A stretch of 52,491 nucleotides of DNA from a virus, in the IMG/VR virus record IMGVR_UViG_3300022905_000015, positions 1-52,491 of that record, one strand, 5' to 3'. Made by a program: the position numbers and the translations under genes. The first letter of the stretch is position 1, and each line of letters opens with the position of its first letter. The notes beneath the pieces were generated by a model that saw only the letters and a list, made by a program, of their open reading frames with translations, did no database searches and was not told the origin of the DNA. Positions 1-52,491 of the stretch are shown piece by piece.

Positions 1-123
1 GAGCATGACTGGGCATCCCACGGCGCTGATGCTTTTGGCTTGGTGGCCGTCTATCGACAGGGCATCCATCAATCCGACTCGTGGGATACGCCAATACGAA
101 GAAATATCGCGGGTGTAGCCTAA
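1..123 (+). CDS. Large terminase subunit, C-terminal fragment (second, distinct TerL)
   Basis: Frame 1 is open from the window edge to a TAA at 121-123 and gives 40 residues. They contain the segment HDWASHGADAFG, the usual C-terminal end of large terminase nuclease domains, where the final Asp lies in a HDW-SH-ADA context. TerL cuts and pumps DNA into the procapsid. The upstream part lies outside the window. This tail is unlike that of the complete TerL at 34209-35462, which ends in a VHDDLVDALAY context, so two different terminases are represented. The next gene starts about 50 bases downstream in the same direction. Assignment rests on one short motif. Confidence 0.7.
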   Translation, partial: EHDWASHGADAFGLVAVYRQGIHQSDSWDTPIRRNIAGVA

Positions 124-174
124 TCACTGTTTAGTGGTAAAATGTCCGAGTGATCACATACTTGGGACGCTCTG

Positions 175-1764
175 ATGGCGAAAAAGCAAGGCTTACTTGA
201 CGCACTGTCTGATTATTACGAAGGATTCTCATCGATCCCAAGCTCTGTGATGGGTTACATTGGCTCCACAGATTCATCAAAGATGGCGGATGACGCGACT
301 CAGTATGCAAAGCAGTCAGCAGAGGCGTTAGCAAAGCAGTTCAAAGAAGACCCATTCAACATGTTGCTCGACATGGCTCCAATCGTTGGAGAGGTCAGAG
401 CATTCATGGATGCAGAAGATCTGCGGACAGCGGCAGATCAGGCAGATCAGGTAGGCGATAAGAGCAAGGCTGAGAAACTACGCCAAGAAGCATCAATCAC
501 AATGACTGGTGCTATTCCACTGTTAGGTATGGCGGCTCGCGCAGGTAAAAAGATTGGTACTGCCGGAATGCAGATGACCAATGACGGAAAGCCGATATTG
601 CGTTCAGATATTGTTGGTGAAGAAAACATCGCAGTGCCTGATCAAGACATGATGTTGGCAAAGCGTTTGATCGATACAGGATTCCTCACTGTTCAATCTG
701 CCGGGAAGCCATCAAGCGTTAAAACAGCAATTAAAAATTACCGCAAAGCAATGCAGTCATCAAAAGCATTTGCAGACCGAGAAATGAGAGCCGCTGAAAA
801 CGATTTCCAAACAATCTTCACTCCAACTGATATCGGAGAGCGTACAACATTCAACCCAGAGACCTTGTTTGGCAAAGTAGTTATCCCGATTCAGGGTGAT
901 GTATCAAACCTTGGGTTGCTTGAGCGAGTTGGCGGGATCGATGTGGATACTCCTGTGCAAGCAGGAAACAAGTACAGTCAGCAATATAAAGACTCAGGCT
1001 TTGGTTGGCAGTCTATGTTGGATACAGCGCAGTCAGTCCAGAACAAAGTACGCACAGTAGCAGATGATACGGGTCAGGCTCCTGTTGGTGTTTACACAAC
1101 AATGGGCCTTGAGGCGACAAACTTCAGCACACCAATTGCTGAGGCAATGTTGAAGCAGATACAAAACTCAAAAATCACAAAAGCCGATAAAGCCGCTTTT
1201 GACAAAAAGCTCAGAAGCAAAACGATCAAAGACTCCAAGGGCCGTGTTAAAAAAGTATTTCCTGATTGGGTTGGGCTAGATCATCCTGATGCTATGGATC
1301 AGTTAATGGGCCAAGGAAAATACGAAAATATTGGCAAAAAGCGAACTGCGTTCACCACAACGATGAAGACAAACGACTTCAGAGATAGGGGCTTCCCAAA
1401 CTACAATGAGTTGTTGTTTGCCACACAAGACCCAGATTTGGTTAATGCGCCAATTAAAGGTTCCGGTCTTTCAACATACCAAACAATTATTGGCGATGCT
1501 GTTTATGACCCAACAATCCACAAAAGCTACACAGGCAGAATGCCGGGCCAATACTCTGGCGGGTTAGGTGGGTCAATCCCATTTGAAGTAATGTTCCCTG
1601 ATGCATTCGCAGAGCAAATGAAGCGCAAGACATCAGCAGGTGAGCCGTTTACGCCATCACAAGCTATTGATGCTGTCATGAAAAAACCTGAAGGGTTCCA
1701 GAGAATGGATGAGCGAACTGTGCAGGGCATCCTCGATTACATTAATCAATACGGGTTGAAGTAA
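175..1764 (+). CDS. Unknown 529-aa phage protein, probably virion-associated
   Basis: No family recognised with confidence. The protein starts at ATG 175 behind a weak GGGA. It has a hydrophilic Ala/Lys/Gln-rich first 100 residues, a short Gly/Ala hydrophobic patch near residues 112-132 (TGAIPLLGMAARAGKKIGTA) and a long mixed C-terminal half rich in Asp, Gly and Phe. Such Gly/Ala amphipathic stretches occur in phage internal or ejection proteins, but this is only suggestive. It follows a terminase end and its TAA overlaps the next ATG (TAATG), so it belongs to a coupled late operon. It has no counterpart in the other genome arm. Confidence 0.6.
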   Translation: MAKKQGLLDALSDYYEGFSSIPSSVMGYIGSTDSSKMADDATQYAKQSAEALAKQFKEDPFNMLLDMAPIVGEVRAFMDAEDLRTAADQADQVGDKSKAEKLRQEASITMTGAIPLLGMAARAGKKIGTAGMQMTNDGKPILRSDIVGEENIAVPDQDMMLAKRLIDTGFLTVQSAGKPSSVKTAIKNYRKAMQSSKAFADREMRAAENDFQTIFTPTDIGERTTFNPETLFGKVVIPIQGDVSNLGLLERVGGIDVDTPVQAGNKYSQQYKDSGFGWQSMLDTAQSVQNKVRTVADDTGQAPVGVYTTMGLEATNFSTPIAEAMLKQIQNSKITKADKAAFDKKLRSKTIKDSKGRVKKVFPDWVGLDHPDAMDQLMGQGKYENIGKKRTAFTTTMKTNDFRDRGFPNYNELLFATQDPDLVNAPIKGSGLSTYQTIIGDAVYDPTIHKSYTGRMPGQYSGGLGGSIPFEVMFPDAFAEQMKRKTSAGEPFTPSQAIDAVMKKPEGFQRMDERTVQGILDYINQYGLK

Positions 1765-2522
1765 TGGCTAATCCAAGTTTTATTGATCGCATTAACAACC
1801 CACAAGATTATCCATATGTGAAAAACCCAGATGGGTCGATATCTACTCACCGTATGGCGGCAGAGTATGATGAGGATAGTGGCCAGTGGATGGCCTTTCC
1901 AATGATCCAGATGCAGGGAGATCAACTCAAAGTTTACGAGGATGATCAGTTAAGGTCGGCAATGGACAGCGCGATAAAGTCTGGAAACTACTTGCCGATG
2001 CCAAGCAAAGAAGCGGCTATCGAATACTCAAAAGGTGGGTATAAAACAGACGCTCTGAATAATTTTGGTAAATCAATTTCAAATCAGAATCCATACGAAA
2101 ACTACGGCATCCTCGACTTGATCAACGATGTACCCTACTCGGAGCTACACAAGTTCTTCACAAAGGGTCATCAGACGTACTACAACAATGCGCCGCAGAT
2201 GATACAGGAGTTACGCCCAGAGCTAGCAGGTCAGCGTGTCGATCGCAACCTACAGGATCAAATGCTAAACTTTATCGGCGGGTACGACATGGCCGCACGA
2301 GGCATGAGTCCAGAGGCCGCAATGAGTGGAGCAAGAGCTTATCAGGGCAAACAGTATCTATTCAGTGATCGCAAGCCAGACGCTATTGGCGACTATGAAG
2401 AGAACGTAGCAGGAGTCCAAGCGTTTGACCCAGAGCAAGGAAGACTATCAGATGAGGCGCTGATTGATCTCGCTCTGAAGTTTGCTCGTGATAGAATGGC
2501 ACAAAGCCAGAGGAATCAGTAA
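1764..2522 (+). CDS. Unknown 252-aa phage structural-region protein
   Basis: The start codon overlaps the previous stop and its own stop overlaps the next start (TAATG at both ends), indicating translational coupling. The first 80 residues contain a segment around residues 22-75 (NPDGSISTHRMA, later EAAIEYSKGGYK) that I recognise as a recurring module in phage proteins of unknown function: a short beta-rich stretch that describes a setting followed by an AMDSAIKSGNYLPMPS-like helix. The rest is acidic, Gln/Asn-rich and has no membrane segment. Position between terminase and adaptor suggests a virion or head-completion role; that is inference. Confidence 0.55.
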   Translation: MANPSFIDRINNPQDYPYVKNPDGSISTHRMAAEYDEDSGQWMAFPMIQMQGDQLKVYEDDQLRSAMDSAIKSGNYLPMPSKEAAIEYSKGGYKTDALNNFGKSISNQNPYENYGILDLINDVPYSELHKFFTKGHQTYYNNAPQMIQELRPELAGQRVDRNLQDQMLNFIGGYDMAARGMSPEAAMSGARAYQGKQYLFSDRKPDAIGDYEENVAGVQAFDPEQGRLSDEALIDLALKFARDRMAQSQRNQ

Positions 2523-3130
2523 TGGCACTATCTAACTATGGCGAGCTAAAGACAGCGATCGCAGATTTCTTAAACAGGGATGATCTTACATCGGTCATTC
2601 CTACATTCGTTGCGCTTGCAGAATCACAGATAGCTCGTGACCTACGCCACTGGCGACAAGAGGTACGGGTAACTGCTGATCTAAACGAGCGGTTCGAGAA
2701 CCTGCCGACAGATTGGTTGGAAGGTGTTCACCTATACCTAAGTGATGGTGCGCCGGTAGAGTACGCATCAGTCGCGGAGATCGGACGCCAGAAGGTGCTG
2801 ACCAACGACACTGCAGGTAAGCCACGGCTATACACGTTGAACTCAGGTCAGATCGAGTTCTACCCTGCGCCTGATGAAACCTACACTCTCACAATGGTTT
2901 ACTTTGCTCGCATCCCAACAATGAGCGGTGACGCAGACGCAAACTGGCTCATGACTTATTACCCGGACGTTTACCTGTATGGCTCACTGCTACAGTCAGC
3001 ACCTTATCTAGCAGAAGATGCTAGAATCGCAGTGTGGGCGCAGTTATACAGCGCGGCAGTCAAGAATCTAGGCGATGATTCAGAGAAGGCTCGGTCATCA
3101 GGTGGGCCGCTCGTGATGAGGAATGCGTAA
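2522..3130 (+). CDS. Head-tail adaptor protein, SU10-like
   Basis: The 202-residue protein opens with ALSNYGELKTAIADFLNR, then DDLTSVIPTFVALAESQI and RDLRHWRQEVR. This N-terminal pattern is typical of adaptor (neck) proteins related to the one in phage SU10, which dock on the portal and connect it to the tail. The middle has the beta-rich core with LPTDWLEGVHLYL, and the C-terminal half is helical. The protein is about the usual length for that family. It is different from the T7 gp11-like protein at 10164-10808, so the window holds two unrelated solutions for the neck. It is TAATG-coupled to both neighbours. Confidence 0.7.
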   Translation: MALSNYGELKTAIADFLNRDDLTSVIPTFVALAESQIARDLRHWRQEVRVTADLNERFENLPTDWLEGVHLYLSDGAPVEYASVAEIGRQKVLTNDTAGKPRLYTLNSGQIEFYPAPDETYTLTMVYFARIPTMSGDADANWLMTYYPDVYLYGSLLQSAPYLAEDARIAVWAQLYSAAVKNLGDDSEKARSSGGPLVMRNA

Positions 3131-4617
3131 TGACCGAATGGACTCCTAACGTCACACCAACGACAACGTATGAGCAAGAAGCCGGGATGCTCCCATCCGG
3201 GGCAGGTGTTGACGAGAACATCCTCAATCTAACCACTCGCGCAGAGACAGCCGCTACCAACGCTGAAACAGCAGAGACAAACGCTGAGACTGCAGAGACC
3301 AATGCGGAAACTGCACAGGCCGCCGCTGAGTCAGCGCGTGATGCCGCTGTAGTCGCCCGCACTGGAGCAGAAACTGCCGAGACTAACGCAGAGACAGCGC
3401 AAACAGCCGCAGAAGCCGCTCAGACAGCCGCTGAGGCCGCTCAGACAGCCGCAGAGACGGCGGAAACAAATGCGGAAACCGCTGAGTCCAATGCACAGAC
3501 TTATGCCGCTAACGCGCTATCTAGTGCCAACGCATCGGCAAGTTCAGCAACAGACGCAGATACAGCAAAGACGGCGGCAGAGTCGGCAAGGGATGCAACG
3601 CTCGCGGCTTACGACAGTTTTGACGATCGCTACCTTGGTGCAAAGGCATCCGATCCTGCGACAGACAATGACGGCGATGCACTTGTAGGCGGGTCACTGT
3701 ACTTCAACACCACTGACGGCATCATGAAGCTCTATGACGGTAGTGCATGGGTAGCGGCTTATGTGTCAGCGTCCGGTGTGCTAACAGTCGCCAACAATCT
3801 ATCTGATCTTGGAGATGCGGCTACGGCTCGCACAAATCTAGGGTTAGGAACAGCGGCCACTACAGCGGCCACAGACTATGCGACAGCGGCTCAAGGAACA
3901 CTGGCGGCATCAGCAACACAGCCGGGCGACAACGTATCTACACTGACAAATGACGCAGGGTATCTAACGTCATACACTGAGACTGACCCGGTCTACACCG
4001 CATCATCTTGGTACACAACGACAAACAACTCAGGAAACTGGGACACAGCCTATGGATGGGGTGACCACTCCACTGCAGGTTATCTCACTAGCTTCACAGA
4101 GACTAACGATCTATCGACAGCGGTCACATGGGCCAACGTACCAGACGCTAACATCACACAGTCGTCAGTCACACAACATCAGGCGGCACTGTCGATCACA
4201 GAGAGCCAGATTAGTGACCTCCAGTCTTATCTCACATCTATTGCCGCTAACTCTGTAGGTATTACAGAGATCAACGTGACTGATGGTACTAACGGTCAGG
4301 TACTGACAACTAACGGTGCAGGTACGCTGTCGTTTGCTGATGCGTCCACTGTGGCGGCTCTCAATGACCTCACAGACGTATCAACCTCTGGCATCACTGA
4401 TGGGCAAACCATTGTATACAACTCAAGCACTACATCGTTTGAGCCGGGTACTGCAGGTGGTAATACAACAACCAATGGCCTGTGGGAACACAGTGCAACC
4501 ATTAGCGCTAACTACACAATTACATCAGGCAACAACGCAGTGGCGGCAGGGCCGATAGATATTGCAAGCGGTGTCACAGTAACTATTCCAAGCGGATCAA
4601 GGTGGGCTATCGTATGA
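3130..4617 (+). CDS. Modular tail fibre protein with Ala-rich coiled coil
   Basis: The 495-residue protein has three parts. Residues 1-30 are a probable virion-anchor segment. Residues about 36-155 are a low-complexity AETAETNAETA-type repeat, predicted to form a trimeric coiled coil. Then follow short fibre repeats, including YNTTDGIMKLYDGSAWV-like (about 190-207), ARTNLGLGTAAT and a block around 315-360 that is nearly the same in DNA as part of the fibre gene at 39921-41093. The C-terminus ends in a segment with AVAAGPIDIASGVTVTIPSG, a pattern repeated at the ends of two other fibre genes here. Likely role: trimeric host-recognition fibre. It is ATGA-coupled to the next gene. Confidence 0.75.
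   Translation: MTEWTPNVTPTTTYEQEAGMLPSGAGVDENILNLTTRAETAATNAETAETNAETAETNAETAQAAAESARDAAVVARTGAETAETNAETAQTAAEAAQTAAEAAQTAAETAETNAETAESNAQTYAANALSSANASASSATDADTAKTAAESARDATLAAYDSFDDRYLGAKASDPATDNDGDALVGGSLYFNTTDGIMKLYDGSAWVAAYVSASGVLTVANNLSDLGDAATARTNLGLGTAATTAATDYATAAQGTLAASATQPGDNVSTLTNDAGYLTSYTETDPVYTASSWYTTTNNSGNWDTAYGWGDHSTAGYLTSFTETNDLSTAVTWANVPDANITQSSVTQHQAALSITESQISDLQSYLTSIAANSVGITEINVTDGTNGQVLTTNGAGTLSFADASTVAALNDLTDVSTSGITDGQTIVYNSSTTSFEPGTAGGNTTTNGLWEHSATISANYTITSGNNAVAAGPIDIASGVTVTIPSGSRWAIV
4078..4133 (+). repeat. 56-bp exact DNA repeat shared by two fibre genes (copy A)
   Basis: These 56 bases are identical to 40806-40861, and high similarity continues to about 4220. The flanks of the two host genes differ much more. 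It encodes the fibre module YLTSFTETNDLSTAVTW. It could serve as a homologous linker for fibre exchange. Confidence 0.8.
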
Positions 4618-4802
4618 CAGTTACAATCAATGGAACAACAGGGATTGTCATGGAGGAGAACAAGGTAGAGCTTGGGTATTTCTCTAATGACGACAGCGTT
4701 GATACAGCCTTCACTGTGCCTAGTGGAGACAATGCGGCTATTGTCGGGCCTGTGACGGTCAATCAAACAATCACAGTAAACGGGACTCTGACGGTACTCT
4801 GA
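4614..4802 (+). CDS. Short tail-fibre-associated beta protein (62 aa)
   Basis: The ATG at 4614 overlaps the stop of the long fibre gene (ATGA), so I prefer it to an in-frame GTG at 4602. The protein is short and all-beta in character. Its last 28 residues follow the pattern GDNAAIVGP, then TVNQTITVNGTLTV. The same C-terminal pattern closes the proteins at 3130-4617 and 43285-43737. It is probably a tail-tip or fibre accessory domain made as a separate polypeptide. Function is unknown; the context is the only guide. Confidence 0.6.
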   Translation: MTVTINGTTGIVMEENKVELGYFSNDDSVDTAFTVPSGDNAAIVGPVTVNQTITVNGTLTVL

Positions 4803-4803
4803 T

Positions 4804-5343
4804 ATGGCAAGTGAACTCATAGTACAAACACTCAAGGGGCCAACTAGCGGGGCCAATGCGAACAAGGTGATTATCCCGTCTGGGCAGACGTTAGAGTGTT
4901 CTAGCGCAGTAGTTTCGCCGGGCAGTATCCTGCAAAAAACAACAGTGTCTCAAAATACTCAACAATCATTCACTTCAAGTAGCTATGCTGATACCAATGT
5001 TTATATTGAGCTAACCTCCGAACAAGCAAACTCTGACTTCTTTATGACGTTTTGTGTGGGGGTGTCACCAAATAATTTTTACAGTATTTATGGAAGACTT
5101 GTGCGCCGAATCTCTGGGCTGTCTGACGTTACTATATCGGAAGGTCGAGTTCATCGGGCGCAAGGGACATCAACTGGAGATGCCGATAGGCATTACCCAG
5201 TAACTTATATTGATTCTCCTAGTGCCGCCGCAGGAACTACGGTTCAATATATGTTCCAAGTTGCTAGCGGAAACAACGGCTCTATGGTGCGTGTTAACGA
5301 TAACTCCAACACTACCATTACCCTAATGGAGATCGCAGGATGA
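4804..5343 (+). CDS. Tail decoration protein, MEIAG family (alternative copy A)
   Basis: The 179-residue protein starts with ASELIVQTLKGPTSGANANK and a segment ending near residue 30. This part is almost identical to the protein at 43747-44289, and 71 bases of DNA are exactly shared. From about residue 31 the two proteins are unrelated in detail and the DNA becomes visibly richer in A/T. The body looks like a beta-sandwich (alternating hydrophobic strands with Ser/Thr-rich turns) and ends in ITLMEIAG, the signature of this gene array. It is ATGA-coupled to the next gene. Related short jelly-roll proteins are frequent in marine phage tail clusters. Receptor binding or tail decoration is inferred. 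Confidence 0.65.
   Translation: MASELIVQTLKGPTSGANANKVIIPSGQTLECSSAVVSPGSILQKTTVSQNTQQSFTSSSYADTNVYIELTSEQANSDFFMTFCVGVSPNNFYSIYGRLVRRISGLSDVTISEGRVHRAQGTSTGDADRHYPVTYIDSPSAAAGTTVQYMFQVASGNNGSMVRVNDNSNTTITLMEIAG
4822..4892 (+). repeat. 71-bp exact cassette-head repeat (copy A)
   Basis: These 71 bases are identical to 43765-43835. Immediately after the repeat the two genes diverge. It encodes the N-terminal segment of two otherwise different decoration proteins. Confidence 0.85.
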
Positions 5344-5380
5344 CAACACTCTATGTAGACAACATCGCCCCGAATCTCCA
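5326..5380 (+). repeat. 55-bp exact cassette-junction repeat (copy A)
   Basis: These 55 bases are identical to 44272-44326. They span the end of one decoration gene (MEIAG, stop) and the start of the next (ATGA overlap, MTTLYVDNIAPNLQ). The interiors on both sides differ between the copies. Confidence 0.85.
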
Positions 5381-5828
5381 AAGTAAGATCAGTGCGCCTA
5401 ACCTTCAGCTTCCTAGTGGGTCTGTGATTCAGGTTGTAGGTGCTAATGACATTATTACTGCAACTAACACTAACTCAACAAGTTTTACTGCTACTACACT
5501 AGCGGCCACAATTACGCCAACAAGTTCGTCTAGTAAAATTTTAGTTACAGCAACTTTTAGTGCCACACAAGATGGTGGTTCTAATGAACAAGCTCAAGTC
5601 ACCATTTATCGTGGGGCAACAAACTTGCGCCCTTCTGGAACTTGTAATTTTATGTATGACCATCCCGGTGGCAATGTAGGGTTTAGTGGAACTTATATGG
5701 TGTATGACAGCCCTGCTACAACCTCTGCAACAACCTACACTGTGTATATCAAAGTAAGTGGGTCAGGTTCATTTTTTAGAGCAGTAGCCGGGACAGACAC
5801 CATTACACTCATGGAGATCGCAGGATGA
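5340..5828 (+). CDS. Tail decoration protein, MEIAG family (copy A, 162 aa)
   Basis: The start overlaps the previous stop (ATGA). The protein begins TTLYVDNIAPNLQS and contains a typical strand pattern: SSSKILVTATFSATQDGGSN (about residues 62-81), then IYRGATNLRPSG and a final TDTITLMEIAG. It is an allele of the protein at 44286-44756. That one lacks a 6-residue stretch after residue 15, and many third-codon positions differ, although a stretch of about 70 bases near the 3' end is exact. It is probably a beta-sandwich tail-tip domain. The ATGA overlap with 5825 couples it to the next member of the array. Confidence 0.65.
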   Translation: MTTLYVDNIAPNLQSKISAPNLQLPSGSVIQVVGANDIITATNTNSTSFTATTLAATITPTSSSSKILVTATFSATQDGGSNEQAQVTIYRGATNLRPSGTCNFMYDHPGGNVGFSGTYMVYDSPATTSATTYTVYIKVSGSGSFFRAVAGTDTITLMEIAG

Positions 5829-6364
5829 GCAGTATAATCAAAGTCGATCAAATCCAACTGGCTGATGGCTCGACACCAACTGCGGGTGATCTTGGGTTGA
5901 ATGTTACTGGTAGCACTTTACAAACAGTCAACGCTGTTTTTTCTGGTTCAGAAACTTTTTCTTCTGATTCTTACGCAGATACTAGCTTAACGGCAACTAT
6001 CACTCCTTCCAGTACAAGCAGTAAAGTGCTTGTTTTAGTGACTCAAAGATTATTAGTTACAGAAGCTCAATCCGGTATTGGTTATGGAAACAACTCTAAT
6101 ATGGGATGGAAGGTAGTTAGAGATTCTACAGACCTTATGAACCCCGGTAGCGATAGCGGAGGTAAATACTCTATGGGGTTGGCCGCTTCTGACACAAGCA
6201 GTGGAAATCTTATGATGACTGCGTATATAAATTATGCATATTTGGATTCACCCGGTAAAGCAACAGCTTGCGTGTACAAAACACAAGCCGCAAAAGGAAC
6301 GTCCGGGATGGGTTCCGTTTACACAAGAGATGGATTTATCACCCTAATTGAAATCGCAGGCTAA
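5825..6364 (+). CDS. Tail decoration protein, MEIAG family (third of array)
   Basis: The 179-residue protein starts at the ATGA overlap. Its N-terminal segment, SSIIKVDQIQLADGSTP, resembles the short anchor peptides of the two preceding genes. It is followed by a strand-rich body (SETFSSDSYADTSLTATITP, then STSSKVLVLVTQRLL) and the terminal FITLIEIAG. Length and architecture match the other array members although sequence similarity is low. Likely a separate jelly-roll type domain of the tail tip. The next gene begins 11 bases downstream behind AAAGGAGAAA. An identical copy lies at 44753-45292. Confidence 0.65.
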   Translation: MSSIIKVDQIQLADGSTPTAGDLGLNVTGSTLQTVNAVFSGSETFSSDSYADTSLTATITPSSTSSKVLVLVTQRLLVTEAQSGIGYGNNSNMGWKVVRDSTDLMNPGSDSGGKYSMGLAASDTSSGNLMMTAYINYAYLDSPGKATACVYKTQAAKGTSGMGSVYTRDGFITLIEIAG

Positions 6365-6375
6365 AGGAGAAACAC

Positions 6376-6762
6376 ATGGCAAGCGTATCACAGGCTTTAT
6401 CAGAGCTTAATATTACAGAATGGGTTCTCCGTGGAGAGCCTACAACAGAGGCAGAGTTCAACGAAATGTTCCGCAAGGTCACTGGAGCAGACGCTAATGG
6501 TAGTGCCATTGAGTCAGCTAACTCAGCAGACTGGGGCGTAACGTGGACTGAAGTCTCTGCAAAGCAAGCAGAGCTTACAGCGGCAGAGCCTATGAAGGCA
6601 TTGCGTGCAGAGCGTGATCGTTTGATTGCCGCTACTGACTGGTGGGCATCATCTGATCTGACCATGACTGCTGAACAGACTGCATACCGTCAGGCACTGC
6701 GTGACATCACAGACACAGCAACTTCTTTAGATGACGTAACTTGGCCTACAAAGCCGGAGTAA
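6376..6762 (+). CDS. Phage tail assembly chaperone-like protein
   Basis: The 128-residue protein has a variable N-terminal half and a clearly recognisable C-terminal half: ALRAERDRLIAATDWWASSD, then AYRQALRDITDTATSLDDVT and WPTKPE. This is the pattern of the small phage tail assembly chaperone family (PF16778 type), which is nearly always encoded beside tail-fibre genes and helps fibre folding or attachment. A strong ribosome binding site, AAAGGAG, lies 7 bases upstream of the ATG. It sits between the decoration array and a carbohydrate-binding-like fibre protein, as expected for the family. Confidence 0.8.
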   Translation: MASVSQALSELNITEWVLRGEPTTEAEFNEMFRKVTGADANGSAIESANSADWGVTWTEVSAKQAELTAAEPMKALRAERDRLIAATDWWASSDLTMTAEQTAYRQALRDITDTATSLDDVTWPTKPE

Positions 6763-6765
6763 GAG

Positions 6766-7791
6766 ATGACTCGTGCAAGAGACTTAGCCAACGTAGCAGA
6801 TGACGTATCAACCGGGACGGTGGTGACCACTGCATCTCCATCGTTGGGGCGCAGGAATCTCATCATCAATGGTGCGATGCAGGTGGCACAGCGTGGGACG
6901 AGTATTACGTTAGGTGCAGGAACAGGGACGTATACGCTAGATAGGGTGCGATCTCAGTCAAACGGTGGCGGTATTACAGTCTCACAAGAAACAAATGCAA
7001 TCAGTGGTATTGGAACACAGAAGATGTGCCGTTACACAGGTGCATCAGGTGTCACAGGCGTTTATTACATTTATCGTATTGAGAGTAAGGATGTTGCTCA
7101 GATTAACGGCAACAGCGTTACTTTCTCCATCTATATAGAAAACAACTCTGGTGCAAGTATTAGTCCTACTATTGATTACTACCATCCGACAGCGGCAGAT
7201 AACTTTAGTGGTAATACAACTGTTGCAAGTGGAGTAGCATTGGGAACTGTTGCTAACGGTAGTTCAGCCAGATTAACTGCAACAACTGATGTAAGTGGCA
7301 CAACAATTACTAATGGCCTAATGTTACAAGTTAATTTTGGATCAGCACTTACATCGGGCACTATTGATTTCACCGGAGTCCAACTAGAAGTCGGCTCTGT
7401 TGCGACACCTTTCGAGCATCGCTCATTCGGGGAGGAGCTTGCGTTGTGTCAGAGGTATTATGAAGTTTTAGCAAATGGGGCCGATAGCTCTTCCGGTTGT
7501 ATAGGTAGTGGTAATTACTACACCTCAACTAGTTTTCATTTACCTGTTAAATTTCAAGTACAAAAAAGAACCACATCATATTCATTAGATCAGGTAACGG
7601 GAACATACTTTTATCGTGTCTATCGTGAAAGCGGAAACGATCAATTTGATTCATTTGGCTTAACTCGCAAAGGCGCACAATCTTGTACGTTATATAAAGG
7701 AAGTGGTTCAGTATCTAGCACGGCGGGAAATGGTGGCGAATTCTTATGCAATAATGCTAGTGCTTTTGTTGCTATTGATAATGAGTTATAG
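6766..7791 (+). CDS. Tail fibre protein, 'NLIINGAMQVAQRG' type
   Basis: The 341-residue protein starts TRARDLANVADD, a common phage fibre anchor, followed by the well-known segment RRNLIINGAMQVAQRGTS (about residues 29-46). Then comes a beta-sandwich resembling carbohydrate-binding modules and ending in FTGVQLEVGSVATPFEHRSF (about 200-219) and ELALCQRYYE. The last 110 residues are a separate C-terminal domain that probably differs between relatives and may bind the receptor. No catalytic motif is visible. The gene lies 3 bases after the chaperone stop. Role in adsorption is inferred from family resemblance and position. Confidence 0.75.
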   Translation: MTRARDLANVADDVSTGTVVTTASPSLGRRNLIINGAMQVAQRGTSITLGAGTGTYTLDRVRSQSNGGGITVSQETNAISGIGTQKMCRYTGASGVTGVYYIYRIESKDVAQINGNSVTFSIYIENNSGASISPTIDYYHPTAADNFSGNTTVASGVALGTVANGSSARLTATTDVSGTTITNGLMLQVNFGSALTSGTIDFTGVQLEVGSVATPFEHRSFGEELALCQRYYEVLANGADSSSGCIGSGNYYTSTSFHLPVKFQVQKRTTSYSLDQVTGTYFYRVYRESGNDQFDSFGLTRKGAQSCTLYKGSGSVSSTAGNGGEFLCNNASAFVAIDNEL

Positions 7792-7799
7792 GGGTTGAT

Positions 7800-7988
7800 A
7801 TGGATATTGTTTTGGCAAAATACACAAAGGCTCCAACAGAAACAGAAAATACTGCGGTGTATGTAGTTTTAAATACAAACCCATCAAGGGCATTGTCAGT
7901 CCCACTAGACCCTGCCAACCGCCACTACGCAGAAATCATGCGTCAGGTTGATGCGGGTGAGCTAACCATACAAGAAGCAGACAGCTAA
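7800..7988 (+). CDS. Small tail-region protein (62 aa) with NRHYAEI motif
   Basis: The protein contains the segment DPANRHYAEIMRQVDAGELT (residues 38-57), common in short phage proteins encoded next to fibre and chaperone genes. There it appears as a chaperone-like or fibre-linked domain of unknown function. There is no membrane segment. It begins 8 bases after the fibre gene, behind ATAGGGG, and is followed by the lysis cluster. Confidence 0.6.
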   Translation: MDIVLAKYTKAPTETENTAVYVVLNTNPSRALSVPLDPANRHYAEIMRQVDAGELTIQEADS

Positions 7989-7997
7989 GGACGGAGT

Positions 7998-8189
7998 GTG
8001 AAAGAGATGGCAACAGAAAGCACGAAAACTTTAGTAGACGGTTTAAGTGTAGTCACTGTGGTAGGAACGATTGGTGAACTGTTGCCTCCGATGGCGGCGT
8101 TGTTTACATTAGTATGGACAGCAATAAGGATCTACGAGACAAAGACAGTACAGAGGTTATTGGGCAAGGACAGCCCCGATGATAGCTGA
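7998..8189 (+). CDS. Small holin with possible dual start
   Basis: The 63-residue protein has one or two hydrophobic segments (about residues 17-44: VVTVVGTIGELLPPMAALF, then TLVWTAIRIYE), a charged C-terminus and small size, as in T7-like holins. Holins open the inner membrane at a set time. Two starts are possible: GTG 7998 (AAGGA, 6-base spacer) and ATG 8007 (GGAG, 10-base spacer). The long form adds only Met-Lys-Glu before the second Met. This resembles the lambda S107/S105 antiholin-holin arrangement, in which an extra N-terminal Lys delays lysis. The gene overlaps the next one by 11 bases. Confidence 0.65.
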   Translation: MKEMATESTKTLVDGLSVVTVVGTIGELLPPMAALFTLVWTAIRIYETKTVQRLLGKDSPDDS

Positions 8190-8619
8190 ACTCGCCGCCG
8201 CTAATGCGGCCTTTGGCGTTATCAAAGAAACCATCGCCAATGGTAAAGAACTGTATGAAGCAGGACAGGCACTAGCAGACTACTTTGGCCTCAAGGCTGA
8301 GATACAAAAGAAAGCACATGAACACGGATATAAGTCTGACCTTGAAGCGTTCATGGCCACAGAGCAACTTAAAGAATATGAGGATGCTCTGAAACAAATG
8401 ATGATCTGGCAAGGGCGAGCCGGGTTATGGACAGATTGGTTAGACTACCAGAGTAAGATGAAAGAAAGCCGTGAAGCCGCAGAGAAAGCTGAGAAAGCCA
8501 AGAAAGCTAAACGTAAAAAACAAATTGTTGATATTTGTATTAGCATCGGTTTGGGCGTTAGCGTTCTCTCAGCCATTGGCTTGGTAATATACATCTTCTA
8601 TTGGCTCAGTAAACAGTAG
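8179..8619 (+). CDS. C-terminally membrane-anchored coiled-coil protein in lysis cluster
   Basis: The 146-residue protein is mainly helical and charged. Residues about 94-115 form a Lys/Glu/Ala-rich helix (EAAEKAEKAKKAKRKKQ), and residues 117-142 are a single strong transmembrane segment followed by a short WLSKQ tail. The topology is that of a tail-anchored protein, unlike lambda Rz, which has its anchor at the N-terminus. It overlaps the holin gene and precedes a small secreted-like protein and a second holin. A lysis or membrane-linked function is suggested by context only. Confidence 0.55.
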   Translation: MIAELAAANAAFGVIKETIANGKELYEAGQALADYFGLKAEIQKKAHEHGYKSDLEAFMATEQLKEYEDALKQMMIWQGRAGLWTDWLDYQSKMKESREAAEKAEKAKKAKRKKQIVDICISIGLGVSVLSAIGLVIYIFYWLSKQ

Positions 8620-8626
8620 GTCACCT

Positions 8627-8809
8627 ATGTGGTTATTATTTGCAATCCTAATTCAGTCTGATAGCTACGCTGTCTATCCTCAAGGGCCATTTGCAACAAT
8701 GGACGAGTGCTTTGAAGCCCGTGAGTATTTCATGGCAACAGCACCACAGCCTAAGATAAACTATGAAGCAGTGTGTGTACAGACGGATGTAACAGGAAAT
8801 GCCTCATGA
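8627..8809 (+). CDS. Small probably exported protein (60 aa, two Cys)
   Basis: The N-terminus (MWLLFAILIQSDSYA) is a short hydrophobic signal-like sequence without a lipobox. The mature part has PQGPFATMDECFEAREYFMA and AVCVQTD, so two cysteines could form a disulphide in the periplasm. The gene overlaps the next by ATGA. I know similar small phage proteins with this Cys pair but no function for them. In a lysis cluster it might assist outer-membrane disruption, but without a lipidation site it is not a classic o-spanin. Confidence 0.5.
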   Translation: MWLLFAILIQSDSYAVYPQGPFATMDECFEAREYFMATAPQPKINYEAVCVQTDVTGNAS

Positions 8810-9171
8810 TTGGGTTAGTCACAGCTATCACGGACTTGGCAGGTACATGGGTCAAGAGCAAGGCGGAATCAACCAAGGCCACCGCAGAGGCCAAAGCCAC
8901 CGCACTGAAAACAGCGGCACAGTCCACAGCGGATTGGGAACGCATCATGGCCGAGTCATCCAAGAACTCGTGGAAAGACGAGTGGTTAACGATAGTATTC
9001 AGCATCCCCTTGATACTTGTCTTTATACCAAGCATGGTAGGACATATCCAAGCGGGGTTCAACGCATTGGCAACTTTGCCGATTTGGTATCATGAGATTC
9101 TCATGGTAATTGTACTGGCCTCATTCGGTGTCAAAGCCGGTAAAGGTCTTATGGAAACATTAAGGAAATAA
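8806..9171 (+). CDS. Second holin, GTA/3TM-holin type
   Basis: I choose ATG 8806, which overlaps the previous stop (ATGA), over an in-frame GTG at 8773. The 121-residue protein has an N-terminal amphipathic Ala/Lys/Thr helix, then SWKDEWLTIVFSIPLILVF (about residues 54-72) and a second hydrophobic pair around 80-112 (LATLPIWYHEILMVIVLA, then SFGVKAGKG). This matches the three-TM holin family first described in gene transfer agents (PF11351 type). Together with the small holin at 7998 the phage carries two candidate membrane-permeabilising proteins. The endolysin genes lie elsewhere (32.7-34.2 kb). Confidence 0.7.
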   Translation: MIGLVTAITDLAGTWVKSKAESTKATAEAKATALKTAAQSTADWERIMAESSKNSWKDEWLTIVFSIPLILVFIPSMVGHIQAGFNALATLPIWYHEILMVIVLASFGVKAGKGLMETLRK

Positions 9172-9173
9172 TC

Positions 9174-9416
9174 ATGCCATTAAAAATTGTAGTTGATGGA
9201 AAGACTAAAAAGACTATCCCACCAAAGAAAAAACAACCGCCTAAAAAAAACTACGATCCTAAAAAAGGCTCACCTAACGCAGTTAAGTCTATGTCTGCAA
9301 AAACTCAAGGCAGTGGTAAAGCAAAAGCGATGCCTAAAATTAAGAGTAAACCAAACTCAGCGGCAAAAGGTTTTTATATGAAACCTAAAACTAAAGTTAC
9401 TAAAAGAGGTAAGTAA
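9174..9416 (+). CDS. Lysine-rich small basic protein 1 (80 aa)
   Basis: About one third of residues are Lys (for example PPKKKQPPKKNYDPKKG at 17-33). Acidic residues are few, so the protein is strongly basic and probably disordered. The N-terminus, PLKIVVDGKTKKTIPPKKK, is clearly paralogous to that of the next gene ([19 protein letters not shown]). No known domain. It is the first of four consecutive short basic genes that abut or overlap. Nucleic-acid binding or DNA condensation in the head is possible but unproven. Confidence 0.6.
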   Translation: MPLKIVVDGKTKKTIPPKKKQPPKKNYDPKKGSPNAVKSMSAKTQGSGKAKAMPKIKSKPNSAAKGFYMKPKTKVTKRGK

Positions 9417-9417
9417 G

Positions 9418-9618
9418 ATGCCATTAGCAATTAAAGTTGACGGTAAAACTGTAAAGACTTTACCTCCAAAAAAGAAACACCGTGATCCGGGTGCAGATGA
9501 TCGTATGAAAAAGTTTGAATCTTCTTTGCGTCAAACAATGGAGAAGCCTGCTAAAAAGAAACCATCTGCGTGCGGCCAAGGTTCTTGTTCATCTGCAAAC
9601 ATTAGAAATTATAAGTAA
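9418..9618 (+). CDS. Lysine-rich small basic protein 2 (66 aa), paralogue of the preceding gene
   Basis: The first 20 residues match those of the upstream gene at most positions, which indicates a local duplication followed by divergence. The C-terminal half adds two cysteines in [10 protein letters not shown]. The stop overlaps the next start (TAATG). Strongly basic, no recognised domain. Confidence 0.6.
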
Positions 9619-9815
9619 TGCCTCTGAAGAAAGGTTCTAGTCAAAAGACAATCTCTAGCAACATACGCACAGAGATCAAAGCAGGTAAACCGAGGAAACA
9701 AGCTGTGGCAATTGCAATGAAGAAAGCAGGTAAGTCAACATTCAAACCATGTAAGGGATGCCCGAGTCCTGCCGCTTGTAAGAAAGCAGGTAAGTGCAAG
9801 AAGAAGGGTAAGTAA
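9618..9815 (+). CDS. Small basic protein with Cys-rich tail (65 aa)
   Basis: The N-terminal 38 residues, with [20 protein letters not shown] then [15 protein letters not shown], match a short protein type that is widespread in phages and of unknown function. The C-terminus has four Cys in [16 protein letters not shown], which could bind a metal ion or form disulphides. TAATG overlaps at both ends couple it to its neighbours. Confidence 0.65.
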
Positions 9816-10105
9816 TGCCAACAAAGAAAGACTCACGCCTCGCAAGAGCAGGTGTTAGTGGTTACAACAAACCAAAGCGTACTCCTAATCACCCTAAGAA
9901 GTCACACGTTGTAGTGGCTAAACAAGGTGATCAAGTAAAGACTATTCGGTTTGGTGAGCAAGGTGCTAAGACTGCAGGCAAGCCTAAAGCAGGTGAGTCT
10001 GAAGCAATGCGTAAGAAACGTGCATCATTTAAAGCTCGGCATGGACGCAACATTAGTAAAGGTAAAATGTCAGCGGCATACTGGGCTGATAAAGTTAAGT
10101 GGTAG
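9815..10105 (+). CDS. Conserved small basic phage protein (96 aa)
   Basis: The 96-residue protein begins PTKKDSRLARAGVSGYNKPK and ends FKARHGRNISKGKMSAAYWA-DKVKW. I recognise this as a common small phage protein, often encoded near structural genes, with no assigned function. The middle (HVVVAKQGDQVKTIRFGEQG) looks like a small beta unit with basic flanks. It is the last of the four-gene basic cluster. A strong promoter follows directly at 10109. Confidence 0.65.
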   Translation: MPTKKDSRLARAGVSGYNKPKRTPNHPKKSHVVVAKQGDQVKTIRFGEQGAKTAGKPKAGESEAMRKKRASFKARHGRNISKGKMSAAYWADKVKW

Positions 10106-10108
10106 GGG

Positions 10109-10137
10109 TTGACATTTGCACAAAAGTGTGCTATAAT
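10109..10137 (+). promoter_or_regulatory. Consensus sigma70-type promoter
   Basis: TTGACA (10109-10114) and TATAAT (10132-10137) are separated by exactly 17 bases. TGC directly before the -10 makes it an extended -10. The spacer holds the short inverted repeat GCACA-N4-TGTGC. It would drive the tail tube and internal protein genes starting at 10164. Confidence 0.9.
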
Positions 10138-10163
10138 ATTAATCTCTTAAGTAGGAAACGCAA

Positions 10164-10808
10164 ATGACGTATCTTGAAATAGTAAACAATATTCTCAGAC
10201 GCTTGAGAGAACGTACTGTCTCTACAGTAAACGAGACTGCGTATTCTACTCTGATTGGTGTGTTGATCAATGACGCAAAAGAAGAGTGTGAAAACGCTTG
10301 GAACTGGTCAGCACTACGTACTACGTTGTCAGCAACCACTGTGTCTGGTACATTCAACTACGAACTCAACGGCACTAAGAATAGATTTAAAGTGTTGGAT
10401 GTTGTGAATGACACAAGCAACTTCTTTATGACCTATCGTACTGCAAGTGAGTTTAATAACTGGTTCTTGAATCAAACTCCTGCGTATGGAACACCTAGGT
10501 ACTACTCATTCAATGGTATCTCTAGTGATGGTGATACGCAAGTAGATTTATATCCTATTCCTAATGGTGCATTTAACTTACGCTTTAACGTAATCATGCC
10601 TCAAGCAGAATTGACAGCAGATAGTAACGTACTACTAATTCCTGAAAAGCCAGTGCAAATGCTTGCGTATGCTAAAGCAGTCGAAGAGCGTGGTGAGGAT
10701 GGCGGTGCTTCTGCAAACTCTGCCTACGCCACAGCACAACGTGTACTGAACGATGCAATTGCATTTGATTCAGCTAAACATCCTGAAGAAATTATCTGGA
10801 CAGTATAA
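10164..10808 (+). CDS. Tail tubular protein A-like adaptor (T7 gp11-like)
   Basis: The 214-residue protein has the pattern of podovirus gp11-type proteins: helical start TYLEIVNNILRRLRERTV, then LINDAKEECENAWNWSALRT (about residues 33-52) and a later beta part with YYSFNGISSDGDTQVDLYPI. The helical C-terminus includes ALKPVQMLAY-like and YATAQRVLNDAIA segments. Such proteins form the 12-fold ring between portal and nozzle. It lies directly behind a strong promoter and in front of the nozzle gene, as in T7-like genomes. An identical copy is at 49092-49736. Confidence 0.75.
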   Translation: MTYLEIVNNILRRLRERTVSTVNETAYSTLIGVLINDAKEECENAWNWSALRTTLSATTVSGTFNYELNGTKNRFKVLDVVNDTSNFFMTYRTASEFNNWFLNQTPAYGTPRYYSFNGISSDGDTQVDLYPIPNGAFNLRFNVIMPQAELTADSNVLLIPEKPVQMLAYAKAVEERGEDGGASANSAYATAQRVLNDAIAFDSAKHPEEIIWTV

Positions 10809-12338
10809 ATGGCTACTCCCTTACAGTCAGCTAGTATTGCCGCACCGGGCTTCTTTGGATTAAACACCCAAGAGTCTGGTATTACGCTTGAGTCTGGCTT
10901 TGCACTACAAGCTACCAACTGTGTGATTGATAAGTTTGGACGCTTAGGTGCTAGAAAAGGTTGGCAATTTCTTGATGAGTCTACTGGTGTTGGTCTTCAA
11001 GGTATGCATCGGTTTATTGACATTGATGCAACTGAATACTTTGGTGCGTGGTCAAATACAAACTTTTATATTTACTCTGCAGGTACGCTTAACGCTATTA
11101 CCTACTCAGGATCACAGTCAATTACTGAAGGTAACTGGCAAGCTGTTACATTAAACGATGCGGCGTACTTGTTCCAAAAGAACTATGAGCCATTGTACTT
11201 TGATACGGTTACTGGAACTATCTTAGATATCTCTGCATCTCCTTCAGCATCTGGTACACCGATTGAAGGTAACTGTGCATTGTCTGCGTATGGTCGAGTA
11301 TGGACAGCAGATACAGCAACGAACACTACCACAGTTTACTGGACTGACTTGCTTGATCCTACTCGTTGGAACTCAGGCACAGCAGGTAGCTTAGATCTGT
11401 CAAGTATTCTTGTCAATGGTAATGACGAGATTATTGCATTAGGAGCGCACAACGGTTTCTTAATTATCTTCTGTAAGAACAACATTATTATCTTTGGCGA
11501 CAGTGATACTGCTCAAACTTACCTTGACCCTACGACACTGCAACTGGTAGAAGTTATTAACGGTGTTGGTTGTATTGCAAGAGACAGCTTACAGAACACA
11601 GGTACAGATATTTTATTCTTGTCTGACTCAGGTTTGATGTCGTTAGGCCGAGTCATTCAAGAGAAGTCAACACCAATGCGTGACTTGTCAAAGAACGTGC
11701 GTGATGATCTTGTGCAGTTAATTGAATCTGAGACACCTGCTAATATTAAATCTACATACTCAGCAACAAACGCATTTTATTTACTTGCGTTTCCAACAAC
11801 TAAACAAGTGTATTGTTTTGATATGCGTGCGCCATTAGAAGATGGATCGGCTCGTGTAACCATCTGGAACAACATGGAGTTTACTGAATGGCTTGGATTT
11901 GACGGTGAAATATACATGACTCATGCGGATGGGCTTGCTAGATATGCCGGATACCAAGACAATGGTCAGTCATATCGTATGGTGTACTTTACAAACTACT
12001 TTGATCTTGGTGCGGCATCGCAAACAAAGATACTCAAACGTCTGTCTATGACTGTCATTGGAGCCACAGGACAGGACTTTGTTGTTAAGTCAGGGTTCGA
12101 CTACAGTGACCAGTACAACTCCTATCCACTAACAGTACGTACAGGTACAGTGTATGAGTATAACGTAGCTGAGTACAACATTGGTGAATACTCAGGCGGT
12201 ACATTGGTTGACACAGTACGTGCTCCAGGATCTGGCAGTGGATCAGTATTACAATTAGGATTTGAAGCAGACCTTAACGGTGGTGCTTTGTCAATACAAA
12301 AGATGGATGTCTATGTTAAACAAGGTAGGACAATCTAA
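10809..12338 (+). CDS. Tail tubular protein B-like nozzle protein (T7 gp12-like)
   Basis: The 509-residue protein starts ATPLQSASIAAPGFFGLNTQ, followed by CVIDKFGRLGARKGW (about residues 38-52). This is the usual beginning of podovirus nozzle proteins, in which the tube protein reads its own orientation through conserved Gly-rich beta blades. The body is beta-rich with propeller-like repeats, for example ILVNGNDEIIALGAHNGFL and NIIIFGDSDTAQ. No enzyme motif. It follows gp11-like without spacing and its stop overlaps the next start (TAATG). Confidence 0.75.
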   Translation: MATPLQSASIAAPGFFGLNTQESGITLESGFALQATNCVIDKFGRLGARKGWQFLDESTGVGLQGMHRFIDIDATEYFGAWSNTNFYIYSAGTLNAITYSGSQSITEGNWQAVTLNDAAYLFQKNYEPLYFDTVTGTILDISASPSASGTPIEGNCALSAYGRVWTADTATNTTTVYWTDLLDPTRWNSGTAGSLDLSSILVNGNDEIIALGAHNGFLIIFCKNNIIIFGDSDTAQTYLDPTTLQLVEVINGVGCIARDSLQNTGTDILFLSDSGLMSLGRVIQEKSTPMRDLSKNVRDDLVQLIESETPANIKSTYSATNAFYLLAFPTTKQVYCFDMRAPLEDGSARVTIWNNMEFTEWLGFDGEIYMTHADGLARYAGYQDNGQSYRMVYFTNYFDLGAASQTKILKRLSMTVIGATGQDFVVKSGFDYSDQYNSYPLTVRTGTVYEYNVAEYNIGEYSGGTLVDTVRAPGSGSGSVLQLGFEADLNGGALSIQKMDVYVKQGRTI

Positions 12339-12784
12339 TGAGTGCATATACTAAATCAACAGACTTTGCTTCTAAAGATGCATTGCTTACAGGTAACCCA
12401 CTTAAGGTTGTCAAGGGTACAGAGATTGACGATGAGTTCAATGCAATTCAAACAGCAGTTAACTCTAAGGCAGACACTAACTCTCCTGCACTCTCTGGCA
12501 CACCTACGGCCCCTACAGCTTCTGCAGGAACATCAACAACACAGATTGCAACAACAGCATTTGTTGATAATACTTATGCTCCTATTGCATCACCTACGTT
12601 GACGGGTACACCCTTAGCTCCAACAGCTACAGCAGGTACAGATACAACACAGATTGCTACCACTGCTTTTGTTACTGCCGCTGTTGATGCTATTCCAGAC
12701 CTAGAGTATGCATCTCAAACAACCAAAGGTGGTGCAAGAATTTATATTTCTGGTGGTGATCTTTACATTTACACTCAGGACTAA
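12338..12784 (+). CDS. Short tail fibre-like protein with tandem TPTAP repeats
   Basis: The 148-residue protein has an N-terminal part (residues 1-45) with GTEIDDEFNAIQTAVNSKAD, a frequent start of phage fibre modules. Two tandem copies follow of a unit close to SGTPTAPTASAGTSTTQIAT / TGTPLAPTATAGTDTTQIAT, with TAFV after each. These repeats are typical of phage collar or fibre proteins. The C-terminus (GGARIYISGGDLYIYTQD) is a short beta segment. It probably attaches close to the nozzle. Confidence 0.7.
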   Translation: MSAYTKSTDFASKDALLTGNPLKVVKGTEIDDEFNAIQTAVNSKADTNSPALSGTPTAPTASAGTSTTQIATTAFVDNTYAPIASPTLTGTPLAPTATAGTDTTQIATTAFVTAAVDAIPDLEYASQTTKGGARIYISGGDLYIYTQD

Positions 12785-12786
12785 TC

Positions 12787-13245
12787 ATGGCTATTGTCGT
12801 AAACGGTGCAGTATTAGATTGGTATCAAGAAGCAGTATATCTTAACGGTACTGCGGTAAGTACGCCTAATTCACCGGGAGATGTTTATTTTAACGGTACT
12901 CGTGTGTTTGGTCTGACCAGTCCTGCATTTAGCTCAGAGACTACACTGACTACATTAAACCTTGCTCCTGATTCTTCTGATATTGAAAACTGGGTATCTG
13001 GATTAACAACAGAAATTACAGATGCGTTTCATTCACACAGCTATGCTCAAGGGCCGGGGACAGATACAATCTATAGAATGTATTTAAAAGAAGGCTACCG
13101 ATGGGTTACAGGTGATGGAACATTTGTAGGTAGCGCAAGCCCCGGAACTCAAGTTGATGCATACTCCGGTAAATCTGTCACAGGGTTTAATACATCACAT
13201 AACGGTGGAGTAAGCGGCACACTACGTAGAGACGATGGCGTTTGA
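12787..13245 (+). CDS. Unknown structural-region protein (152 aa)
   Basis: Beta-rich and Ser/Thr/Gly-rich, with no Cys and no membrane segment. The segment GAVLDWYQEAVYLNGTAV and a later TGFNTSHNGGVSGTLRRDDG suggest a virion protein with exposed loops. It starts 2 bases after the previous stop behind CAGGAC. Its TGA overlaps the TTG start of the next gene. No family recognised. Confidence 0.5.
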   Translation: MAIVVNGAVLDWYQEAVYLNGTAVSTPNSPGDVYFNGTRVFGLTSPAFSSETTLTTLNLAPDSSDIENWVSGLTTEITDAFHSHSYAQGPGTDTIYRMYLKEGYRWVTGDGTFVGSASPGTQVDAYSGKSVTGFNTSHNGGVSGTLRRDDGV

Positions 13246-13529
13246 TAAAAACACCAGTAGCAATACAACCTGCATACACGATTTACTTTGAACGGTTTGC
13301 AGATAGAACTTGGACTCACGCAGATGTACACAAGTGGACACCAAGTATTAAGAAAGAATTTAAACAAGTACATGGACTTTTACAGATGATGCATGGACAA
13401 CCGTTTTTTTGTTTGACTGACAACCCCAAGTTGGAGAAGTTCGTGCAGTCTATTGGTTATAAATATATACAAACATTGTCATGTGATGACGGAATAGATA
13501 GACCTATGTGGAGATATACAAATGGGTAG
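13242..13529 (+). CDS. Small protein in the T7 gp13-like position (95 aa)
   Basis: TTG 13242 overlaps the upstream TGA (TTGA), and no other good start is near. The protein contains VHKWTPSIKKEFKQVHGLLQ (about residues 29-48) and FFCLTDNPKLEKFVQSIGY. The pattern recalls a small acetyltransferase-like fold with an (I/V)G-Y end, as in some phage internal proteins of the gp13 type. Similarity is weak and the protein is short. It lies between tail tube genes and a gp14-like gene. Confidence 0.5.
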   Translation: MIKTPVAIQPAYTIYFERFADRTWTHADVHKWTPSIKKEFKQVHGLLQMMHGQPFFCLTDNPKLEKFVQSIGYKYIQTLSCDDGIDRPMWRYTNG

Positions 13530-14472
13530 CGCAGTAGGCTCAATTGCAGGGTCAGCTTTAGGAGGCATGGTCGGCGGCCCAATGGGAGCGCAACTAGGTG
13601 GTTCAATTGGTGGTAGTTTATTTGGCGGAGGCGGCGGAGGCGGCGTTGGCGGTGGCATGGGTATGTCTCGTGAAGCTATTGCTGAAGCTAAACGGCGAGC
13701 AGATCAAACATACTTTAAACCATACACTGTAACATCTGCAACTGGGTCTACATCGTATGATCCTAGTAGTGGTTACCAGACAACCCTCAGTGCTCCATAT
13801 CAGCAAATTATGGGTACAGCCCTTGGTGGTGCAGGTGATATGTTTGCACGGGCGGCGGCGTTTGATCCATCAGCGAGAGCCGCTGAAGTGTATGGAGAAC
13901 AAGCGGCGTTACTACAACCACAGTTTGAACAACAGGCTACAGCATTACAGTCACGGTTATTTGGCGGTGGACGTTTAGGTCTCCGACTTGCGGGTGAAGG
14001 TGCAGGTTTAGGAGCAGGCTCTGGTATGGTACAGCCTGATGCGTTAGGACTTGGACAAGCACAGCAACAAACTCTTGCACAGCTTGCGGCTAATGCACGT
14101 ACTCAAGCATTTGGTGAGCAGGCACAGCTTGGTCAGTTTGCTCAAGGATTACTTGGTGCAGGTACACAGATTAGCGAGCTTGAAAGATTACTTATGTCTC
14201 AAGGACTGGACGCAGAAACTGCACGCTCTAACGCGGCGGCGATGGCGGGTAAACTTGCAACAGGTCAATTCTCTGATGCGGTCTCAGCACAGAATCGAGC
14301 ACAACAGAACCAACAGAATCTTATTAGTGGCATTGCCGGAGGTTTCTCAGGAGGCTTTGGTACAGCAAGTGGTGGTTTTGGTAGTGGCTTAACTAATAAA
14401 ATTGGAACAGCAAGAGGATTGTTTGCGAACTACAATGATCCATACAAAGTAGGCGGAACATTCGGAGACTAA
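13522..14472 (+). CDS. Internal virion (ejection) protein, gp14-like
   Basis: The 316-residue protein begins with a Gly/Ala-rich hydrophobic segment (residues 1-48, including a GGGGGGG run), resembling the membrane-active N-terminus of podovirus ejection proteins. A long Ala/Gln-rich helical region follows (FEQQATALQSRLFGG, then QAQQQTLAQLAANARTQAFG). The C-terminus is again Gly-rich. In T7 the equivalent gp14 forms a pore in the outer membrane after ejection. The start has GGAG 8 bases upstream and overlaps the preceding stop. The first 14 codons are repeated at the window end. Confidence 0.65.
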   Translation: MGSAVGSIAGSALGGMVGGPMGAQLGGSIGGSLFGGGGGGGVGGGMGMSREAIAEAKRRADQTYFKPYTVTSATGSTSYDPSSGYQTTLSAPYQQIMGTALGGAGDMFARAAAFDPSARAAEVYGEQAALLQPQFEQQATALQSRLFGGGRLGLRLAGEGAGLGAGSGMVQPDALGLGQAQQQTLAQLAANARTQAFGEQAQLGQFAQGLLGAGTQISELERLLMSQGLDAETARSNAAAMAGKLATGQFSDAVSAQNRAQQNQQNLISGIAGGFSGGFGTASGGFGSGLTNKIGTARGLFANYNDPYKVGGTFGD

Positions 14473-14473
14473 C

Positions 14474-15361
14474 ATGGCACAAACACGTAATCAAGTATTA
14501 TCATTATTCGGTATGTCTCCTGATCAAATTATGCAACAGGAGCAAGAAGCTCGACGTAAAGAAATTGCCGCAATTGAAGATCCTTATCGCCGTTCAGGTA
14601 TGCAAATGGGTCAGCAAATTGAAGGTATGTTTGGAGGAGGTGCTGAATCTCCTGACGTTACAAGAGCGCGTCAACTTCAAGCTACATTACAAAATGTTAA
14701 CATGAGTGACCCTGATCAAATGACAGCGGCGGCACAGGTATTACACCAAGCAGGGTTTTCTAATGAAGCATTACAATTGTTAGCTCGTGCAGATGACTTC
14801 CGTACTACTGCTCAAACTCGTGAAACATCAGCGGCACAACAAGCCCAACTAGAAACTCAAGCAGGTCAAGTACAAGTCCCAATCTTAACAATGAAGACTA
14901 CTGTAAATCTAGATGGGTCAACAAGTACCACGCCTACAGTTTCTAATGTGTACGTGCCAAAAGAACAACGACAAGAATATCTTGACAGATTTAATCAAGC
15001 TATGCAAGGCGGTGGTGCAACTGACGACACTAATCAACCACAACCAGACGCTATTGTAACAACTAAAACTGGAGCAAGAGTAGGTCTTTACGGGGATAAA
15101 TATTATTTCTTGACAGATGATAATAAGCAAGCCGGATTAGTCCCTGACATTGAAGAGTTAGGCGGAGTTGCAAGTTCTGAAACTGAAGCAGAAAAAAAAC
15201 CAAAGGGTGAAGTTAAACCTCGACCTCCAAGTCCTGCTTATGGTGGCAAAACTAAAAAGCAAGATGAATGGGATAAACAGTATGGAGAAACTTATAATCC
15301 TGACGGAACTCGAAAAGGAAATCAAGATCCAAACGCAGGTTACACCTTTGATATGGGATAA
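14474..15361 (+). CDS. Putative internal virion protein (295 aa)
   Basis: The N-terminal 110 residues are helical and Gln/Met-rich (SPDQIMQQEQEARRKEIAAI, later QMTAAAQVLHQAGFSNEALQ). The C-terminal third is Pro/Lys/Asp-rich and probably flexible (EKKPKGEVKPRPPSPAYGG). No known motif. It lies between the gp14-like protein and two very long proteins, where podoviruses encode their second ejection protein (gp15-like in T7). The assignment is by position and composition only. Confidence 0.5.
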   Translation: MAQTRNQVLSLFGMSPDQIMQQEQEARRKEIAAIEDPYRRSGMQMGQQIEGMFGGGAESPDVTRARQLQATLQNVNMSDPDQMTAAAQVLHQAGFSNEALQLLARADDFRTTAQTRETSAAQQAQLETQAGQVQVPILTMKTTVNLDGSTSTTPTVSNVYVPKEQRQEYLDRFNQAMQGGGATDDTNQPQPDAIVTTKTGARVGLYGDKYYFLTDDNKQAGLVPDIEELGGVASSETEAEKKPKGEVKPRPPSPAYGGKTKKQDEWDKQYGETYNPDGTRKGNQDPNAGYTFDMG

Positions 15362-15367
15362 TGTCCA

Positions 15368-17158
15368 ATGACAATTACTGTTGATCATCCAGTCCTAGGT
15401 AAAGTTAAATTTCCTGACACTGCAACGCCTGAGCAGATTAACAATACCCTGCTAAAACTTGGTACTGATCTTTTACCTGAAGGTTCATCAGGTGAAGTAT
15501 TCTTTAATCAAATGGGTGAGGGGCTTGAGTCTTCTATTGAAGGTCTCTCTAATATTACTGGTTTAGGATTCTATGAAGACTCATATGAAGATGAGTTTAG
15601 AAGTAGAGTACAACTAGAGCAGTCTCCTATTGCAGGTTACGGCGGTAACTTCATTGGTAATATGCTTGATCCTGTTACTCTTCCTGCGGCATTCTTAAAA
15701 CCTATTGCATTTGGTAGTAAAGTCCTTACTGGTATAGGTAGAGGTGGCGCGGCAGGTGCGGCAGGTGGTCTTGTTGAGCCAGTGTTTGAAGAGTTTGGTG
15801 ATAGTCGTCTGTTAAACACTACAGTTGGTGGTGTCTTTGGAGGCGCATTAGGTGGTGCATTATCTAAGTTTATTGCCCGCGATATCAAAGTTCCGACAAA
15901 GCAAGACACTGAGAAAGGCGTAGATGCTGCACTTGAAGATGCGGCAGAGGCGGTAGATCCTCCTGTTAAAGTTGCAGATGATGAAGTCATTACTCCTGCG
16001 GCTACACCTACACAAAGAGTAGAGTCTGAACTTGTTACTCAAGCACAAAGAGGACTGAGTCCTGTTGCAAAAGAAACAAGGGATGAGTATCGTGCATTAG
16101 TCCAAGCGGCTAAGGATGCTAAGGCTAAAGTCACACAAGCAGAAGCAGATCTAGCTCGTGCTAAGAATAATGAAAGCCTACGTTTGCGAGCACAACAGAA
16201 ACTTGATGCTATCAAGAAAGACGCAGATAAAATCACAAAGCGTTTGGATGATGTTAAAGCAGGTAACAAAGCACAAGCAAACCTCAATGCATTACGCCGT
16301 GGGGTTATTGACCAACTCAGTCCTGATGTACGTATTAAGTATAATCAAGCCAGAGCAGAAGAAGCAGGTGCTGTTAAAGTTGCAGATGATGTAACAGTTG
16401 AACAACCTACTCCTGTCACAGAAGCACCAGTTACTCCACGTCAAGCACCTCCAACAGATGAAGCAGAAGAGTTTGCTCCGTTACGTATGGGTACTGAGGC
16501 GCGTGAGTCTGCAGGTTCTGCAGGTGTACGTCCTGAACAGCAGTTTGCACAGCAGGTTGCTGAGGGTGTGAATGAAGAAGAGATGGTTGCTACTGCATGG
16601 TCTCTTAAGAACAAACAGCCTGCGGGATCAAAAGGTTTTGATGAAACTGATGCTGATCTAAGGCGTGCGGCAGGACGAGAGAGTGCGGCTGAGGTACGGC
16701 TACGTGATCTCATGGGTCACAAGTTTGGTTCATACACATTCAAAGATAACCCTGAACTAGAAATAGAAGCACGTCAATTAATCGGAGAAGACTACGATAG
16801 TATTGTTGAATGGTTGATGGATTCTGCTCGCAAAGGACGGGTGTTCAATGCACAAGAACAACGAATCTTAGAACCACTGAGGGCGGAAGCAGAGCAACGT
16901 ATACGTGCCACATATAAGGCAATGAGAGAAATGCGTAGACAAGGCTCATTCAGGACTAACAAGTGGACGCAAGAAGAGTATGACTCAGTTATGGAACTAC
17001 AGTTCTACTCTTACATTGCTGATGCAATTGATACCAATGGTACTCGTGCATCCCATGCGTTAAAAGAAATTCAAAACATCAAGATGAAGCGAAAGCAAAA
17101 TGCCGGTAAGATTAAAGCAGGCAAACCAATTGATGATATCTTTGGAGTTAAGTGTTAA
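15368..17158 (+). CDS. Internal virion protein (596 aa)
   Basis: Residues 1-40 hold a small domain (TITVDHPVLGKVKFPDTATP, then EQINNTLLKL) common at the start of podovirus internal proteins. Residues about 115-160 are Gly/Ala-rich and hydrophobic (GRGGAAGAAGGLVEPVFEEF), followed by a long charged coiled-coil region (AKVTQAEADLARAKNN). The C-terminal 100 residues are helical. The stop overlaps the next ATG (TTAATG). Likely part of the ejected core with the following 728-residue protein. No transglycosylase motif found. Confidence 0.6.
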   Translation: MTITVDHPVLGKVKFPDTATPEQINNTLLKLGTDLLPEGSSGEVFFNQMGEGLESSIEGLSNITGLGFYEDSYEDEFRSRVQLEQSPIAGYGGNFIGNMLDPVTLPAAFLKPIAFGSKVLTGIGRGGAAGAAGGLVEPVFEEFGDSRLLNTTVGGVFGGALGGALSKFIARDIKVPTKQDTEKGVDAALEDAAEAVDPPVKVADDEVITPAATPTQRVESELVTQAQRGLSPVAKETRDEYRALVQAAKDAKAKVTQAEADLARAKNNESLRLRAQQKLDAIKKDADKITKRLDDVKAGNKAQANLNALRRGVIDQLSPDVRIKYNQARAEEAGAVKVADDVTVEQPTPVTEAPVTPRQAPPTDEAEEFAPLRMGTEARESAGSAGVRPEQQFAQQVAEGVNEEEMVATAWSLKNKQPAGSKGFDETDADLRRAAGRESAAEVRLRDLMGHKFGSYTFKDNPELEIEARQLIGEDYDSIVEWLMDSARKGRVFNAQEQRILEPLRAEAEQRIRATYKAMREMRRQGSFRTNKWTQEEYDSVMELQFYSYIADAIDTNGTRASHALKEIQNIKMKRKQNAGKIKAGKPIDDIFGVKC

Positions 17159-19344
17159 TGGCAAAGCCAATCATTATTGAAGTAGCGGATGCGTGTAATA
17201 CAAATGTTAATTCGGCTTTAGATTTAATTGACAATACAGATACGTTACTGAGCGAGAAAGCGTTAGGTGTTGCTATTCGCAAAGGGCTGAACAAGGCTAC
17301 TCAGCCTACACGATTTAGGGATATGTTTCTTGAAGGCGTAATCAACGGTTACCTTTCAGGCTTTGGTACTCCTATTGCAAACGCTATCTCTATTGGTGTT
17401 CAAAACTTTACAGCACCAACTCTTGAAGCTATTGGTGCATTGACTGATACGTTGCGTGTAACTAACAGAGCACGTAATGCGGCAGGAGAATTACTTAAAC
17501 CTAATCGTGAACTACGTGATGCTGTTGCTATGTTTGAAGCGGCAATGGAGGGGTTTGGTGCGGACATTATGTTCCTCAAGCAAGGATGGAAGAGTGGTTA
17601 TCCTCTTGATGTAAACAGGTCATCTGCATCTCTTGCACGTCAACTAGGTGTCAGTACAGCAGAAGCGCGTAAGGTAATTATCAAAGAGATTGCCGCAACT
17701 AAAGCGGCAAAAGCATTTGCTGAACCAGACAACACATCCACAATGGATCAATTAACTAAAGGCTTCACTGCTCAAATGCAGAAGGAAGGGTTAAACCCTA
17801 CTGAGTTTGAAGCGTATATGGATGAAGCCTATGATTATATCTCAGGTCATATTCCATCTAAGTTTGGTGGCAAGATTATCCGTTGGCCTACTCGCGCAAC
17901 AGTTGCAATTGATGAGTATGGTAAGGCACGTTTTCGTAGACAGAAGATTGCACAGATGGCATCTGTCAAGGCGCGTGAGGATGAAGCAAAAGGACTTGGA
18001 TCATACCGTGATCTGTATAACCAGTATCGTAAGGACTCATTGAGATCAGTCGATGAAGTTAAGGCTGATGAGATTGAAGAAGTCTTTGGCCGCATGAAGA
18101 TGGATATTGGTAAAGTCTTTGGTCAATCAGATGATGACATGACTCCATACGGTAGCATCAAAGAGTTTGCATTACGTCAGACGTTTCAGTCTCCCTTGTT
18201 CGGTGCGGCTAAAGCGGCACAGGATATTAGACGTGACCATGCATTCGTTGCTTACTTTGTACCGTTCATTAAGACACCATGGAACATCCTAAAAGAAGGT
18301 ACATCATTTGTTCCTGGGCTAGGTTACGCATTACGTCCTGCTTATTTGAAGGGTGCAGTGCCTGTCAAGATGTCTAATGATGAGCTTATTCCTAGACAGA
18401 TTCTAGGGGCTACAATGTTTGCAGGAGTCGGTGCTATGTTTGCTAGTGGTAATATCACTGGCTCTCCTAGAAATGCAGATGAAGCGCAAGCATGGAAGGA
18501 TCAAGGCATTCAACCTTTCTCAATTAAGATAGGGGATAGTTGGGTTTCGTATCAGCGGATTGAACCTATCGCTACAGTGCTTGGTCTTGCGGCTGACTTG
18601 TTACGTCTAACCGATGAGTATGTTCAGAACCCTGATCTTGATGCGTCATTCTTGGATGAAGCGGCAAAGCCTACACTTGTAGCAATCAAGGCAAACATCT
18701 TAAGTAAGTCATTCATGGAAGGGTTCTCAAATATCCTTGAGGTTATGTCAGACCCTGCTCGATATGCTGAATCATTCATGGCATCTACATTACGTCCACT
18801 GTCTCCTGCAGTATTAAACATGGTTGCCCGCGCAACTGATCCATATGAACGTCTTGCAACAACACCCGTCGAGAAGTTACAACAACGCTTCCCGTTCCTG
18901 CGTCAAGACTTACCAGTGGAGTACGGTGCAATTGGAGGTCCGCGTGAGACTAACTTTACACAGGCAGTTACTGGCTTTGGGATTACATCAGGGCCAGAGA
19001 CAATGCTACAACAAGAGCTTGCTGATCTGAACTATACAAAGGGGCGTGTAGGAGATACCATTATGCGCGTTGGTTTAACAACAGCACAGCTTGGTGAGTT
19101 CCGTATGATGTCTGCTGAGATGCTGACTCCTATACTAGATCGCTTTATTAACTCAGCGACATACAGGAATGCAACTAATTCTAGACGTAAGGTACTACTT
19201 GATAAGATTACAGGACAAGTGCAGAACGCAGTGCGTAGGAAATACTTTGCACAGTTGCGGAAGCAAGACCCAGAGGTTGCACGTAAGTTCTACAATCAGG
19301 AGATCTTGAAGAGAGGACTAGAGGAACAAGTACCACTCCGCTAG
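17158..19344 (+). CDS. Large internal virion core protein, gp16-like
   Basis: I choose ATG 17158, overlapping the preceding TAA, rather than a GTG at 17152. This gives 728 residues. The protein is mainly helical, with hydrophobic patches such as ILGATMFAGVGAMFASGNI (about residues 420-438) and conserved-looking phrases FVPFIKTPWNILKEG and SPLFGAAKAAQDIRRDHAF. Similar phrases occur in the long terminal ejection proteins of marine podoviruses. No lysozyme or peptidase motif is seen. It is the last late gene; the palindrome and terminator follow at 19344-19387. Confidence 0.65.
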   Translation: MAKPIIIEVADACNTNVNSALDLIDNTDTLLSEKALGVAIRKGLNKATQPTRFRDMFLEGVINGYLSGFGTPIANAISIGVQNFTAPTLEAIGALTDTLRVTNRARNAAGELLKPNRELRDAVAMFEAAMEGFGADIMFLKQGWKSGYPLDVNRSSASLARQLGVSTAEARKVIIKEIAATKAAKAFAEPDNTSTMDQLTKGFTAQMQKEGLNPTEFEAYMDEAYDYISGHIPSKFGGKIIRWPTRATVAIDEYGKARFRRQKIAQMASVKAREDEAKGLGSYRDLYNQYRKDSLRSVDEVKADEIEEVFGRMKMDIGKVFGQSDDDMTPYGSIKEFALRQTFQSPLFGAAKAAQDIRRDHAFVAYFVPFIKTPWNILKEGTSFVPGLGYALRPAYLKGAVPVKMSNDELIPRQILGATMFAGVGAMFASGNITGSPRNADEAQAWKDQGIQPFSIKIGDSWVSYQRIEPIATVLGLAADLLRLTDEYVQNPDLDASFLDEAAKPTLVAIKANILSKSFMEGFSNILEVMSDPARYAESFMASTLRPLSPAVLNMVARATDPYERLATTPVEKLQQRFPFLRQDLPVEYGAIGGPRETNFTQAVTGFGITSGPETMLQQELADLNYTKGRVGDTIMRVGLTTAQLGEFRMMSAEMLTPILDRFINSATYRNATNSRRKVLLDKITGQVQNAVRRKYFAQLRKQDPEVARKFYNQEILKRGLEEQVPLR

Positions 19345-19360
19345 GTTAACTTGGTTAACC
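19344..19360. promoter_or_regulatory. 17-bp palindromic repeat, copy 1 (GGTTAACTTGGTTAACC)
   Basis: Palindromic arms GGTTAAC/GTTAACC around TTG. It overlaps the last base of the final late gene and sits 12 bases before the terminator hairpin, at the meeting point of the two transcription units. Confidence 0.85.
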
Positions 19361-19365
19361 TCTAA

Positions 19366-19387
19366 AAAGAACCCCGCCGAAGCGGGG
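19366..19387 (-). terminator. Rho-independent terminator of the early operon
   Basis: Read on the minus strand: CCCCGC-TTCG-GCGGGG followed by TTCTTTTT. This is a stable UUCG tetraloop hairpin with a U-rich tail. It lies 22 bases after the last early gene. On the plus strand no T-tract follows, so it mainly serves the leftward unit. Confidence 0.85.
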
Positions 19388-19408
19388 CAAGTTCCACTGG
19401 AGGGTGGT

Positions 19409-19600
19409 TCAGTCGTCAACAAGTCCGTAGACACTGCCGACCATAATCTTTACAAAAGGTATATTGAAGATGTATCCATCAAAGAAGTAGATAGTTGCGT
19501 CTTCTTCTGATTCTCCATGCTGACGACCGTACACAGGCTGTGCTTCCACAGACTCAACAGACAGTCCAAAGACGTGCCAAAAACTAAACTGTACTACCAT
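19409..19600 (-). CDS. Small protein downstream of nrdB (63 aa)
   Basis: The ATG at 19600 overlaps the nrdB stop (ATGGTAG), so translation is probably coupled. The protein has QPVYGRQHGESEEDATIYFF (about residues 20-39) and a hydrophobic end, FNIPFVKIMVG. I recognise no domain. It is the last gene of the early operon, just before the terminator. Confidence 0.55.
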   Translation of the reverse strand: MVVQFSFWHVFGLSVESVEAQPVYGRQHGESEEDATIYFFDGYIFNIPFVKIMVGSVYGLVDD

Positions 19601-20547
19601 CCCCAATCATCTCCATCTAATCCATGTGCATTGTAATCAGTCACTCGCTTCTCAAAGAAGTTACTCATAGAGCTACCTCCAAGAATCTCCTCCATCCACG
19701 GTAGAGGGTTCTCCTTAACCTTCCAGTTTGTCTTGAGACCAAGTTGCAGTAGTCGTCTGTCTGCGAGATAACGAATGTACTGCTTGACATCTGCCGACGA
19801 CAGACCTTCCAAGTCACCCATCTCATACGCAAGATCAATAACCTTGTCTTCAAGTTTGACTGCAGTACGGAACATCTCGTAGATATCTTTCTTGAAATCG
19901 TCGTTAACGATTCGTGGATGTTCATTACAATACTCCCTGAATAACTTAGCCATCCCCTCTGCGTGTTGTGACTCATCACGTACTGACCACTCAACAACAG
20001 TACACATACCCGGCATCTTACCATAGCGTTGATAGTTAAGTAGCATCGCAAATGCTGAGAACAAACTCATACCTTCATTCAACACTGAGCGTGCAATTGC
20101 AAGGGCTGTACCGCTTATAGAAGTTACGTCTAATCCGGACATGAACTCCAGTTTTGCAGACATTTGCTCATACTCTAAGAACGCTGTGAACTCCTCTTCC
20201 GGAAGTCCGAGAGTGTCATTGAGTAAGGCATATGCTCGTTGATGGATGAACTCACGAGAAGCAAAGGCTGTGAGCATGGCTCTAATCTCATTGTTCTTGA
20301 ACTTGGGAATATAATACTCAAGATAGTTTGTTCCAACCGCCACGTCTGTCTGCGTAAATAACCGCAAGATCTGGGTGATATGGTTCTTCTCGCTCTCCGA
20401 TAGTGCGCCTGACTTCCAGTGTGATACATCTGTTTGTAACTCTAACTCATCCTCAATCCAGTGGATACGCTCATGCTCTGTGGCATACGTAACAGCCCAA
20501 GGGTAGTTGAATGGTTTATAACTTTTGCTCTGTTCCTGCAAGCTCAT
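19594..20547 (-). CDS. nrdB: Ribonucleotide reductase class Ia, small (beta) subunit
   Basis: The 317-residue protein carries all expected residues of the di-iron/tyrosyl-radical subunit: Asp68, Glu99 and His102 with radical Tyr106 in EFIHQRAY (E-X2-H-X3-Y), then Glu158 in LNEGM, and Glu192 with His195 in RDESQH. It delivers the radical to NrdA so that ribonucleotides are reduced to deoxyribonucleotides for phage replication. The length is slightly shorter than bacterial NrdB (about 375) but the core is intact. The C-terminus (DGDDWGW) should contact NrdA. No glutaredoxin gene is present, so host reductants are probably used. Confidence 0.95.
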   Translation of the reverse strand: MSLQEQSKSYKPFNYPWAVTYATEHERIHWIEDELELQTDVSHWKSGALSESEKNHITQILRLFTQTDVAVGTNYLEYYIPKFKNNEIRAMLTAFASREFIHQRAYALLNDTLGLPEEEFTAFLEYEQMSAKLEFMSGLDVTSISGTALAIARSVLNEGMSLFSAFAMLLNYQRYGKMPGMCTVVEWSVRDESQHAEGMAKLFREYCNEHPRIVNDDFKKDIYEMFRTAVKLEDKVIDLAYEMGDLEGLSSADVKQYIRYLADRRLLQLGLKTNWKVKENPLPWMEEILGGSSMSNFFEKRVTDYNAHGLDGDDWGW

Positions 20548-20680
20548 ATAGTTGTCTCTCCAGTGTGTCCAGTTTATTGGACAAGTCTATGATTGTGTCG
20601 TATGCGTCATTTAATAATTGTTTATTGAAAGGGTCTATGTCTTTGACCAGTTCAATTCTCTCTAGTATATTGGTTTGCAT
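20516..20680 (-). CDS. 54-aa micro-gene between nrdA and nrdB
   Basis: An open frame of 54 codons fills the gap between nrdA and nrdB and overlaps the nrdB start by 32 bases. ATG 20680 follows AGGGG. The product (start MQTNILERIELVKDIDPF, later IIDLSNKLDTLERQL) is acidic and likely a small coiled-coil helix. Position, direction and full use of the gap support a real gene. Function unknown; it could be a small subunit-interacting peptide, which is speculation. Confidence 0.55.
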   Translation of the reverse strand: MQTNILERIELVKDIDPFNKQLLNDAYDTIIDLSNKLDTLERQLYELAGTEQKL

Positions 20681-20686
20681 AGTCCC

Positions 20687-22444
20687 CTATCCCTGACAAC
20701 TCACACAGACATCATCGTCTTCAAAGTCTTTCAACGCATTACGGTCCACTTTAGTCCCAACCTTCTCCGCTGTAACACCTGCAGTCGTGCGTAAATAATA
20801 TAATCCTTTAAGCCCTTCCTTCCACGCCTTGAGGTGTACCTGATTGACAATAGCCTTGTCAGTACCCGATGGAAAGAACACGTTAACACTCTGCCCTTGA
20901 CATATAAACTCTTGTCTTTTAGCTGAGTGTTCGACAACCCACCCCTGATCGAGTTCAAATGCTGTCTTAAATGTAGCCTTCTCGTCGTCGGATAGGAACT
21001 CCAAGTGCTGTACAGAGCCTTCATTCTCAAGAATACTTTGCCATATCTTCTTGGTGTTCTTTCCTTTGTCATCTAAAAGTTCCTCCAAGTACGGATTGCG
21101 AACAGTATGACTCCCGGCACGAGTACGATGGACAAAGCAGTTGCTAAGACGTGGTTCAATGCTAGCAGAGCACCCACATAGGATACTAGAATTAGCGTTA
21201 GGAGCAATAGCCAACAGATGCATATTTCTAATACCATAACCCACCCCATCAGGACACTCACCACGTCCCACAGCGAGCGAGTACGTGGCCTCAAGTGCTT
21301 GGGATTTGATGTCCTTGAAGAGGTTGTAGTTTTCACTCGCCGCTTGCCATGACTCCCAAGCTATGCCTTTGCCTTGGAGGTAGCCGTGGAAGCCCATTGC
21401 TCCAAGACCGACTGAGCGTTCTCTGTAAGCTGAGTAGACAGCTTTTGATAGTTCTTCTGGTGCGTTGTCAATAAAGAATTGAAGGACGTTGTCCAAGAAT
21501 CTGATAAGGTCTCCAACCATGCCGCTTGATTTCCAGTCATCGTATCGCTCAAGGTTGACTGAGGAGAGGCAACAGACTGCTGTGCGTTCTTCACTTGTTG
21601 CGAGATGGATTTCGTTGCAGAGGTTACTGCCATTAATTGACAGTCCAAGTTTTCTTTGAGCTTCCGGTAAACCTCTTCTGGCTGTGTCGATAAAGTTAAG
21701 GTAAGGACTGCCAGTTCTGAAGCGAGCTTCAAGTATTCGTTGCCAAAGTTTACGAGCTTGGATTGTATCTCTAACAATTCCTGTGTTGGGATCAACAAGG
21801 TTCCATTCTGTTCCATTGATTACACACTCCATAAAATCATCTGTGATATTCACAGCATTAAAAAGATTAAAACATTTGCGGTTGATGTCACCACCAGTCG
21901 CTACTTTAAAGTTGATGAACTCCTCGATATCAGGATGGCTTACGTCTAGGTACGCCGCGTAGCTTCCCTTCCGTGTCTTCCCCTGTTTGTACGCTGTCAT
22001 CTGTGCGTCCACTACTTTCATGAACGGTATCGGTCCCGGTGCTTTGTCGGAGATCCCTCTCACGTCTGACCAATGCCCACCCACACCTCCGCCCTTTACG
22101 GAAAGCCATGCTACTTCACCATTGTGTTCAATAAGGCTGTCAAGAGAGTCAGCCACATAAGTAAGGAAGCAACTAATAGGCAAGCCACTAATCCTTCCGT
22201 TCGGTTCTGGGGCATTAGATAAGACAGGCGACGCAAACATGAACCAACCCTTTGAGGCATAGTCATAAATACGTTGTGCCAAATCCAGATCCCCATCGCA
22301 GTAAGCCACTGCCGCGCGAGCAAACGCCTGCTGAGGAGACTGCTCATGAGCAAGCATATAGTAATCTTGCATGAGCGTAGTCGCTTGGTCACTGAGGCGA
22401 AAGTCTCTTTCATAGTCAATCGTTATCCCAAGGTGTTGAGTCAT
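20687..22444 (-). CDS. nrdA: Ribonucleotide reductase class Ia, large (alpha) subunit
   Basis: I choose ATG 22444 (MTQHLGITIDYERDF), 10 bases after GGAG; an ATG 9 bases upstream is too close to that site. The 585-residue protein has the redox pair Cys92 (LPISCF) and Cys291/292 (VCCLSS), the thiyl centre Cys276 and Glu278 in NLCNEI, Tyr549-Tyr550 in GLYYLRT for radical transfer, and C-terminal CVSC for re-reduction. There is no N-terminal ATP cone, so allosteric dATP shut-off is probably missing, as in many phage enzymes. It works with NrdB encoded 140 bases downstream. Confidence 0.93.
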   Translation of the reverse strand: MTQHLGITIDYERDFRLSDQATTLMQDYYMLAHEQSPQQAFARAAVAYCDGDLDLAQRIYDYASKGWFMFASPVLSNAPEPNGRISGLPISCFLTYVADSLDSLIEHNGEVAWLSVKGGGVGGHWSDVRGISDKAPGPIPFMKVVDAQMTAYKQGKTRKGSYAAYLDVSHPDIEEFINFKVATGGDINRKCFNLFNAVNITDDFMECVINGTEWNLVDPNTGIVRDTIQARKLWQRILEARFRTGSPYLNFIDTARRGLPEAQRKLGLSINGSNLCNEIHLATSEERTAVCCLSSVNLERYDDWKSSGMVGDLIRFLDNVLQFFIDNAPEELSKAVYSAYRERSVGLGAMGFHGYLQGKGIAWESWQAASENYNLFKDIKSQALEATYSLAVGRGECPDGVGYGIRNMHLLAIAPNANSSILCGCSASIEPRLSNCFVHRTRAGSHTVRNPYLEELLDDKGKNTKKIWQSILENEGSVQHLEFLSDDEKATFKTAFELDQGWVVEHSAKRQEFICQGQSVNVFFPSGTDKAIVNQVHLKAWKEGLKGLYYLRTTAGVTAEKVGTKVDRNALKDFEDDDVCVSCQG

Positions 22445-22592
22445 CGAAATCATTCTCCAGTGTATCTTGTTTTTGTTCAATCAGGTCAGAGAACCTGTCA
22501 ACCAAATCTTCAGAGGTGAGTTCTAATGTTTCCATCAGAGTCACCTCATCCAACTGCTTGAGTTTATCTTTAATATCTTCAAGCGTAAGCAT
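22416..22592 (-). CDS. 58-aa acidic micro-gene upstream of nrdA
   Basis: ATG 22592 to TGA 22416, overlapping the nrdA start by 29 bases. The product starts MLTLEDIKDKLKQLDEVTLM and continues ETLELTSEDLVDRFSDLIEQ. It is acidic and helical. The pattern is familiar from small proteins next to replication genes in T7-like phages, but no function is known to me. It is out of frame with nrdA and codes through the GGAG used by nrdA, so translation of the two is likely coupled. Confidence 0.65.
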   Translation of the reverse strand: MLTLEDIKDKLKQLDEVTLMETLELTSEDLVDRFSDLIEQKQDTLENDFDDSTPWDND

Positions 22593-22597
22593 CTATT

Positions 22598-22828
22598 TTA
22601 CCACACTTCTATGAGTTTGTCAAGGTAATGTTTGCACTTTTGTAAGTCTAACACGCCACCTTTATCCTGAAAGCGAGCAATGTATTTGATCACATTACCA
22701 ATTAGGAAACCTTTGAACTGCTCTTCAGTCATCCATTCCTGCATAGCATCCCAAGGCTGTACCTTCTTGTCGGTGTAGTGTGTGCCACCAAGCTGATAGT
22801 TCCTAGCCATCTCATTTAAGTCAGGCAT
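22598..22828 (-). CDS. DUF3310 protein (T7 gp1.7-related)
   Basis: The 76-residue protein has the full DUF3310 pattern: GGTHYTDKKVQPWDAM (residues 14-29), FLIGNVIKYIARF (41-53) and KGGVLDLQKCKHYLDKLI (56-73). In T7 the gp1.7 protein with this domain is a nucleotide kinase and influences nucleotide pools. Here it lies between a phosphoesterase and nrdA, in line with nucleotide metabolism. It overlaps the upstream gene by 8 bases. Confidence 0.85.
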   Translation of the reverse strand: MPDLNEMARNYQLGGTHYTDKKVQPWDAMQEWMTEEQFKGFLIGNVIKYIARFQDKGGVLDLQKCKHYLDKLIEVW

Positions 22829-23582
22829 AACGCTCCCTCAAATAATTGATAGACACTGGCATCTCATCGAACGTACCTTCCATTACCTCATGTAACATCC
22901 AGATACCAGACCATGATCCATTAGTCTGCGGGTTCAGATACTCTTCATCATGTTGATAATAGATACCTGCAAACAGACCAGTGATTCGTTTACCATCAGC
23001 GCGTCGAGCGTAAGAGATACTACGATCCTGTACGTGACCCATCACACATGACATATGTTGCTTATTGATTAGTGCATTAGAAGAACTTACTGGTCTTCCC
23101 ATAACACCACTAACAAAATAATGGCTGTAACAGACACCATCAATAACCACAGGTTGTAAGAAATCATACACTTCCCATCCCATCTCTGTCAAGTACAGAT
23201 CATCAAAGGACATGAGACCTTCTAGCTTAGGGTCTGCATTGATAGCGCGAGCAATACGATACTCATGGTTACCTAATGTAAATACTAAGCGAGGGTTCCA
23301 CTGCTTGTCTTTGTTACGCTTGAGTCTATCTTGTTCCTTACGAATAGGATCAAGGAACTCTTGCATTGCCTCGACACCTGCATTGATGTCATTGATGTAT
23401 CGCCTACCTTCAAACGATTTCTTACCGACATCATAGGTAGATAGACTAGGCATATCAAAATGATCACCGATGTGTACGATTACATCAGGCTTCTTCTCTA
23501 CGGCATATTCTCCTGCCCAACGCAGATGGCTAGTCGGATGATCCGGCTTCACTTGCGTGTCAGGTATGACCATATGTTTCAT
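22821..23582 (-). CDS. Calcineurin-like metallophosphoesterase
   Basis: The 253-residue protein has the ordered metal-binding motifs of the family: Asp8 in PDTQ, GDH (39-41), GNHE (104-107), His154 in YSHYF and GHV (182-184). These bind two metal ions and hydrolyse phosphoesters. In phages such proteins may process DNA ends, nucleotides or cyclic nucleotides; the substrate here cannot be read from sequence. The ATG follows CAGGAG directly after the nuclease gene, and palindromic repeat copy 2 lies 14 bases upstream. Confidence 0.85.
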   Translation of the reverse strand: MKHMVIPDTQVKPDHPTSHLRWAGEYAVEKKPDVIVHIGDHFDMPSLSTYDVGKKSFEGRRYINDINAGVEAMQEFLDPIRKEQDRLKRNKDKQWNPRLVFTLGNHEYRIARAINADPKLEGLMSFDDLYLTEMGWEVYDFLQPVVIDGVCYSHYFVSGVMGRPVSSSNALINKQHMSCVMGHVQDRSISYARRADGKRITGLFAGIYYQHDEEYLNPQTNGSWSGIWMLHEVMEGTFDEMPVSINYLRERYA

Positions 23583-23583
23583 A

Positions 23584-23937
23584 TCAGTCTCCTGTGGTTA
23601 ACTTGGTTAACCTCAACAATTCAAAAAAGTGTTCGGCATCTAAGACTGCGAGAGGTCTTCGTCTGTTTTCTTTAACGATGACAAGTGGCTGTGCATCACC
23701 TCGATTGTTGCACTGGTCAACAAAACGATAGACTCCAACTCTCGCAAGGCTTTTGCATTCGACATCATACGTGAAAGACTTGCGAGCCAGAGGGCTAAGT
23801 TGAACATCACTGCCACTAACACCCATACTGGTTGATCTAACATCATCACTCTCCAGATGCGGGAACGTCTGTAGTATCTGTTCCGCTGTCCATTGTTGTA
23901 GTTTCCTTCCCTTTGCTTTCGCGCTCTGTGTCTTCAC
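23584..23937 (-). CDS. PD-(D/E)XK-type endonuclease (T7 gp3-like role)
   Basis: I choose GTG 23937, 7 bases after GGGAG, giving 117 residues; an upstream ATG at 23991 lies further inside the exonuclease gene. Motifs: KAKGRKLQQWTAEQILQTFP (helix), TSMGVSGSDVQLSP with the metal-binding Asp, and YDVECKSLARVG with the Glu-X-Lys pair, then PLVIVKENRRRPLAVLDAEH. This is a PD-(D/E)XK nuclease arrangement and probably acts on branched or host DNA, as gp3 does in T7. It overlaps the exonuclease gene by 92 bases in another frame. Confidence 0.75.
   Translation of the reverse strand: MKTQSAKAKGRKLQQWTAEQILQTFPHLESDDVRSTSMGVSGSDVQLSPLARKSFTYDVECKSLARVGVYRFVDQCNNRGDAQPLVIVKENRRRPLAVLDAEHFFELLRLTKLTTGD
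23596..23612. promoter_or_regulatory. 17-bp palindromic repeat, copy 2 (GGTTAACTTGGTTAACC)
   Basis: It lies within the last codons of the nuclease gene, read there as LTKLT, and 14 bases upstream of the phosphoesterase start, next to its ribosome binding site. Confidence 0.85.
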
Positions 23938-24601
23938 TTGGCGGCTCCCATTGCTCTCCTTGTTGACGCTGAAGGTACAGTAGTTTTCCATTCTCTACTG
24001 CACGTTCAACACTACCTAATTGCTCAACGCAAGTATCAAACATTTCTTTTTCACTCAGTCCATTGAGTAACTTGTAAGCCTTCTTAGGCCCAATACCTTT
24101 GACACCCATGATGTTATCAATGCGGTCTCCAACAAGGAACTGCATATAGAAGTTGAGTAATCCCTGCTCATGCGTGATGTAGTACCTGTCTTTCTTAACA
24201 AAGTTGTAGTGCCATCCCTGCACCTGATCAAAGTCTTTGTCAAGAGAAACAATGATAGAGTCGTCACCATGTGAGGTTGCCGCAATAGCGATCTCATCAT
24301 CAGCTTCACACCCATCAGATACTACACCATTCCATGATAGCTCAAGGTACTCACGCAACAGTGCATGATGCGTAGGCTTTTCACCTTTGCGGTTTCCCTT
24401 GTATGGGGCGGTGACTGCAACATCAAATCGGAAGTTGGTCTTACCAGTTAGGTAAGTCTGCCAGTCTGATACGTTTATCTCAAACATCAACATCTCCTCC
24501 AAGAAGGAGGCCATCGTCCTGATAGCCACACTCTCAGATTCTTCGTTGGTTGCAAACCCAATGCGGTAGCAAAGGATGTCACCGTCAATCAGCGCAATCA
24601 C
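23846..24601 (-). CDS. 5'-3' exonuclease, FEN/T7 gp6 type
   Basis: GTG 24601 overlaps the SSB stop (GTGA). The 251-residue protein shows Asp6/Asp8 in LIDGDIL, the acidic cluster CEADDEIA (98-105), VSLDKDFDQV (118-127) with two more metal ligands, and the DNA-binding helix-hairpin-helix part VGDRIDNIMGVKGIGPKKAY (157-176). It would remove RNA primers and degrade host DNA, as gp6 does in T7 (about 300 residues). The last 40 residues are Ser/Thr/Glu-rich and disordered; there the DNA also encodes the start of the next nuclease in another frame. Confidence 0.9.
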   Translation of the reverse strand: MIALIDGDILCYRIGFATNEESESVAIRTMASFLEEMLMFEINVSDWQTYLTGKTNFRFDVAVTAPYKGNRKGEKPTHHALLREYLELSWNGVVSDGCEADDEIAIAATSHGDDSIIVSLDKDFDQVQGWHYNFVKKDRYYITHEQGLLNFYMQFLVGDRIDNIMGVKGIGPKKAYKLLNGLSEKEMFDTCVEQLGSVERAVENGKLLYLQRQQGEQWEPPSEDTERESKGKETTTMDSGTDTTDVPASGE

Positions 24602-25017
24602 AGGGTGTCTTCTTCTACCGTCACGTCTGCCTTAGTTTCTTCAGGCACATACTGATTCAACTCAGTGACCATGAGCTTGACGATACCAAGAGAGATACCA
24701 GTCTGTCCTGTTGGAGACTTCCAAGAGTAAGGCTTCGCCATGATAGTCGCACGCGAACCATTACCAACAAGGACGTTACGGCTGATAGCTTCACCGTTCT
24801 TGTCGTATGGAGTGATCTCATACTTAGACTTGCAGGTTACAAAGAACCCACGCTCATCGTCTTTCGACTTGATCTGCACACCAGTCGTCTCGATCTGATC
24901 GATCTGATCTGTTGACAGGTTAGCCAAGTCTACCTGAAACTTTTGTGACAACTTGTTGACCTCGAAAAGGTTAGGCCAGAACAGTTCGACGTTGTCTAGT
25001 TTAATTAAGTTACTCAT
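24598..25017 (-). CDS. Single-stranded DNA-binding protein, T7 gp2.5-like
   Basis: The 139-residue protein has an OB-fold-like strand order (LDNVELFWPNLFEV, KFQVDLANLS, GFFVTCKSKYEITPYDK, then RATIMAKPYSWKSPTGQTG) and an acidic C-terminal tail ending ADVTVEEDTL, as needed to contact the polymerase and helicase in T7 gp2.5. It has its own strong promoter at 25047-25075 and a good ribosome binding site, TAGGAG. High expression fits the stoichiometric need for SSB. Confidence 0.85.
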   Translation of the reverse strand: MSNLIKLDNVELFWPNLFEVNKLSQKFQVDLANLSTDQIDQIETTGVQIKSKDDERGFFVTCKSKYEITPYDKNGEAISRNVLVGNGSRATIMAKPYSWKSPTGQTGISLGIVKLMVTELNQYVPEETKADVTVEEDTL

Positions 25018-25046
25018 ACTTTTCTCCTACGGAAGTGAGTCTATAT

Positions 25047-25075
25047 ATTATAGCACACAAATTAATGTGTGTCAA
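25047..25075 (-). promoter_or_regulatory. Consensus sigma70-type promoter for SSB and downstream genes
   Basis: On the minus strand TTGACA (25075-25070), 17 bases, TATAAT (25052-25047), with TGC before the -10. The -35 lies inside the end of the polymerase gene. The spacer contains the inverted repeat CACACA-N6-TGTGTG, a possible repressor site. The leader then holds TATATAGACT, also found before the gene at 31759. Confidence 0.9.
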
Positions 25076-26696
25076 ACCAAGTCTTACCAATTTTAGACTC
25101 GGCATCTACTGGGCATCGAAAGCCCAAGGTAAGCCCTGCTTGTGAGGCAGAGTCGCACATGATCTGTGCAACCTCTTCACCATACTTCTCCTCTGTTTCA
25201 ATTTGAATTTCATCGTGTACAAATGCAACCTGTCGCACAGGTAAGCAAAGTCGCTTAAACTTTTGGTGTGCTTCAATACACCACTGCTTTGCAATGATAG
25301 CCCCACAACCTTGAAGGAGGCTGTTGAGTGCGGCGTGCTCAGATCTAACAATGATCCTTCTACCATCCAACCCCGGTACGTACCCTTTGCTCGCCACTTT
25401 CTTAACTTTTTCCATAAGTCTTGATAACGCAGGGGTGTTAGCATAAAAGCGCGACAAGACCTCTTGCCCCTGACGCGCACCTCCCCCGACAATACTACCA
25501 ATCTTTGCGGGTCCCGCGCCGTAAAGGGTTGCATAGATGAGAGTCTTAGCCTGCGGTCTCGTAATGCCTGCGGCATCTGCGTTCTTCTGATGGATATCTC
25601 CATTCAATAACTCCTCTGTCCACTCATCATCCTGCATATAATGGGCAAGACATCTCAACTCGATCCCGCTTAAGTCCGTGCCGCATAAGACATGACCATC
25701 ATCAACAGTCCACAGACCACGACACTCAGGTCCATACTCACTGTTGACACTGGGGATTTGTCCCATGTTTGGTTTTTGGTGGGTCATACGTCCAGTAACA
25801 GCACCATTAGTAATCACCCTACCATGTACCCTGCCGTCATCCTTGAGGTTATCAATCCATGACTCAAGCAAACCGACACGCTTCTGTATCATCAGGTACT
25901 CAGCGATCAACTGCGCTTCAGGCAGATCAATAGCCTTGAGTGTACCCTCATCAACTATGATAGTACCTTTCTCAGTCTTCTTAGTAAACTTAACACCACG
26001 CTCCTGAAGACGCTGTGCGATCTGTTGTCTTGACCCCACATTGAATACGGTAACCCCATCTTTGAGACGCTTGCCTGTCTTCTCTGACCAACGCTCTTCC
26101 ACAATCGGAGGAAATATATTTTGCAAGTGATCAGTAATATAAGCCATTCGATCTTTAAGTTGAGCCAACAAAGTGATAGCTTCTTTCTCGTTGAGTTTGA
26201 ATCCATTGTCCTCTTGCCTCTTCATAATAAAAGCGATGCTGTGTTCCAGATCAATAGACACACTGTAGTCTTCTAGTTCTTTGCACAATTGTTTGTACAA
26301 CTTGACTGTTAAGTTCACGTCTTGAGAACAATACTCAACCATCTGTTCAGTAAGACCGCCATTGAAATCAGTGAAGTCCTGTTTGTAATCACCAAGACGT
26401 TCGCCCCATGCACGTAGACTATGGCCACCCTCCAGTTGTGGATTCCATAGCCTTGACATGACCAGAGTATCACGAACTTTGGAGAGGGGAATCTTTACTC
26501 CCCAAATCCGTGACAACACTGGCCCGTCAAACCCAATGATGTTGTGACCTACTACTACATCAGCCTTGTCCACTAGCTCTTGGACTTTCTGTGCGTTTGT
26601 GTATACAGATGTATAACTGTCGTAGTTACATCCACAGCACCAGATTCTGTCGTGCGTTAGGTTGGTCTCAATGTCGAGTACCAATACCTTCATCAT
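25062..26696 (-). CDS. DNA polymerase, family A, T7-like
   Basis: The 544-residue enzyme has a 3'-5' exonuclease domain (DIETN at 8-12, NIIGFDG at 52-58, YCSQDV at 122-127) and a polymerase domain with motif A CGTDLSGIELRCLAHYM (336-352), O-helix RPQAKTLIYATLYGAG (378-393) and motif C VHDEIQ (491-496). Tyr386 occupies the place of E. coli Phe762 and T7 Tyr526. It is shorter than T7 gp5 (704) but has all catalytic residues. Start: ATG 26696 or, better spaced from GAGGAG, ATG 26693. It overlaps the helicase stop. Confidence 0.95.
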   Translation of the reverse strand: MMKVLVLDIETNLTHDRIWCCGCNYDSYTSVYTNAQKVQELVDKADVVVGHNIIGFDGPVLSRIWGVKIPLSKVRDTLVMSRLWNPQLEGGHSLRAWGERLGDYKQDFTDFNGGLTEQMVEYCSQDVNLTVKLYKQLCKELEDYSVSIDLEHSIAFIMKRQEDNGFKLNEKEAITLLAQLKDRMAYITDHLQNIFPPIVEERWSEKTGKRLKDGVTVFNVGSRQQIAQRLQERGVKFTKKTEKGTIIVDEGTLKAIDLPEAQLIAEYLMIQKRVGLLESWIDNLKDDGRVHGRVITNGAVTGRMTHQKPNMGQIPSVNSEYGPECRGLWTVDDGHVLCGTDLSGIELRCLAHYMQDDEWTEELLNGDIHQKNADAAGITRPQAKTLIYATLYGAGPAKIGSIVGGGARQGQEVLSRFYANTPALSRLMEKVKKVASKGYVPGLDGRRIIVRSEHAALNSLLQGCGAIIAKQWCIEAHQKFKRLCLPVRQVAFVHDEIQIETEEKYGEEVAQIMCDSASQAGLTLGFRCPVDAESKIGKTWFDTH

Positions 26697-28303
26697 AACT
26701 CCTCATCTTTTACCTCAGTCATTCTACCTGTTGCGTGAGTATAAAGCAAGCTACAAGCAGGACCAGTGATACCACAGAAACGATTCTTCAGTACCCGCAC
26801 GCGAGTGGTATTACGCTCAGTGATATCCTCAGCCTGACCGTTACGCTCCAGACCAATCACCATGTCAGATAGCTGTGCGATAGAACCAGAGCCACGCAAC
26901 TGTGCCAGTGATGTAGCTGTCCCTTCCTCATGTCCCTTACCTTCAGGACGCTTGAGGTGTGAGACACAGATAAGACATATACCTGTCTCTTGCACCAACA
27001 TCCGGAGCTTGGTCATGATCTCATCTATCGCTTTACGTTCGTCACCACTGGCTTGAGCAGACACCACGATACTAATATGATCGAGAAATATATAACTACA
27101 CCCCAATCCTTTAGCAAGATATCGGACACGATTAATAATGTTATCGACGCTAGTGCTACCGAAATGGTCAAAGAGATATATGCGATCAGTCCCAAGAGTT
27201 TTGCTAAAAGCATCACGCTTCTCCTCTTCAGTGGCATCTGAGTCTGGTAGATGCAGTGGTTGATTTGCCGCAAGCGACATGATAGACAGCGCAGACTTCC
27301 GCACTGACTCCTCTAAGAACATCAGACCTACGTTGTCCTCTGTCTTATTCAAGATGTGCCATACAATCTCTCGCACAAACTGTGACTTACCTAGTCCAGA
27401 TCCTGCAGTGATAGTCACTAGCTCACCCTTACGTACACCATAGGTTAACTTGGTTAACCCTGCGAATGGGTAATCACAGTCCGATGGGGCAACAGGTTTC
27501 ATTACCTCCTCAAGCAGAGTACCACCCGCAACAATACCATCAGGTACGTGCTGTTCAGAAGACCACCACTTGTCAGTGAACTCCTTCATCTTCTTGTTCT
27601 GAAGATAGTCGCACGCATCCTTCATACCATCGAGGTGCATAAAGACTTTGGCTTTACTACCAAAGATCTCTGCCGCCTGTGATGCCGCACGCTTGCCTGC
27701 ATCGTCACCGTCAAAGCAGATCACGACGTTGTCAAAGGAATCTAACCACTCATACTGAGCGCGGATGTCTTTGGCGGCAGAGGCCGCACCGTTCCGTACC
27801 GAAACCACCGGATACTTAGACCCTAGCATTTGGTATGCCGCCATCGCATCGAACTCTCCCTCAACAATGGTGACGTACTTACCACCCTTGCTGAATAGAT
27901 TCTGTCCGTACAGCACAGCACTCTTCCAGTCACCTGCGATTGAGAACTGCTTGTCCTCTGCACGTTCCTTCTGTGCCACGAGTTGACCACTCGCATTACA
28001 GTAGCCAAAGAATGTAGTGCCGTCAGCGACAGAGCACTTGTATGCCTTGGCGGTATCGCTACTGATACCACGGTCAATAATTGTACGATACCCTGCGTCT
28101 TGGAACTTAGACAGTTGAGTATCAGTCAGTTGTTTAGCTTCCACCTGTACCTCCCTATGGGTTGGTGTGTAATCGTCGCTCTGTGAGCCTGTGTATGCCT
28201 CGCAGACAAAGCAAAAGGATGAACCGTCATCGTTGTATGACAGCCCATCGCTTGAGCCACAGTCACTGCATGGTTGGTGCGTCTTGACAAATGGCACGCT
28301 CAT
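26693..28303 (-). CDS. DNA primase-helicase, T7 gp4-like
   Basis: The 536-residue protein has a zinc-binding domain (Cys12, Cys15, Cys31, Cys34), a TOPRIM primase core (EGEFDA 148-153; CFDGDDAGK 196-204) and a DnaB-like helicase with Walker A TAGSGLGKS (299-307) and Walker B-like FLDHISIVV. These are close to T7 gp4 throughout. It makes primers and unwinds the fork with the polymerase encoded next. The ATG at 28303 is only one base from AAGGAG; GTG 28297 has better spacing, so the true start is uncertain by two codons. Confidence 0.95.
   Translation of the reverse strand: MSVPFVKTHQPCSDCGSSDGLSYNDDGSSFCFVCEAYTGSQSDDYTPTHREVQVEAKQLTDTQLSKFQDAGYRTIIDRGISSDTAKAYKCSVADGTTFFGYCNASGQLVAQKERAEDKQFSIAGDWKSAVLYGQNLFSKGGKYVTIVEGEFDAMAAYQMLGSKYPVVSVRNGAASAAKDIRAQYEWLDSFDNVVICFDGDDAGKRAASQAAEIFGSKAKVFMHLDGMKDACDYLQNKKMKEFTDKWWSSEQHVPDGIVAGGTLLEEVMKPVAPSDCDYPFAGLTKLTYGVRKGELVTITAGSGLGKSQFVREIVWHILNKTEDNVGLMFLEESVRKSALSIMSLAANQPLHLPDSDATEEEKRDAFSKTLGTDRIYLFDHFGSTSVDNIINRVRYLAKGLGCSYIFLDHISIVVSAQASGDERKAIDEIMTKLRMLVQETGICLICVSHLKRPEGKGHEEGTATSLAQLRGSGSIAQLSDMVIGLERNGQAEDITERNTTRVRVLKNRFCGITGPACSLLYTHATGRMTEVKDEEL
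27443..27459. promoter_or_regulatory. 17-bp palindromic repeat, copy 3 (GGTTAACTTGGTTAACC)
   Basis: It lies inside the primase-helicase gene just before the Walker A region and is read as LTKLT (residues 283-287). It keeps the full 17-bp sequence although codon choice would allow change. Confidence 0.85.
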
Positions 28304-28502
28304 TCTCCTTGTAGAAATCTGCCATCAATGATAGCGCATATGACTCCTTGTTGTCAGCGCAGTAGTCTGCAAGAGAAGTCAGCACTCGATGTAATCCATA
28401 ACGATAAATCAAATCGCAAGTGTCAACAAGAACTTGATGTTGAATCATCTCTTCCATCGCAAGAGTAAAATCGTCAACAGGAATATTTAAATCTTTATAC
28501 AC
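28263..28502 (-). CDS. Unknown early protein (79 aa)
   Basis: GTG 28502 is placed 7 bases after AGGAG. The product (IPVDDFTLAMEEMIQHQVLV, later ADYCADNKESYALSLMADFY) is acidic and helical, with no known domain. It overlaps the primase-helicase start by 41 bases, so the two are probably coupled. The upstream leader contains an inverted repeat and an extended -10 promoter. Confidence 0.6.
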   Translation of the reverse strand: MYKDLNIPVDDFTLAMEEMIQHQVLVDTCDLIYRYGLHRVLTSLADYCADNKESYALSLMADFYKENERAICQDAPTMQ

Positions 28503-28524
28503 TTCAGCACTCCTAAGTAGATGT

Positions 28525-28554
28525 AAGAGATAACTAAGATAATAATTATCTCTT
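28525..28554. repeat. Inverted repeat in early leader (9-bp arms)
   Basis: AAGAGATAA (28525-28533) and TTATCTCTT (28546-28554) can pair around a 12-base loop in the RNA leader of the gene starting at 28502. The leader shares GACATATGCAA with the late leader near 32303-32315. Confidence 0.6.
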
Positions 28555-28574
28555 GCATATGTCTTTAAAGTAAT

Positions 28575-28580
28575 ATTATA
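28575..28580 (-). promoter_or_regulatory. Extended -10 promoter before the 79-aa gene
   Basis: On the minus strand TGATATAAT gives an extended -10 with a perfect TATAAT. No good -35 box is present at 17 bases. It would produce a leader of about 70 bases before GTG 28502. Confidence 0.5.
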
Positions 28581-28778
28581 TCACGAATCAGGACGAAAGT
28601 CTGCTTGAAAAAGATCATCATCATCTTCATGCATTAGATCCATTCGCTCGACAGCCTTTACCTCATCCTTAACAAAGGTATAACAATGATTGCATAAGTC
28701 TATGAATTCATTGGTCTCAGCACTCTTGCGTGTGGACTCAAAGTCTGTCAGTTCTACGTTACACGATAGGCATCTCAC
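28581..28778 (-). CDS. Small zinc-finger-like protein (65 aa)
   Basis: GTG 28778 lies 9 bases after AAGGAG and fits better than the far upstream frame opening. The product has two CXXC pairs, RCLSCNVEL (residues 2-10) and LCNHC (29-33), which would bind one zinc ion. The C-terminus is acidic (HEDDDDLF). Small zinc proteins of this kind are frequent in phage early regions and may modify host transcription or nucleases; that is inference. A matching promoter is present at 28815-28843. Confidence 0.7.
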   Translation of the reverse strand: MRCLSCNVELTDFESTRKSAETNEFIDLCNHCYTFVKDEVKAVERMDLMHEDDDDLFQADFRPDS

Positions 28779-28814
28779 AACTGTGCGCTCCTTATTAAGT
28801 ACAGTAAGATGACT

Positions 28815-28843
28815 AGTATAACACACCCGAATAAAAATCTCAA
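28815..28843 (-). promoter_or_regulatory. Promoter of the zinc-protein gene
   Basis: On the minus strand TTGAGA (28843-28838), 17 bases, TATACT (28820-28815), with TGT before the -10. The start codon lies about 30 bases after the expected transcription start. The -35 overlaps the end of the upstream HTH gene. Confidence 0.75.
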
Positions 28844-29073
28844 ACGTGACTCCACGCCCCATCACGGGCATTGACAATTTCCCACACACGTTGCTTGCTG
28901 ATGCCAAACTTCTCACCGATAGCCCGCTGAGATAGGCTGTCAAGTTTTTCTTTGGCGCGTATGCGCTCTTGATTCAACTCAAGAATCAATCGAACATCGC
29001 TCTCATCAATCTTTGCGTTGTGATGCTTCGATCCGCGTGGTGCATAAGGACGATCTGTATCATAATTAGCCAT
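28840..29073 (-). CDS. Small helix-turn-helix DNA-binding protein (77 aa)
   Basis: Residues 48-68 (LSQRAIGEKFGISKQRVWEI) form a clear helix-turn-helix, followed by VNARDGAWSHV. The N-terminus is basic with HHNAKIDESDVRLILELN. This type resembles small phage HTH proteins of unknown target. Palindromic repeat copy 4 lies 35 bases upstream of the start, so autoregulation is conceivable, and the protein is the only obvious candidate in the window for binding the repeated palindrome. Confidence 0.75.
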   Translation of the reverse strand: MANYDTDRPYAPRGSKHHNAKIDESDVRLILELNQERIRAKEKLDSLSQRAIGEKFGISKQRVWEIVNARDGAWSHV

Positions 29074-29107
29074 TGTGTTCTACCTTGTATATACAAAAAA
29101 AATACGA

Positions 29108-29124
29108 GGTTAACTTGGTTAACC
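29108..29124. promoter_or_regulatory. 17-bp palindromic repeat, copy 4 (GGTTAACTTGGTTAACC)
   Basis: Intergenic, between the HTH gene start (29073) and the stop of the upstream gene (29134). It lies where the -35 region of the HTH gene would be expected, ahead of a TATATA/TATACA stretch near 29087-29095. Confidence 0.85.
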
Positions 29125-29133
29125 CCGCGAGTG

Positions 29134-29421
29134 TTATTCGTAACTTACCTCTTCCATTTTCATTGATGGTCCTTCATCCACAACATAACGCCAGATCTCT
29201 CTGTCTGTTCCACACATCCACTTGACTTCCTCGATGAACCCTTGTGGCAAACTCTGGCTGTAGTCTTCCAACTCAACAGACTGCAAGTGCCATGAGTCAG
29301 GGATATCATAACCCTTCTCAAACTTCCACACGACATTGAGACAGAACTCATTGTCCTCTGGGTCATACCACCAATGAGTACCGTAATACTCATGACCATC
29401 TTTGTATAAGCTAGTTGACAT
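29134..29421 (-). CDS. Unknown early protein (95 aa)
   Basis: Acidic, aromatic-rich protein (YGTHWWYDPEDNEFCLNVVW at residues 13-32; GFIEEVKWMCGTDREIWRYV later). No recognised family. The start overlaps the stop of the DUF3846-like gene by 11 bases. Confidence 0.55.
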   Translation of the reverse strand: MSTSLYKDGHEYYGTHWWYDPEDNEFCLNVVWKFEKGYDIPDSWHLQSVELEDYSQSLPQGFIEEVKWMCGTDREIWRYVVDEGPSMKMEEVSYE

Positions 29422-29764
29422 ACATCACCCCATACATTCTACCTACTTCATCACGGGTCATAAACTTGTGGTCAATGTCCGCAACATCCTCTGCATCAAG
29501 CCATGCATCCTTGGAGTTACCTCCCGCATCAATACCAAGGAACAACACACGACCTGCATACGGATCAGGGTATATATCAGGGGCATACCAGAACTCAGAC
29601 TCCTCATGTAACCCATTGTCATTGACATAGATTGCATCACCGCCCTCATCATAACCACCACTGCAGAAGATATCACACTGCAAATGCTTACTGATATCTG
29701 TGTAGTCATTCACTTCTACATTCTCAATCGTCTTGAGATATGGATCTACTAATACTGCTTTCAT
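29411..29764 (-). CDS. DUF3846-like protein (117 aa)
   Basis: The protein starts KAVLVDPYLKTIENVEVND, has CDIFCSGGYDEGGDAIYVND (residues 30-49) and later GRVLFLGIDAGGNSKDAW. This order (small beta domain, GDAIYVDD-like strand, LG-D-G turn) is that of DUF3846 proteins, found in many phages and plasmids without known function. The start codon overlaps the preceding stop (TAATG). Confidence 0.7.
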   Translation of the reverse strand: MKAVLVDPYLKTIENVEVNDYTDISKHLQCDIFCSGGYDEGGDAIYVNDNGLHEESEFWYAPDIYPDPYAGRVLFLGIDAGGNSKDAWLDAEDVADIDHKFMTRDEVGRMYGVMYVN

Positions 29765-29973
29765 TACTTCACCTCTGCTATCAAACCGTCACTCATTGTG
29801 ACCTGTGCAAAAAACTCACGACCTTTGTTAGTCGTAAGCTGTGGTCTGTTAGAGCCTGTCAACACACCATTAGGTCTGTACTCTGGACCAAAGTAGGATG
29901 TCTCAGTGTAGTTAAGACGCTGACCAATATGCTCACGCATTTCTTTCTTGCTACTGTAATTGAATATCATCAT
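29764..29973 (-). CDS. Small conserved phage protein (69 aa)
   Basis: I choose ATG 29973, 9 bases after an AGG; an upstream ATG at 29994 has no visible binding site. The segment NYSSKKEMREHIGQRLNYTE then TSYFGPEYRPNG and REFFAQVTM recurs in short phage proteins of unknown function. It is TAATG-coupled to the next gene. Confidence 0.6.
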   Translation of the reverse strand: MMIFNYSSKKEMREHIGQRLNYTETSYFGPEYRPNGVLTGSNRPQLTTNKGREFFAQVTMSDGLIAEVK

Positions 29974-30041
29974 GGTTATGTACCTATATGTCATACACTT
30001 TTAAAGACAAGCAGTTTTACATCATGCTCAGGATGGGAGGA

Positions 30042-30671
30042 TTAACCGATCAGCGCGGCAACGTGCATCTGAGATACTTCATTGCCATCTGCAAAACGCC
30101 CACGGTTACATGGCTTGTAAACTAATTGCTCACACCATGAGTCCCACAGTTTCTCTGTACTACGATTGACCTTGCACAGGCTGACGTAGTTCATCAGCTT
30201 AGCAAACTTAGTCTGCGGCTTGGTGATGTCAGAGAATGTAAAGTCTTTGGGATCTACCTTGCGGAATCGTCGCAAGTTATGCACATCAAAACAACCAACA
30301 CGACCGAACATCATCTGCATGACAAAGCCTGCCTTGACAGCGCGGAGTCCAGGCACTTCGACAAGACGCAACAACATCGCCGCATCTTTCTGATCCTGAG
30401 TACCACCAAACTCTTTCTTCGGTGACATCCACAACTGCATGAGATCATCATACAATTCCTTGCCGTGTTCTTGCAGATAATTGTGAGTGTCAATCTTGAA
30501 TCCCCACACATACTTAGAGTTAACTTGGTTAACCCTGTAGTCGTCCATCTGACGCTTCATCGTATGGAATGGTGTCTTCACAGACAGCACAACAAACATA
30601 ATACCCATGCTCATTTGCTCATGGTTCTCTTGCATATACGCATTGATAATTGGATTATGATTCTTGAACAT
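30042..30671 (-). CDS. HhH-GPD glycosylase-like protein
   Basis: The 209-residue protein contains VEVPGLRAVKAGFVMQMMFG (104-123) followed by GCFDVHNLRRF (126-136). This lines up with the helix-hairpin-helix and catalytic Asp of base-excision glycosylases (EndoIII LPGVGRKTA...VDTH; OGG1 GVGTKVAD...VDVH). Asp129 matches the catalytic Asp. The Lys of bifunctional enzymes is replaced by Val112, so a monofunctional glycosylase or a non-catalytic DNA-binding role is more likely. No iron-sulphur Cys cluster is seen. The start overlaps the 32-aa gene stop (TAATG). Confidence 0.6.
   Translation of the reverse strand: MFKNHNPIINAYMQENHEQMSMGIMFVVLSVKTPFHTMKRQMDDYRVNQVNSKYVWGFKIDTHNYLQEHGKELYDDLMQLWMSPKKEFGGTQDQKDAAMLLRLVEVPGLRAVKAGFVMQMMFGRVGCFDVHNLRRFRKVDPKDFTFSDITKPQTKFAKLMNYVSLCKVNRSTEKLWDSWCEQLVYKPCNRGRFADGNEVSQMHVAALIG
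30518..30534. promoter_or_regulatory. 17-bp palindromic repeat, copy 5 (AGTTAACTTGGTTAACC)
   Basis: It lies inside the HhH-GPD-like gene and is read as VNQVN, a different frame from copies 2 and 3 (LTKLT). One outer base differs. Confidence 0.85.
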
Positions 30672-30769
30672 TATTTTAACCCTCTCAAGAAATTAGAAAT
30701 AACTTGGGACAGCAAATGCGCCGCCCCAATAAAGGCCAACAGGCCAAGCCACAGTACAAAGAACTCCAT
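30671..30769 (-). CDS. 32-aa membrane micro-protein
   Basis: ATG 30769 overlaps the upstream stop (TGATG) and the TAA overlaps the next ATG (TAATG), so the frame fills the gap exactly. The product is one transmembrane helix (MEFFVLWLGLLAFIGAAHLL) with a short basic tail (NFLRGLK). Overlaps at both ends are strong evidence for a translated gene. Function unknown; small phage membrane proteins may act in exclusion or host membrane control. Confidence 0.6.
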   Translation of the reverse strand: MEFFVLWLGLLAFIGAAHLLSQVISNFLRGLK

Positions 30770-31062
30770 CAGTCTTGAAACTCCGGAGTGTCTATCCCTT
30801 CATATGCTTCCATGATCTGACGACAATGAGTGTGAAAGAACTCTTGCATTCTTGTCTCAAGATCACGAGCTTGATCATACGATAACTCACGCGCAACATG
30901 ACGTATCGCCCAATAAGCACCACCAATCTTGCAACTCACGCGAGGCTCGAAAGTCTTCGGTTCGTTGTAAGCCACAGCATATTTATCAACGTCTTCAGGT
31001 CTTGTAATATCCTCAACAACTTCGCTGATGAACGCACCAAGTAATGTTTTAACTGTAATCAT
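30769..31062 (-). CDS. Unknown early protein (97 aa)
   Basis: I choose ATG 31062 (MITVKTLLGAF), 8 bases after GGAGG, not the upstream in-frame start. The product has KIGGAYWAIRHVARELSYDQ then ARDLETRMQEFFHTH, a helical C-terminal half, and no known family. Copy 6 of the palindrome lies between its promoter and its ribosome binding site. Confidence 0.6.
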   Translation of the reverse strand: MITVKTLLGAFISEVVEDITRPEDVDKYAVAYNEPKTFEPRVSCKIGGAYWAIRHVARELSYDQARDLETRMQEFFHTHCRQIMEAYEGIDTPEFQD

Positions 31063-31078
31063 TTTGCAACCCTCCACA

Positions 31079-31095
31079 GGTTAACCAAGTTAACT
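31079..31095. promoter_or_regulatory. 17-bp palindromic repeat, copy 6 (GGTTAACCAAGTTAACT)
   Basis: Intergenic, in the leader of the gene starting at 31062, downstream of the promoter at 31137-31145. Inverse orientation relative to copies 1-5. A protein bound here would block the leader as a roadblock. Confidence 0.85.
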
Positions 31096-31136
31096 TCACA
31101 GCCGGAATGCATACTGTCGCCCGACTGTGTAAGCAC

Positions 31137-31145
31137 AGTATAACA
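31137..31145 (-). promoter_or_regulatory. Extended -10 promoter (TGTTATACT)
   Basis: On the minus strand TGTTATACT, the same element as in the promoter at 28815. No clear -35. It would start transcripts near 31130, just after the terminator at 31197 of the upstream gene. Confidence 0.5.
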
Positions 31146-31190
31146 CAGCAGACCCAGTAAATCCGGCGTAAAAAAATTTATTTTAGACAA

Positions 31191-31212
31191 AGAAAAAGGG
31201 GCTTTCGCCCCT
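31191..31212 (-). terminator. Rho-independent terminator after the first early gene
   Basis: Minus strand AGGGGC-GAAA-GCCCCT followed by TTTTCTTTG. It is placed directly after the stop at 31220 and separates the first early gene from the rest. Confidence 0.85.
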
Positions 31213-31219
31213 CTCTCGA

Positions 31220-31759
31220 TTATGCCGCTTTCGGTGCGGCGGTCAGTTCCTTGAATGCTTTCTGGATATCGGCTTGGCTGTATCCCTCCTCGAATGCTTT
31301 CTCGATCAGTGCATTCATCTTCTCGCCGAGATCCCATTTCTTTGGTTGCGCCTCATCCCCTTCGGCTTCGCGGCAGAGTCCGGCCAGTGCGTTGATATTG
31401 GTGGCGCCCTTGAATTCTTGAACGACCATTGTCTTACCTTCGCCATTTCCCCATAGTTCGGGTTGCTCCTGTTGCTTTTTGCGGATGCCTAGTGCAAAAT
31501 CTAGGATGCATTTTCTCGCTGATTTCAGCGCCTTGATGCTTTTCTTATCCCGTCCGGACGCGAGTAACATGGAATCAAAATCAGCGCAATAGGCCTTAAT
31601 GATATCTTTGTCGAGGTTAACCGAGTTAACCATGTCAATCATGTTATCCACTTGCTTACCATCAGTAGAGTTTACAATCAACTCCACATCAGTATTCAAG
31701 AACTTCGCGTAAGACGCACCTTTCCCATCGAATTGAATCGCTTCGTTTTTAGTAGTCAT
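31220..31759 (-). CDS. First early-arm protein, unknown (179 aa)
   Basis: ATG 31759 follows GGAGGG. The product is acidic at first (DGKGASYAKFLNTDVELIVN), then helical with Lys-rich stretches (GRDKKSIKALKSARKCILDF), and ends EGYSQADIQKAFKELTAAPK. No family recognised. It is the first gene of the leftward arm with its own terminator, so it is probably expressed early and highly. Two palindrome copies flank or lie in it (31615 and 31856). Confidence 0.65.
   Translation of the reverse strand: MTTKNEAIQFDGKGASYAKFLNTDVELIVNSTDGKQVDNMIDMVNSVNLDKDIIKAYCADFDSMLLASGRDKKSIKALKSARKCILDFALGIRKKQQEQPELWGNGEGKTMVVQEFKGATNINALAGLCREAEGDEAQPKKWDLGEKMNALIEKAFEEGYSQADIQKAFKELTAAPKAA
31615..31631. promoter_or_regulatory. 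17-bp palindromic repeat, copy 7 (GGTTAACCGAGTTAACC)
   Basis: It lies inside the first early gene and is read as VNSVN. Perfect arms; the central three bases are CGA (TCG on the other strand). Confidence 0.85.
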
Positions 31760-31822
31760 GAGACCCTCCAGTCTATATATTTACTATTTAATTTATGATC
31801 ATTTGTTATTGACCATATGTAC

Positions 31823-31850
31823 ATATTACCAGAGTCAGGGTAGATAGCAA
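31823..31850 (-). promoter_or_regulatory. Possible weak promoter of the first early gene
   Basis: Minus strand TTGCTA (31850-31845), 16 bases, TAATAT (31828-31823). It is less perfect than the other promoters, but it lies directly beside palindrome copy 8 and 64 bases before the start codon. Confidence 0.35.
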
Positions 31851-31855
31851 GCAAT

Positions 31856-31872
31856 TGTTAACCGAGTTAACC
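31856..31872. promoter_or_regulatory. 17-bp palindromic repeat, copy 8 (TGTTAACCGAGTTAACC)
   Basis: Intergenic, just upstream of the likely -35 of the first early gene. One outer base differs from the consensus. It is the copy nearest to the divergent centre. Confidence 0.85.
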
Positions 31873-32249
31873 TTGTATATTTCTATCGATATGGCTGGGG
31901 TGATAGTTTAATACTATGGGGAGGCTATAGCGGGTACTTATCAGACCCTCACATTCAATAGTCTGGGGCAATGATTGCGTTATCTAGCAAGAACTATGCC
32001 AACTTTTCCATGCAAGAGGCGTGCCAACTATGGAGGGGCGGGGGAGGCGCACAACAGTACGTCGAATATAGTGTACCTGCTTAGACACAATAAAGGGTGA
32101 AATTAGGATTTAAATAAGAATGGTTCGCATTTGCGTAAAAGAGCTATAAGTATATTGTTATTAATAGTAAAAATCAATCGCGCACTGCGGAGAACAGTCT
32201 ACTGAAACCCGCTGAGTAAAGGGAATCTGTACTGATCTTTAAAAAGAGC
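31873..32249. other. Non-coding divergent region between early and late arms
   Basis: About 380 bases with no gene. I see no tRNA and no good open frame. The left part has G-rich runs (GGAGGGGCGGGGGAGGCG near 32033-32050), the right part is A/T-rich (TATTGTTATTAATAGTAAAAA near 32152-32172). Position between divergent units and the G-rich to A/T-rich change would fit a replication origin or a packaging signal; neither is shown. Confidence 0.5.
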
Positions 32250-32278
32250 TTGACATTTACTAAAAAGTATGCTACAAT
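32250..32278 (+). promoter_or_regulatory. Strong sigma70-type promoter of the late arm
   Basis: TTGACA (32250-32255), 17 bases, TACAAT (32273-32278) with TGC before the -10. The spacer has TACT-N4-AGTA. It is the first promoter of the rightward unit and precedes terminase. Confidence 0.88.
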
Positions 32279-32296
32279 ATTAGCACTAAAGAGATA

Positions 32297-32348
32297 CGCA
32301 AGAGACATATGCAAAAGAATTAATATTTAAAAGTAATAATCTCTTGCG
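32297..32348 (+). repeat. Stem-forming inverted repeat in the late leader
   Basis: CGCAAGAGA (32297-32305) pairs with TCTCTTGCG (32340-32348) around a 34-base A/T-rich loop in the leader of the terminase transcript. It may stabilise the RNA or regulate translation. Confidence 0.6.
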
Positions 32349-32369
32349 ATAAACTACATAGAGTACAGA

Positions 32370-32753
32370 ATGACTGAGAATACTCAACCTAAAAAGCGTG
32401 GAAGACCCAAGAAGAGTCTTGTTGAATCCAAGAAGCCGGGCAATCGCGGTGTTAGAGGAAGACCTCCCGGCGATGCGGCGGCAATCAATGAGTTCAAAGC
32501 CCGATTGTTGTCCTCTCCACGGTCGCAAAAGGTACTCGATAGTATTATGAGTGCCGCATTAGACGATGAACACAAGAATCAAGCGGCGGCATGGAAGTTA
32601 TTAATGGATCGTATGTTACCCGTTAGTTATTTCGAGAAAGATAAAAACAATATGGGGCGATCTGCTGTATCTATTACCATCACTGGTGTAGGTGGAGAAA
32701 CTGTAATCACAAATGACGAGGATATAATTGATGTTACCCCCGAATCTGATTGA
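32370..32753 (+). CDS. Probable small terminase subunit with AT-hook-like N-terminus
   Basis: The 127-residue protein has two AT-hook-like motifs (KKRGRPKKS at 8-16 and VRGRPPGD at 28-35), then a helical part FKARLLSSPRSQKVLDSIMS and DEHKNQAAAWKLLMDRMLPV (residues 66-85). The second phrase is typical of small terminases of marine podoviruses, and the gene stands first in the late arm before TerL. TerS recognises the packaging site; the AT hooks could bind A/T-rich DNA. It overlaps the lysozyme gene by 23 bases. Confidence 0.7.
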   Translation: MTENTQPKKRGRPKKSLVESKKPGNRGVRGRPPGDAAAINEFKARLLSSPRSQKVLDSIMSAALDDEHKNQAAAWKLLMDRMLPVSYFEKDKNNMGRSAVSITITGVGGETVITNDEDIIDVTPESD

Positions 32754-33183
32754 TGTCATCAAGGAAGACCTTGTTAAACACGAAGGATACGTAACAGAAA
32801 TCTATCTATGTTCTGAGAACTACCCTACCTTTGGGATTGGTCACATGGTTACGGAAAATGATATGGAACATACGTGGCCTGTTGGTACACCAGTGACTGA
32901 TGAGCGTATCCTCCAAGTATTCCATGATGATTGTAACGCCGCTTGCGTAGATGCAAGTGCATTGTTCCTAAACTTTAGCTCACATCCTGAAGATGTACAG
33001 CGTGTGTTAGTGAACATGGCGTTTAATCTAGGGCGTTCACGCTTAGGTAAGTTTAAGAATATGATTACTGCTGTCAATGAGGGGAACTACTCCAAGGCCG
33101 CAGATGAGATGGTAGATTCAAAGTGGTATCGTCAGGTTAAACGCCGTGGCGAAGAACTCGTGGAGATAATGCGTGGCGTATAA
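32731..33183 (+). CDS. GH24 (T4-type) lysozyme with Cys in the catalytic Asp position
   Basis: ATG 32731 is 9 bases after GAGG. The 150-residue protein aligns with T4 lysozyme: Glu18 (KHEGY), then Cys27 in place of Asp20, Thr33 and the GIGH motif (35-38), giving E-X8-C-X5-T. Natural GH24 members with Cys at this position exist, and the family triad is often written with D or C. It cleaves the glycan strands of peptidoglycan. No signal sequence or SAR segment is visible, so a holin is needed for release. It overlaps the next gene by 11 bases. Confidence 0.85.
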   Translation: MLPPNLIDVIKEDLVKHEGYVTEIYLCSENYPTFGIGHMVTENDMEHTWPVGTPVTDERILQVFHDDCNAACVDASALFLNFSSHPEDVQRVLVNMAFNLGRSRLGKFKNMITAVNEGNYSKAADEMVDSKWYRQVKRRGEELVEIMRGV

Positions 33184-34219
33184 AGTACAAGCAGGCGATA
33201 CTCTAGGTAAGATCGCACAGAATCAAGGCGCAACTCTGGAACAGATCCTAGCATTGAACCCAGAGATTACAAACCCTAACATGATCCGTGCAGGTCAAGA
33301 CATTCTCCTACCTGATACACCAGAGGATGAAGTTGTTTCCTTGGAATCAGAGTTTGATGCTCCTGCACCTGTAGAGCCACGTAACCTTGCTGAGGTTGTT
33401 CCTCCTGTGGAAGAAGAGTCTAGCATGGTAGACAGTATGTTTGGCGCAATAGGAGACATAGGAGCAGGATTAGTGAATATGTTAATCCCTTCTGCGCGTG
33501 CTGATGTATCTGAAGTTCCTGAAGAGAATGTTATTAAGGTTGGTGAGCCTCCTCCTGTAGAAGCTGTAGCAGACATCGCTGCATCTAAGAACCCTGCAAG
33601 TGTAGCCATGAAGTATCTTGGTATGTCAGAAGATGACAAGGAAGGAGCAGAAGCAATACGTGGATTCTTTGATAATGCTGTGGGTAACTGGCGTGCAGAT
33701 ATGACACCAGAACAGTTTGCAAAAGAAACTCCGTGGTGTGCGGCATTTGTTACACAGGTACTACGTGACTCAGGTGTCAACCCTCAAGAAGAACTAGGGC
33801 AAGACAGCTTTAATCAAATACGTGCCTCGTCCTATGCCAAAGCAGGCGTAGGGGTTTCTCCTGAGTTAGCTAAGCCCGGTGACATAATGGTTAAATTCCA
33901 TGACGAAGCTACGCGAAAGAAATATAATACTGGACCTGCTCATGCGGGTATTGTTGTTAAAGTTGAAGGCGACACAGTATGGTACGTTGGTGGTAACACA
34001 GGCGATAAAGTTGAAGTATCTTCATATAGTTTGAAGGATAATGATATTCGGTTGCGTCGAGTTCGTGGTGCTTCAGATATTCCTCCAGAAAGTTTACCTT
34101 CAATTACTGAGCTACGTATTGGTAAAGCAGGTCGGAAGATTGCAGATGAGTTATCTAGTTTCTTTTCTGCAAGTGCCGCTTCTCCACAAGATCCAAATGT
34201 AAATATCAATGGAGCTTAA
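33173..34219 (+). CDS. LysM plus CHAP/NlpC-like peptidoglycan hydrolase
   Basis: GTG 33173 is 7 bases after GGAG. The 348-residue protein has an N-terminal LysM domain (residues 2-47: YKVQAGDTLGKIAQNQGATL), an acidic Pro-rich linker (50-135) and a C-terminal cysteine peptidase-like domain with TPWCAAFV (Cys189), AHAGIVV (His257) and VGGNTGDKV (Asn275), like the TIGR02594 group. It could cut peptide stems while the adjacent lysozyme cuts glycans. Alternatively it is carried in the virion, since it lies between terminase subunits. It overlaps TerL by 11 bases. Confidence 0.8.
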   Translation: MAYKVQAGDTLGKIAQNQGATLEQILALNPEITNPNMIRAGQDILLPDTPEDEVVSLESEFDAPAPVEPRNLAEVVPPVEEESSMVDSMFGAIGDIGAGLVNMLIPSARADVSEVPEENVIKVGEPPPVEAVADIAASKNPASVAMKYLGMSEDDKEGAEAIRGFFDNAVGNWRADMTPEQFAKETPWCAAFVTQVLRDSGVNPQEELGQDSFNQIRASSYAKAGVGVSPELAKPGDIMVKFHDEATRKKYNTGPAHAGIVVKVEGDTVWYVGGNTGDKVEVSSYSLKDNDIRLRRVRGASDIPPESLPSITELRIGKAGRKIADELSSFFSASAASPQDPNVNINGA

Positions 34220-35462
34220 TGTTGAGTTGCTTCCTTGGCAACAGGAAGTCTTTAACGATCCAACACGATTCAAGATTGTAGCGGCAGGGCGGCGTACTGG
34301 TAAGTCTCGTCTAGCCGCGTGGCAGTTGATTATCTATGGACTGCAAACAAACCGTGGTCATGTGTTTTATGTTGCTCCGACTCAGGGGCAGGCTCGTGAC
34401 ATTATGTGGTCTACTCTGCTAGAGTTAGCACATCCTGTTATTAAAACATCCCACATTAACAACTTGCAAATCACTCTTATTAACGGTTGCACTATCTCAC
34501 TGAAGGGTGCTGACAGGCCAGAGACGATGCGTGGTGTATCCCTAAAGTTCCTTGTTATGGACGAATATGCGGATATGAAGCCTAGTGTGTGGGAACAGAT
34601 CCTACGTCCTGCGCTTGCTGACCAGAAGGGTGAAGCCATGTTTATTGGTACACCGATGGGACGTAACCACTTCTATGAACTGTATCACTATGCAGAGTTA
34701 GGAGATGATGATAGCTACAAGGCGTGGCACTTTACATCATACGATAACCCATTGCTAGACCCTGAAGAGATTGACACAGCCAAGAAGTCAATGTCTAGCT
34801 ATGCATTCCGTCAAGAGTTCCTTGCCTCGTTTGAAGCATCAGGCAGTGAAGTATTCAAAGAAAATTGGATACAGTTTGATGACGAAGAACCAGAACTTGG
34901 TGATTACTACATTGCAGTTGACTTAGCAGGTTTCGCAGATGTGGAATCGGCTACCAAGTCTAAGAATAAAAAACTTGACCAAACAGCAATTGCAATTGTT
35001 AAAGCAAGTGAGAACGGATGGTGGGTAGCGGATATTGTACATGGACGATGGGATATCAAAAAGACCGCCAAGAAAATATTCGATGCTGTAGAACATTATC
35101 AACCAGTTGCGGTTGGTATCGAAAAAGGGGCATTGAAGAATGCGGTACTGCCTTATCTTACAGACGTGATGAAGTCCAAACAAAGATTCTTCAGAGTGGA
35201 AGAGTTGACACACGGCAACAAGAAAAAAACTGATCGTGTTGTGTGGGCTTTGCAAGGACGTTTTGAACACGGACAGATAACATTAAACAAAGGCGACTGG
35301 ACTGCTAACTTTCTTGATGAGTTGTTTCAGTTTCCCAATGCCCTAGTGCATGATGACTTAGTAGATGCTCTGGCATACATTGACCAGTTAGCAAAAGTGT
35401 CGTACTTCTACGATTATGAAGAAGACGACTTTGAAATTTTAGACCCTGTAGCAGGATATTAA
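34209..35462 (+). CDS. Large terminase subunit (complete)
   Basis: The 417-residue protein has Walker A AAGRRTGKS (25-33), Walker B FLVMDEYAD (114-122), the coupling motif FIGTPMGR (145-152) and a nuclease domain with YIAVDLAGFAD (Asp238) and HDDLVDALAY near 380-390. It is the ATP-driven packaging motor and cuts concatemers. The length is normal for podovirus TerL. It starts within the preceding hydrolase gene (11-base overlap). It differs from the terminase fragment at 1-123. Confidence 0.95.
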   Translation: MELNVELLPWQQEVFNDPTRFKIVAAGRRTGKSRLAAWQLIIYGLQTNRGHVFYVAPTQGQARDIMWSTLLELAHPVIKTSHINNLQITLINGCTISLKGADRPETMRGVSLKFLVMDEYADMKPSVWEQILRPALADQKGEAMFIGTPMGRNHFYELYHYAELGDDDSYKAWHFTSYDNPLLDPEEIDTAKKSMSSYAFRQEFLASFEASGSEVFKENWIQFDDEEPELGDYYIAVDLAGFADVESATKSKNKKLDQTAIAIVKASENGWWVADIVHGRWDIKKTAKKIFDAVEHYQPVAVGIEKGALKNAVLPYLTDVMKSKQRFFRVEELTHGNKKKTDRVVWALQGRFEHGQITLNKGDWTANFLDELFQFPNALVHDDLVDALAYIDQLAKVSYFYDYEEDDFEILDPVAGY

Positions 35463-35463
35463 C

Positions 35464-37431
35464 ATGGACTATGATCATAACCACGAAGACCCCACATCAT
35501 TAGAAGGTTGGGTTATACACAAGTGCAACCAATGGCGTGACCACTTTGAGTCAAACTATCAAGAAAAGTTTGATGAGTATTATCGTCTATGGCGTGGCAT
35601 CTGGGCTGAAGAAGATTCAATGCGTGCATCAGAGCGTTCACGTCTTATCTCTCCTGCATTACAACAAGCTGTTGAGTCTGCTGTTGCTGAAGTAGAAGAA
35701 GCAACCTTTGGGCGTGGTAAATGGTTTGACATCAAGGATGACTTTGCTGATGAGCAACCACAAGACATCCAAGTCTTACGTACTCAACTTGATGAGGATA
35801 TGACTTTTGCTAAAGCTCGTAAGGCAATTGCAGAATGTTTAATTAACTCTGCTGTCTTTGGTACAGGAATTGGTGAAATCATTTTGGATGAAGTCAATGA
35901 GCTACGTCCTGCAACTCAACCAATCATGGACGGTGAGATGACAGCCGTAGGTGTGACAGAACAACCTCGTACTCTTGTTAAGCTACGTCCGGTTATGCCT
36001 CAGAACTTTTTGATTGATCCAGTTGCTACAAGTATTGAAGAAGCATTGGGTGTAGCAATTGATGAGTTTGTACCTTTACATCAAATTGAGATTGCTCAAG
36101 AAGCAGGCATCTATCGTGACGTTGACGTTGCTGTAGCGGCTCCTGATACAGACATTGAGCCTGATCAAGATCTAACAATTTACATGGATGATAAGGTTCG
36201 TCTAACAAAGTATTATGGTCTTGTTCCTCGTGAGTTATTTGAAGAAGCTCTGTATGATCCTGAAGGCGAAGACAAACCTACTGACGAAGAACTAGAAGAA
36301 TACAGCGGATACATCGAAGCAATTGTTGTTATTGCTAATGGTGGTACTCTTCTTAAGATTGAAGCAAACCCATACATGATGCAGGATCGTCCTGTTATTG
36401 CTTTCCCTTGGGATGTAGTACCTAGTCGTTTCTGGGGGCGTGGTATTTGTGAGAAAGGCTACAACGCACAAAAAGCCCTTGACACCGAACTACGCGCACG
36501 TATTGATGCCTTGGCATTGACTGTACATCCAATGATGGCTGTAGACGCTTCTAGGCTCCCTCGTGGTGCTAAGCTAGAGGTACGTCCGGGCAAAGCAATC
36601 TTGACTAATGGTAACCCTTCAGAGATCCTTCAGCCATTTAATTTTGGTACGCTTGATCCTAATACCTTTAACCAAGCGGCTACCCTACAGCAGATGGTAC
36701 AGCAAGCAACAGGTGCTATTGATGCCGCAGGGATTCCTGGGTCAATCAATGGAGACTCAACAGCGGCAGGTATTTCAATGTCACTGGGTGCTATTATTAA
36801 GCGGCACAAGCGTACATTGATTAACTTCCAAGACTCGTTCTTACTACCGTTTGTAACTAAAGCGGCTCATCGGTATATGCAATTCAGTCCTGAGTTGTAT
36901 CCAATCAAAGACTTTAAGTTTGTTGCAAGCAGTTCACTTGGGATTATTGCTCGTGAATATGAAGTCACTCAGTTAGTTCAGTTACTACAAACTATGAGTC
37001 CTGAGTCTCCTATGTATCCAATGTTGATTGAATCAATTGTGGATAATATGAACTTAAGCAACCGTGAGCAAATCATTGAAGGATTGAAACAGGCTAACCA
37101 ACCTGATCCTCAACAACAAGAAATGCAACAGATGCAAGTACAAATGGAAATGGCTCAGAAGGAAGAGACCATTAAAAATATCCAAGCACAAACTGCTGAG
37201 ATTCAATCGCGTGTACAACAGAATGAGATTGAGTCGCAATTGCTTCCATTGGATGCAGAGACACGTCGTATTGCGGTACAGCTTAAGGCAGGCGGTAGTG
37301 ATGACGTAGATAAAGAGTTTGAGCGTAGAGCTAAACTTGCAGAGCTTGTACTCAAAGAACGTGAGATTGCAAGTAAAGAAGACATAGTTGAACAACAAAT
37401 GAGGAAATCTAATGGTAGTTACCAAGCGTGA
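35464..37431 (+). CDS. Portal protein
   Basis: The 655-residue protein begins with an acidic His/Asp stretch, then LEGWVIHKCNQWRDHFESNY and ERSRLISPALQQAVESAVAE (about 56-75), FGRGKWFD, and later ILQPFNFGTLDPNTFNQAAT, GIPGSINGDSTAAGISMSLG and a Gln-rich helical tail (from about 555). These are familiar portal segments of marine T7-like and related podoviruses, which form the 12-mer at the packaging vertex. It follows TerL by one base. The last 20 bases overlap a micro-gene. Confidence 0.88.
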   Translation: MDYDHNHEDPTSLEGWVIHKCNQWRDHFESNYQEKFDEYYRLWRGIWAEEDSMRASERSRLISPALQQAVESAVAEVEEATFGRGKWFDIKDDFADEQPQDIQVLRTQLDEDMTFAKARKAIAECLINSAVFGTGIGEIILDEVNELRPATQPIMDGEMTAVGVTEQPRTLVKLRPVMPQNFLIDPVATSIEEALGVAIDEFVPLHQIEIAQEAGIYRDVDVAVAAPDTDIEPDQDLTIYMDDKVRLTKYYGLVPRELFEEALYDPEGEDKPTDEELEEYSGYIEAIVVIANGGTLLKIEANPYMMQDRPVIAFPWDVVPSRFWGRGICEKGYNAQKALDTELRARIDALALTVHPMMAVDASRLPRGAKLEVRPGKAILTNGNPSEILQPFNFGTLDPNTFNQAATLQQMVQQATGAIDAAGIPGSINGDSTAAGISMSLGAIIKRHKRTLINFQDSFLLPFVTKAAHRYMQFSPELYPIKDFKFVASSSLGIIAREYEVTQLVQLLQTMSPESPMYPMLIESIVDNMNLSNREQIIEGLKQANQPDPQQQEMQQMQVQMEMAQKEETIKNIQAQTAEIQSRVQQNEIESQLLPLDAETRRIAVQLKAGGSDDVDKEFERRAKLAELVLKEREIASKEDIVEQQMRKSNGSYQA

Positions 37432-37567
37432 GTTCCAAGAAATCATTGATCAAATGAATGGTATCTTGACAAAACTTGACAGCCGTATCAAAGACTTAGA
37501 AGATACTAAGACTCCTCGTAATACTAAGCCTGCAAAAAGTGTGCCAAAAGACTTGACAAATGAATAA
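37412..37567 (+). CDS. 51-aa micro-gene after portal
   Basis: ATG 37412 has GAGGA 6 bases upstream and overlaps the portal stop by 20 bases. The product (EFQEIIDQMNGILTKLDSRI, later KDLEDTKTPRNTK) is a short coiled coil with a basic tail. The spacing and the ribosome binding site support translation. The next promoter lies in its last codons. Function unknown; a virion-assembly helper is possible. Confidence 0.6.
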   Translation: MVVTKREFQEIIDQMNGILTKLDSRIKDLEDTKTPRNTKPAKSVPKDLTNE

Positions 37568-37581
37568 AAGTATGGTATAAT
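37553..37581 (+). promoter_or_regulatory. Consensus sigma70-type promoter for scaffold/capsid genes
   Basis: TTGACA (37553-37558), 17 bases, TATAAT (37576-37581), with TGG before the -10. It gives extra transcription of the scaffold and major capsid protein, needed in high amounts. Confidence 0.9.
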
Positions 37582-37608
37582 ATTTGCTTATAAATTAGGA
37601 GAAACTCT

Positions 37609-37842
37609 TTGAGTCCTGAAGAACAAAAGTATTACGAAACTTATTTTGATCTGTTCATGACAGATGGTTGGAAACAATTCATCGAAGAGATCAACGAAAT
37701 TCTTGATAGACATCGTATAGAAGATATTAAGAATGAAACACATTTAGCGTTTGTCAAAGGTGAACGCGATGCACTGTTCAGAGTGAGACGCTTTGAGACA
37801 GGTATCAAAACAGCTTATGACGTATTGCAGGGGCCGAAATAA
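37609..37842 (+). CDS. Small acidic protein before the scaffold gene (77 aa)
   Basis: TTG 37609 is 7 bases after AGGAG and there is no nearer ATG. The product has YYETYFDLFMTDGWKQFIEE (about residues 8-27) and LAFVKGERDALFRVRRFETG. I recognise this as a short conserved protein located between portal and scaffold in marine podoviruses; function unknown. Its stop overlaps the next start (TAATG). Confidence 0.65.
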   Translation: MSPEEQKYYETYFDLFMTDGWKQFIEEINEILDRHRIEDIKNETHLAFVKGERDALFRVRRFETGIKTAYDVLQGPK

Positions 37843-38054
37843 TGCTTAGGCGATACGATTATAAATGCACCGTATGTAACCATACAGAGGAAGACTGGGC
37901 TGACTCGTCAGACTGTGACTTCTCAACCTGTAAGGAATGCGGTGAAACATCAGTACGGATAATCTCTCCTGTCCGAACACATTTCGTTGGTCACGGTTGG
38001 CCGGATAAAGACGATAGGTGGGCTAAGGATCATGAGAGAGCCGCACGTAAATAA
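37842..38054 (+). CDS. FmdB-type zinc-ribbon protein (70 aa)
   Basis: Two Cys pairs, YKCTVCNHTEEDW (residues 7-19) and STCKECGETSVRII (28-41), form a zinc ribbon of the FmdB regulatory-protein kind, followed by GHGWPDKDDRWAKDHERA. Its position beside scaffold genes is common in T7-like phages. It may help capsid assembly or act as a small regulator; neither is proven. Confidence 0.75.
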   Translation: MLRRYDYKCTVCNHTEEDWADSSDCDFSTCKECGETSVRIISPVRTHFVGHGWPDKDDRWAKDHERAARK

Positions 38055-38088
38055 CTTTCCATAATGCTACGGCACGGAGTTTAACAAT

Positions 38089-38907
38089 ATGGCACGTTTT
38101 ATAGATGAGAGTCCCGAGTATCAACCAGAAGACGGGGAAGCACTCGCTAACTTAGAAGATGAAGAGACGCAGATTCCGGAAGAGGAACAACCTGCAGAAC
38201 CTGAAGAGATTCAAGAAGCACAAGAAGAAAGCATTCCTGAGAAATATCAGGGTAAGGATATCAAAGATGTTGTCCGAATGCATCAAGAGGCTGAGAAACT
38301 TTTAGGTAAACAATCATCAGAAGTTGGTGAGTTACGTCAGATAGTTGATAATTTCGTAAAGACGCAACTTGAAGCCAATAGCCCACAAAAAGAAGAAGAC
38401 GAAGAAGACGACATTGATTTCTTTGATGATCCAAAGAAAGCAGTAGAGCGAGCAATTGCGAAGCATCCTAAAATTAGGGAAGCAGAAGAAGTTACTCGCG
38501 CCATGAAGCAACAGGAGATCCTAAACAAACTCCAACGTAGCCATCCCGATTTCAATGAAATCATTCAGGATAGTAGGTTTGGAGAATGGGTAGCGGCTTC
38601 TAAGGTACGGACTGAATTGTACCAACGTGCAGACCAACGGTTTGACTTTGACAGTGCTGATGAACTTTTAAATACTTGGAAGGAACGTCAGAACTTAGTT
38701 AGTGAAACTGTTGAGATGCAAGAGGCTGACCGTAAGCGTCAGTTAAAATCTGCTTCTACTGGTACTGCTAAAGGGTCAGGCGAAAAGCCAAGTCGTAAAG
38801 TCTATCGTCGTGCTGATATTATTAAACTTATGCAAACAGACCCTAACAGATATCAAGAACTGGCGGCTGAGATTCGCCAAGCATATGCTGAGGGTCGAGT
38901 TAAATAG
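38089..38907 (+). CDS. Capsid scaffolding protein
   Basis: The 272-residue protein is very acidic in residues 1-60 and 118-135 (EEDEEDDIDFFDDP). Coiled coils follow (EEVTRAMKQQEILNKLQRSH) and the C-terminus is basic (KKxSRKVYRRADIIKLMQTD-like). This acidic, helical, basic-ended composition and its place directly before the capsid gene are typical of scaffolds that guide procapsid assembly and leave afterwards. Confidence 0.82.
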   Translation: MARFIDESPEYQPEDGEALANLEDEETQIPEEEQPAEPEEIQEAQEESIPEKYQGKDIKDVVRMHQEAEKLLGKQSSEVGELRQIVDNFVKTQLEANSPQKEEDEEDDIDFFDDPKKAVERAIAKHPKIREAEEVTRAMKQQEILNKLQRSHPDFNEIIQDSRFGEWVAASKVRTELYQRADQRFDFDSADELLNTWKERQNLVSETVEMQEADRKRQLKSASTGTAKGSGEKPSRKVYRRADIIKLMQTDPNRYQELAAEIRQAYAEGRVK

Positions 38908-38926
38908 CTATTAGGAGATATTTACA

Positions 38927-39862
38927 ATGGCAAACTTAACCCCCGCAAGTAACAATACCGTTACTTTAGCAAACGCGGCTACGTTCATTCCAGAACTGTG
39001 GTCAGATGAAATCATTGCGGCGTACAAGCAAAACCTCGTTCTTGCTAACCTCGTAAACAAAATGCCTATGACTGGTAAGAAAGGTGATACTCTTCACATT
39101 CCTAAGCCTGTCCGTGGCGCGGCCAATGCTAAGACAGCGGCTGACACTGTAACAATTCAACAGACTGCTAACACAGAAGTTATAATCACTATCGACAAGC
39201 ACTACGAATACTCACGCTTGATCGAGGACATCACAGAAGTACAGGCGTTGGATTCACTCCGCCGTTTCTACACTGACGATGCAGGTTACGCTCTTGCTAA
39301 GCAAGTCGATGACGATCTGTTCGCAGAGTTGTTGAACGTGTCAAACGATGCAGGTACTGCTGATGGTGCTGATGCTACTCAGTCTCACTACCAGATCAAC
39401 GGTGCATCTGATGTCTTGATTGACTACGATGACTCTACTGCTCTTGAAGCGTTCTCTGATGCGGCTTTCCGCAACATGATTCAACGGTTGGATGATGCTG
39501 ATGTTCCTATGGAAGGTCGTGTATTGATTATCCCTCCTGTGATTCGCAACACTATCATGGGCATTGAGCGTTACGTGTCTTCTGACTTTGTCAACGGTCG
39601 TGGTGTTAACAACGGTCAGATTGGTCAGCTTTACGGTGTTGACGTTTACGTTACATCTAACGCTCCAACTGTCACTGGTACTACCACTTCTGGTCGTGTC
39701 ATGACTATGATGCACAAGGACGCTTTCGTTCTTGCAGAGCAAATGGCTGTACGTTCACAGACTCAGTACAAGCAAGAGTTCCTTGCGAACTTGTTCACTG
39801 CTGACACTCTGTACGGCACCAAGGTTCTCCGTCAAGAGAACGTACTCTCTGTTGTAGTATAA
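38927..39862 (+). CDS. Major capsid protein
   Basis: The 311-residue protein starts ANLTPASNNTVTLANAATFI, then PELWSDEIIAAYKQNLVLAN, and has MTGKKGDTLHIPKPVRG (about 49-65), ANTEVIITIDKHYEYSRLIE and GYALAKQVDDDLFAELL. These phrases are those of HK97-fold capsids in T7-like and related marine podoviruses. It follows the scaffold by 19 bases with AGGAG before the ATG. A hairpin terminator follows. Confidence 0.9.
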   Translation: MANLTPASNNTVTLANAATFIPELWSDEIIAAYKQNLVLANLVNKMPMTGKKGDTLHIPKPVRGAANAKTAADTVTIQQTANTEVIITIDKHYEYSRLIEDITEVQALDSLRRFYTDDAGYALAKQVDDDLFAELLNVSNDAGTADGADATQSHYQINGASDVLIDYDDSTALEAFSDAAFRNMIQRLDDADVPMEGRVLIIPPVIRNTIMGIERYVSSDFVNGRGVNNGQIGQLYGVDVYVTSNAPTVTGTTTSGRVMTMMHKDAFVLAEQMAVRSQTQYKQEFLANLFTADTLYGTKVLRQENVLSVVV

Positions 39863-39871
39863 ACAGAGTCC

Positions 39872-39904
39872 GGGGGAGTCTACTCAGGCTCCCCTATCTT
39901 ATTT
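39872..39904 (+). terminator. Probable terminator after the capsid gene
   Basis: GGGGAG (39873-39878) pairs with CTCCCC (39889-39894), followed by TATCTTATTT. The T-tract is broken, so read-through into the tail-fibre genes is probable, giving a graded level. Confidence 0.65.
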
Positions 39905-39920
39905 CTAACTGGAGAGTGTA

Positions 39921-41093
39921 ATGGCTATCTTTCGTGGTATTGGTGGTGCAGGTGATTCAACAACTGACGCTACAGTTACTGAAGTAACTCAGCAAGCAAC
40001 TAACGCCGCCGCATCTGCAACAGCCGCCTCCTCTTCAGCTTCATCAGCCGCTACTTCAGCAAGTAATGCGGCAACCTCAGAAAGCAATGCCGCTACCTCT
40101 GCAACTAATGCGGCTACCTCTGAGTCTAATGCAAGTACCTCCGCAACTAATGCCGCAAGCTCTGCTACTACAGCATCGACAGCGGCTACAGCGGCTCAGA
40201 CTGCTCAGACTGCCGCAGAAGCGGCTCAAACAGCGGCAGAAACTGCAGAGACTAATGCATCTACTTCAGCCACGTCAGCGGCTTCTAGTGCAACCTCAGC
40301 GGCATCTTCAGCATCTGCGGCAAACACAAGTGAAACGAATGCGGCCACAAGCGAGACAAACGCCGCTACGTCAGAAACTAATGCGGCTACATCAGCGACT
40401 ACGGCACAGAGCGCACAGACTGCGGCAGAGGCGGCAAGAGATGAGGCTGTAGCGGCACAAGAAGCAATTGATGGTTTGTATCTTGGAGCGCAAACATCTG
40501 ATCCCACATTAGACAATAATGGTGATCCAGTTACTGCAGGTGATTGGTATTACAATACATCCACTGGTGTAACTCGTATCTACGATGGTAGTGCTTGGGT
40601 TAATGGTGCAGTCTCTACCGCTTCTTTTCTATTAGCGGCTAACAACTTATCAGACCTTACTAATGCGACTACAGCACGTACTAACTTAGGTCTTGGTACT
40701 GCGGCTACGACAGCATCTACAGACTATGCGACAGCCGCACAAGGTACACTAGCTGATAGTGCTACTCAGCCCGGAGACAACATCTCCACATTAACTAATG
40801 ACTCTGGTTATCTCACTAGCTTCACAGAGACTAACGATCTATCGACAGCGGTCACATGGGCAAACGTACCAGACGCTAACATTACGCAGTCTTCAGTCAC
40901 ACAACATCAGGCGGCACTGTCGATCACAGAGTCACAGATCAGCGACTTTGGCACATACGCTACATCCGCAGAGTTAACATCAGCAACAGCCAACTCAGGC
41001 AACTGGGACACTGCATACTCATGGGGTGATCACTCAGTCGCAGGATACGGGACAACTGACGAGGCTCTTGCACTCGCAATCGCACTAGGATAG
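39921..41093 (+). CDS. Modular tail fibre protein with Ala/Ser-rich coiled coil
   Basis: The 390-residue protein starts AIFRGIGGAGDSTTDATVTE, a probable virion-attachment segment. Residues about 30-165 are a low-complexity ASSATTAS/ETNAATSET repeat, predicted as a trimeric coiled coil. Then come YNTSTGVTRIYDGSAWVNG, ARTNLGLGTAAT and the fibre module that is nearly identical in DNA to the gene at 3130-4617. The C-terminus has GNWDTAYSWGDHSVAGYGTT. It is the first gene of the fibre region and likely the shaft of the main fibre. ATG is preceded by GGAGAG. Confidence 0.75.
   Translation: MAIFRGIGGAGDSTTDATVTEVTQQATNAAASATAASSSASSAATSASNAATSESNAATSATNAATSESNASTSATNAASSATTASTAATAAQTAQTAAEAAQTAAETAETNASTSATSAASSATSAASSASAANTSETNAATSETNAATSETNAATSATTAQSAQTAAEAARDEAVAAQEAIDGLYLGAQTSDPTLDNNGDPVTAGDWYYNTSTGVTRIYDGSAWVNGAVSTASFLLAANNLSDLTNATTARTNLGLGTAATTASTDYATAAQGTLADSATQPGDNISTLTNDSGYLTSFTETNDLSTAVTWANVPDANITQSSVTQHQAALSITESQISDFGTYATSAELTSATANSGNWDTAYSWGDHSVAGYGTTDEALALAIALG
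40806..40861 (+). repeat. 56-bp exact DNA repeat shared by two fibre genes (copy B)
   Basis: Identical to 4078-4133; similarity continues for about 85 bases with a few changes. The surrounding parts of the two genes differ strongly. Confidence 0.8.
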
Positions 41094-41097
41094 GACA

Positions 41098-41406
41098 ATG
41101 GCAAACACGTTCAAGAATTACACATCGGCATCTGTAGGCACATCACCTGTGACGGTCTACACAGTGCCATCAGCAACCACTGCGGTTGTCATCGGGTGCA
41201 ACGTAGCAAACCGCACAGCATCGTCCATTACTGTGGATGTACAGCTAGGGTCTACCTACATCGTGAAAGGCGCACCAGTGCCTGCAGGATCAGCCCTGAG
41301 CGTACTGGACGGCAAGATCATTGCAGAGACTACAGAGACTATTGTGGTGACATCTGATACCGCAAGCAGTGCTGACGTAATCCTGAGTGTACTGGAGCAA
41401 AGCTAA
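41098..41406 (+). CDS. Small tail protein (102 aa)
   Basis: The product starts ANTFKNYTSASVGTSPVTVY and has AVVIGCNVANRTASSITVDV and APVPAGSALSVLDGKIIAET. This short beta-sandwich protein type is common in phage tail regions and is probably a virion component. Base composition is clearly richer in G/C than in the next gene, which fits separate acquisition of modules. Its stop overlaps the next start (TAATG). Confidence 0.65.
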   Translation: MANTFKNYTSASVGTSPVTVYTVPSATTAVVIGCNVANRTASSITVDVQLGSTYIVKGAPVPAGSALSVLDGKIIAETTETIVVTSDTASSADVILSVLEQS

Positions 41407-43076
41407 TGGCAGGCTATATTGGTAAGGCACAGTCTTTAGCCAACCTATCTGAAGCAGATACTTTAGATTCTGTAACGGGGCGTGGAGCCACTACAGCAAA
41501 TGATTTATCGCTAACTGGCGATCTCAGCGTAGACGGCGGCACAATCAAACTGGATGGGAATTATCCGGTTGGTACGGAAAACGTAGCTTTGGGTAATGAG
41601 GCTTTAGATGCCTTAACTTCAGGTGGTGATTACAACACAGCCCTTGGTTATGCGGCATTGACAGCTAATACATCCGGGCAAAGAAATACTGCGGTTGGTC
41701 GTACAGCAATGTCATCAAATGCTACTGGCTCATATAATACTGCTGTTGGTATGGCTTCACTAAGTGCTAGTGGTTCTGGAAATTCTAACACCGGACTGGG
41801 ATATAATGCCTTAGCAAATAATACTACTGCCTCTAACAACACTGCTGTCGGTTTTGAGGCACTTGTTGTAAACACCACAGGTACACAGAACGTGGCTGTT
41901 GGTTATTTAGCATTAGATGCAAACACCACAACAAGTAATAATACAGCTATTGGTGGAAATTCACTTTCTGCAAACATAGCGCACAATAATACAGCACTTG
42001 GATATAACACGTTTGCTGTCAACACCACAGGCACAGACGGTGTAGCTATCGGTGCATATGCGCTAGATTCTAATACGACAGGTACAAATAATGTTGGTAT
42101 AGGACGAGACGCATTAGGAGCAAACACCACAGGTGCATCAGGGACGGCAGTCGGTTATCAGGCAGGAGGTAGCGTCACTACTGGTAGTGGCAATAGTTAT
42201 TTCGGGATGCAAGCAGGATATTCAAATACAACAGGGATATTCAATACTGCTGTTGGTTACAATGCTCTTTATACAAGCACAGCAAGTTACAACACAGCCT
42301 GTGGTATGTATGCGCTCAGATATACTACGTCAGGAGGATATAATACTGCTGTTGGTTACAATGCTTTACAAGGCAATACTACGGCTACATTCAATACTGC
42401 GCTAGGTTGGTCAGCATTATCCGCCAGTACAACTGGAGACAGCAACGTAGCTGTCGGAGTATCGGCATCAGGTAACCTTACGACTGGTTCGCAAAATACT
42501 GTTATGGGACGGTATGCAGGTGGAGCAATTACAACCGGAAACGAAAATGTCGTCATTGGACATTACGCAGGTGCTTCTGGGACAAACGATTTAACAACTG
42601 GTTCGTATAACGTCTTAATCGGAAGATTGGCTCATATGTCCAGTGCAAGTGGGCAAGAGCAAATCGTTATTGGATTCAATGCTCAAGGTAAAGGTAACAA
42701 CACGACCTTTGTTGGTGGCGGTTCAGGTGCTTATCAGGCAAACAATTCATCATCTTGGTCAACAACGTCAGATGAGCGTCTGAAAAAGAACATCGTTGAT
42801 AACACAGATGGTCTAGACAAGATCAATGCCATTCAAGTCCGCAACTTTGAATATCGCACTGAAGATGAAATCACAGAACTTGAGCCATCAAATGTCATTC
42901 AGATTGAAGGCACTCAGCTTGGTGTTATCGCTCAAGAGATCCAACAAGTTTGCCCACAGATGGTCAAAGAAGAGTCAACAGGTGTTTTATCCGTCGATAC
43001 AGACAATTTAGTCTGGTATTTAATTAACGCTGTTAAGGAATTATCAGCCAAAGTCGAAGCATTGGAGAACGCATAA
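41406..43076 (+). CDS. Tail fibre/spike with S74 self-cleaving chaperone domain
   Basis: The 556-residue protein has a short N-terminal part (AGYIGKAQSLANLSEADTLD), about 20 degenerate repeats of the form NTAVGYNALxxNTTG between residues 60 and 410 (trimeric beta-roll like those of adhesins), and a C-terminal intramolecular chaperone of the S74 peptidase kind. Ser455 and Lys460 lie in TSDERLKKN, followed by GVIAQEIQQV. The chaperone trimerises the fibre and cuts itself off. The repeats could bind host surface sugars. The stop overlaps the next ATG (TAATGG). Confidence 0.88.
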   Translation: MAGYIGKAQSLANLSEADTLDSVTGRGATTANDLSLTGDLSVDGGTIKLDGNYPVGTENVALGNEALDALTSGGDYNTALGYAALTANTSGQRNTAVGRTAMSSNATGSYNTAVGMASLSASGSGNSNTGLGYNALANNTTASNNTAVGFEALVVNTTGTQNVAVGYLALDANTTTSNNTAIGGNSLSANIAHNNTALGYNTFAVNTTGTDGVAIGAYALDSNTTGTNNVGIGRDALGANTTGASGTAVGYQAGGSVTTGSGNSYFGMQAGYSNTTGIFNTAVGYNALYTSTASYNTACGMYALRYTTSGGYNTAVGYNALQGNTTATFNTALGWSALSASTTGDSNVAVGVSASGNLTTGSQNTVMGRYAGGAITTGNENVVIGHYAGASGTNDLTTGSYNVLIGRLAHMSSASGQEQIVIGFNAQGKGNNTTFVGGGSGAYQANNSSSWSTTSDERLKKNIVDNTDGLDKINAIQVRNFEYRTEDEITELEPSNVIQIEGTQLGVIAQEIQQVCPQMVKEESTGVLSVDTDNLVWYLINAVKELSAKVEALENA

Positions 43077-43285
43077 TGGAAGAACTCACAGCAGAACAAA
43101 TCGCACAGCACTACTCAGCCGCTATGGACTCAGTGAACCTGTTGAACGCAGGACAACCAGACGACATGAGCGATGATGACTGGGCTGATTGTGTTGCACG
43201 AAACAAAGAACACTTACGGATCATGTTAGCTAAGGACTTCTGGACTGATGAAGACCTTACACCATTACAGGAAGCGAGTGCATAA
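43076..43285 (+). CDS. Small acidic protein after the S74 fibre (69 aa)
   Basis: Acidic, helical product (TAEQIAQHYSAAMDSVNLLN, DDMSDDDWADCVARNKEHLR). No recognised domain. TAATG overlaps at both ends couple it to fibre genes; chaperone activity for the fibre is a guess from position and size. Confidence 0.55.
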   Translation: MEELTAEQIAQHYSAAMDSVNLLNAGQPDDMSDDDWADCVARNKEHLRIMLAKDFWTDEDLTPLQEASA

Positions 43286-43737
43286 TGTCAGGTTACATCG
43301 GAAACATCCCAGTACCACAGGCTACGCAGACTCGTGACAACTTCACAGCCACTGCAAGCCAGACTACCTTTGCTACCTCTGGGTACACTCCGGGCTACCT
43401 TGACGTATACCTCAACGGTGTACACTTAGACCCTACAGACTACACAGCCGCTAACGGCACTGATGTGGTGTTGGCTACTGGAGCGACTGCAGGTGACGTA
43501 CTATCAGTGGTGGCATTCACTACCTTTGAACTAGCAGGGCCGGCAGGTGCGGGATACTTCCTTGGTGAGAACGGTGCTACTGGCGACACTACGAATGGCC
43601 TAGGTGACATCTTCAGGGTGCATGAGGATGCCCTTGATACTGCAGTGACCATTGCCGCTAACACCAACGCATCAGCCACTGGCCCACTGACATTGAATGC
43701 GACAGTGACGGTCAACGGCACACTGACGATTGTATAA
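43285..43737 (+). CDS. Short tail fibre-like protein (150 aa)
   Basis: The protein starts SGYIGNIPVPQATQTRDNFT, then TATASQTTFATSGYTPGYLD and VYLNGVHLDPTDYTA. This N-terminal domain of about 85 residues is widespread in marine phage tail proteins. The C-terminal 40 residues close with ASATGPLTLNATVTVNGTLT, the same end pattern as in the genes at 3130 and 4614. It looks like a modular beta protein of the tail tip. Confidence 0.72.
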   Translation: MSGYIGNIPVPQATQTRDNFTATASQTTFATSGYTPGYLDVYLNGVHLDPTDYTAANGTDVVLATGATAGDVLSVVAFTTFELAGPAGAGYFLGENGATGDTTNGLGDIFRVHEDALDTAVTIAANTNASATGPLTLNATVTVNGTLTIV

Positions 43738-43746
43738 GGAACTGAG

Positions 43747-44289
43747 ATGGCTTCAGAGCTAATCGTACAAACACTCAAGGGGCCAACTAGCGGGGCCAAT
43801 GCGAACAAGGTGATTATCCCGTCTGGGCAGACGTTGGATGCGAGTGCGGGTGGTTTTACTCCTGCTAGTGGTCAGATTGTTAATCATGAATATTACACAA
43901 ATAATACTTATGTAAACAATTCTACTGAAACTTTTGCAGACCTTTGGAGTGTAACGTACACACCAGTTCTTACTCAAAGTCTTATTTACTTTATGTGGTC
44001 TTGCGATATTAGAACATCAAGAAGTGGCGGGGCGGATACACGAGCGCATTTACGCACTGTTGTAGATGGAGCAGGTTACGCAAATAACTATGATATGTCT
44101 CACTACGATTATGGCAATAGTGGGGCTTGGCATCACATGATGGTTGCAGTGACAAGTTTTAAAAACAATACGGACGGATCGGCTACAACTCATGTATTCC
44201 AAGGGCGTACAGCAGGCGGCGCAGAAGTTGGTATAAGTATAACCGCAACTAATACGAGCTACTTACACGTCATGGAGATCGCAGGATGA
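43747..44289 (+). CDS. Tail decoration protein, MEIAG family (copy B)
   Basis: The 180-residue protein shares its N-terminal 30 residues (ASELIVQTLKGPTSGANANK...) and 71 exact bases with the gene at 4804-5343, but the body is different: SGQIVNHEYYTNNTYVNNST, a beta-rich domain, ending SYLHVMEIAG. The sharp change from a G/C-rich head to an A/T-rich body at about 43836 suggests a swapped C-terminal domain. It overlaps the next gene by ATGA. Probable tail-tip decoration or receptor-contact protein. Confidence 0.65.
   Translation: MASELIVQTLKGPTSGANANKVIIPSGQTLDASAGGFTPASGQIVNHEYYTNNTYVNNSTETFADLWSVTYTPVLTQSLIYFMWSCDIRTSRSGGADTRAHLRTVVDGAGYANNYDMSHYDYGNSGAWHHMMVAVTSFKNNTDGSATTHVFQGRTAGGAEVGISITATNTSYLHVMEIAG
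43765..43835 (+). repeat. 71-bp exact cassette-head repeat (copy B)
   Basis: Identical to 4822-4892. Followed by unrelated sequence in the two loci. Confidence 0.85.
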
Positions 44290-44326
44290 CAACACTCTAT
44301 GTAGACAACATCGCCCCGAATCTCCA
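44272..44326 (+). repeat. 55-bp exact cassette-junction repeat (copy B)
   Basis: Identical to 5326-5380 and likewise spans a gene end and the next gene start across an ATGA overlap. Confidence 0.85.
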
Positions 44327-44756
44327 GAGTCGTGTATCAGTGCCGGGTCATGTGATTCAGGTTGTAGGTGCTAATGACATTATTACTGCAACTAACACTA
44401 ACTCAACAAGTTTTATCGCTACGACACTAGCGGCCACAATTACGCCAACAAGTACATCTAGTAAAATTTTAGTTACGGCAACATTTAGTGCTACTCAAGA
44501 CGGTGGCTCTAATGAACAAGCATATGTACAAATTTATCGTGGAGCGTCTAATCTTAGGCCATCAGGCACTCCACAGTTTATGTATGATCATCCCGGTGGC
44601 AACGTGGGTTTCAGCGGGACATATATGTTTTATGATTCTCCTGCTACGACATCCGCAACAACTTACACTGTGTATATCAAAGTAAGTGGGTCAGGTTCAT
44701 TTTTTAGAGCAGTAGCCGGGACAGACACCATCACACTCATGGAGATCGCCGGATGA
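44286..44756 (+). CDS. Tail decoration protein, MEIAG family (copy B, 156 aa)
   Basis: Allele of the gene at 5340-5828, shorter by six residues after residue 15, with many synonymous and some amino-acid changes in the middle (for example YVQIYRGASNLRPSG against QVTIYRGATNLRPSG) but an identical junction start and near-identical last 25 codons. It keeps the STSSKILVTATFSATQDGGS strand pair and the final TDTITLMEIAG. The two last base differences between the arms lie in its final codons. Confidence 0.65.
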   Translation: MTTLYVDNIAPNLQSRVSVPGHVIQVVGANDIITATNTNSTSFIATTLAATITPTSTSSKILVTATFSATQDGGSNEQAYVQIYRGASNLRPSGTPQFMYDHPGGNVGFSGTYMFYDSPATTSATTYTVYIKVSGSGSFFRAVAGTDTITLMEIAG

Positions 44757-45292
44757 GCAGTATAATCAAAGTCGATCAAATCCAACTGGCTGATGGCTCG
44801 ACACCAACTGCGGGTGATCTTGGGTTGAATGTTACTGGTAGCACTTTACAAACAGTCAACGCTGTTTTTTCTGGTTCAGAAACTTTTTCTTCTGATTCTT
44901 ACGCAGATACTAGCTTAACGGCAACTATCACTCCTTCCAGTACAAGCAGTAAAGTGCTTGTTTTAGTGACTCAAAGATTATTAGTTACAGAAGCTCAATC
45001 CGGTATTGGTTATGGAAACAACTCTAATATGGGATGGAAGGTAGTTAGAGATTCTACAGACCTTATGAACCCCGGTAGCGATAGCGGAGGTAAATACTCT
45101 ATGGGGTTGGCCGCTTCTGACACAAGCAGTGGAAATCTTATGATGACTGCGTATATAAATTATGCATATTTGGATTCACCCGGTAAAGCAACAGCTTGCG
45201 TGTACAAAACACAAGCCGCAAAAGGAACGTCCGGGATGGGTTCCGTTTACACAAGAGATGGATTTATCACCCTAATTGAAATCGCAGGCTAA
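44753..45292 (+). CDS. Tail decoration protein, MEIAG family (second copy)
   Basis: Identical to the product of 5825-6364. Here it follows copy B of the array by an ATGA overlap, so both alternative upstream sets lead into the same third decoration protein, which has the DNA-conserved start and the FITLIEIAG end. Confidence 0.65.
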   Translation: MSSIIKVDQIQLADGSTPTAGDLGLNVTGSTLQTVNAVFSGSETFSSDSYADTSLTATITPSSTSSKVLVLVTQRLLVTEAQSGIGYGNNSNMGWKVVRDSTDLMNPGSDSGGKYSMGLAASDTSSGNLMMTAYINYAYLDSPGKATACVYKTQAAKGTSGMGSVYTRDGFITLIEIAG

Positions 45293-45303
45293 AGGAGAAA
45301 CAC

Positions 45304-45690
45304 ATGGCAAGCGTATCACAGGCTTTATCAGAGCTTAATATTACAGAATGGGTTCTCCGTGGAGAGCCTACAACAGAGGCAGAGTTCAACGAAATGTTCC
45401 GCAAGGTCACTGGAGCAGACGCTAATGGTAGTGCCATTGAGTCAGCTAACTCAGCAGACTGGGGCGTAACGTGGACTGAAGTCTCTGCAAAGCAAGCAGA
45501 GCTTACAGCGGCAGAGCCTATGAAGGCATTGCGTGCAGAGCGTGATCGTTTGATTGCCGCTACTGACTGGTGGGCATCATCTGATCTGACCATGACTGCT
45601 GAACAGACTGCATACCGTCAGGCACTGCGTGACATCACAGACACAGCAACTTCTTTAGATGACGTAACTTGGCCTACAAAGCCGGAGTAA
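45304..45690 (+). CDS. Phage tail assembly chaperone-like protein (second copy)
   Basis: Identical to 6376-6762, with the same C-terminal ATDWWASSD ... WPTKPE pattern and AAAGGAG ribosome binding site. Probably one physical gene seen twice because the contig overlaps itself. Confidence 0.8.
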   Translation: MASVSQALSELNITEWVLRGEPTTEAEFNEMFRKVTGADANGSAIESANSADWGVTWTEVSAKQAELTAAEPMKALRAERDRLIAATDWWASSDLTMTAEQTAYRQALRDITDTATSLDDVTWPTKPE

Positions 45691-45693
45691 GAG

Positions 45694-46719
45694 ATGACTC
45701 GTGCAAGAGACTTAGCCAACGTAGCAGATGACGTATCAACCGGGACGGTGGTGACCACTGCATCTCCATCGTTGGGGCGCAGGAATCTCATCATCAATGG
45801 TGCGATGCAGGTGGCACAGCGTGGGACGAGTATTACGTTAGGTGCAGGAACAGGGACGTATACGCTAGATAGGGTGCGATCTCAGTCAAACGGTGGCGGT
45901 ATTACAGTCTCACAAGAAACAAATGCAATCAGTGGTATTGGAACACAGAAGATGTGCCGTTACACAGGTGCATCAGGTGTCACAGGCGTTTATTACATTT
46001 ATCGTATTGAGAGTAAGGATGTTGCTCAGATTAACGGCAACAGCGTTACTTTCTCCATCTATATAGAAAACAACTCTGGTGCAAGTATTAGTCCTACTAT
46101 TGATTACTACCATCCGACAGCGGCAGATAACTTTAGTGGTAATACAACTGTTGCAAGTGGAGTAGCATTGGGAACTGTTGCTAACGGTAGTTCAGCCAGA
46201 TTAACTGCAACAACTGATGTAAGTGGCACAACAATTACTAATGGCCTAATGTTACAAGTTAATTTTGGATCAGCACTTACATCGGGCACTATTGATTTCA
46301 CCGGAGTCCAACTAGAAGTCGGCTCTGTTGCGACACCTTTCGAGCATCGCTCATTCGGGGAGGAGCTTGCGTTGTGTCAGAGGTATTATGAAGTTTTAGC
46401 AAATGGGGCCGATAGCTCTTCCGGTTGTATAGGTAGTGGTAATTACTACACCTCAACTAGTTTTCATTTACCTGTTAAATTTCAAGTACAAAAAAGAACC
46501 ACATCATATTCATTAGATCAGGTAACGGGAACATACTTTTATCGTGTCTATCGTGAAAGCGGAAACGATCAATTTGATTCATTTGGCTTAACTCGCAAAG
46601 GCGCACAATCTTGTACGTTATATAAAGGAAGTGGTTCAGTATCTAGCACGGCGGGAAATGGTGGCGAATTCTTATGCAATAATGCTAGTGCTTTTGTTGC
46701 TATTGATAATGAGTTATAG
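45694..46719 (+). CDS. Tail fibre protein, 'NLIINGAMQVAQRG' type (second copy)
   Basis: Identical to 6766-7791. Anchor TRARDLANVADD, carbohydrate-binding-like sandwich and a separate C-terminal domain, as described for the first copy. Confidence 0.75.
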   Translation: MTRARDLANVADDVSTGTVVTTASPSLGRRNLIINGAMQVAQRGTSITLGAGTGTYTLDRVRSQSNGGGITVSQETNAISGIGTQKMCRYTGASGVTGVYYIYRIESKDVAQINGNSVTFSIYIENNSGASISPTIDYYHPTAADNFSGNTTVASGVALGTVANGSSARLTATTDVSGTTITNGLMLQVNFGSALTSGTIDFTGVQLEVGSVATPFEHRSFGEELALCQRYYEVLANGADSSSGCIGSGNYYTSTSFHLPVKFQVQKRTTSYSLDQVTGTYFYRVYRESGNDQFDSFGLTRKGAQSCTLYKGSGSVSSTAGNGGEFLCNNASAFVAIDNEL

Positions 46720-46727
46720 GGGTTGAT

Positions 46728-46916
46728 ATGGATATTGTTTTGGCAAAATACACAAAGGCTCCAACAGAAACAGAAAATACTGCGGTGTATGTAGTTTTAA
46801 ATACAAACCCATCAAGGGCATTGTCAGTCCCACTAGACCCTGCCAACCGCCACTACGCAGAAATCATGCGTCAGGTTGATGCGGGTGAGCTAACCATACA
46901 AGAAGCAGACAGCTAA
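46728..46916 (+). CDS. Small tail-region protein with NRHYAEI motif (second copy)
   Basis: Identical to 7800-7988; leads into the lysis cluster. Confidence 0.6.
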   Translation: MDIVLAKYTKAPTETENTAVYVVLNTNPSRALSVPLDPANRHYAEIMRQVDAGELTIQEADS

Positions 46917-46925
46917 GGACGGAGT

Positions 46926-47117
46926 GTGAAAGAGATGGCAACAGAAAGCACGAAAACTTTAGTAGACGGTTTAAGTGTAGTCACTGTGGTAGGAACGATT
47001 GGTGAACTGTTGCCTCCGATGGCGGCGTTGTTTACATTAGTATGGACAGCAATAAGGATCTACGAGACAAAGACAGTACAGAGGTTATTGGGCAAGGACA
47101 GCCCCGATGATAGCTGA
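46926..47117 (+). CDS. Small holin with possible dual start (second copy)
   Basis: Identical to 7998-8189. The same two starts are available, GTG 46926 and ATG 46935, each with its own purine-rich site. Confidence 0.65.
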   Translation: MKEMATESTKTLVDGLSVVTVVGTIGELLPPMAALFTLVWTAIRIYETKTVQRLLGKDSPDDS

Positions 47118-47547
47118 ACTCGCCGCCGCTAATGCGGCCTTTGGCGTTATCAAAGAAACCATCGCCAATGGTAAAGAACTGTATGAAGCAGGACAGGCAC
47201 TAGCAGACTACTTTGGCCTCAAGGCTGAGATACAAAAGAAAGCACATGAACACGGATATAAGTCTGACCTTGAAGCGTTCATGGCCACAGAGCAACTTAA
47301 AGAATATGAGGATGCTCTGAAACAAATGATGATCTGGCAAGGGCGAGCCGGGTTATGGACAGATTGGTTAGACTACCAGAGTAAGATGAAAGAAAGCCGT
47401 GAAGCCGCAGAGAAAGCTGAGAAAGCCAAGAAAGCTAAACGTAAAAAACAAATTGTTGATATTTGTATTAGCATCGGTTTGGGCGTTAGCGTTCTCTCAG
47501 CCATTGGCTTGGTAATATACATCTTCTATTGGCTCAGTAAACAGTAG
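47107..47547 (+). CDS. C-terminally membrane-anchored coiled-coil protein (second copy)
   Basis: Identical to 8179-8619: charged helical body, one C-terminal transmembrane segment, 11-base overlap with the holin gene. Confidence 0.55.
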   Translation: MIAELAAANAAFGVIKETIANGKELYEAGQALADYFGLKAEIQKKAHEHGYKSDLEAFMATEQLKEYEDALKQMMIWQGRAGLWTDWLDYQSKMKESREAAEKAEKAKKAKRKKQIVDICISIGLGVSVLSAIGLVIYIFYWLSKQ

Positions 47548-47554
47548 GTCACCT

Positions 47555-47737
47555 ATGTGGTTATTATTTGCAATCCTAATTCAGTCTGATAGCTACGCTG
47601 TCTATCCTCAAGGGCCATTTGCAACAATGGACGAGTGCTTTGAAGCCCGTGAGTATTTCATGGCAACAGCACCACAGCCTAAGATAAACTATGAAGCAGT
47701 GTGTGTACAGACGGATGTAACAGGAAATGCCTCATGA
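47555..47737 (+). CDS. Small probably exported protein (second copy)
   Basis: Identical to 8627-8809: short signal-like N-terminus and two cysteines. Confidence 0.5.
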   Translation: MWLLFAILIQSDSYAVYPQGPFATMDECFEAREYFMATAPQPKINYEAVCVQTDVTGNAS

Positions 47738-48099
47738 TTGGGTTAGTCACAGCTATCACGGACTTGGCAGGTACATGGGTCAAGAGCAAGGCGGAATCAA
47801 CCAAGGCCACCGCAGAGGCCAAAGCCACCGCACTGAAAACAGCGGCACAGTCCACAGCGGATTGGGAACGCATCATGGCCGAGTCATCCAAGAACTCGTG
47901 GAAAGACGAGTGGTTAACGATAGTATTCAGCATCCCCTTGATACTTGTCTTTATACCAAGCATGGTAGGACATATCCAAGCGGGGTTCAACGCATTGGCA
48001 ACTTTGCCGATTTGGTATCATGAGATTCTCATGGTAATTGTACTGGCCTCATTCGGTGTCAAAGCCGGTAAAGGTCTTATGGAAACATTAAGGAAATAA
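47734..48099 (+). CDS. Second holin, GTA/3TM type (second copy)
   Basis: Identical to 8806-9171; ATG 47734 overlaps the previous stop (ATGA). Confidence 0.7.
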   Translation: MIGLVTAITDLAGTWVKSKAESTKATAEAKATALKTAAQSTADWERIMAESSKNSWKDEWLTIVFSIPLILVFIPSMVGHIQAGFNALATLPIWYHEILMVIVLASFGVKAGKGLMETLRK

Positions 48100-48101
48100 T
48101 C

Positions 48102-48344
48102 ATGCCATTAAAAATTGTAGTTGATGGAAAGACTAAAAAGACTATCCCACCAAAGAAAAAACAACCGCCTAAAAAAAACTACGATCCTAAAAAAGGCTCA
48201 CCTAACGCAGTTAAGTCTATGTCTGCAAAAACTCAAGGCAGTGGTAAAGCAAAAGCGATGCCTAAAATTAAGAGTAAACCAAACTCAGCGGCAAAAGGTT
48301 TTTATATGAAACCTAAAACTAAAGTTACTAAAAGAGGTAAGTAA
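48102..48344 (+). CDS. Lysine-rich small basic protein 1 (second copy)
   Basis: Identical to 9174-9416. Confidence 0.6.
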   Translation: MPLKIVVDGKTKKTIPPKKKQPPKKNYDPKKGSPNAVKSMSAKTQGSGKAKAMPKIKSKPNSAAKGFYMKPKTKVTKRGK

Positions 48345-48345
48345 G

Positions 48346-48546
48346 ATGCCATTAGCAATTAAAGTTGACGGTAAAACTGTAAAGACTTTACCTCCAAAAA
48401 AGAAACACCGTGATCCGGGTGCAGATGATCGTATGAAAAAGTTTGAATCTTCTTTGCGTCAAACAATGGAGAAGCCTGCTAAAAAGAAACCATCTGCGTG
48501 CGGCCAAGGTTCTTGTTCATCTGCAAACATTAGAAATTATAAGTAA
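48346..48546 (+). CDS. Lysine-rich small basic protein 2 (second copy)
   Basis: Identical to 9418-9618; paralogue of the gene just upstream. Confidence 0.6.
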
Positions 48547-48743
48547 TGCCTCTGAAGAAAGGTTCTAGTCAAAAGACAATCTCTAGCAACATACGCACAG
48601 AGATCAAAGCAGGTAAACCGAGGAAACAAGCTGTGGCAATTGCAATGAAGAAAGCAGGTAAGTCAACATTCAAACCATGTAAGGGATGCCCGAGTCCTGC
48701 CGCTTGTAAGAAAGCAGGTAAGTGCAAGAAGAAGGGTAAGTAA
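48546..48743 (+). CDS. Small basic protein with Cys-rich tail (second copy)
   Basis: Identical to 9618-9815; four Cys near the C-terminus. Confidence 0.65.
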
Positions 48744-49033
48744 TGCCAACAAAGAAAGACTCACGCCTCGCAAGAGCAGGTGTTAGTGGTTACAACAAAC
48801 CAAAGCGTACTCCTAATCACCCTAAGAAGTCACACGTTGTAGTGGCTAAACAAGGTGATCAAGTAAAGACTATTCGGTTTGGTGAGCAAGGTGCTAAGAC
48901 TGCAGGCAAGCCTAAAGCAGGTGAGTCTGAAGCAATGCGTAAGAAACGTGCATCATTTAAAGCTCGGCATGGACGCAACATTAGTAAAGGTAAAATGTCA
49001 GCGGCATACTGGGCTGATAAAGTTAAGTGGTAG
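48743..49033 (+). CDS. Conserved small basic phage protein (second copy)
   Basis: Identical to 9815-10105; ends just before the promoter copy at 49037. Confidence 0.65.
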   Translation: MPTKKDSRLARAGVSGYNKPKRTPNHPKKSHVVVAKQGDQVKTIRFGEQGAKTAGKPKAGESEAMRKKRASFKARHGRNISKGKMSAAYWADKVKW

Positions 49034-49036
49034 GGG

Positions 49037-49065
49037 TTGACATTTGCACAAAAGTGTGCTATAAT
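49037..49065 (+). promoter_or_regulatory. Consensus sigma70-type promoter (second copy)
   Basis: Same TTGACA-N17-TATAAT as at 10109-10137, upstream of the gp11-like gene copy. Confidence 0.9.
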
Positions 49066-49091
49066 ATTAATCTCTTAAGTAGGAAACGCAA

Positions 49092-49736
49092 ATGACGTAT
49101 CTTGAAATAGTAAACAATATTCTCAGACGCTTGAGAGAACGTACTGTCTCTACAGTAAACGAGACTGCGTATTCTACTCTGATTGGTGTGTTGATCAATG
49201 ACGCAAAAGAAGAGTGTGAAAACGCTTGGAACTGGTCAGCACTACGTACTACGTTGTCAGCAACCACTGTGTCTGGTACATTCAACTACGAACTCAACGG
49301 CACTAAGAATAGATTTAAAGTGTTGGATGTTGTGAATGACACAAGCAACTTCTTTATGACCTATCGTACTGCAAGTGAGTTTAATAACTGGTTCTTGAAT
49401 CAAACTCCTGCGTATGGAACACCTAGGTACTACTCATTCAATGGTATCTCTAGTGATGGTGATACGCAAGTAGATTTATATCCTATTCCTAATGGTGCAT
49501 TTAACTTACGCTTTAACGTAATCATGCCTCAAGCAGAATTGACAGCAGATAGTAACGTACTACTAATTCCTGAAAAGCCAGTGCAAATGCTTGCGTATGC
49601 TAAAGCAGTCGAAGAGCGTGGTGAGGATGGCGGTGCTTCTGCAAACTCTGCCTACGCCACAGCACAACGTGTACTGAACGATGCAATTGCATTTGATTCA
49701 GCTAAACATCCTGAAGAAATTATCTGGACAGTATAA
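49092..49736 (+). CDS. Tail tubular protein A-like adaptor (second copy)
   Basis: Identical to 10164-10808. In the unit genome this is the neck protein that belongs with the portal at 35464. Confidence 0.75.
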   Translation: MTYLEIVNNILRRLRERTVSTVNETAYSTLIGVLINDAKEECENAWNWSALRTTLSATTVSGTFNYELNGTKNRFKVLDVVNDTSNFFMTYRTASEFNNWFLNQTPAYGTPRYYSFNGISSDGDTQVDLYPIPNGAFNLRFNVIMPQAELTADSNVLLIPEKPVQMLAYAKAVEERGEDGGASANSAYATAQRVLNDAIAFDSAKHPEEIIWTV

Positions 49737-51266
49737 ATGGCTACTCCCTTACAGTCAGCTAGTATTGCCGCACCGGGCTTCTTTGGATTAAACACCCAAG
49801 AGTCTGGTATTACGCTTGAGTCTGGCTTTGCACTACAAGCTACCAACTGTGTGATTGATAAGTTTGGACGCTTAGGTGCTAGAAAAGGTTGGCAATTTCT
49901 TGATGAGTCTACTGGTGTTGGTCTTCAAGGTATGCATCGGTTTATTGACATTGATGCAACTGAATACTTTGGTGCGTGGTCAAATACAAACTTTTATATT
50001 TACTCTGCAGGTACGCTTAACGCTATTACCTACTCAGGATCACAGTCAATTACTGAAGGTAACTGGCAAGCTGTTACATTAAACGATGCGGCGTACTTGT
50101 TCCAAAAGAACTATGAGCCATTGTACTTTGATACGGTTACTGGAACTATCTTAGATATCTCTGCATCTCCTTCAGCATCTGGTACACCGATTGAAGGTAA
50201 CTGTGCATTGTCTGCGTATGGTCGAGTATGGACAGCAGATACAGCAACGAACACTACCACAGTTTACTGGACTGACTTGCTTGATCCTACTCGTTGGAAC
50301 TCAGGCACAGCAGGTAGCTTAGATCTGTCAAGTATTCTTGTCAATGGTAATGACGAGATTATTGCATTAGGAGCGCACAACGGTTTCTTAATTATCTTCT
50401 GTAAGAACAACATTATTATCTTTGGCGACAGTGATACTGCTCAAACTTACCTTGACCCTACGACACTGCAACTGGTAGAAGTTATTAACGGTGTTGGTTG
50501 TATTGCAAGAGACAGCTTACAGAACACAGGTACAGATATTTTATTCTTGTCTGACTCAGGTTTGATGTCGTTAGGCCGAGTCATTCAAGAGAAGTCAACA
50601 CCAATGCGTGACTTGTCAAAGAACGTGCGTGATGATCTTGTGCAGTTAATTGAATCTGAGACACCTGCTAATATTAAATCTACATACTCAGCAACAAACG
50701 CATTTTATTTACTTGCGTTTCCAACAACTAAACAAGTGTATTGTTTTGATATGCGTGCGCCATTAGAAGATGGATCGGCTCGTGTAACCATCTGGAACAA
50801 CATGGAGTTTACTGAATGGCTTGGATTTGACGGTGAAATATACATGACTCATGCGGATGGGCTTGCTAGATATGCCGGATACCAAGACAATGGTCAGTCA
50901 TATCGTATGGTGTACTTTACAAACTACTTTGATCTTGGTGCGGCATCGCAAACAAAGATACTCAAACGTCTGTCTATGACTGTCATTGGAGCCACAGGAC
51001 AGGACTTTGTTGTTAAGTCAGGGTTCGACTACAGTGACCAGTACAACTCCTATCCACTAACAGTACGTACAGGTACAGTGTATGAGTATAACGTAGCTGA
51101 GTACAACATTGGTGAATACTCAGGCGGTACATTGGTTGACACAGTACGTGCTCCAGGATCTGGCAGTGGATCAGTATTACAATTAGGATTTGAAGCAGAC
51201 CTTAACGGTGGTGCTTTGTCAATACAAAAGATGGATGTCTATGTTAAACAAGGTAGGACAATCTAA
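49737..51266 (+). CDS. Tail tubular protein B-like nozzle protein (second copy)
   Basis: Identical to 10809-12338, directly behind the gp11-like gene. Confidence 0.75.
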   Translation: MATPLQSASIAAPGFFGLNTQESGITLESGFALQATNCVIDKFGRLGARKGWQFLDESTGVGLQGMHRFIDIDATEYFGAWSNTNFYIYSAGTLNAITYSGSQSITEGNWQAVTLNDAAYLFQKNYEPLYFDTVTGTILDISASPSASGTPIEGNCALSAYGRVWTADTATNTTTVYWTDLLDPTRWNSGTAGSLDLSSILVNGNDEIIALGAHNGFLIIFCKNNIIIFGDSDTAQTYLDPTTLQLVEVINGVGCIARDSLQNTGTDILFLSDSGLMSLGRVIQEKSTPMRDLSKNVRDDLVQLIESETPANIKSTYSATNAFYLLAFPTTKQVYCFDMRAPLEDGSARVTIWNNMEFTEWLGFDGEIYMTHADGLARYAGYQDNGQSYRMVYFTNYFDLGAASQTKILKRLSMTVIGATGQDFVVKSGFDYSDQYNSYPLTVRTGTVYEYNVAEYNIGEYSGGTLVDTVRAPGSGSGSVLQLGFEADLNGGALSIQKMDVYVKQGRTI

Positions 51267-51712
51267 TGAGTGCATATACTAAATCAACAGACTTTGCTTC
51301 TAAAGATGCATTGCTTACAGGTAACCCACTTAAGGTTGTCAAGGGTACAGAGATTGACGATGAGTTCAATGCAATTCAAACAGCAGTTAACTCTAAGGCA
51401 GACACTAACTCTCCTGCACTCTCTGGCACACCTACGGCCCCTACAGCTTCTGCAGGAACATCAACAACACAGATTGCAACAACAGCATTTGTTGATAATA
51501 CTTATGCTCCTATTGCATCACCTACGTTGACGGGTACACCCTTAGCTCCAACAGCTACAGCAGGTACAGATACAACACAGATTGCTACCACTGCTTTTGT
51601 TACTGCCGCTGTTGATGCTATTCCAGACCTAGAGTATGCATCTCAAACAACCAAAGGTGGTGCAAGAATTTATATTTCTGGTGGTGATCTTTACATTTAC
51701 ACTCAGGACTAA
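51266..51712 (+). CDS. Short tail fibre-like protein with tandem repeats (second copy)
   Basis: Identical to 12338-12784, with two tandem TPTAPTA-type units. Confidence 0.7.
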   Translation: MSAYTKSTDFASKDALLTGNPLKVVKGTEIDDEFNAIQTAVNSKADTNSPALSGTPTAPTASAGTSTTQIATTAFVDNTYAPIASPTLTGTPLAPTATAGTDTTQIATTAFVTAAVDAIPDLEYASQTTKGGARIYISGGDLYIYTQD

Positions 51713-51714
51713 TC

Positions 51715-52173
51715 ATGGCTATTGTCGTAAACGGTGCAGTATTAGATTGGTATCAAGAAGCAGTATATCTTAACGGTACTGCGGTAAGTACGCCTAATTC
51801 ACCGGGAGATGTTTATTTTAACGGTACTCGTGTGTTTGGTCTGACCAGTCCTGCATTTAGCTCAGAGACTACACTGACTACATTAAACCTTGCTCCTGAT
51901 TCTTCTGATATTGAAAACTGGGTATCTGGATTAACAACAGAAATTACAGATGCGTTTCATTCACACAGCTATGCTCAAGGGCCGGGGACAGATACAATCT
52001 ATAGAATGTATTTAAAAGAAGGCTACCGATGGGTTACAGGTGATGGAACATTTGTAGGTAGCGCAAGCCCCGGAACTCAAGTTGATGCATACTCCGGTAA
52101 ATCTGTCACAGGGTTTAATACATCACATAACGGTGGAGTAAGCGGCACACTACGTAGAGACGATGGCGTTTGA
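51715..52173 (+). CDS. Unknown structural-region protein (second copy)
   Basis: Identical to 12787-13245. Confidence 0.5.
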   Translation: MAIVVNGAVLDWYQEAVYLNGTAVSTPNSPGDVYFNGTRVFGLTSPAFSSETTLTTLNLAPDSSDIENWVSGLTTEITDAFHSHSYAQGPGTDTIYRMYLKEGYRWVTGDGTFVGSASPGTQVDAYSGKSVTGFNTSHNGGVSGTLRRDDGV

Positions 52174-52457
52174 TAAAAACACCAGTAGCAATACAACCTG
52201 CATACACGATTTACTTTGAACGGTTTGCAGATAGAACTTGGACTCACGCAGATGTACACAAGTGGACACCAAGTATTAAGAAAGAATTTAAACAAGTACA
52301 TGGACTTTTACAGATGATGCATGGACAACCGTTTTTTTGTTTGACTGACAACCCCAAGTTGGAGAAGTTCGTGCAGTCTATTGGTTATAAATATATACAA
52401 ACATTGTCATGTGATGACGGAATAGATAGACCTATGTGGAGATATACAAATGGGTAG
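52170..52457 (+). CDS. Small protein in the gp13-like position (second copy)
   Basis: Identical to 13242-13529; TTG start in a TTGA overlap. Confidence 0.5.
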   Translation: MIKTPVAIQPAYTIYFERFADRTWTHADVHKWTPSIKKEFKQVHGLLQMMHGQPFFCLTDNPKLEKFVQSIGYKYIQTLSCDDGIDRPMWRYTNG

Positions 52458-52491
52458 CGCAGTAGGCTCAATTGCAGGGTCAGCTTTAGGA
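52450..52491 (+). CDS. gp14-like internal virion protein, first 14 codons only
   Basis: Identical to the start of 13522-14472; cut by the window end. The gene continues, in the circular view, at 13564. Confidence 0.65.
   Translation, partial: MGSAVGSIAGSALG

Follow-up and report, generated by a model that had tools for sequence, protein, structure and literature searches.

The three small overlapping genes at positions 4804 to 6364 of the viral DNA analysed here are probably, and with good confidence, best explained as an array of small adhesins with bodies that are swapped as blocks by recombination. The whole stretch that was analysed, here called the window, is a complete IMG/VR record of 52491 bases (IMGVR_UViG_3300022905_000015), classed as linear. 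It carries the array twice, and a reading made from this sequence only had taken the two sets for two arms of one genome; instead, the path that the assembler took in the window runs through two phages, named A and B, that share the array. The features discussed are the following.

1..5822, + strand: phage B stretch with genes for 529-aa and 252-aa proteins, SU10-type adaptor, stem, 66-aa protein and slots 1 and 2; 100% identical to 3300022907_000007 from base 68794
4804-5343, + strand: slot 1 gene of phage B, 179 aa, with conserved head MASELIVQTLKGPTSGANANK..., unique body and MEIAG end
5340-5828, + strand: slot 2 gene of phage B, 162 aa, body diverged from that of A (pS 0.39, pN 0.06)
5825-6364, + strand: slot 3 gene, 179 aa, identical in both paths, ending GAA ATC GCA GGC TAA (uncoupled)
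6376..6762 = 45304-45690, + strand: Phage_tail_APC-type gene (PF16778; E 3.8e-14 for 45304-45690) directly after the array
39921..41093, + strand: tail-fibre stem-like gene of phage A, upstream of the array, without Pfam match
41406..43076, + strand: fibre gene with a C-terminal Peptidase_S74 intramolecular chaperone
43285..43737, + strand: 150-aa tail-fibre-like gene before slot 1, phage A
43747-44289, + strand: slot 1 gene of phage A, 180 aa, with the head of B and an unrelated body, modelled as a TNF/C1q-type jelly roll (pLDDT 81)
44286-44756, + strand: slot 2 gene of phage A, 156 aa, body modelled as a TNF-like lectin fold (pLDDT 80; Z 15.6 to PLTL)
44753-45292, + strand: slot 3 gene, second copy in the contig, 179 aa
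4822-4892 = 43765-43835: exact 71-bp run inside the slot-1 head
5326-5380 = 44272-44326: exact 55-bp run across the slot 1/slot 2 junction, with GGAG 8 nt before the next ATG
5823..6549: exact 727-bp stretch common to both paths (three-path comparison), with gene 3 and the start of the tail-assembly-chaperone gene
44751..45477: the 727-bp stretch traversed for the second time (three-path comparison)

In each set, three successive small genes are present where the sequence-only reading had placed them, and each consists of a short head, one beta domain and a conserved end. The ...MEIAG end with the ATGA overlap, which had been ascribed to all three, holds for the first two genes of each set; the third ends in ...IEIAG with TAA, followed by a separate AGGAG and then by the next ATG. 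Both exact runs were confirmed, and that stretch has no further one of at least 20 bp; however, exact conservation does not extend to the first 18 nt of the slot-1 head, which are only 61% identical in DNA, yet encode the same protein sequence, MASELI. As had been claimed, the slot-1 body is replaced, with identity at chance level after nt ~90 and again at 100% in the last 18 nt, and the slot-2 body is diverged to the extent listed above. Gene 3 is 100% identical between the two sets, lying within an exact 7741-bp repeat (5823-13563 = 44751-52491) that the self-comparison of the window revealed and that runs up to the contig end.

The array proteins could not be placed convincingly in any family by Pfam or PHROG scans. 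Among the neighbouring genes, the stem-like gene of A has 98% DNA identity with its counterpart in genome G005, though the major capsid proteins (MCP) are only 63% identical, while the stem counterpart of B, at 3130-4617, matches tail-fibre PHROGs; the 150-aa gene is conserved at 91-98% DNA identity in several otherwise diverged phages. The Peptidase_S74 fibre protein is 556 aa long and carries NTALGYxAL-type repeats. Elsewhere in the window, four consecutive small lysine-rich genes (MPLKI..., MPLAI..., MPLKK... and MPTKK...), at 9174-10105 and again at 48102-49033, precede the adaptor gene.

Related loci were gathered from viral contigs with gene 3, gene 2, the slot-1 head and the junction as queries, and by a search for genes ending in GGATGA, whose counts refer to the matches listed. 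The order of the heads and the junctions recur in at least dozens of other IMG/VR contigs, and several groups of aquatic phages have such an array. Chaining of the small genes revealed three head classes, MASELIVQTLKGPTSGANANK, MTTLYVDNIAPNLQS and MSSIIKVDQIQLADG, in the fixed order 1-2-3, so that comparison between strains gives a constant order of slots, each with its own head class of ~25-30 residues, an exchangeable body of ~120 residues and the ...MEIAG end. Coupling by ATGA is found at the end of slots 1 and 2 in 98 of the 101 distinct genes among the matches listed, and slot 3 is mostly without it. When genes are anchored at their start, DNA identity over the first 90 nt is ~0.4-0.84, with the top values in slots 1 and 3; it drops to ~0.3 further on and is back at 0.8-0.9 in the last 18 nt. 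The window array proteins found no direct relative in annotated phages by tblastn; relatives there appeared only with other loci as queries, and two scans of bacterial and archaeal genome contigs gave no confirmed relative. Besides the window, only four records contain its two slot-1 bodies, without any difference over the body, and the donors of these bodies were not found in the records searched. The 23.8-kb record 3300018048_000062 (locus L213) contains, at 9372-11486 and around 232-717, a canonical array and a second four-gene array with different heads, the bodies of which match slot bodies from other phages; this may be real or a further chimera.

The fold of the bodies was predicted with AlphaFold monomer models built on alignments of the window and locus proteins (pLDDT 81 for slot 1 and 80 for slot 2). 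The heads are of low confidence, and the bodies, starting near residue 44 in slot 1 and residue 23 in slot 2, are both modelled as TNF/C1q-type jelly rolls, that is, beta-sandwiches of about ten strands. VIA-align placed first the TNF-like lectin PLTL (Z 14.6 for slot 1, 15.6 for slot 2), with the N-terminal lectin of BC2L-C (Z 13.8 and 15.1), the C-terminal domain of Pgp3 and C1q and TNF domains among the other top matches; the jelly roll shared with the two lectins is a predicted one, and sequence identity to them is 8-16%. None of the window array proteins matched a Pfam C1q (PF00386) or TNF profile, and they are therefore not filed as Pfam C1q members. BFVD contains this fold in many proteins of uncultured phages, some of them short and others longer and fibre-like. 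The modelled bodies resemble sugar-binding lectins in fold; homotrimer formation and carbohydrate binding are candidate features.

It is unlikely that the array proteins are instead assembly chaperones or transient fibre caps that are not adhesins of the virion. Their genes do sit between fibre genes and the Phage_tail_APC gene, and in Alteromonas phages, for example, caps are found among the small proteins encoded behind a fibre gene (PMC10579305); however, the caps described there have an alpha-helical body with beta-hairpins, unlike the lectin-type jelly roll modelled here, and caps should co-vary with one fibre, not swap bodies between slots.

The short junction between the coupled genes has a function of its own. 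ATGGAGATCGCAGGATGA puts GGAG eight bases upstream of the next ATG, and the codon used for the terminal Glu follows the coupling: among the matches listed, it is GAG in 99 of 102 coupled versus 4 of 43 uncoupled genes (Fisher P 4e-27), the uncoupled ones having GAA in 39 of 43; inside the genes, GAA accounts for 72%. The contrast persists in loci found otherwise than by the junction pattern, and the arrays of the cultured phages P-SSP7 and Lederberg likewise have GAG in coupled genes and GAA in the last gene of a coupled run. To judge from these sequences, the junction encodes the Shine-Dalgarno of the next gene, and its conservation is at least partly translational. Since the end of each gene contains both the Shine-Dalgarno and the start codon of the following one, the array genes are probably coupled in translation; as the ribosome-binding site constrains this DNA, its conservation alone does not point to a recombination site, although the junction may additionally serve crossover.

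This bears on the proposal that whole bodies are exchanged at conserved linkers, which was largely borne out, as blocks do switch at the linkers, except that conservation of the junction alone is no evidence for it. Linkers and bodies did not show the same divergence: across genomes, heads and junctions are far more conserved than bodies. The comparison of phage A with 3300034375_000790 is exemplary, with identity at 4-fold sites of 0.43-0.51 in TerL, portal and MCP and of 0.90-1.00 in the stem, 102-aa and 150-aa genes, the heads of slots 1 and 3 and the chaperone gene, while the array bodies are 27-38% identical in amino acids. Heads and junctions are near-identical in DNA between phages with capsid genes saturated at synonymous sites, and the bodies are unrelated. 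In the slot-1 head of the window, 18 nt with 61% identity and the same protein are followed by the 71 exact bp, so that protein constraint alone is an insufficient explanation.

Moreover, near-identical bodies are found behind different heads, with the switch at the head/body border and at ATGGAGATCGCAGGATGA; such DNA matches across heads support a movement of bodies as blocks, also from one slot to another, in which the switches fall at the linkers. The gene at 9372 of L213 and slot 1 of L015 share 475 bp at 98.5%, in a match that begins at the head/body border, extends to the ATGA and is preceded by different heads and followed by different genes; the gene at 10414 of L213 and slot 3 of L032 share 460 bp at 93.5%; slot 1 of L093 and slot 3 of L213 share 386 bp at 95.3%, with the switch at KLLNVYQ / VINVYQ. 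Slot 1 of L005 and slot 2 of L011 have 454 bp in common at 98.9%, but their identity runs on into slot 3 and beyond, and may thus reflect a deletion that fused a slot-1 head to a slot-2 body. Further, more diverged matches of this kind exist. The uncultured sequences are metagenome assemblies, and a chimeric join, taken singly, could have arisen as an error of assembly; however, near-identical bodies flanked on both sides by different heads, and from separate samples, make such an error hard to invoke. Bodies common to different heads have pN/pS of 0.07-0.19, and values of 0.28-0.54 in some same-slot body pairs indicate that point divergence under weaker constraint also occurs.

It is improbable, in view of these data, that selection acting differently on the parts of the genes would account for the pattern without exchange, with heads and junctions constrained by tail binding and by the ribosome-binding site and with bodies diverging fast by point mutation under host pressure. 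The Shine-Dalgarno and overlapping start codon carried by the junction and the conservation of the heads as protein agree with such a view, but not the near-identity of the heads at 4-fold sites in genomes saturated elsewhere, one body occurring behind different heads at 93-99% DNA identity, or the purifying selection on most shared bodies; at the level of sequence, the sharing of bodies across heads already contradicts pure differential selection, unless these cases are assembly errors.

The composition of the window follows from comparison with longer records. Phage A is a circle of ~38.9 kb with its own Terminase_6 large subunit, SU10-type portal and capsid protein; phage B, with a genome of probably ~36 kb, has its own terminase, portal, capsid and nozzle genes, and the hallmark proteins of the two have no similarity apart from a weak portal match. 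In 3300022907_000007 (74742 bases), bases 1-39273 correspond to window 6423-45695, and bases 68794-74742 to window 1-5949, with 100% identity; the interval between them, 39274-68793, encodes the nozzle, portal (PF23899, E 6e-193), capsid, lysis and helicase genes of the other phage and also a Terminase_3 large subunit. This record has two terminases, two portals and two capsid proteins, and in it the phage B stretch 1..5822, the adaptor of which belongs to Pfam PF24175, sits downstream of the TerL of B. Also 3300045135_000252 (73626 bases; loci L087-L090) has two terminases and two capsid proteins, together with an A-type portal, an 828-aa gene in portal position and array genes near both joins. 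Thus, as far as their gene content tells, the window and these two records of 73-75 kb each appear to contain parts of two phages.

The joins point to the assembler. The three paths (window left, window right and the 74.7-kb record) have zero variable columns over 44751-45477; 3300022907_000007 ends 127 bp into this 727-bp stretch (window 5949), where 3300022925_000873 also ends, and starts 127 bp before the end of it (window 6423 = 45351). Contig ends exactly 127 bp inside a shared stretch are what an unresolved k=127 node of the assembly graph would be expected to leave, 127 being the presumable k value of the assembly, and an array stretch identical in two co-occurring phages would have led the assembler to fuse A and B; the contigs fit either pairing of the upstream halves (U1/U2) with the downstream halves (D1/D2) across it. 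A true duplication in one phage genome of ~52 kb or ~75 kb with two arrays is very improbable: two arrays are present in each of the 52-, 74.7- and 73.6-kb records, and the window, 3300022907_000007 and 3300022909_000099 all cross between the gene sets of the two phages at this stretch, but the doubled terminase, portal and capsid genes of the 74.7-kb record, the 100% identity of the window repeats over 7.7 kb up to the contig end and the 127-bp offsets speak against it, as does Octadecabacter Antarctic DB virus 2, which among cultured relatives has the portal closest to that of B (48% identity) and which has 39.2 kb and one set. Window 1-52491 is thus to be treated as chimeric as regards its length and the predictions made from it (host, completeness, duplicated genes); in general, tail modules shared between phages make metagenome assemblers fuse them, and this affects genome size, host prediction and claims of duplicated genes.

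According to the explanation by block exchange, the three genes would form an array of small adhesins in the tail-fibre locus: a position-specific N-terminal head would plug each protein into the tail, the body would be the modelled TNF/C1q-type, sugar-binding-lectin-like jelly roll, and the C-terminus a short conserved strand. Recombination between phages, even those with unrelated capsid and packaging genes, would replace bodies as whole blocks, with crossovers at the border of head and first strand and at the MEIAG/ATGA junction, and a body could also land behind the head of another slot, as seen in the sequence matches; different bodies presumably bind different surface glycans. The roles in "tail decoration" and "host range" given to these genes by the sequence-only reading are consistent with the neighbourhood and the fold, which suggest putative receptor binding; the host range might then change independently.

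The likely agents are the annealing recombinases of the phages themselves. Phage B encodes a Sak single-strand annealing protein (SSAP_Sak, E 4e-43) and a YqaJ exonuclease (E 3e-25), and phage A a 5'-3' exonuclease-like protein; phage annealing proteins promote exchange between diverged sequences (PMC3945230). In locus L085 (17116-18366), the Sak annealing protein of phage B adjoins the YqaJ exonuclease, as a Red-like recombination pair. A dedicated variation machine (a diversity-generating retroelement, an invertase or an integron-like shufflon) is hardly credible: a repeated short junction does flank the exchangeable blocks, but searches of the window record and the 74.7-kb record, which may be incomplete, gave no match to reverse transcriptase (PF00078) or to serine and tyrosine recombinases (PF00239, PF00589), which counts against it, and so do the low pN/pS in most shared bodies and the lack of a template-like repeat in the window self-comparison. 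A wider form of block exchange is possible, but only tentatively put forward: a combinatorial pool of adhesins across phages, in which any lectin body may stand behind any of the three heads and each position is re-tipped independently, the head/body border and the ribosome-binding-site junction acting as universal joining sites across otherwise unrelated phages.

Some elements of this picture are already known, namely rows of small tail genes in cultured phages and the swapping of receptor modules in Ackermannviridae and T-even phages. The TSP1-4 clusters of Ackermannviridae likewise combine several receptor-binding proteins having position-specific N-termini with exchangeable C-terminal modules; one receptor module is found there on different TSP types, a conserved motif has been suggested as crossover site, and homologous recombination was shown experimentally (PMC11414711, PMC8432352). 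Both position-specific conserved N-termini and one C-terminal module behind different N-termini are found in the present array; however, Ackermannviridae have large tail spikes with gp10-like XD domains, unlike these ATGA-coupled jelly-roll proteins of ~170 aa in phages with SU10-type portal and adaptor. Neither gp10-like XD domains nor a beta-helix tail spike was found in the array proteins, which have no Pfam match and bodies modelled as jelly rolls; the array thus works like the Ackermannviridae clusters, but is not a member of them.

C1q-type putative receptor-binding proteins are also described for marine metaviromic islands (Mizuno 2014, PMC3909814) and cryoconite phages (Bellas 2020, PMC7468147), the former with a better-recruiting N-terminus and a hypervariable C1q part, the latter with variants of hypervariable proteins that interchange by recombination; the inference there comes mainly from read recruitment, and the passages considered here do not describe a slot-specific three-gene array with block transfer across slots. 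In T-even phages, recombination at conserved motifs is reported to exchange the specificity of the distal tail-fibre adhesin (Tetart 1998), and in Alteromonas phages fibre modules are common to unrelated phages (PMC10579305), as here; those systems have a single long fibre or adhesin, whereas the present one is an array of short one-domain proteins. A slot-specific array of one-domain lectin-fold genes, with slot-to-slot block transfers at a domain border and an embedded ribosome-binding site, was not found described in the one open-access library searched, in which no useful paper on the P-SSP7 virion proteome was found either.

The tail tips of abundant aquatic phages are among their most variable parts, and the mode of variation has mostly been deduced from read recruitment; in this array, the exchanged unit, its borders and its moves between positions can be seen at base resolution, and coincide with a structural domain and a ribosome-binding site. 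Among cultured phages, Puniceispirillum HMO-2011, Prochlorococcus P-SSP7 and Pelagibacter Lederberg likewise have tandem overlapping genes for proteins of ~100-210 aa, several ending in ...EIA/EVA; such rows are annotated as small tail-fibre genes in HMO-2011, P-SSP7 and MEP402 and are present unnamed in Lederberg. The heads in P-SSP7 and HMO-2011 differ from those of the window slots, while the head MTSIIKVDQIQ of Lederberg is of the slot-3 type, and its array is followed by a chaperone-like gene; with these three cultured relatives, the function of the array becomes testable.

Follow-up and report, generated by a model that had tools for sequence, protein, structure and literature searches.

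An early-region palindrome array under DNA-level selection co-varies with the first early gene in uncultured T7-like aquatic phages

The early region of an uncultured T7-like phage carries repeated copies of a short palindrome that is under selection as DNA, that is replaced at the same places by other palindromes in sister phages, and whose sequence class follows the identity of the first early gene. We consider it likely, in the absence of binding or expression data, that these palindromes act as operators, and as roadblocks to elongation, for a regulator that the phage itself encodes in that gene.

An eight-copy palindrome array in the early region

The window, by which we mean the whole stretch of DNA analysed (52,491 bp, an IMG/VR virus record), combines a T7-like replication module with ribonucleotide reductase and podovirus-type structural genes. 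Early and replication genes occupy the minus strand from 31759 to about 19600, while the late genes, preceded by a sigma70-like promoter (TTGACA-N17-TACAAT at 32250), lie on the plus strand. The nearest cultured primase is that of Pelagibacter phage HTVC115P (55%), and the palindrome is absent from the 50 kb of that genome examined. Separately, about 13.5 kb is present twice in the window (1-13529 and 38929-52457, an offset of about 38.9 kb); the far end of this repeat is apparently identical and divergence falls around the tail-fibre genes, a pattern that looks like an assembly join between a genome of about 39 kb and a variant.

GTTAAC-N3-GTTAAC occurs exactly eight times in the window, as the exact string GTTAACNNNGTTAAC, and every copy lies within the early region or at one of its two ends (19344-31872; Table 1). 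Allowing up to three mismatches, the 17-mer gives 14 strand-hits against 0.12 expected from shuffles, so that a chance origin of the array is negligible. Distances from copy to copy narrow toward the early promoter (4252, 3847, 1665, 1410, 561, 536 and 241 bp), and relatives keep a site 5-28 bp beyond the same late gene as copy 1. The asymmetric spacer is found in both orientations, as expected because the DNA site is symmetric.

Table 1. Coordinates of the palindrome copies, their carrier genes and associated promoter-like elements in the window
Feature	Coordinates	Strand	Remarks
Copy 1, GGTTAACTTGGTTAACC	19344..19360		between the late and early operons, whose ends converge here
Copy 2, LTKLT	23596..23612		in the rusA 3' end, 29 bp before the metallophosphoesterase start
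Copy 3, LTKLT	27443..27459		within primase-helicase, 12 residues ahead of Walker A
Copy 4	29108..29124		intergenic; start of the small HTH gene 35 bp downstream
Copy 5, VNQVN	30518..30534		within gene 30042-30671
Copy 6	31079..31095		immediately upstream of gene 30769-31077; spacer orientation reversed
Copy 7, VNSVN	31615..31631		within the first early gene
Copy 8, putative operator	31856..31872		directly upstream of the early promoter -35
RusA-like gene, carrier of copy 2	23584..23991	-	phrog_244, 5e-11
Primase-helicase, carrier of copy 3	26693..28303	-	
Small HTH gene	28840-29073		77-aa protein; weak HTH match
Gene carrying copy 5	30042..30671	-	no Pfam or PHROGs match
First early gene, proposed palindrome regulator	31220..31759	-	179 aa, all-alpha, co-variation; no database relatives
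Early promoter, sigma70-like TTGCTA-N16-TAATAT	31823..31850	-	sequence pattern only
Two tandem sigma54-like elements (TGGCACGCCTCTTGC, TGGCATAGTTCTTGC)	31987..32026	-	upstream of the early operon; pattern only

Two other identities for the repeated string were ruled out. The GTTAAC hexamer occurs 26 times in the window, 16 of them in sites, against a Markov expectation of 24, leaving no signal outside the array that would point to avoidance or a restriction role. CtrA-type sites have the form TTAA-N7-TTAA; the TTAA boxes here stand N5 apart (N6 in L123). Single matches were also recorded in 34 stretches of unrelated viral contigs, which is few given the 2.9 million contigs.

Selection on the DNA

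The intragenic copies are translated as ...RLTKLTTGD (the end of rusA), ...GLTKLTYG (primase-helicase), ...RVNQVNS (30042-30671) and ...MVNSVNL (31220-31759). An earlier note, made from the sequence alone, had proposed that copies 2 and 3 are read as LTKLT and copies 5 and 7 as VNQVN and VNSVN, that the primase-helicase copy lies 12 residues before the Walker A motif, and that such use of two frames reflects selection on the DNA and not a protein motif. The translations confirm both the frames and the spacing (LTKLT ends 12 residues before AGSGLGKS), and the selection claim held on the codon identities, the two frames and an Asn/Thr pattern described below. Its label "HhH-GPD-like" for the gene with copy 5 was not supported by any Pfam or PHROGs match. 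Over the window and its relatives, the 41 intragenic sites are read in the V-N frame (24) or the L-T frame (17) and never in the third, which would put a TAA stop into the gene. Some relatives have a second primase-helicase copy near residue 45 in the other frame (DVNQVN, DVNDVN or DVNGVN), and a single gene therefore carries the string in both frames.

For the codon comparison, relatives were gathered by protein search, independently of the palindrome, and the array class was defined by at least two sites outside the tested gene; codon identity was measured at positions with the same amino acid, at the site and in windows along the gene. At the primase-helicase site it reaches 0.832 against a median window of 0.557, with 16 of 453 windows as high, whereas phages without an array show 0.366 at the same columns. 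The site in the first early gene gives 0.923 against a median of 0.535 (11/165 windows as high). The rusA site (0.889 against 0.720; 17/115) and that in the 30042 gene (0.592 against 0.514; 43/167) point in the same direction, more weakly. Sites in all four genes thus lie above the median on the same-residue comparison that the earlier note had called for; in the 30042 gene, several of the phages lack the site.

Carriers of the primase site all read GGG/GAG TTA ACC/ACG NNG TTA ACC, with constant arms and a variable spacer residue (K, A or S). Every sequence with Thr at primase residue 284 comes from a phage with GTTAAC sites; all others have Asn (one has Asp), with free codons. The supposition that this spot is unconstrained in the protein failed, as L286, T287, Y288 and G289, in the second half of the site, are invariant in a nine-sequence alignment. 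What is peculiar to the primase site is its codon choice and one Asn-to-Thr change. Selection acts on the DNA: codons are nearly fixed in phages with an array and free in those without, and the primase change from Asn to Thr fits the site. A protein motif as the cause is ruled out by the two frames, the free codons and the different residue in array-less phages. Coding sequence appears here to yield to a putative regulatory DNA site, even in a helicase beside its Walker A motif.

Replacement of the palindrome in sister phages

When relatives at 64-80% primase identity were scanned blindly for inverted repeats present in several copies, the following palindromes were recovered: GGTTAACGNCGTTAACC (L081, L086, L120, L121 and L124), GTTAAC-N4-GTTAAC (L123), TTTAGTCATGACTAAA (L071, L072, L082 and L083), TTTAATCATGATTAAA (L085, L089 and L125), TTTAAGCATGCTTAAA (L080 and L116), TTTGTANNTACAAA (L087, L088, L111 and L112), TTTGTANNNTACAAA (L094) and GTTTCCNNGGAAAC (L201). 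Sites are 14-18 bp long and number up to 10 per genome, and of 133 own-class sites sampled in 28 loci none falls in a late gene. This wholesale replacement of the palindrome is missing from the earlier note. Three close relatives (L099, L100 and L104) lack any repeated palindrome and have an unrelated first early gene.

The palindromes of sister phages often stand at the same positions: ahead of the first gene, immediately behind it, and where rusA meets the metallophosphoesterase gene. Among loci of the GTTAAC and CATG classes that extend to this junction, 13/13 have an own-class site there, irrespective of whether rusA reads through it; in the TTTGTA class a site lies in the adjoining exonuclease/rusA overlap. 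The rusA end of L086 and L121 differs at the junction site, which L121 reads as VNAVN and not LTKLT, and the distance to the next gene is maintained (-31 vs -29 bp). In the CATG classes the palindrome may include the ATG start of the downstream gene.

Most GTTAAC-class relatives also keep the spacing of the predicted early promoter (type TTGNNN-N16-TAnnAT), and in this class the outermost site ends 0-24 bp before the kept -35. In other classes a further site follows the promoter, located at the start codon or overlapping it.

Co-variation with the first early gene

The first early gene heads the operon, and its product is mostly 174-259 aa across relatives. Its similarity predicts palindrome class with an AUC of 0.986, a value reached by none of 2000 label permutations. 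The corresponding values are 0.517 for the terminase large subunit, 0.660 for primase-helicase, 0.592 for the 30042 gene and 0.470 for the 29411 gene. A weaker relation with class is seen for terS, the neighbour of the first gene (0.771), and in smaller samples ssb, exonuclease and rusA reached 0.76-0.91. Between classes, first-gene identity is at most 54%, while widely shared early families mostly have members at 70-98%.

The first-gene families of the GTTAAC and CATG classes are homologous (hhalign 98.5%, E 4e-15), and that of the TTTGTA class joins the CATG family only weakly (53%, E 1e-4), without a direct match to the GTTAAC family. AlphaFold models are all-helical (pLDDT 82 for the window protein and 76 for a second), and neither gave a significant Foldseek match; the best VIA scores (Z 5-6) lie in the range of common helical arrangements. 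No Pfam, PHROGs or solved-structure sequence match and no recognised DNA-binding domain was found for the product, nor were relatives of the gene found among annotated phage records. Three integrase SAM-like Pfam models match 5, 3 and 2 of 10 CATG-family members, with a best E of 0.0017; all of these matches are sub-threshold, none to Phage_int_SAM passes the cut-off, and the window protein has none. They offer no more than a tentative lead.

A proposed early-gene switch

That the first-gene product binds the palindromes, that it dimerises, that it represses rather than activates, and that it stops elongation by roadblocking are inferences from the arrangement above. The regulator would be the probable product of 31220-31759 (minus strand), with GGTTAACYNRGTTAACC as its proposed site, and, given the two-fold symmetry of the sites, would most likely act as a dimer. 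Bound at copy 8, beside the early promoter, and at copy 7, in its own gene, it would reduce its own synthesis; at copies 1-6 along the early operon, it would obstruct RNA polymerase or silence local starts. The predicted outcome is that early and replication genes are turned off step by step; exclusion of a second, like phage is a further possibility.

No T7-type RNA polymerase was found in the six records searched, T7 itself giving a positive match as control. Likewise, integrase PF00589 was absent from 11 records (14/14 control genomes were positive), which may be fragments, and partition genes were outside the search. With neither an integrase nor a T7-type RNA polymerase found, host polymerase therefore probably reads all genes, and a switch of this sort is one plausible way in which the early phase could end under it. 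A temperate life is not excluded, as the records may be incomplete, and the clade might at most be called "apparently virulent". A terminase search of bacterial genomes for prophages returned five metagenome-bin contigs (7-24 kb, 65-74% identity, assorted bins) that resemble free phage, as well as four distant partial matches (37-40%).

A bolder and speculative reading is that these proteins form a new family of small all-helical DNA-binding regulators in an apparently virulent uncultured clade, perhaps derived from the DNA-binding domain of a tyrosine recombinase. Their palindromic operators, dispersed through the early genes, would have changed in sequence repeatedly, producing immunity-like, mutually insensitive groups without lysogeny.

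Alternative explanations

An alternative is that a host transcription factor binds the palindromes and that both palindrome class and first gene follow the host, the first gene being an unrelated host-takeover gene. With the hosts unknown, factors that they encode remain possible, and the first gene occupies the usual host-takeover place. However, the terminase, primase and most early genes track palindrome class weakly or not at all, whereas the match with the first gene is nearly perfect and sites both flank and overlap that gene; moreover, several site changes at fixed positions fit a partner evolving with the phage. We regard this explanation as unlikely.

It also seems improbable that the first-gene product is an activator that brings host RNA polymerase to promoters of the early or middle phase. 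The location of the GTTAAC-class operator directly upstream of the -35 would suit such a role, but its distance from the -35 varies (0, 1, 5, 9 or 24 bp) without a fixed helical phase, other classes have an operator downstream of the promoter as well, and no promoter role is evident for sites within genes or at the convergent ends.

Reading of the sites by the 77-aa HTH protein (28840-29073) is supported by its weak HTH match and by copy 4, 35 bp upstream of its start. This is very improbable, given that L121 and L123 have full arrays and no homolog, and that another small protein of the region is 97.7% identical between L072 and L068 despite their different palindromes. Finally, a role of the palindromes at the RNA level, as hairpins that serve in processing or as translational operators, draws on the fairly stable GTTAAC-class hairpin (-5.4 kcal/mol) and on CATG-class sites that can cover a start codon, but is equally hard to sustain when stability varies from 0 to -5.4 kcal/mol across classes, the outermost GTTAAC-class site lies upstream of the early promoter, and spacer orientation is not tied to the transcript.

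Relation to known systems

Regulation by a first-gene product acting at dispersed operators, the reading that we prefer, would have its closest counterpart in genome-spread regulator-operator systems, which are best known from temperate mycobacteriophages. In L5 and Cluster A phages, an immunity repressor acts with stoperators, present in many copies in the promoter and down operons (PMC9283540, PMC6550527). The L5 sites are 13-bp, asymmetric, in one orientation and monomer-bound, with more than 20 per genome; they are described in promoters and short intergenic spaces, and the phages are temperate (PMC9283540, PMC6550527). Both systems share a repeated short site at the early promoter and down operons, a site sequence that follows the regulator gene among relatives (the regulator role being inferred here), a regulator of about 180 aa, and a site at the regulator's own locus. 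Unlike those of L5, the sites described here are 14-18-bp palindromes, unoriented, no more than 10 per genome, often intragenic and confined to the early strand, and no integrase was found. The protein has no relatives detected in database and fold searches, and on that basis alone, without direct comparison to the L5 repressor (HTH plus stoperator domain), its family is apparently unrelated. We describe the layout as stoperator-like without assigning it to the Cluster A type.

The CI/Cro operators of lambda are 17-bp and symmetric, clustered at two promoters and not spread through genes. The window likewise has 17-bp symmetric sites near its early promoter, but these are spread through genes, and no CI/Cro-like protein was found. 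With T7 (Autographiviridae) the phage shares primase-helicase, family A polymerase, gp2.5-like SSB and 5'-3' exonuclease; it differs in the lack of a T7-type RNA polymerase in the six records, in its ribonucleotide reductase genes, and in early and late genes that diverge from one promoter region.

Here a comparable layout is seen among aquatic T7-like phages in which neither an integrase nor a phage RNA polymerase was detected, the protein family being apparently different and the putative operators of several types among sister phages. The evidence suggests, with reasonable confidence, that in these uncultured aquatic phages a switch protein of their own evolves in step with the sites to which it would bind. 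In this view, the clade would provide a natural set of matched protein-site pairs for the study of how DNA recognition evolves, and its operator types would predict which phages could shut each other off in a co-infected cell.

Promoter-like elements upstream of the early operon

In addition to the sigma70-like early promoter, we observed sigma54-like elements (TGGCAC-N5-TTGC), two or three in tandem on the early strand and 180-280 bp upstream of the first early gene. They also occur in L063, L054, L086, L121, L081, L085, L080, L150 and others; about 0.0-0.4 per locus are expected from shuffled sequence, and on the reverse strand only L089 and L125 have any, with one each. RpoN-type promoters in a phage early region would be unusual. 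A sigmaE-like promoter (GGAACT-N16/17-GTCNNA) was seen about -90 to -160 upstream of the first early gene in L072, L083, L085, L080, L150, L088, L111 and L094, which belong to palindrome classes other than GTTAAC. These two kinds of element may hint that early transcription is tied to host envelope-stress sigma factors; no report of sigma54- or sigmaE-type phage early promoters was matched by title in the literature searched. In L067, L123 and L156, repeats of TGTGGATAA or similar (DnaA-box-like) replace the sigma54-like elements upstream of the first gene.
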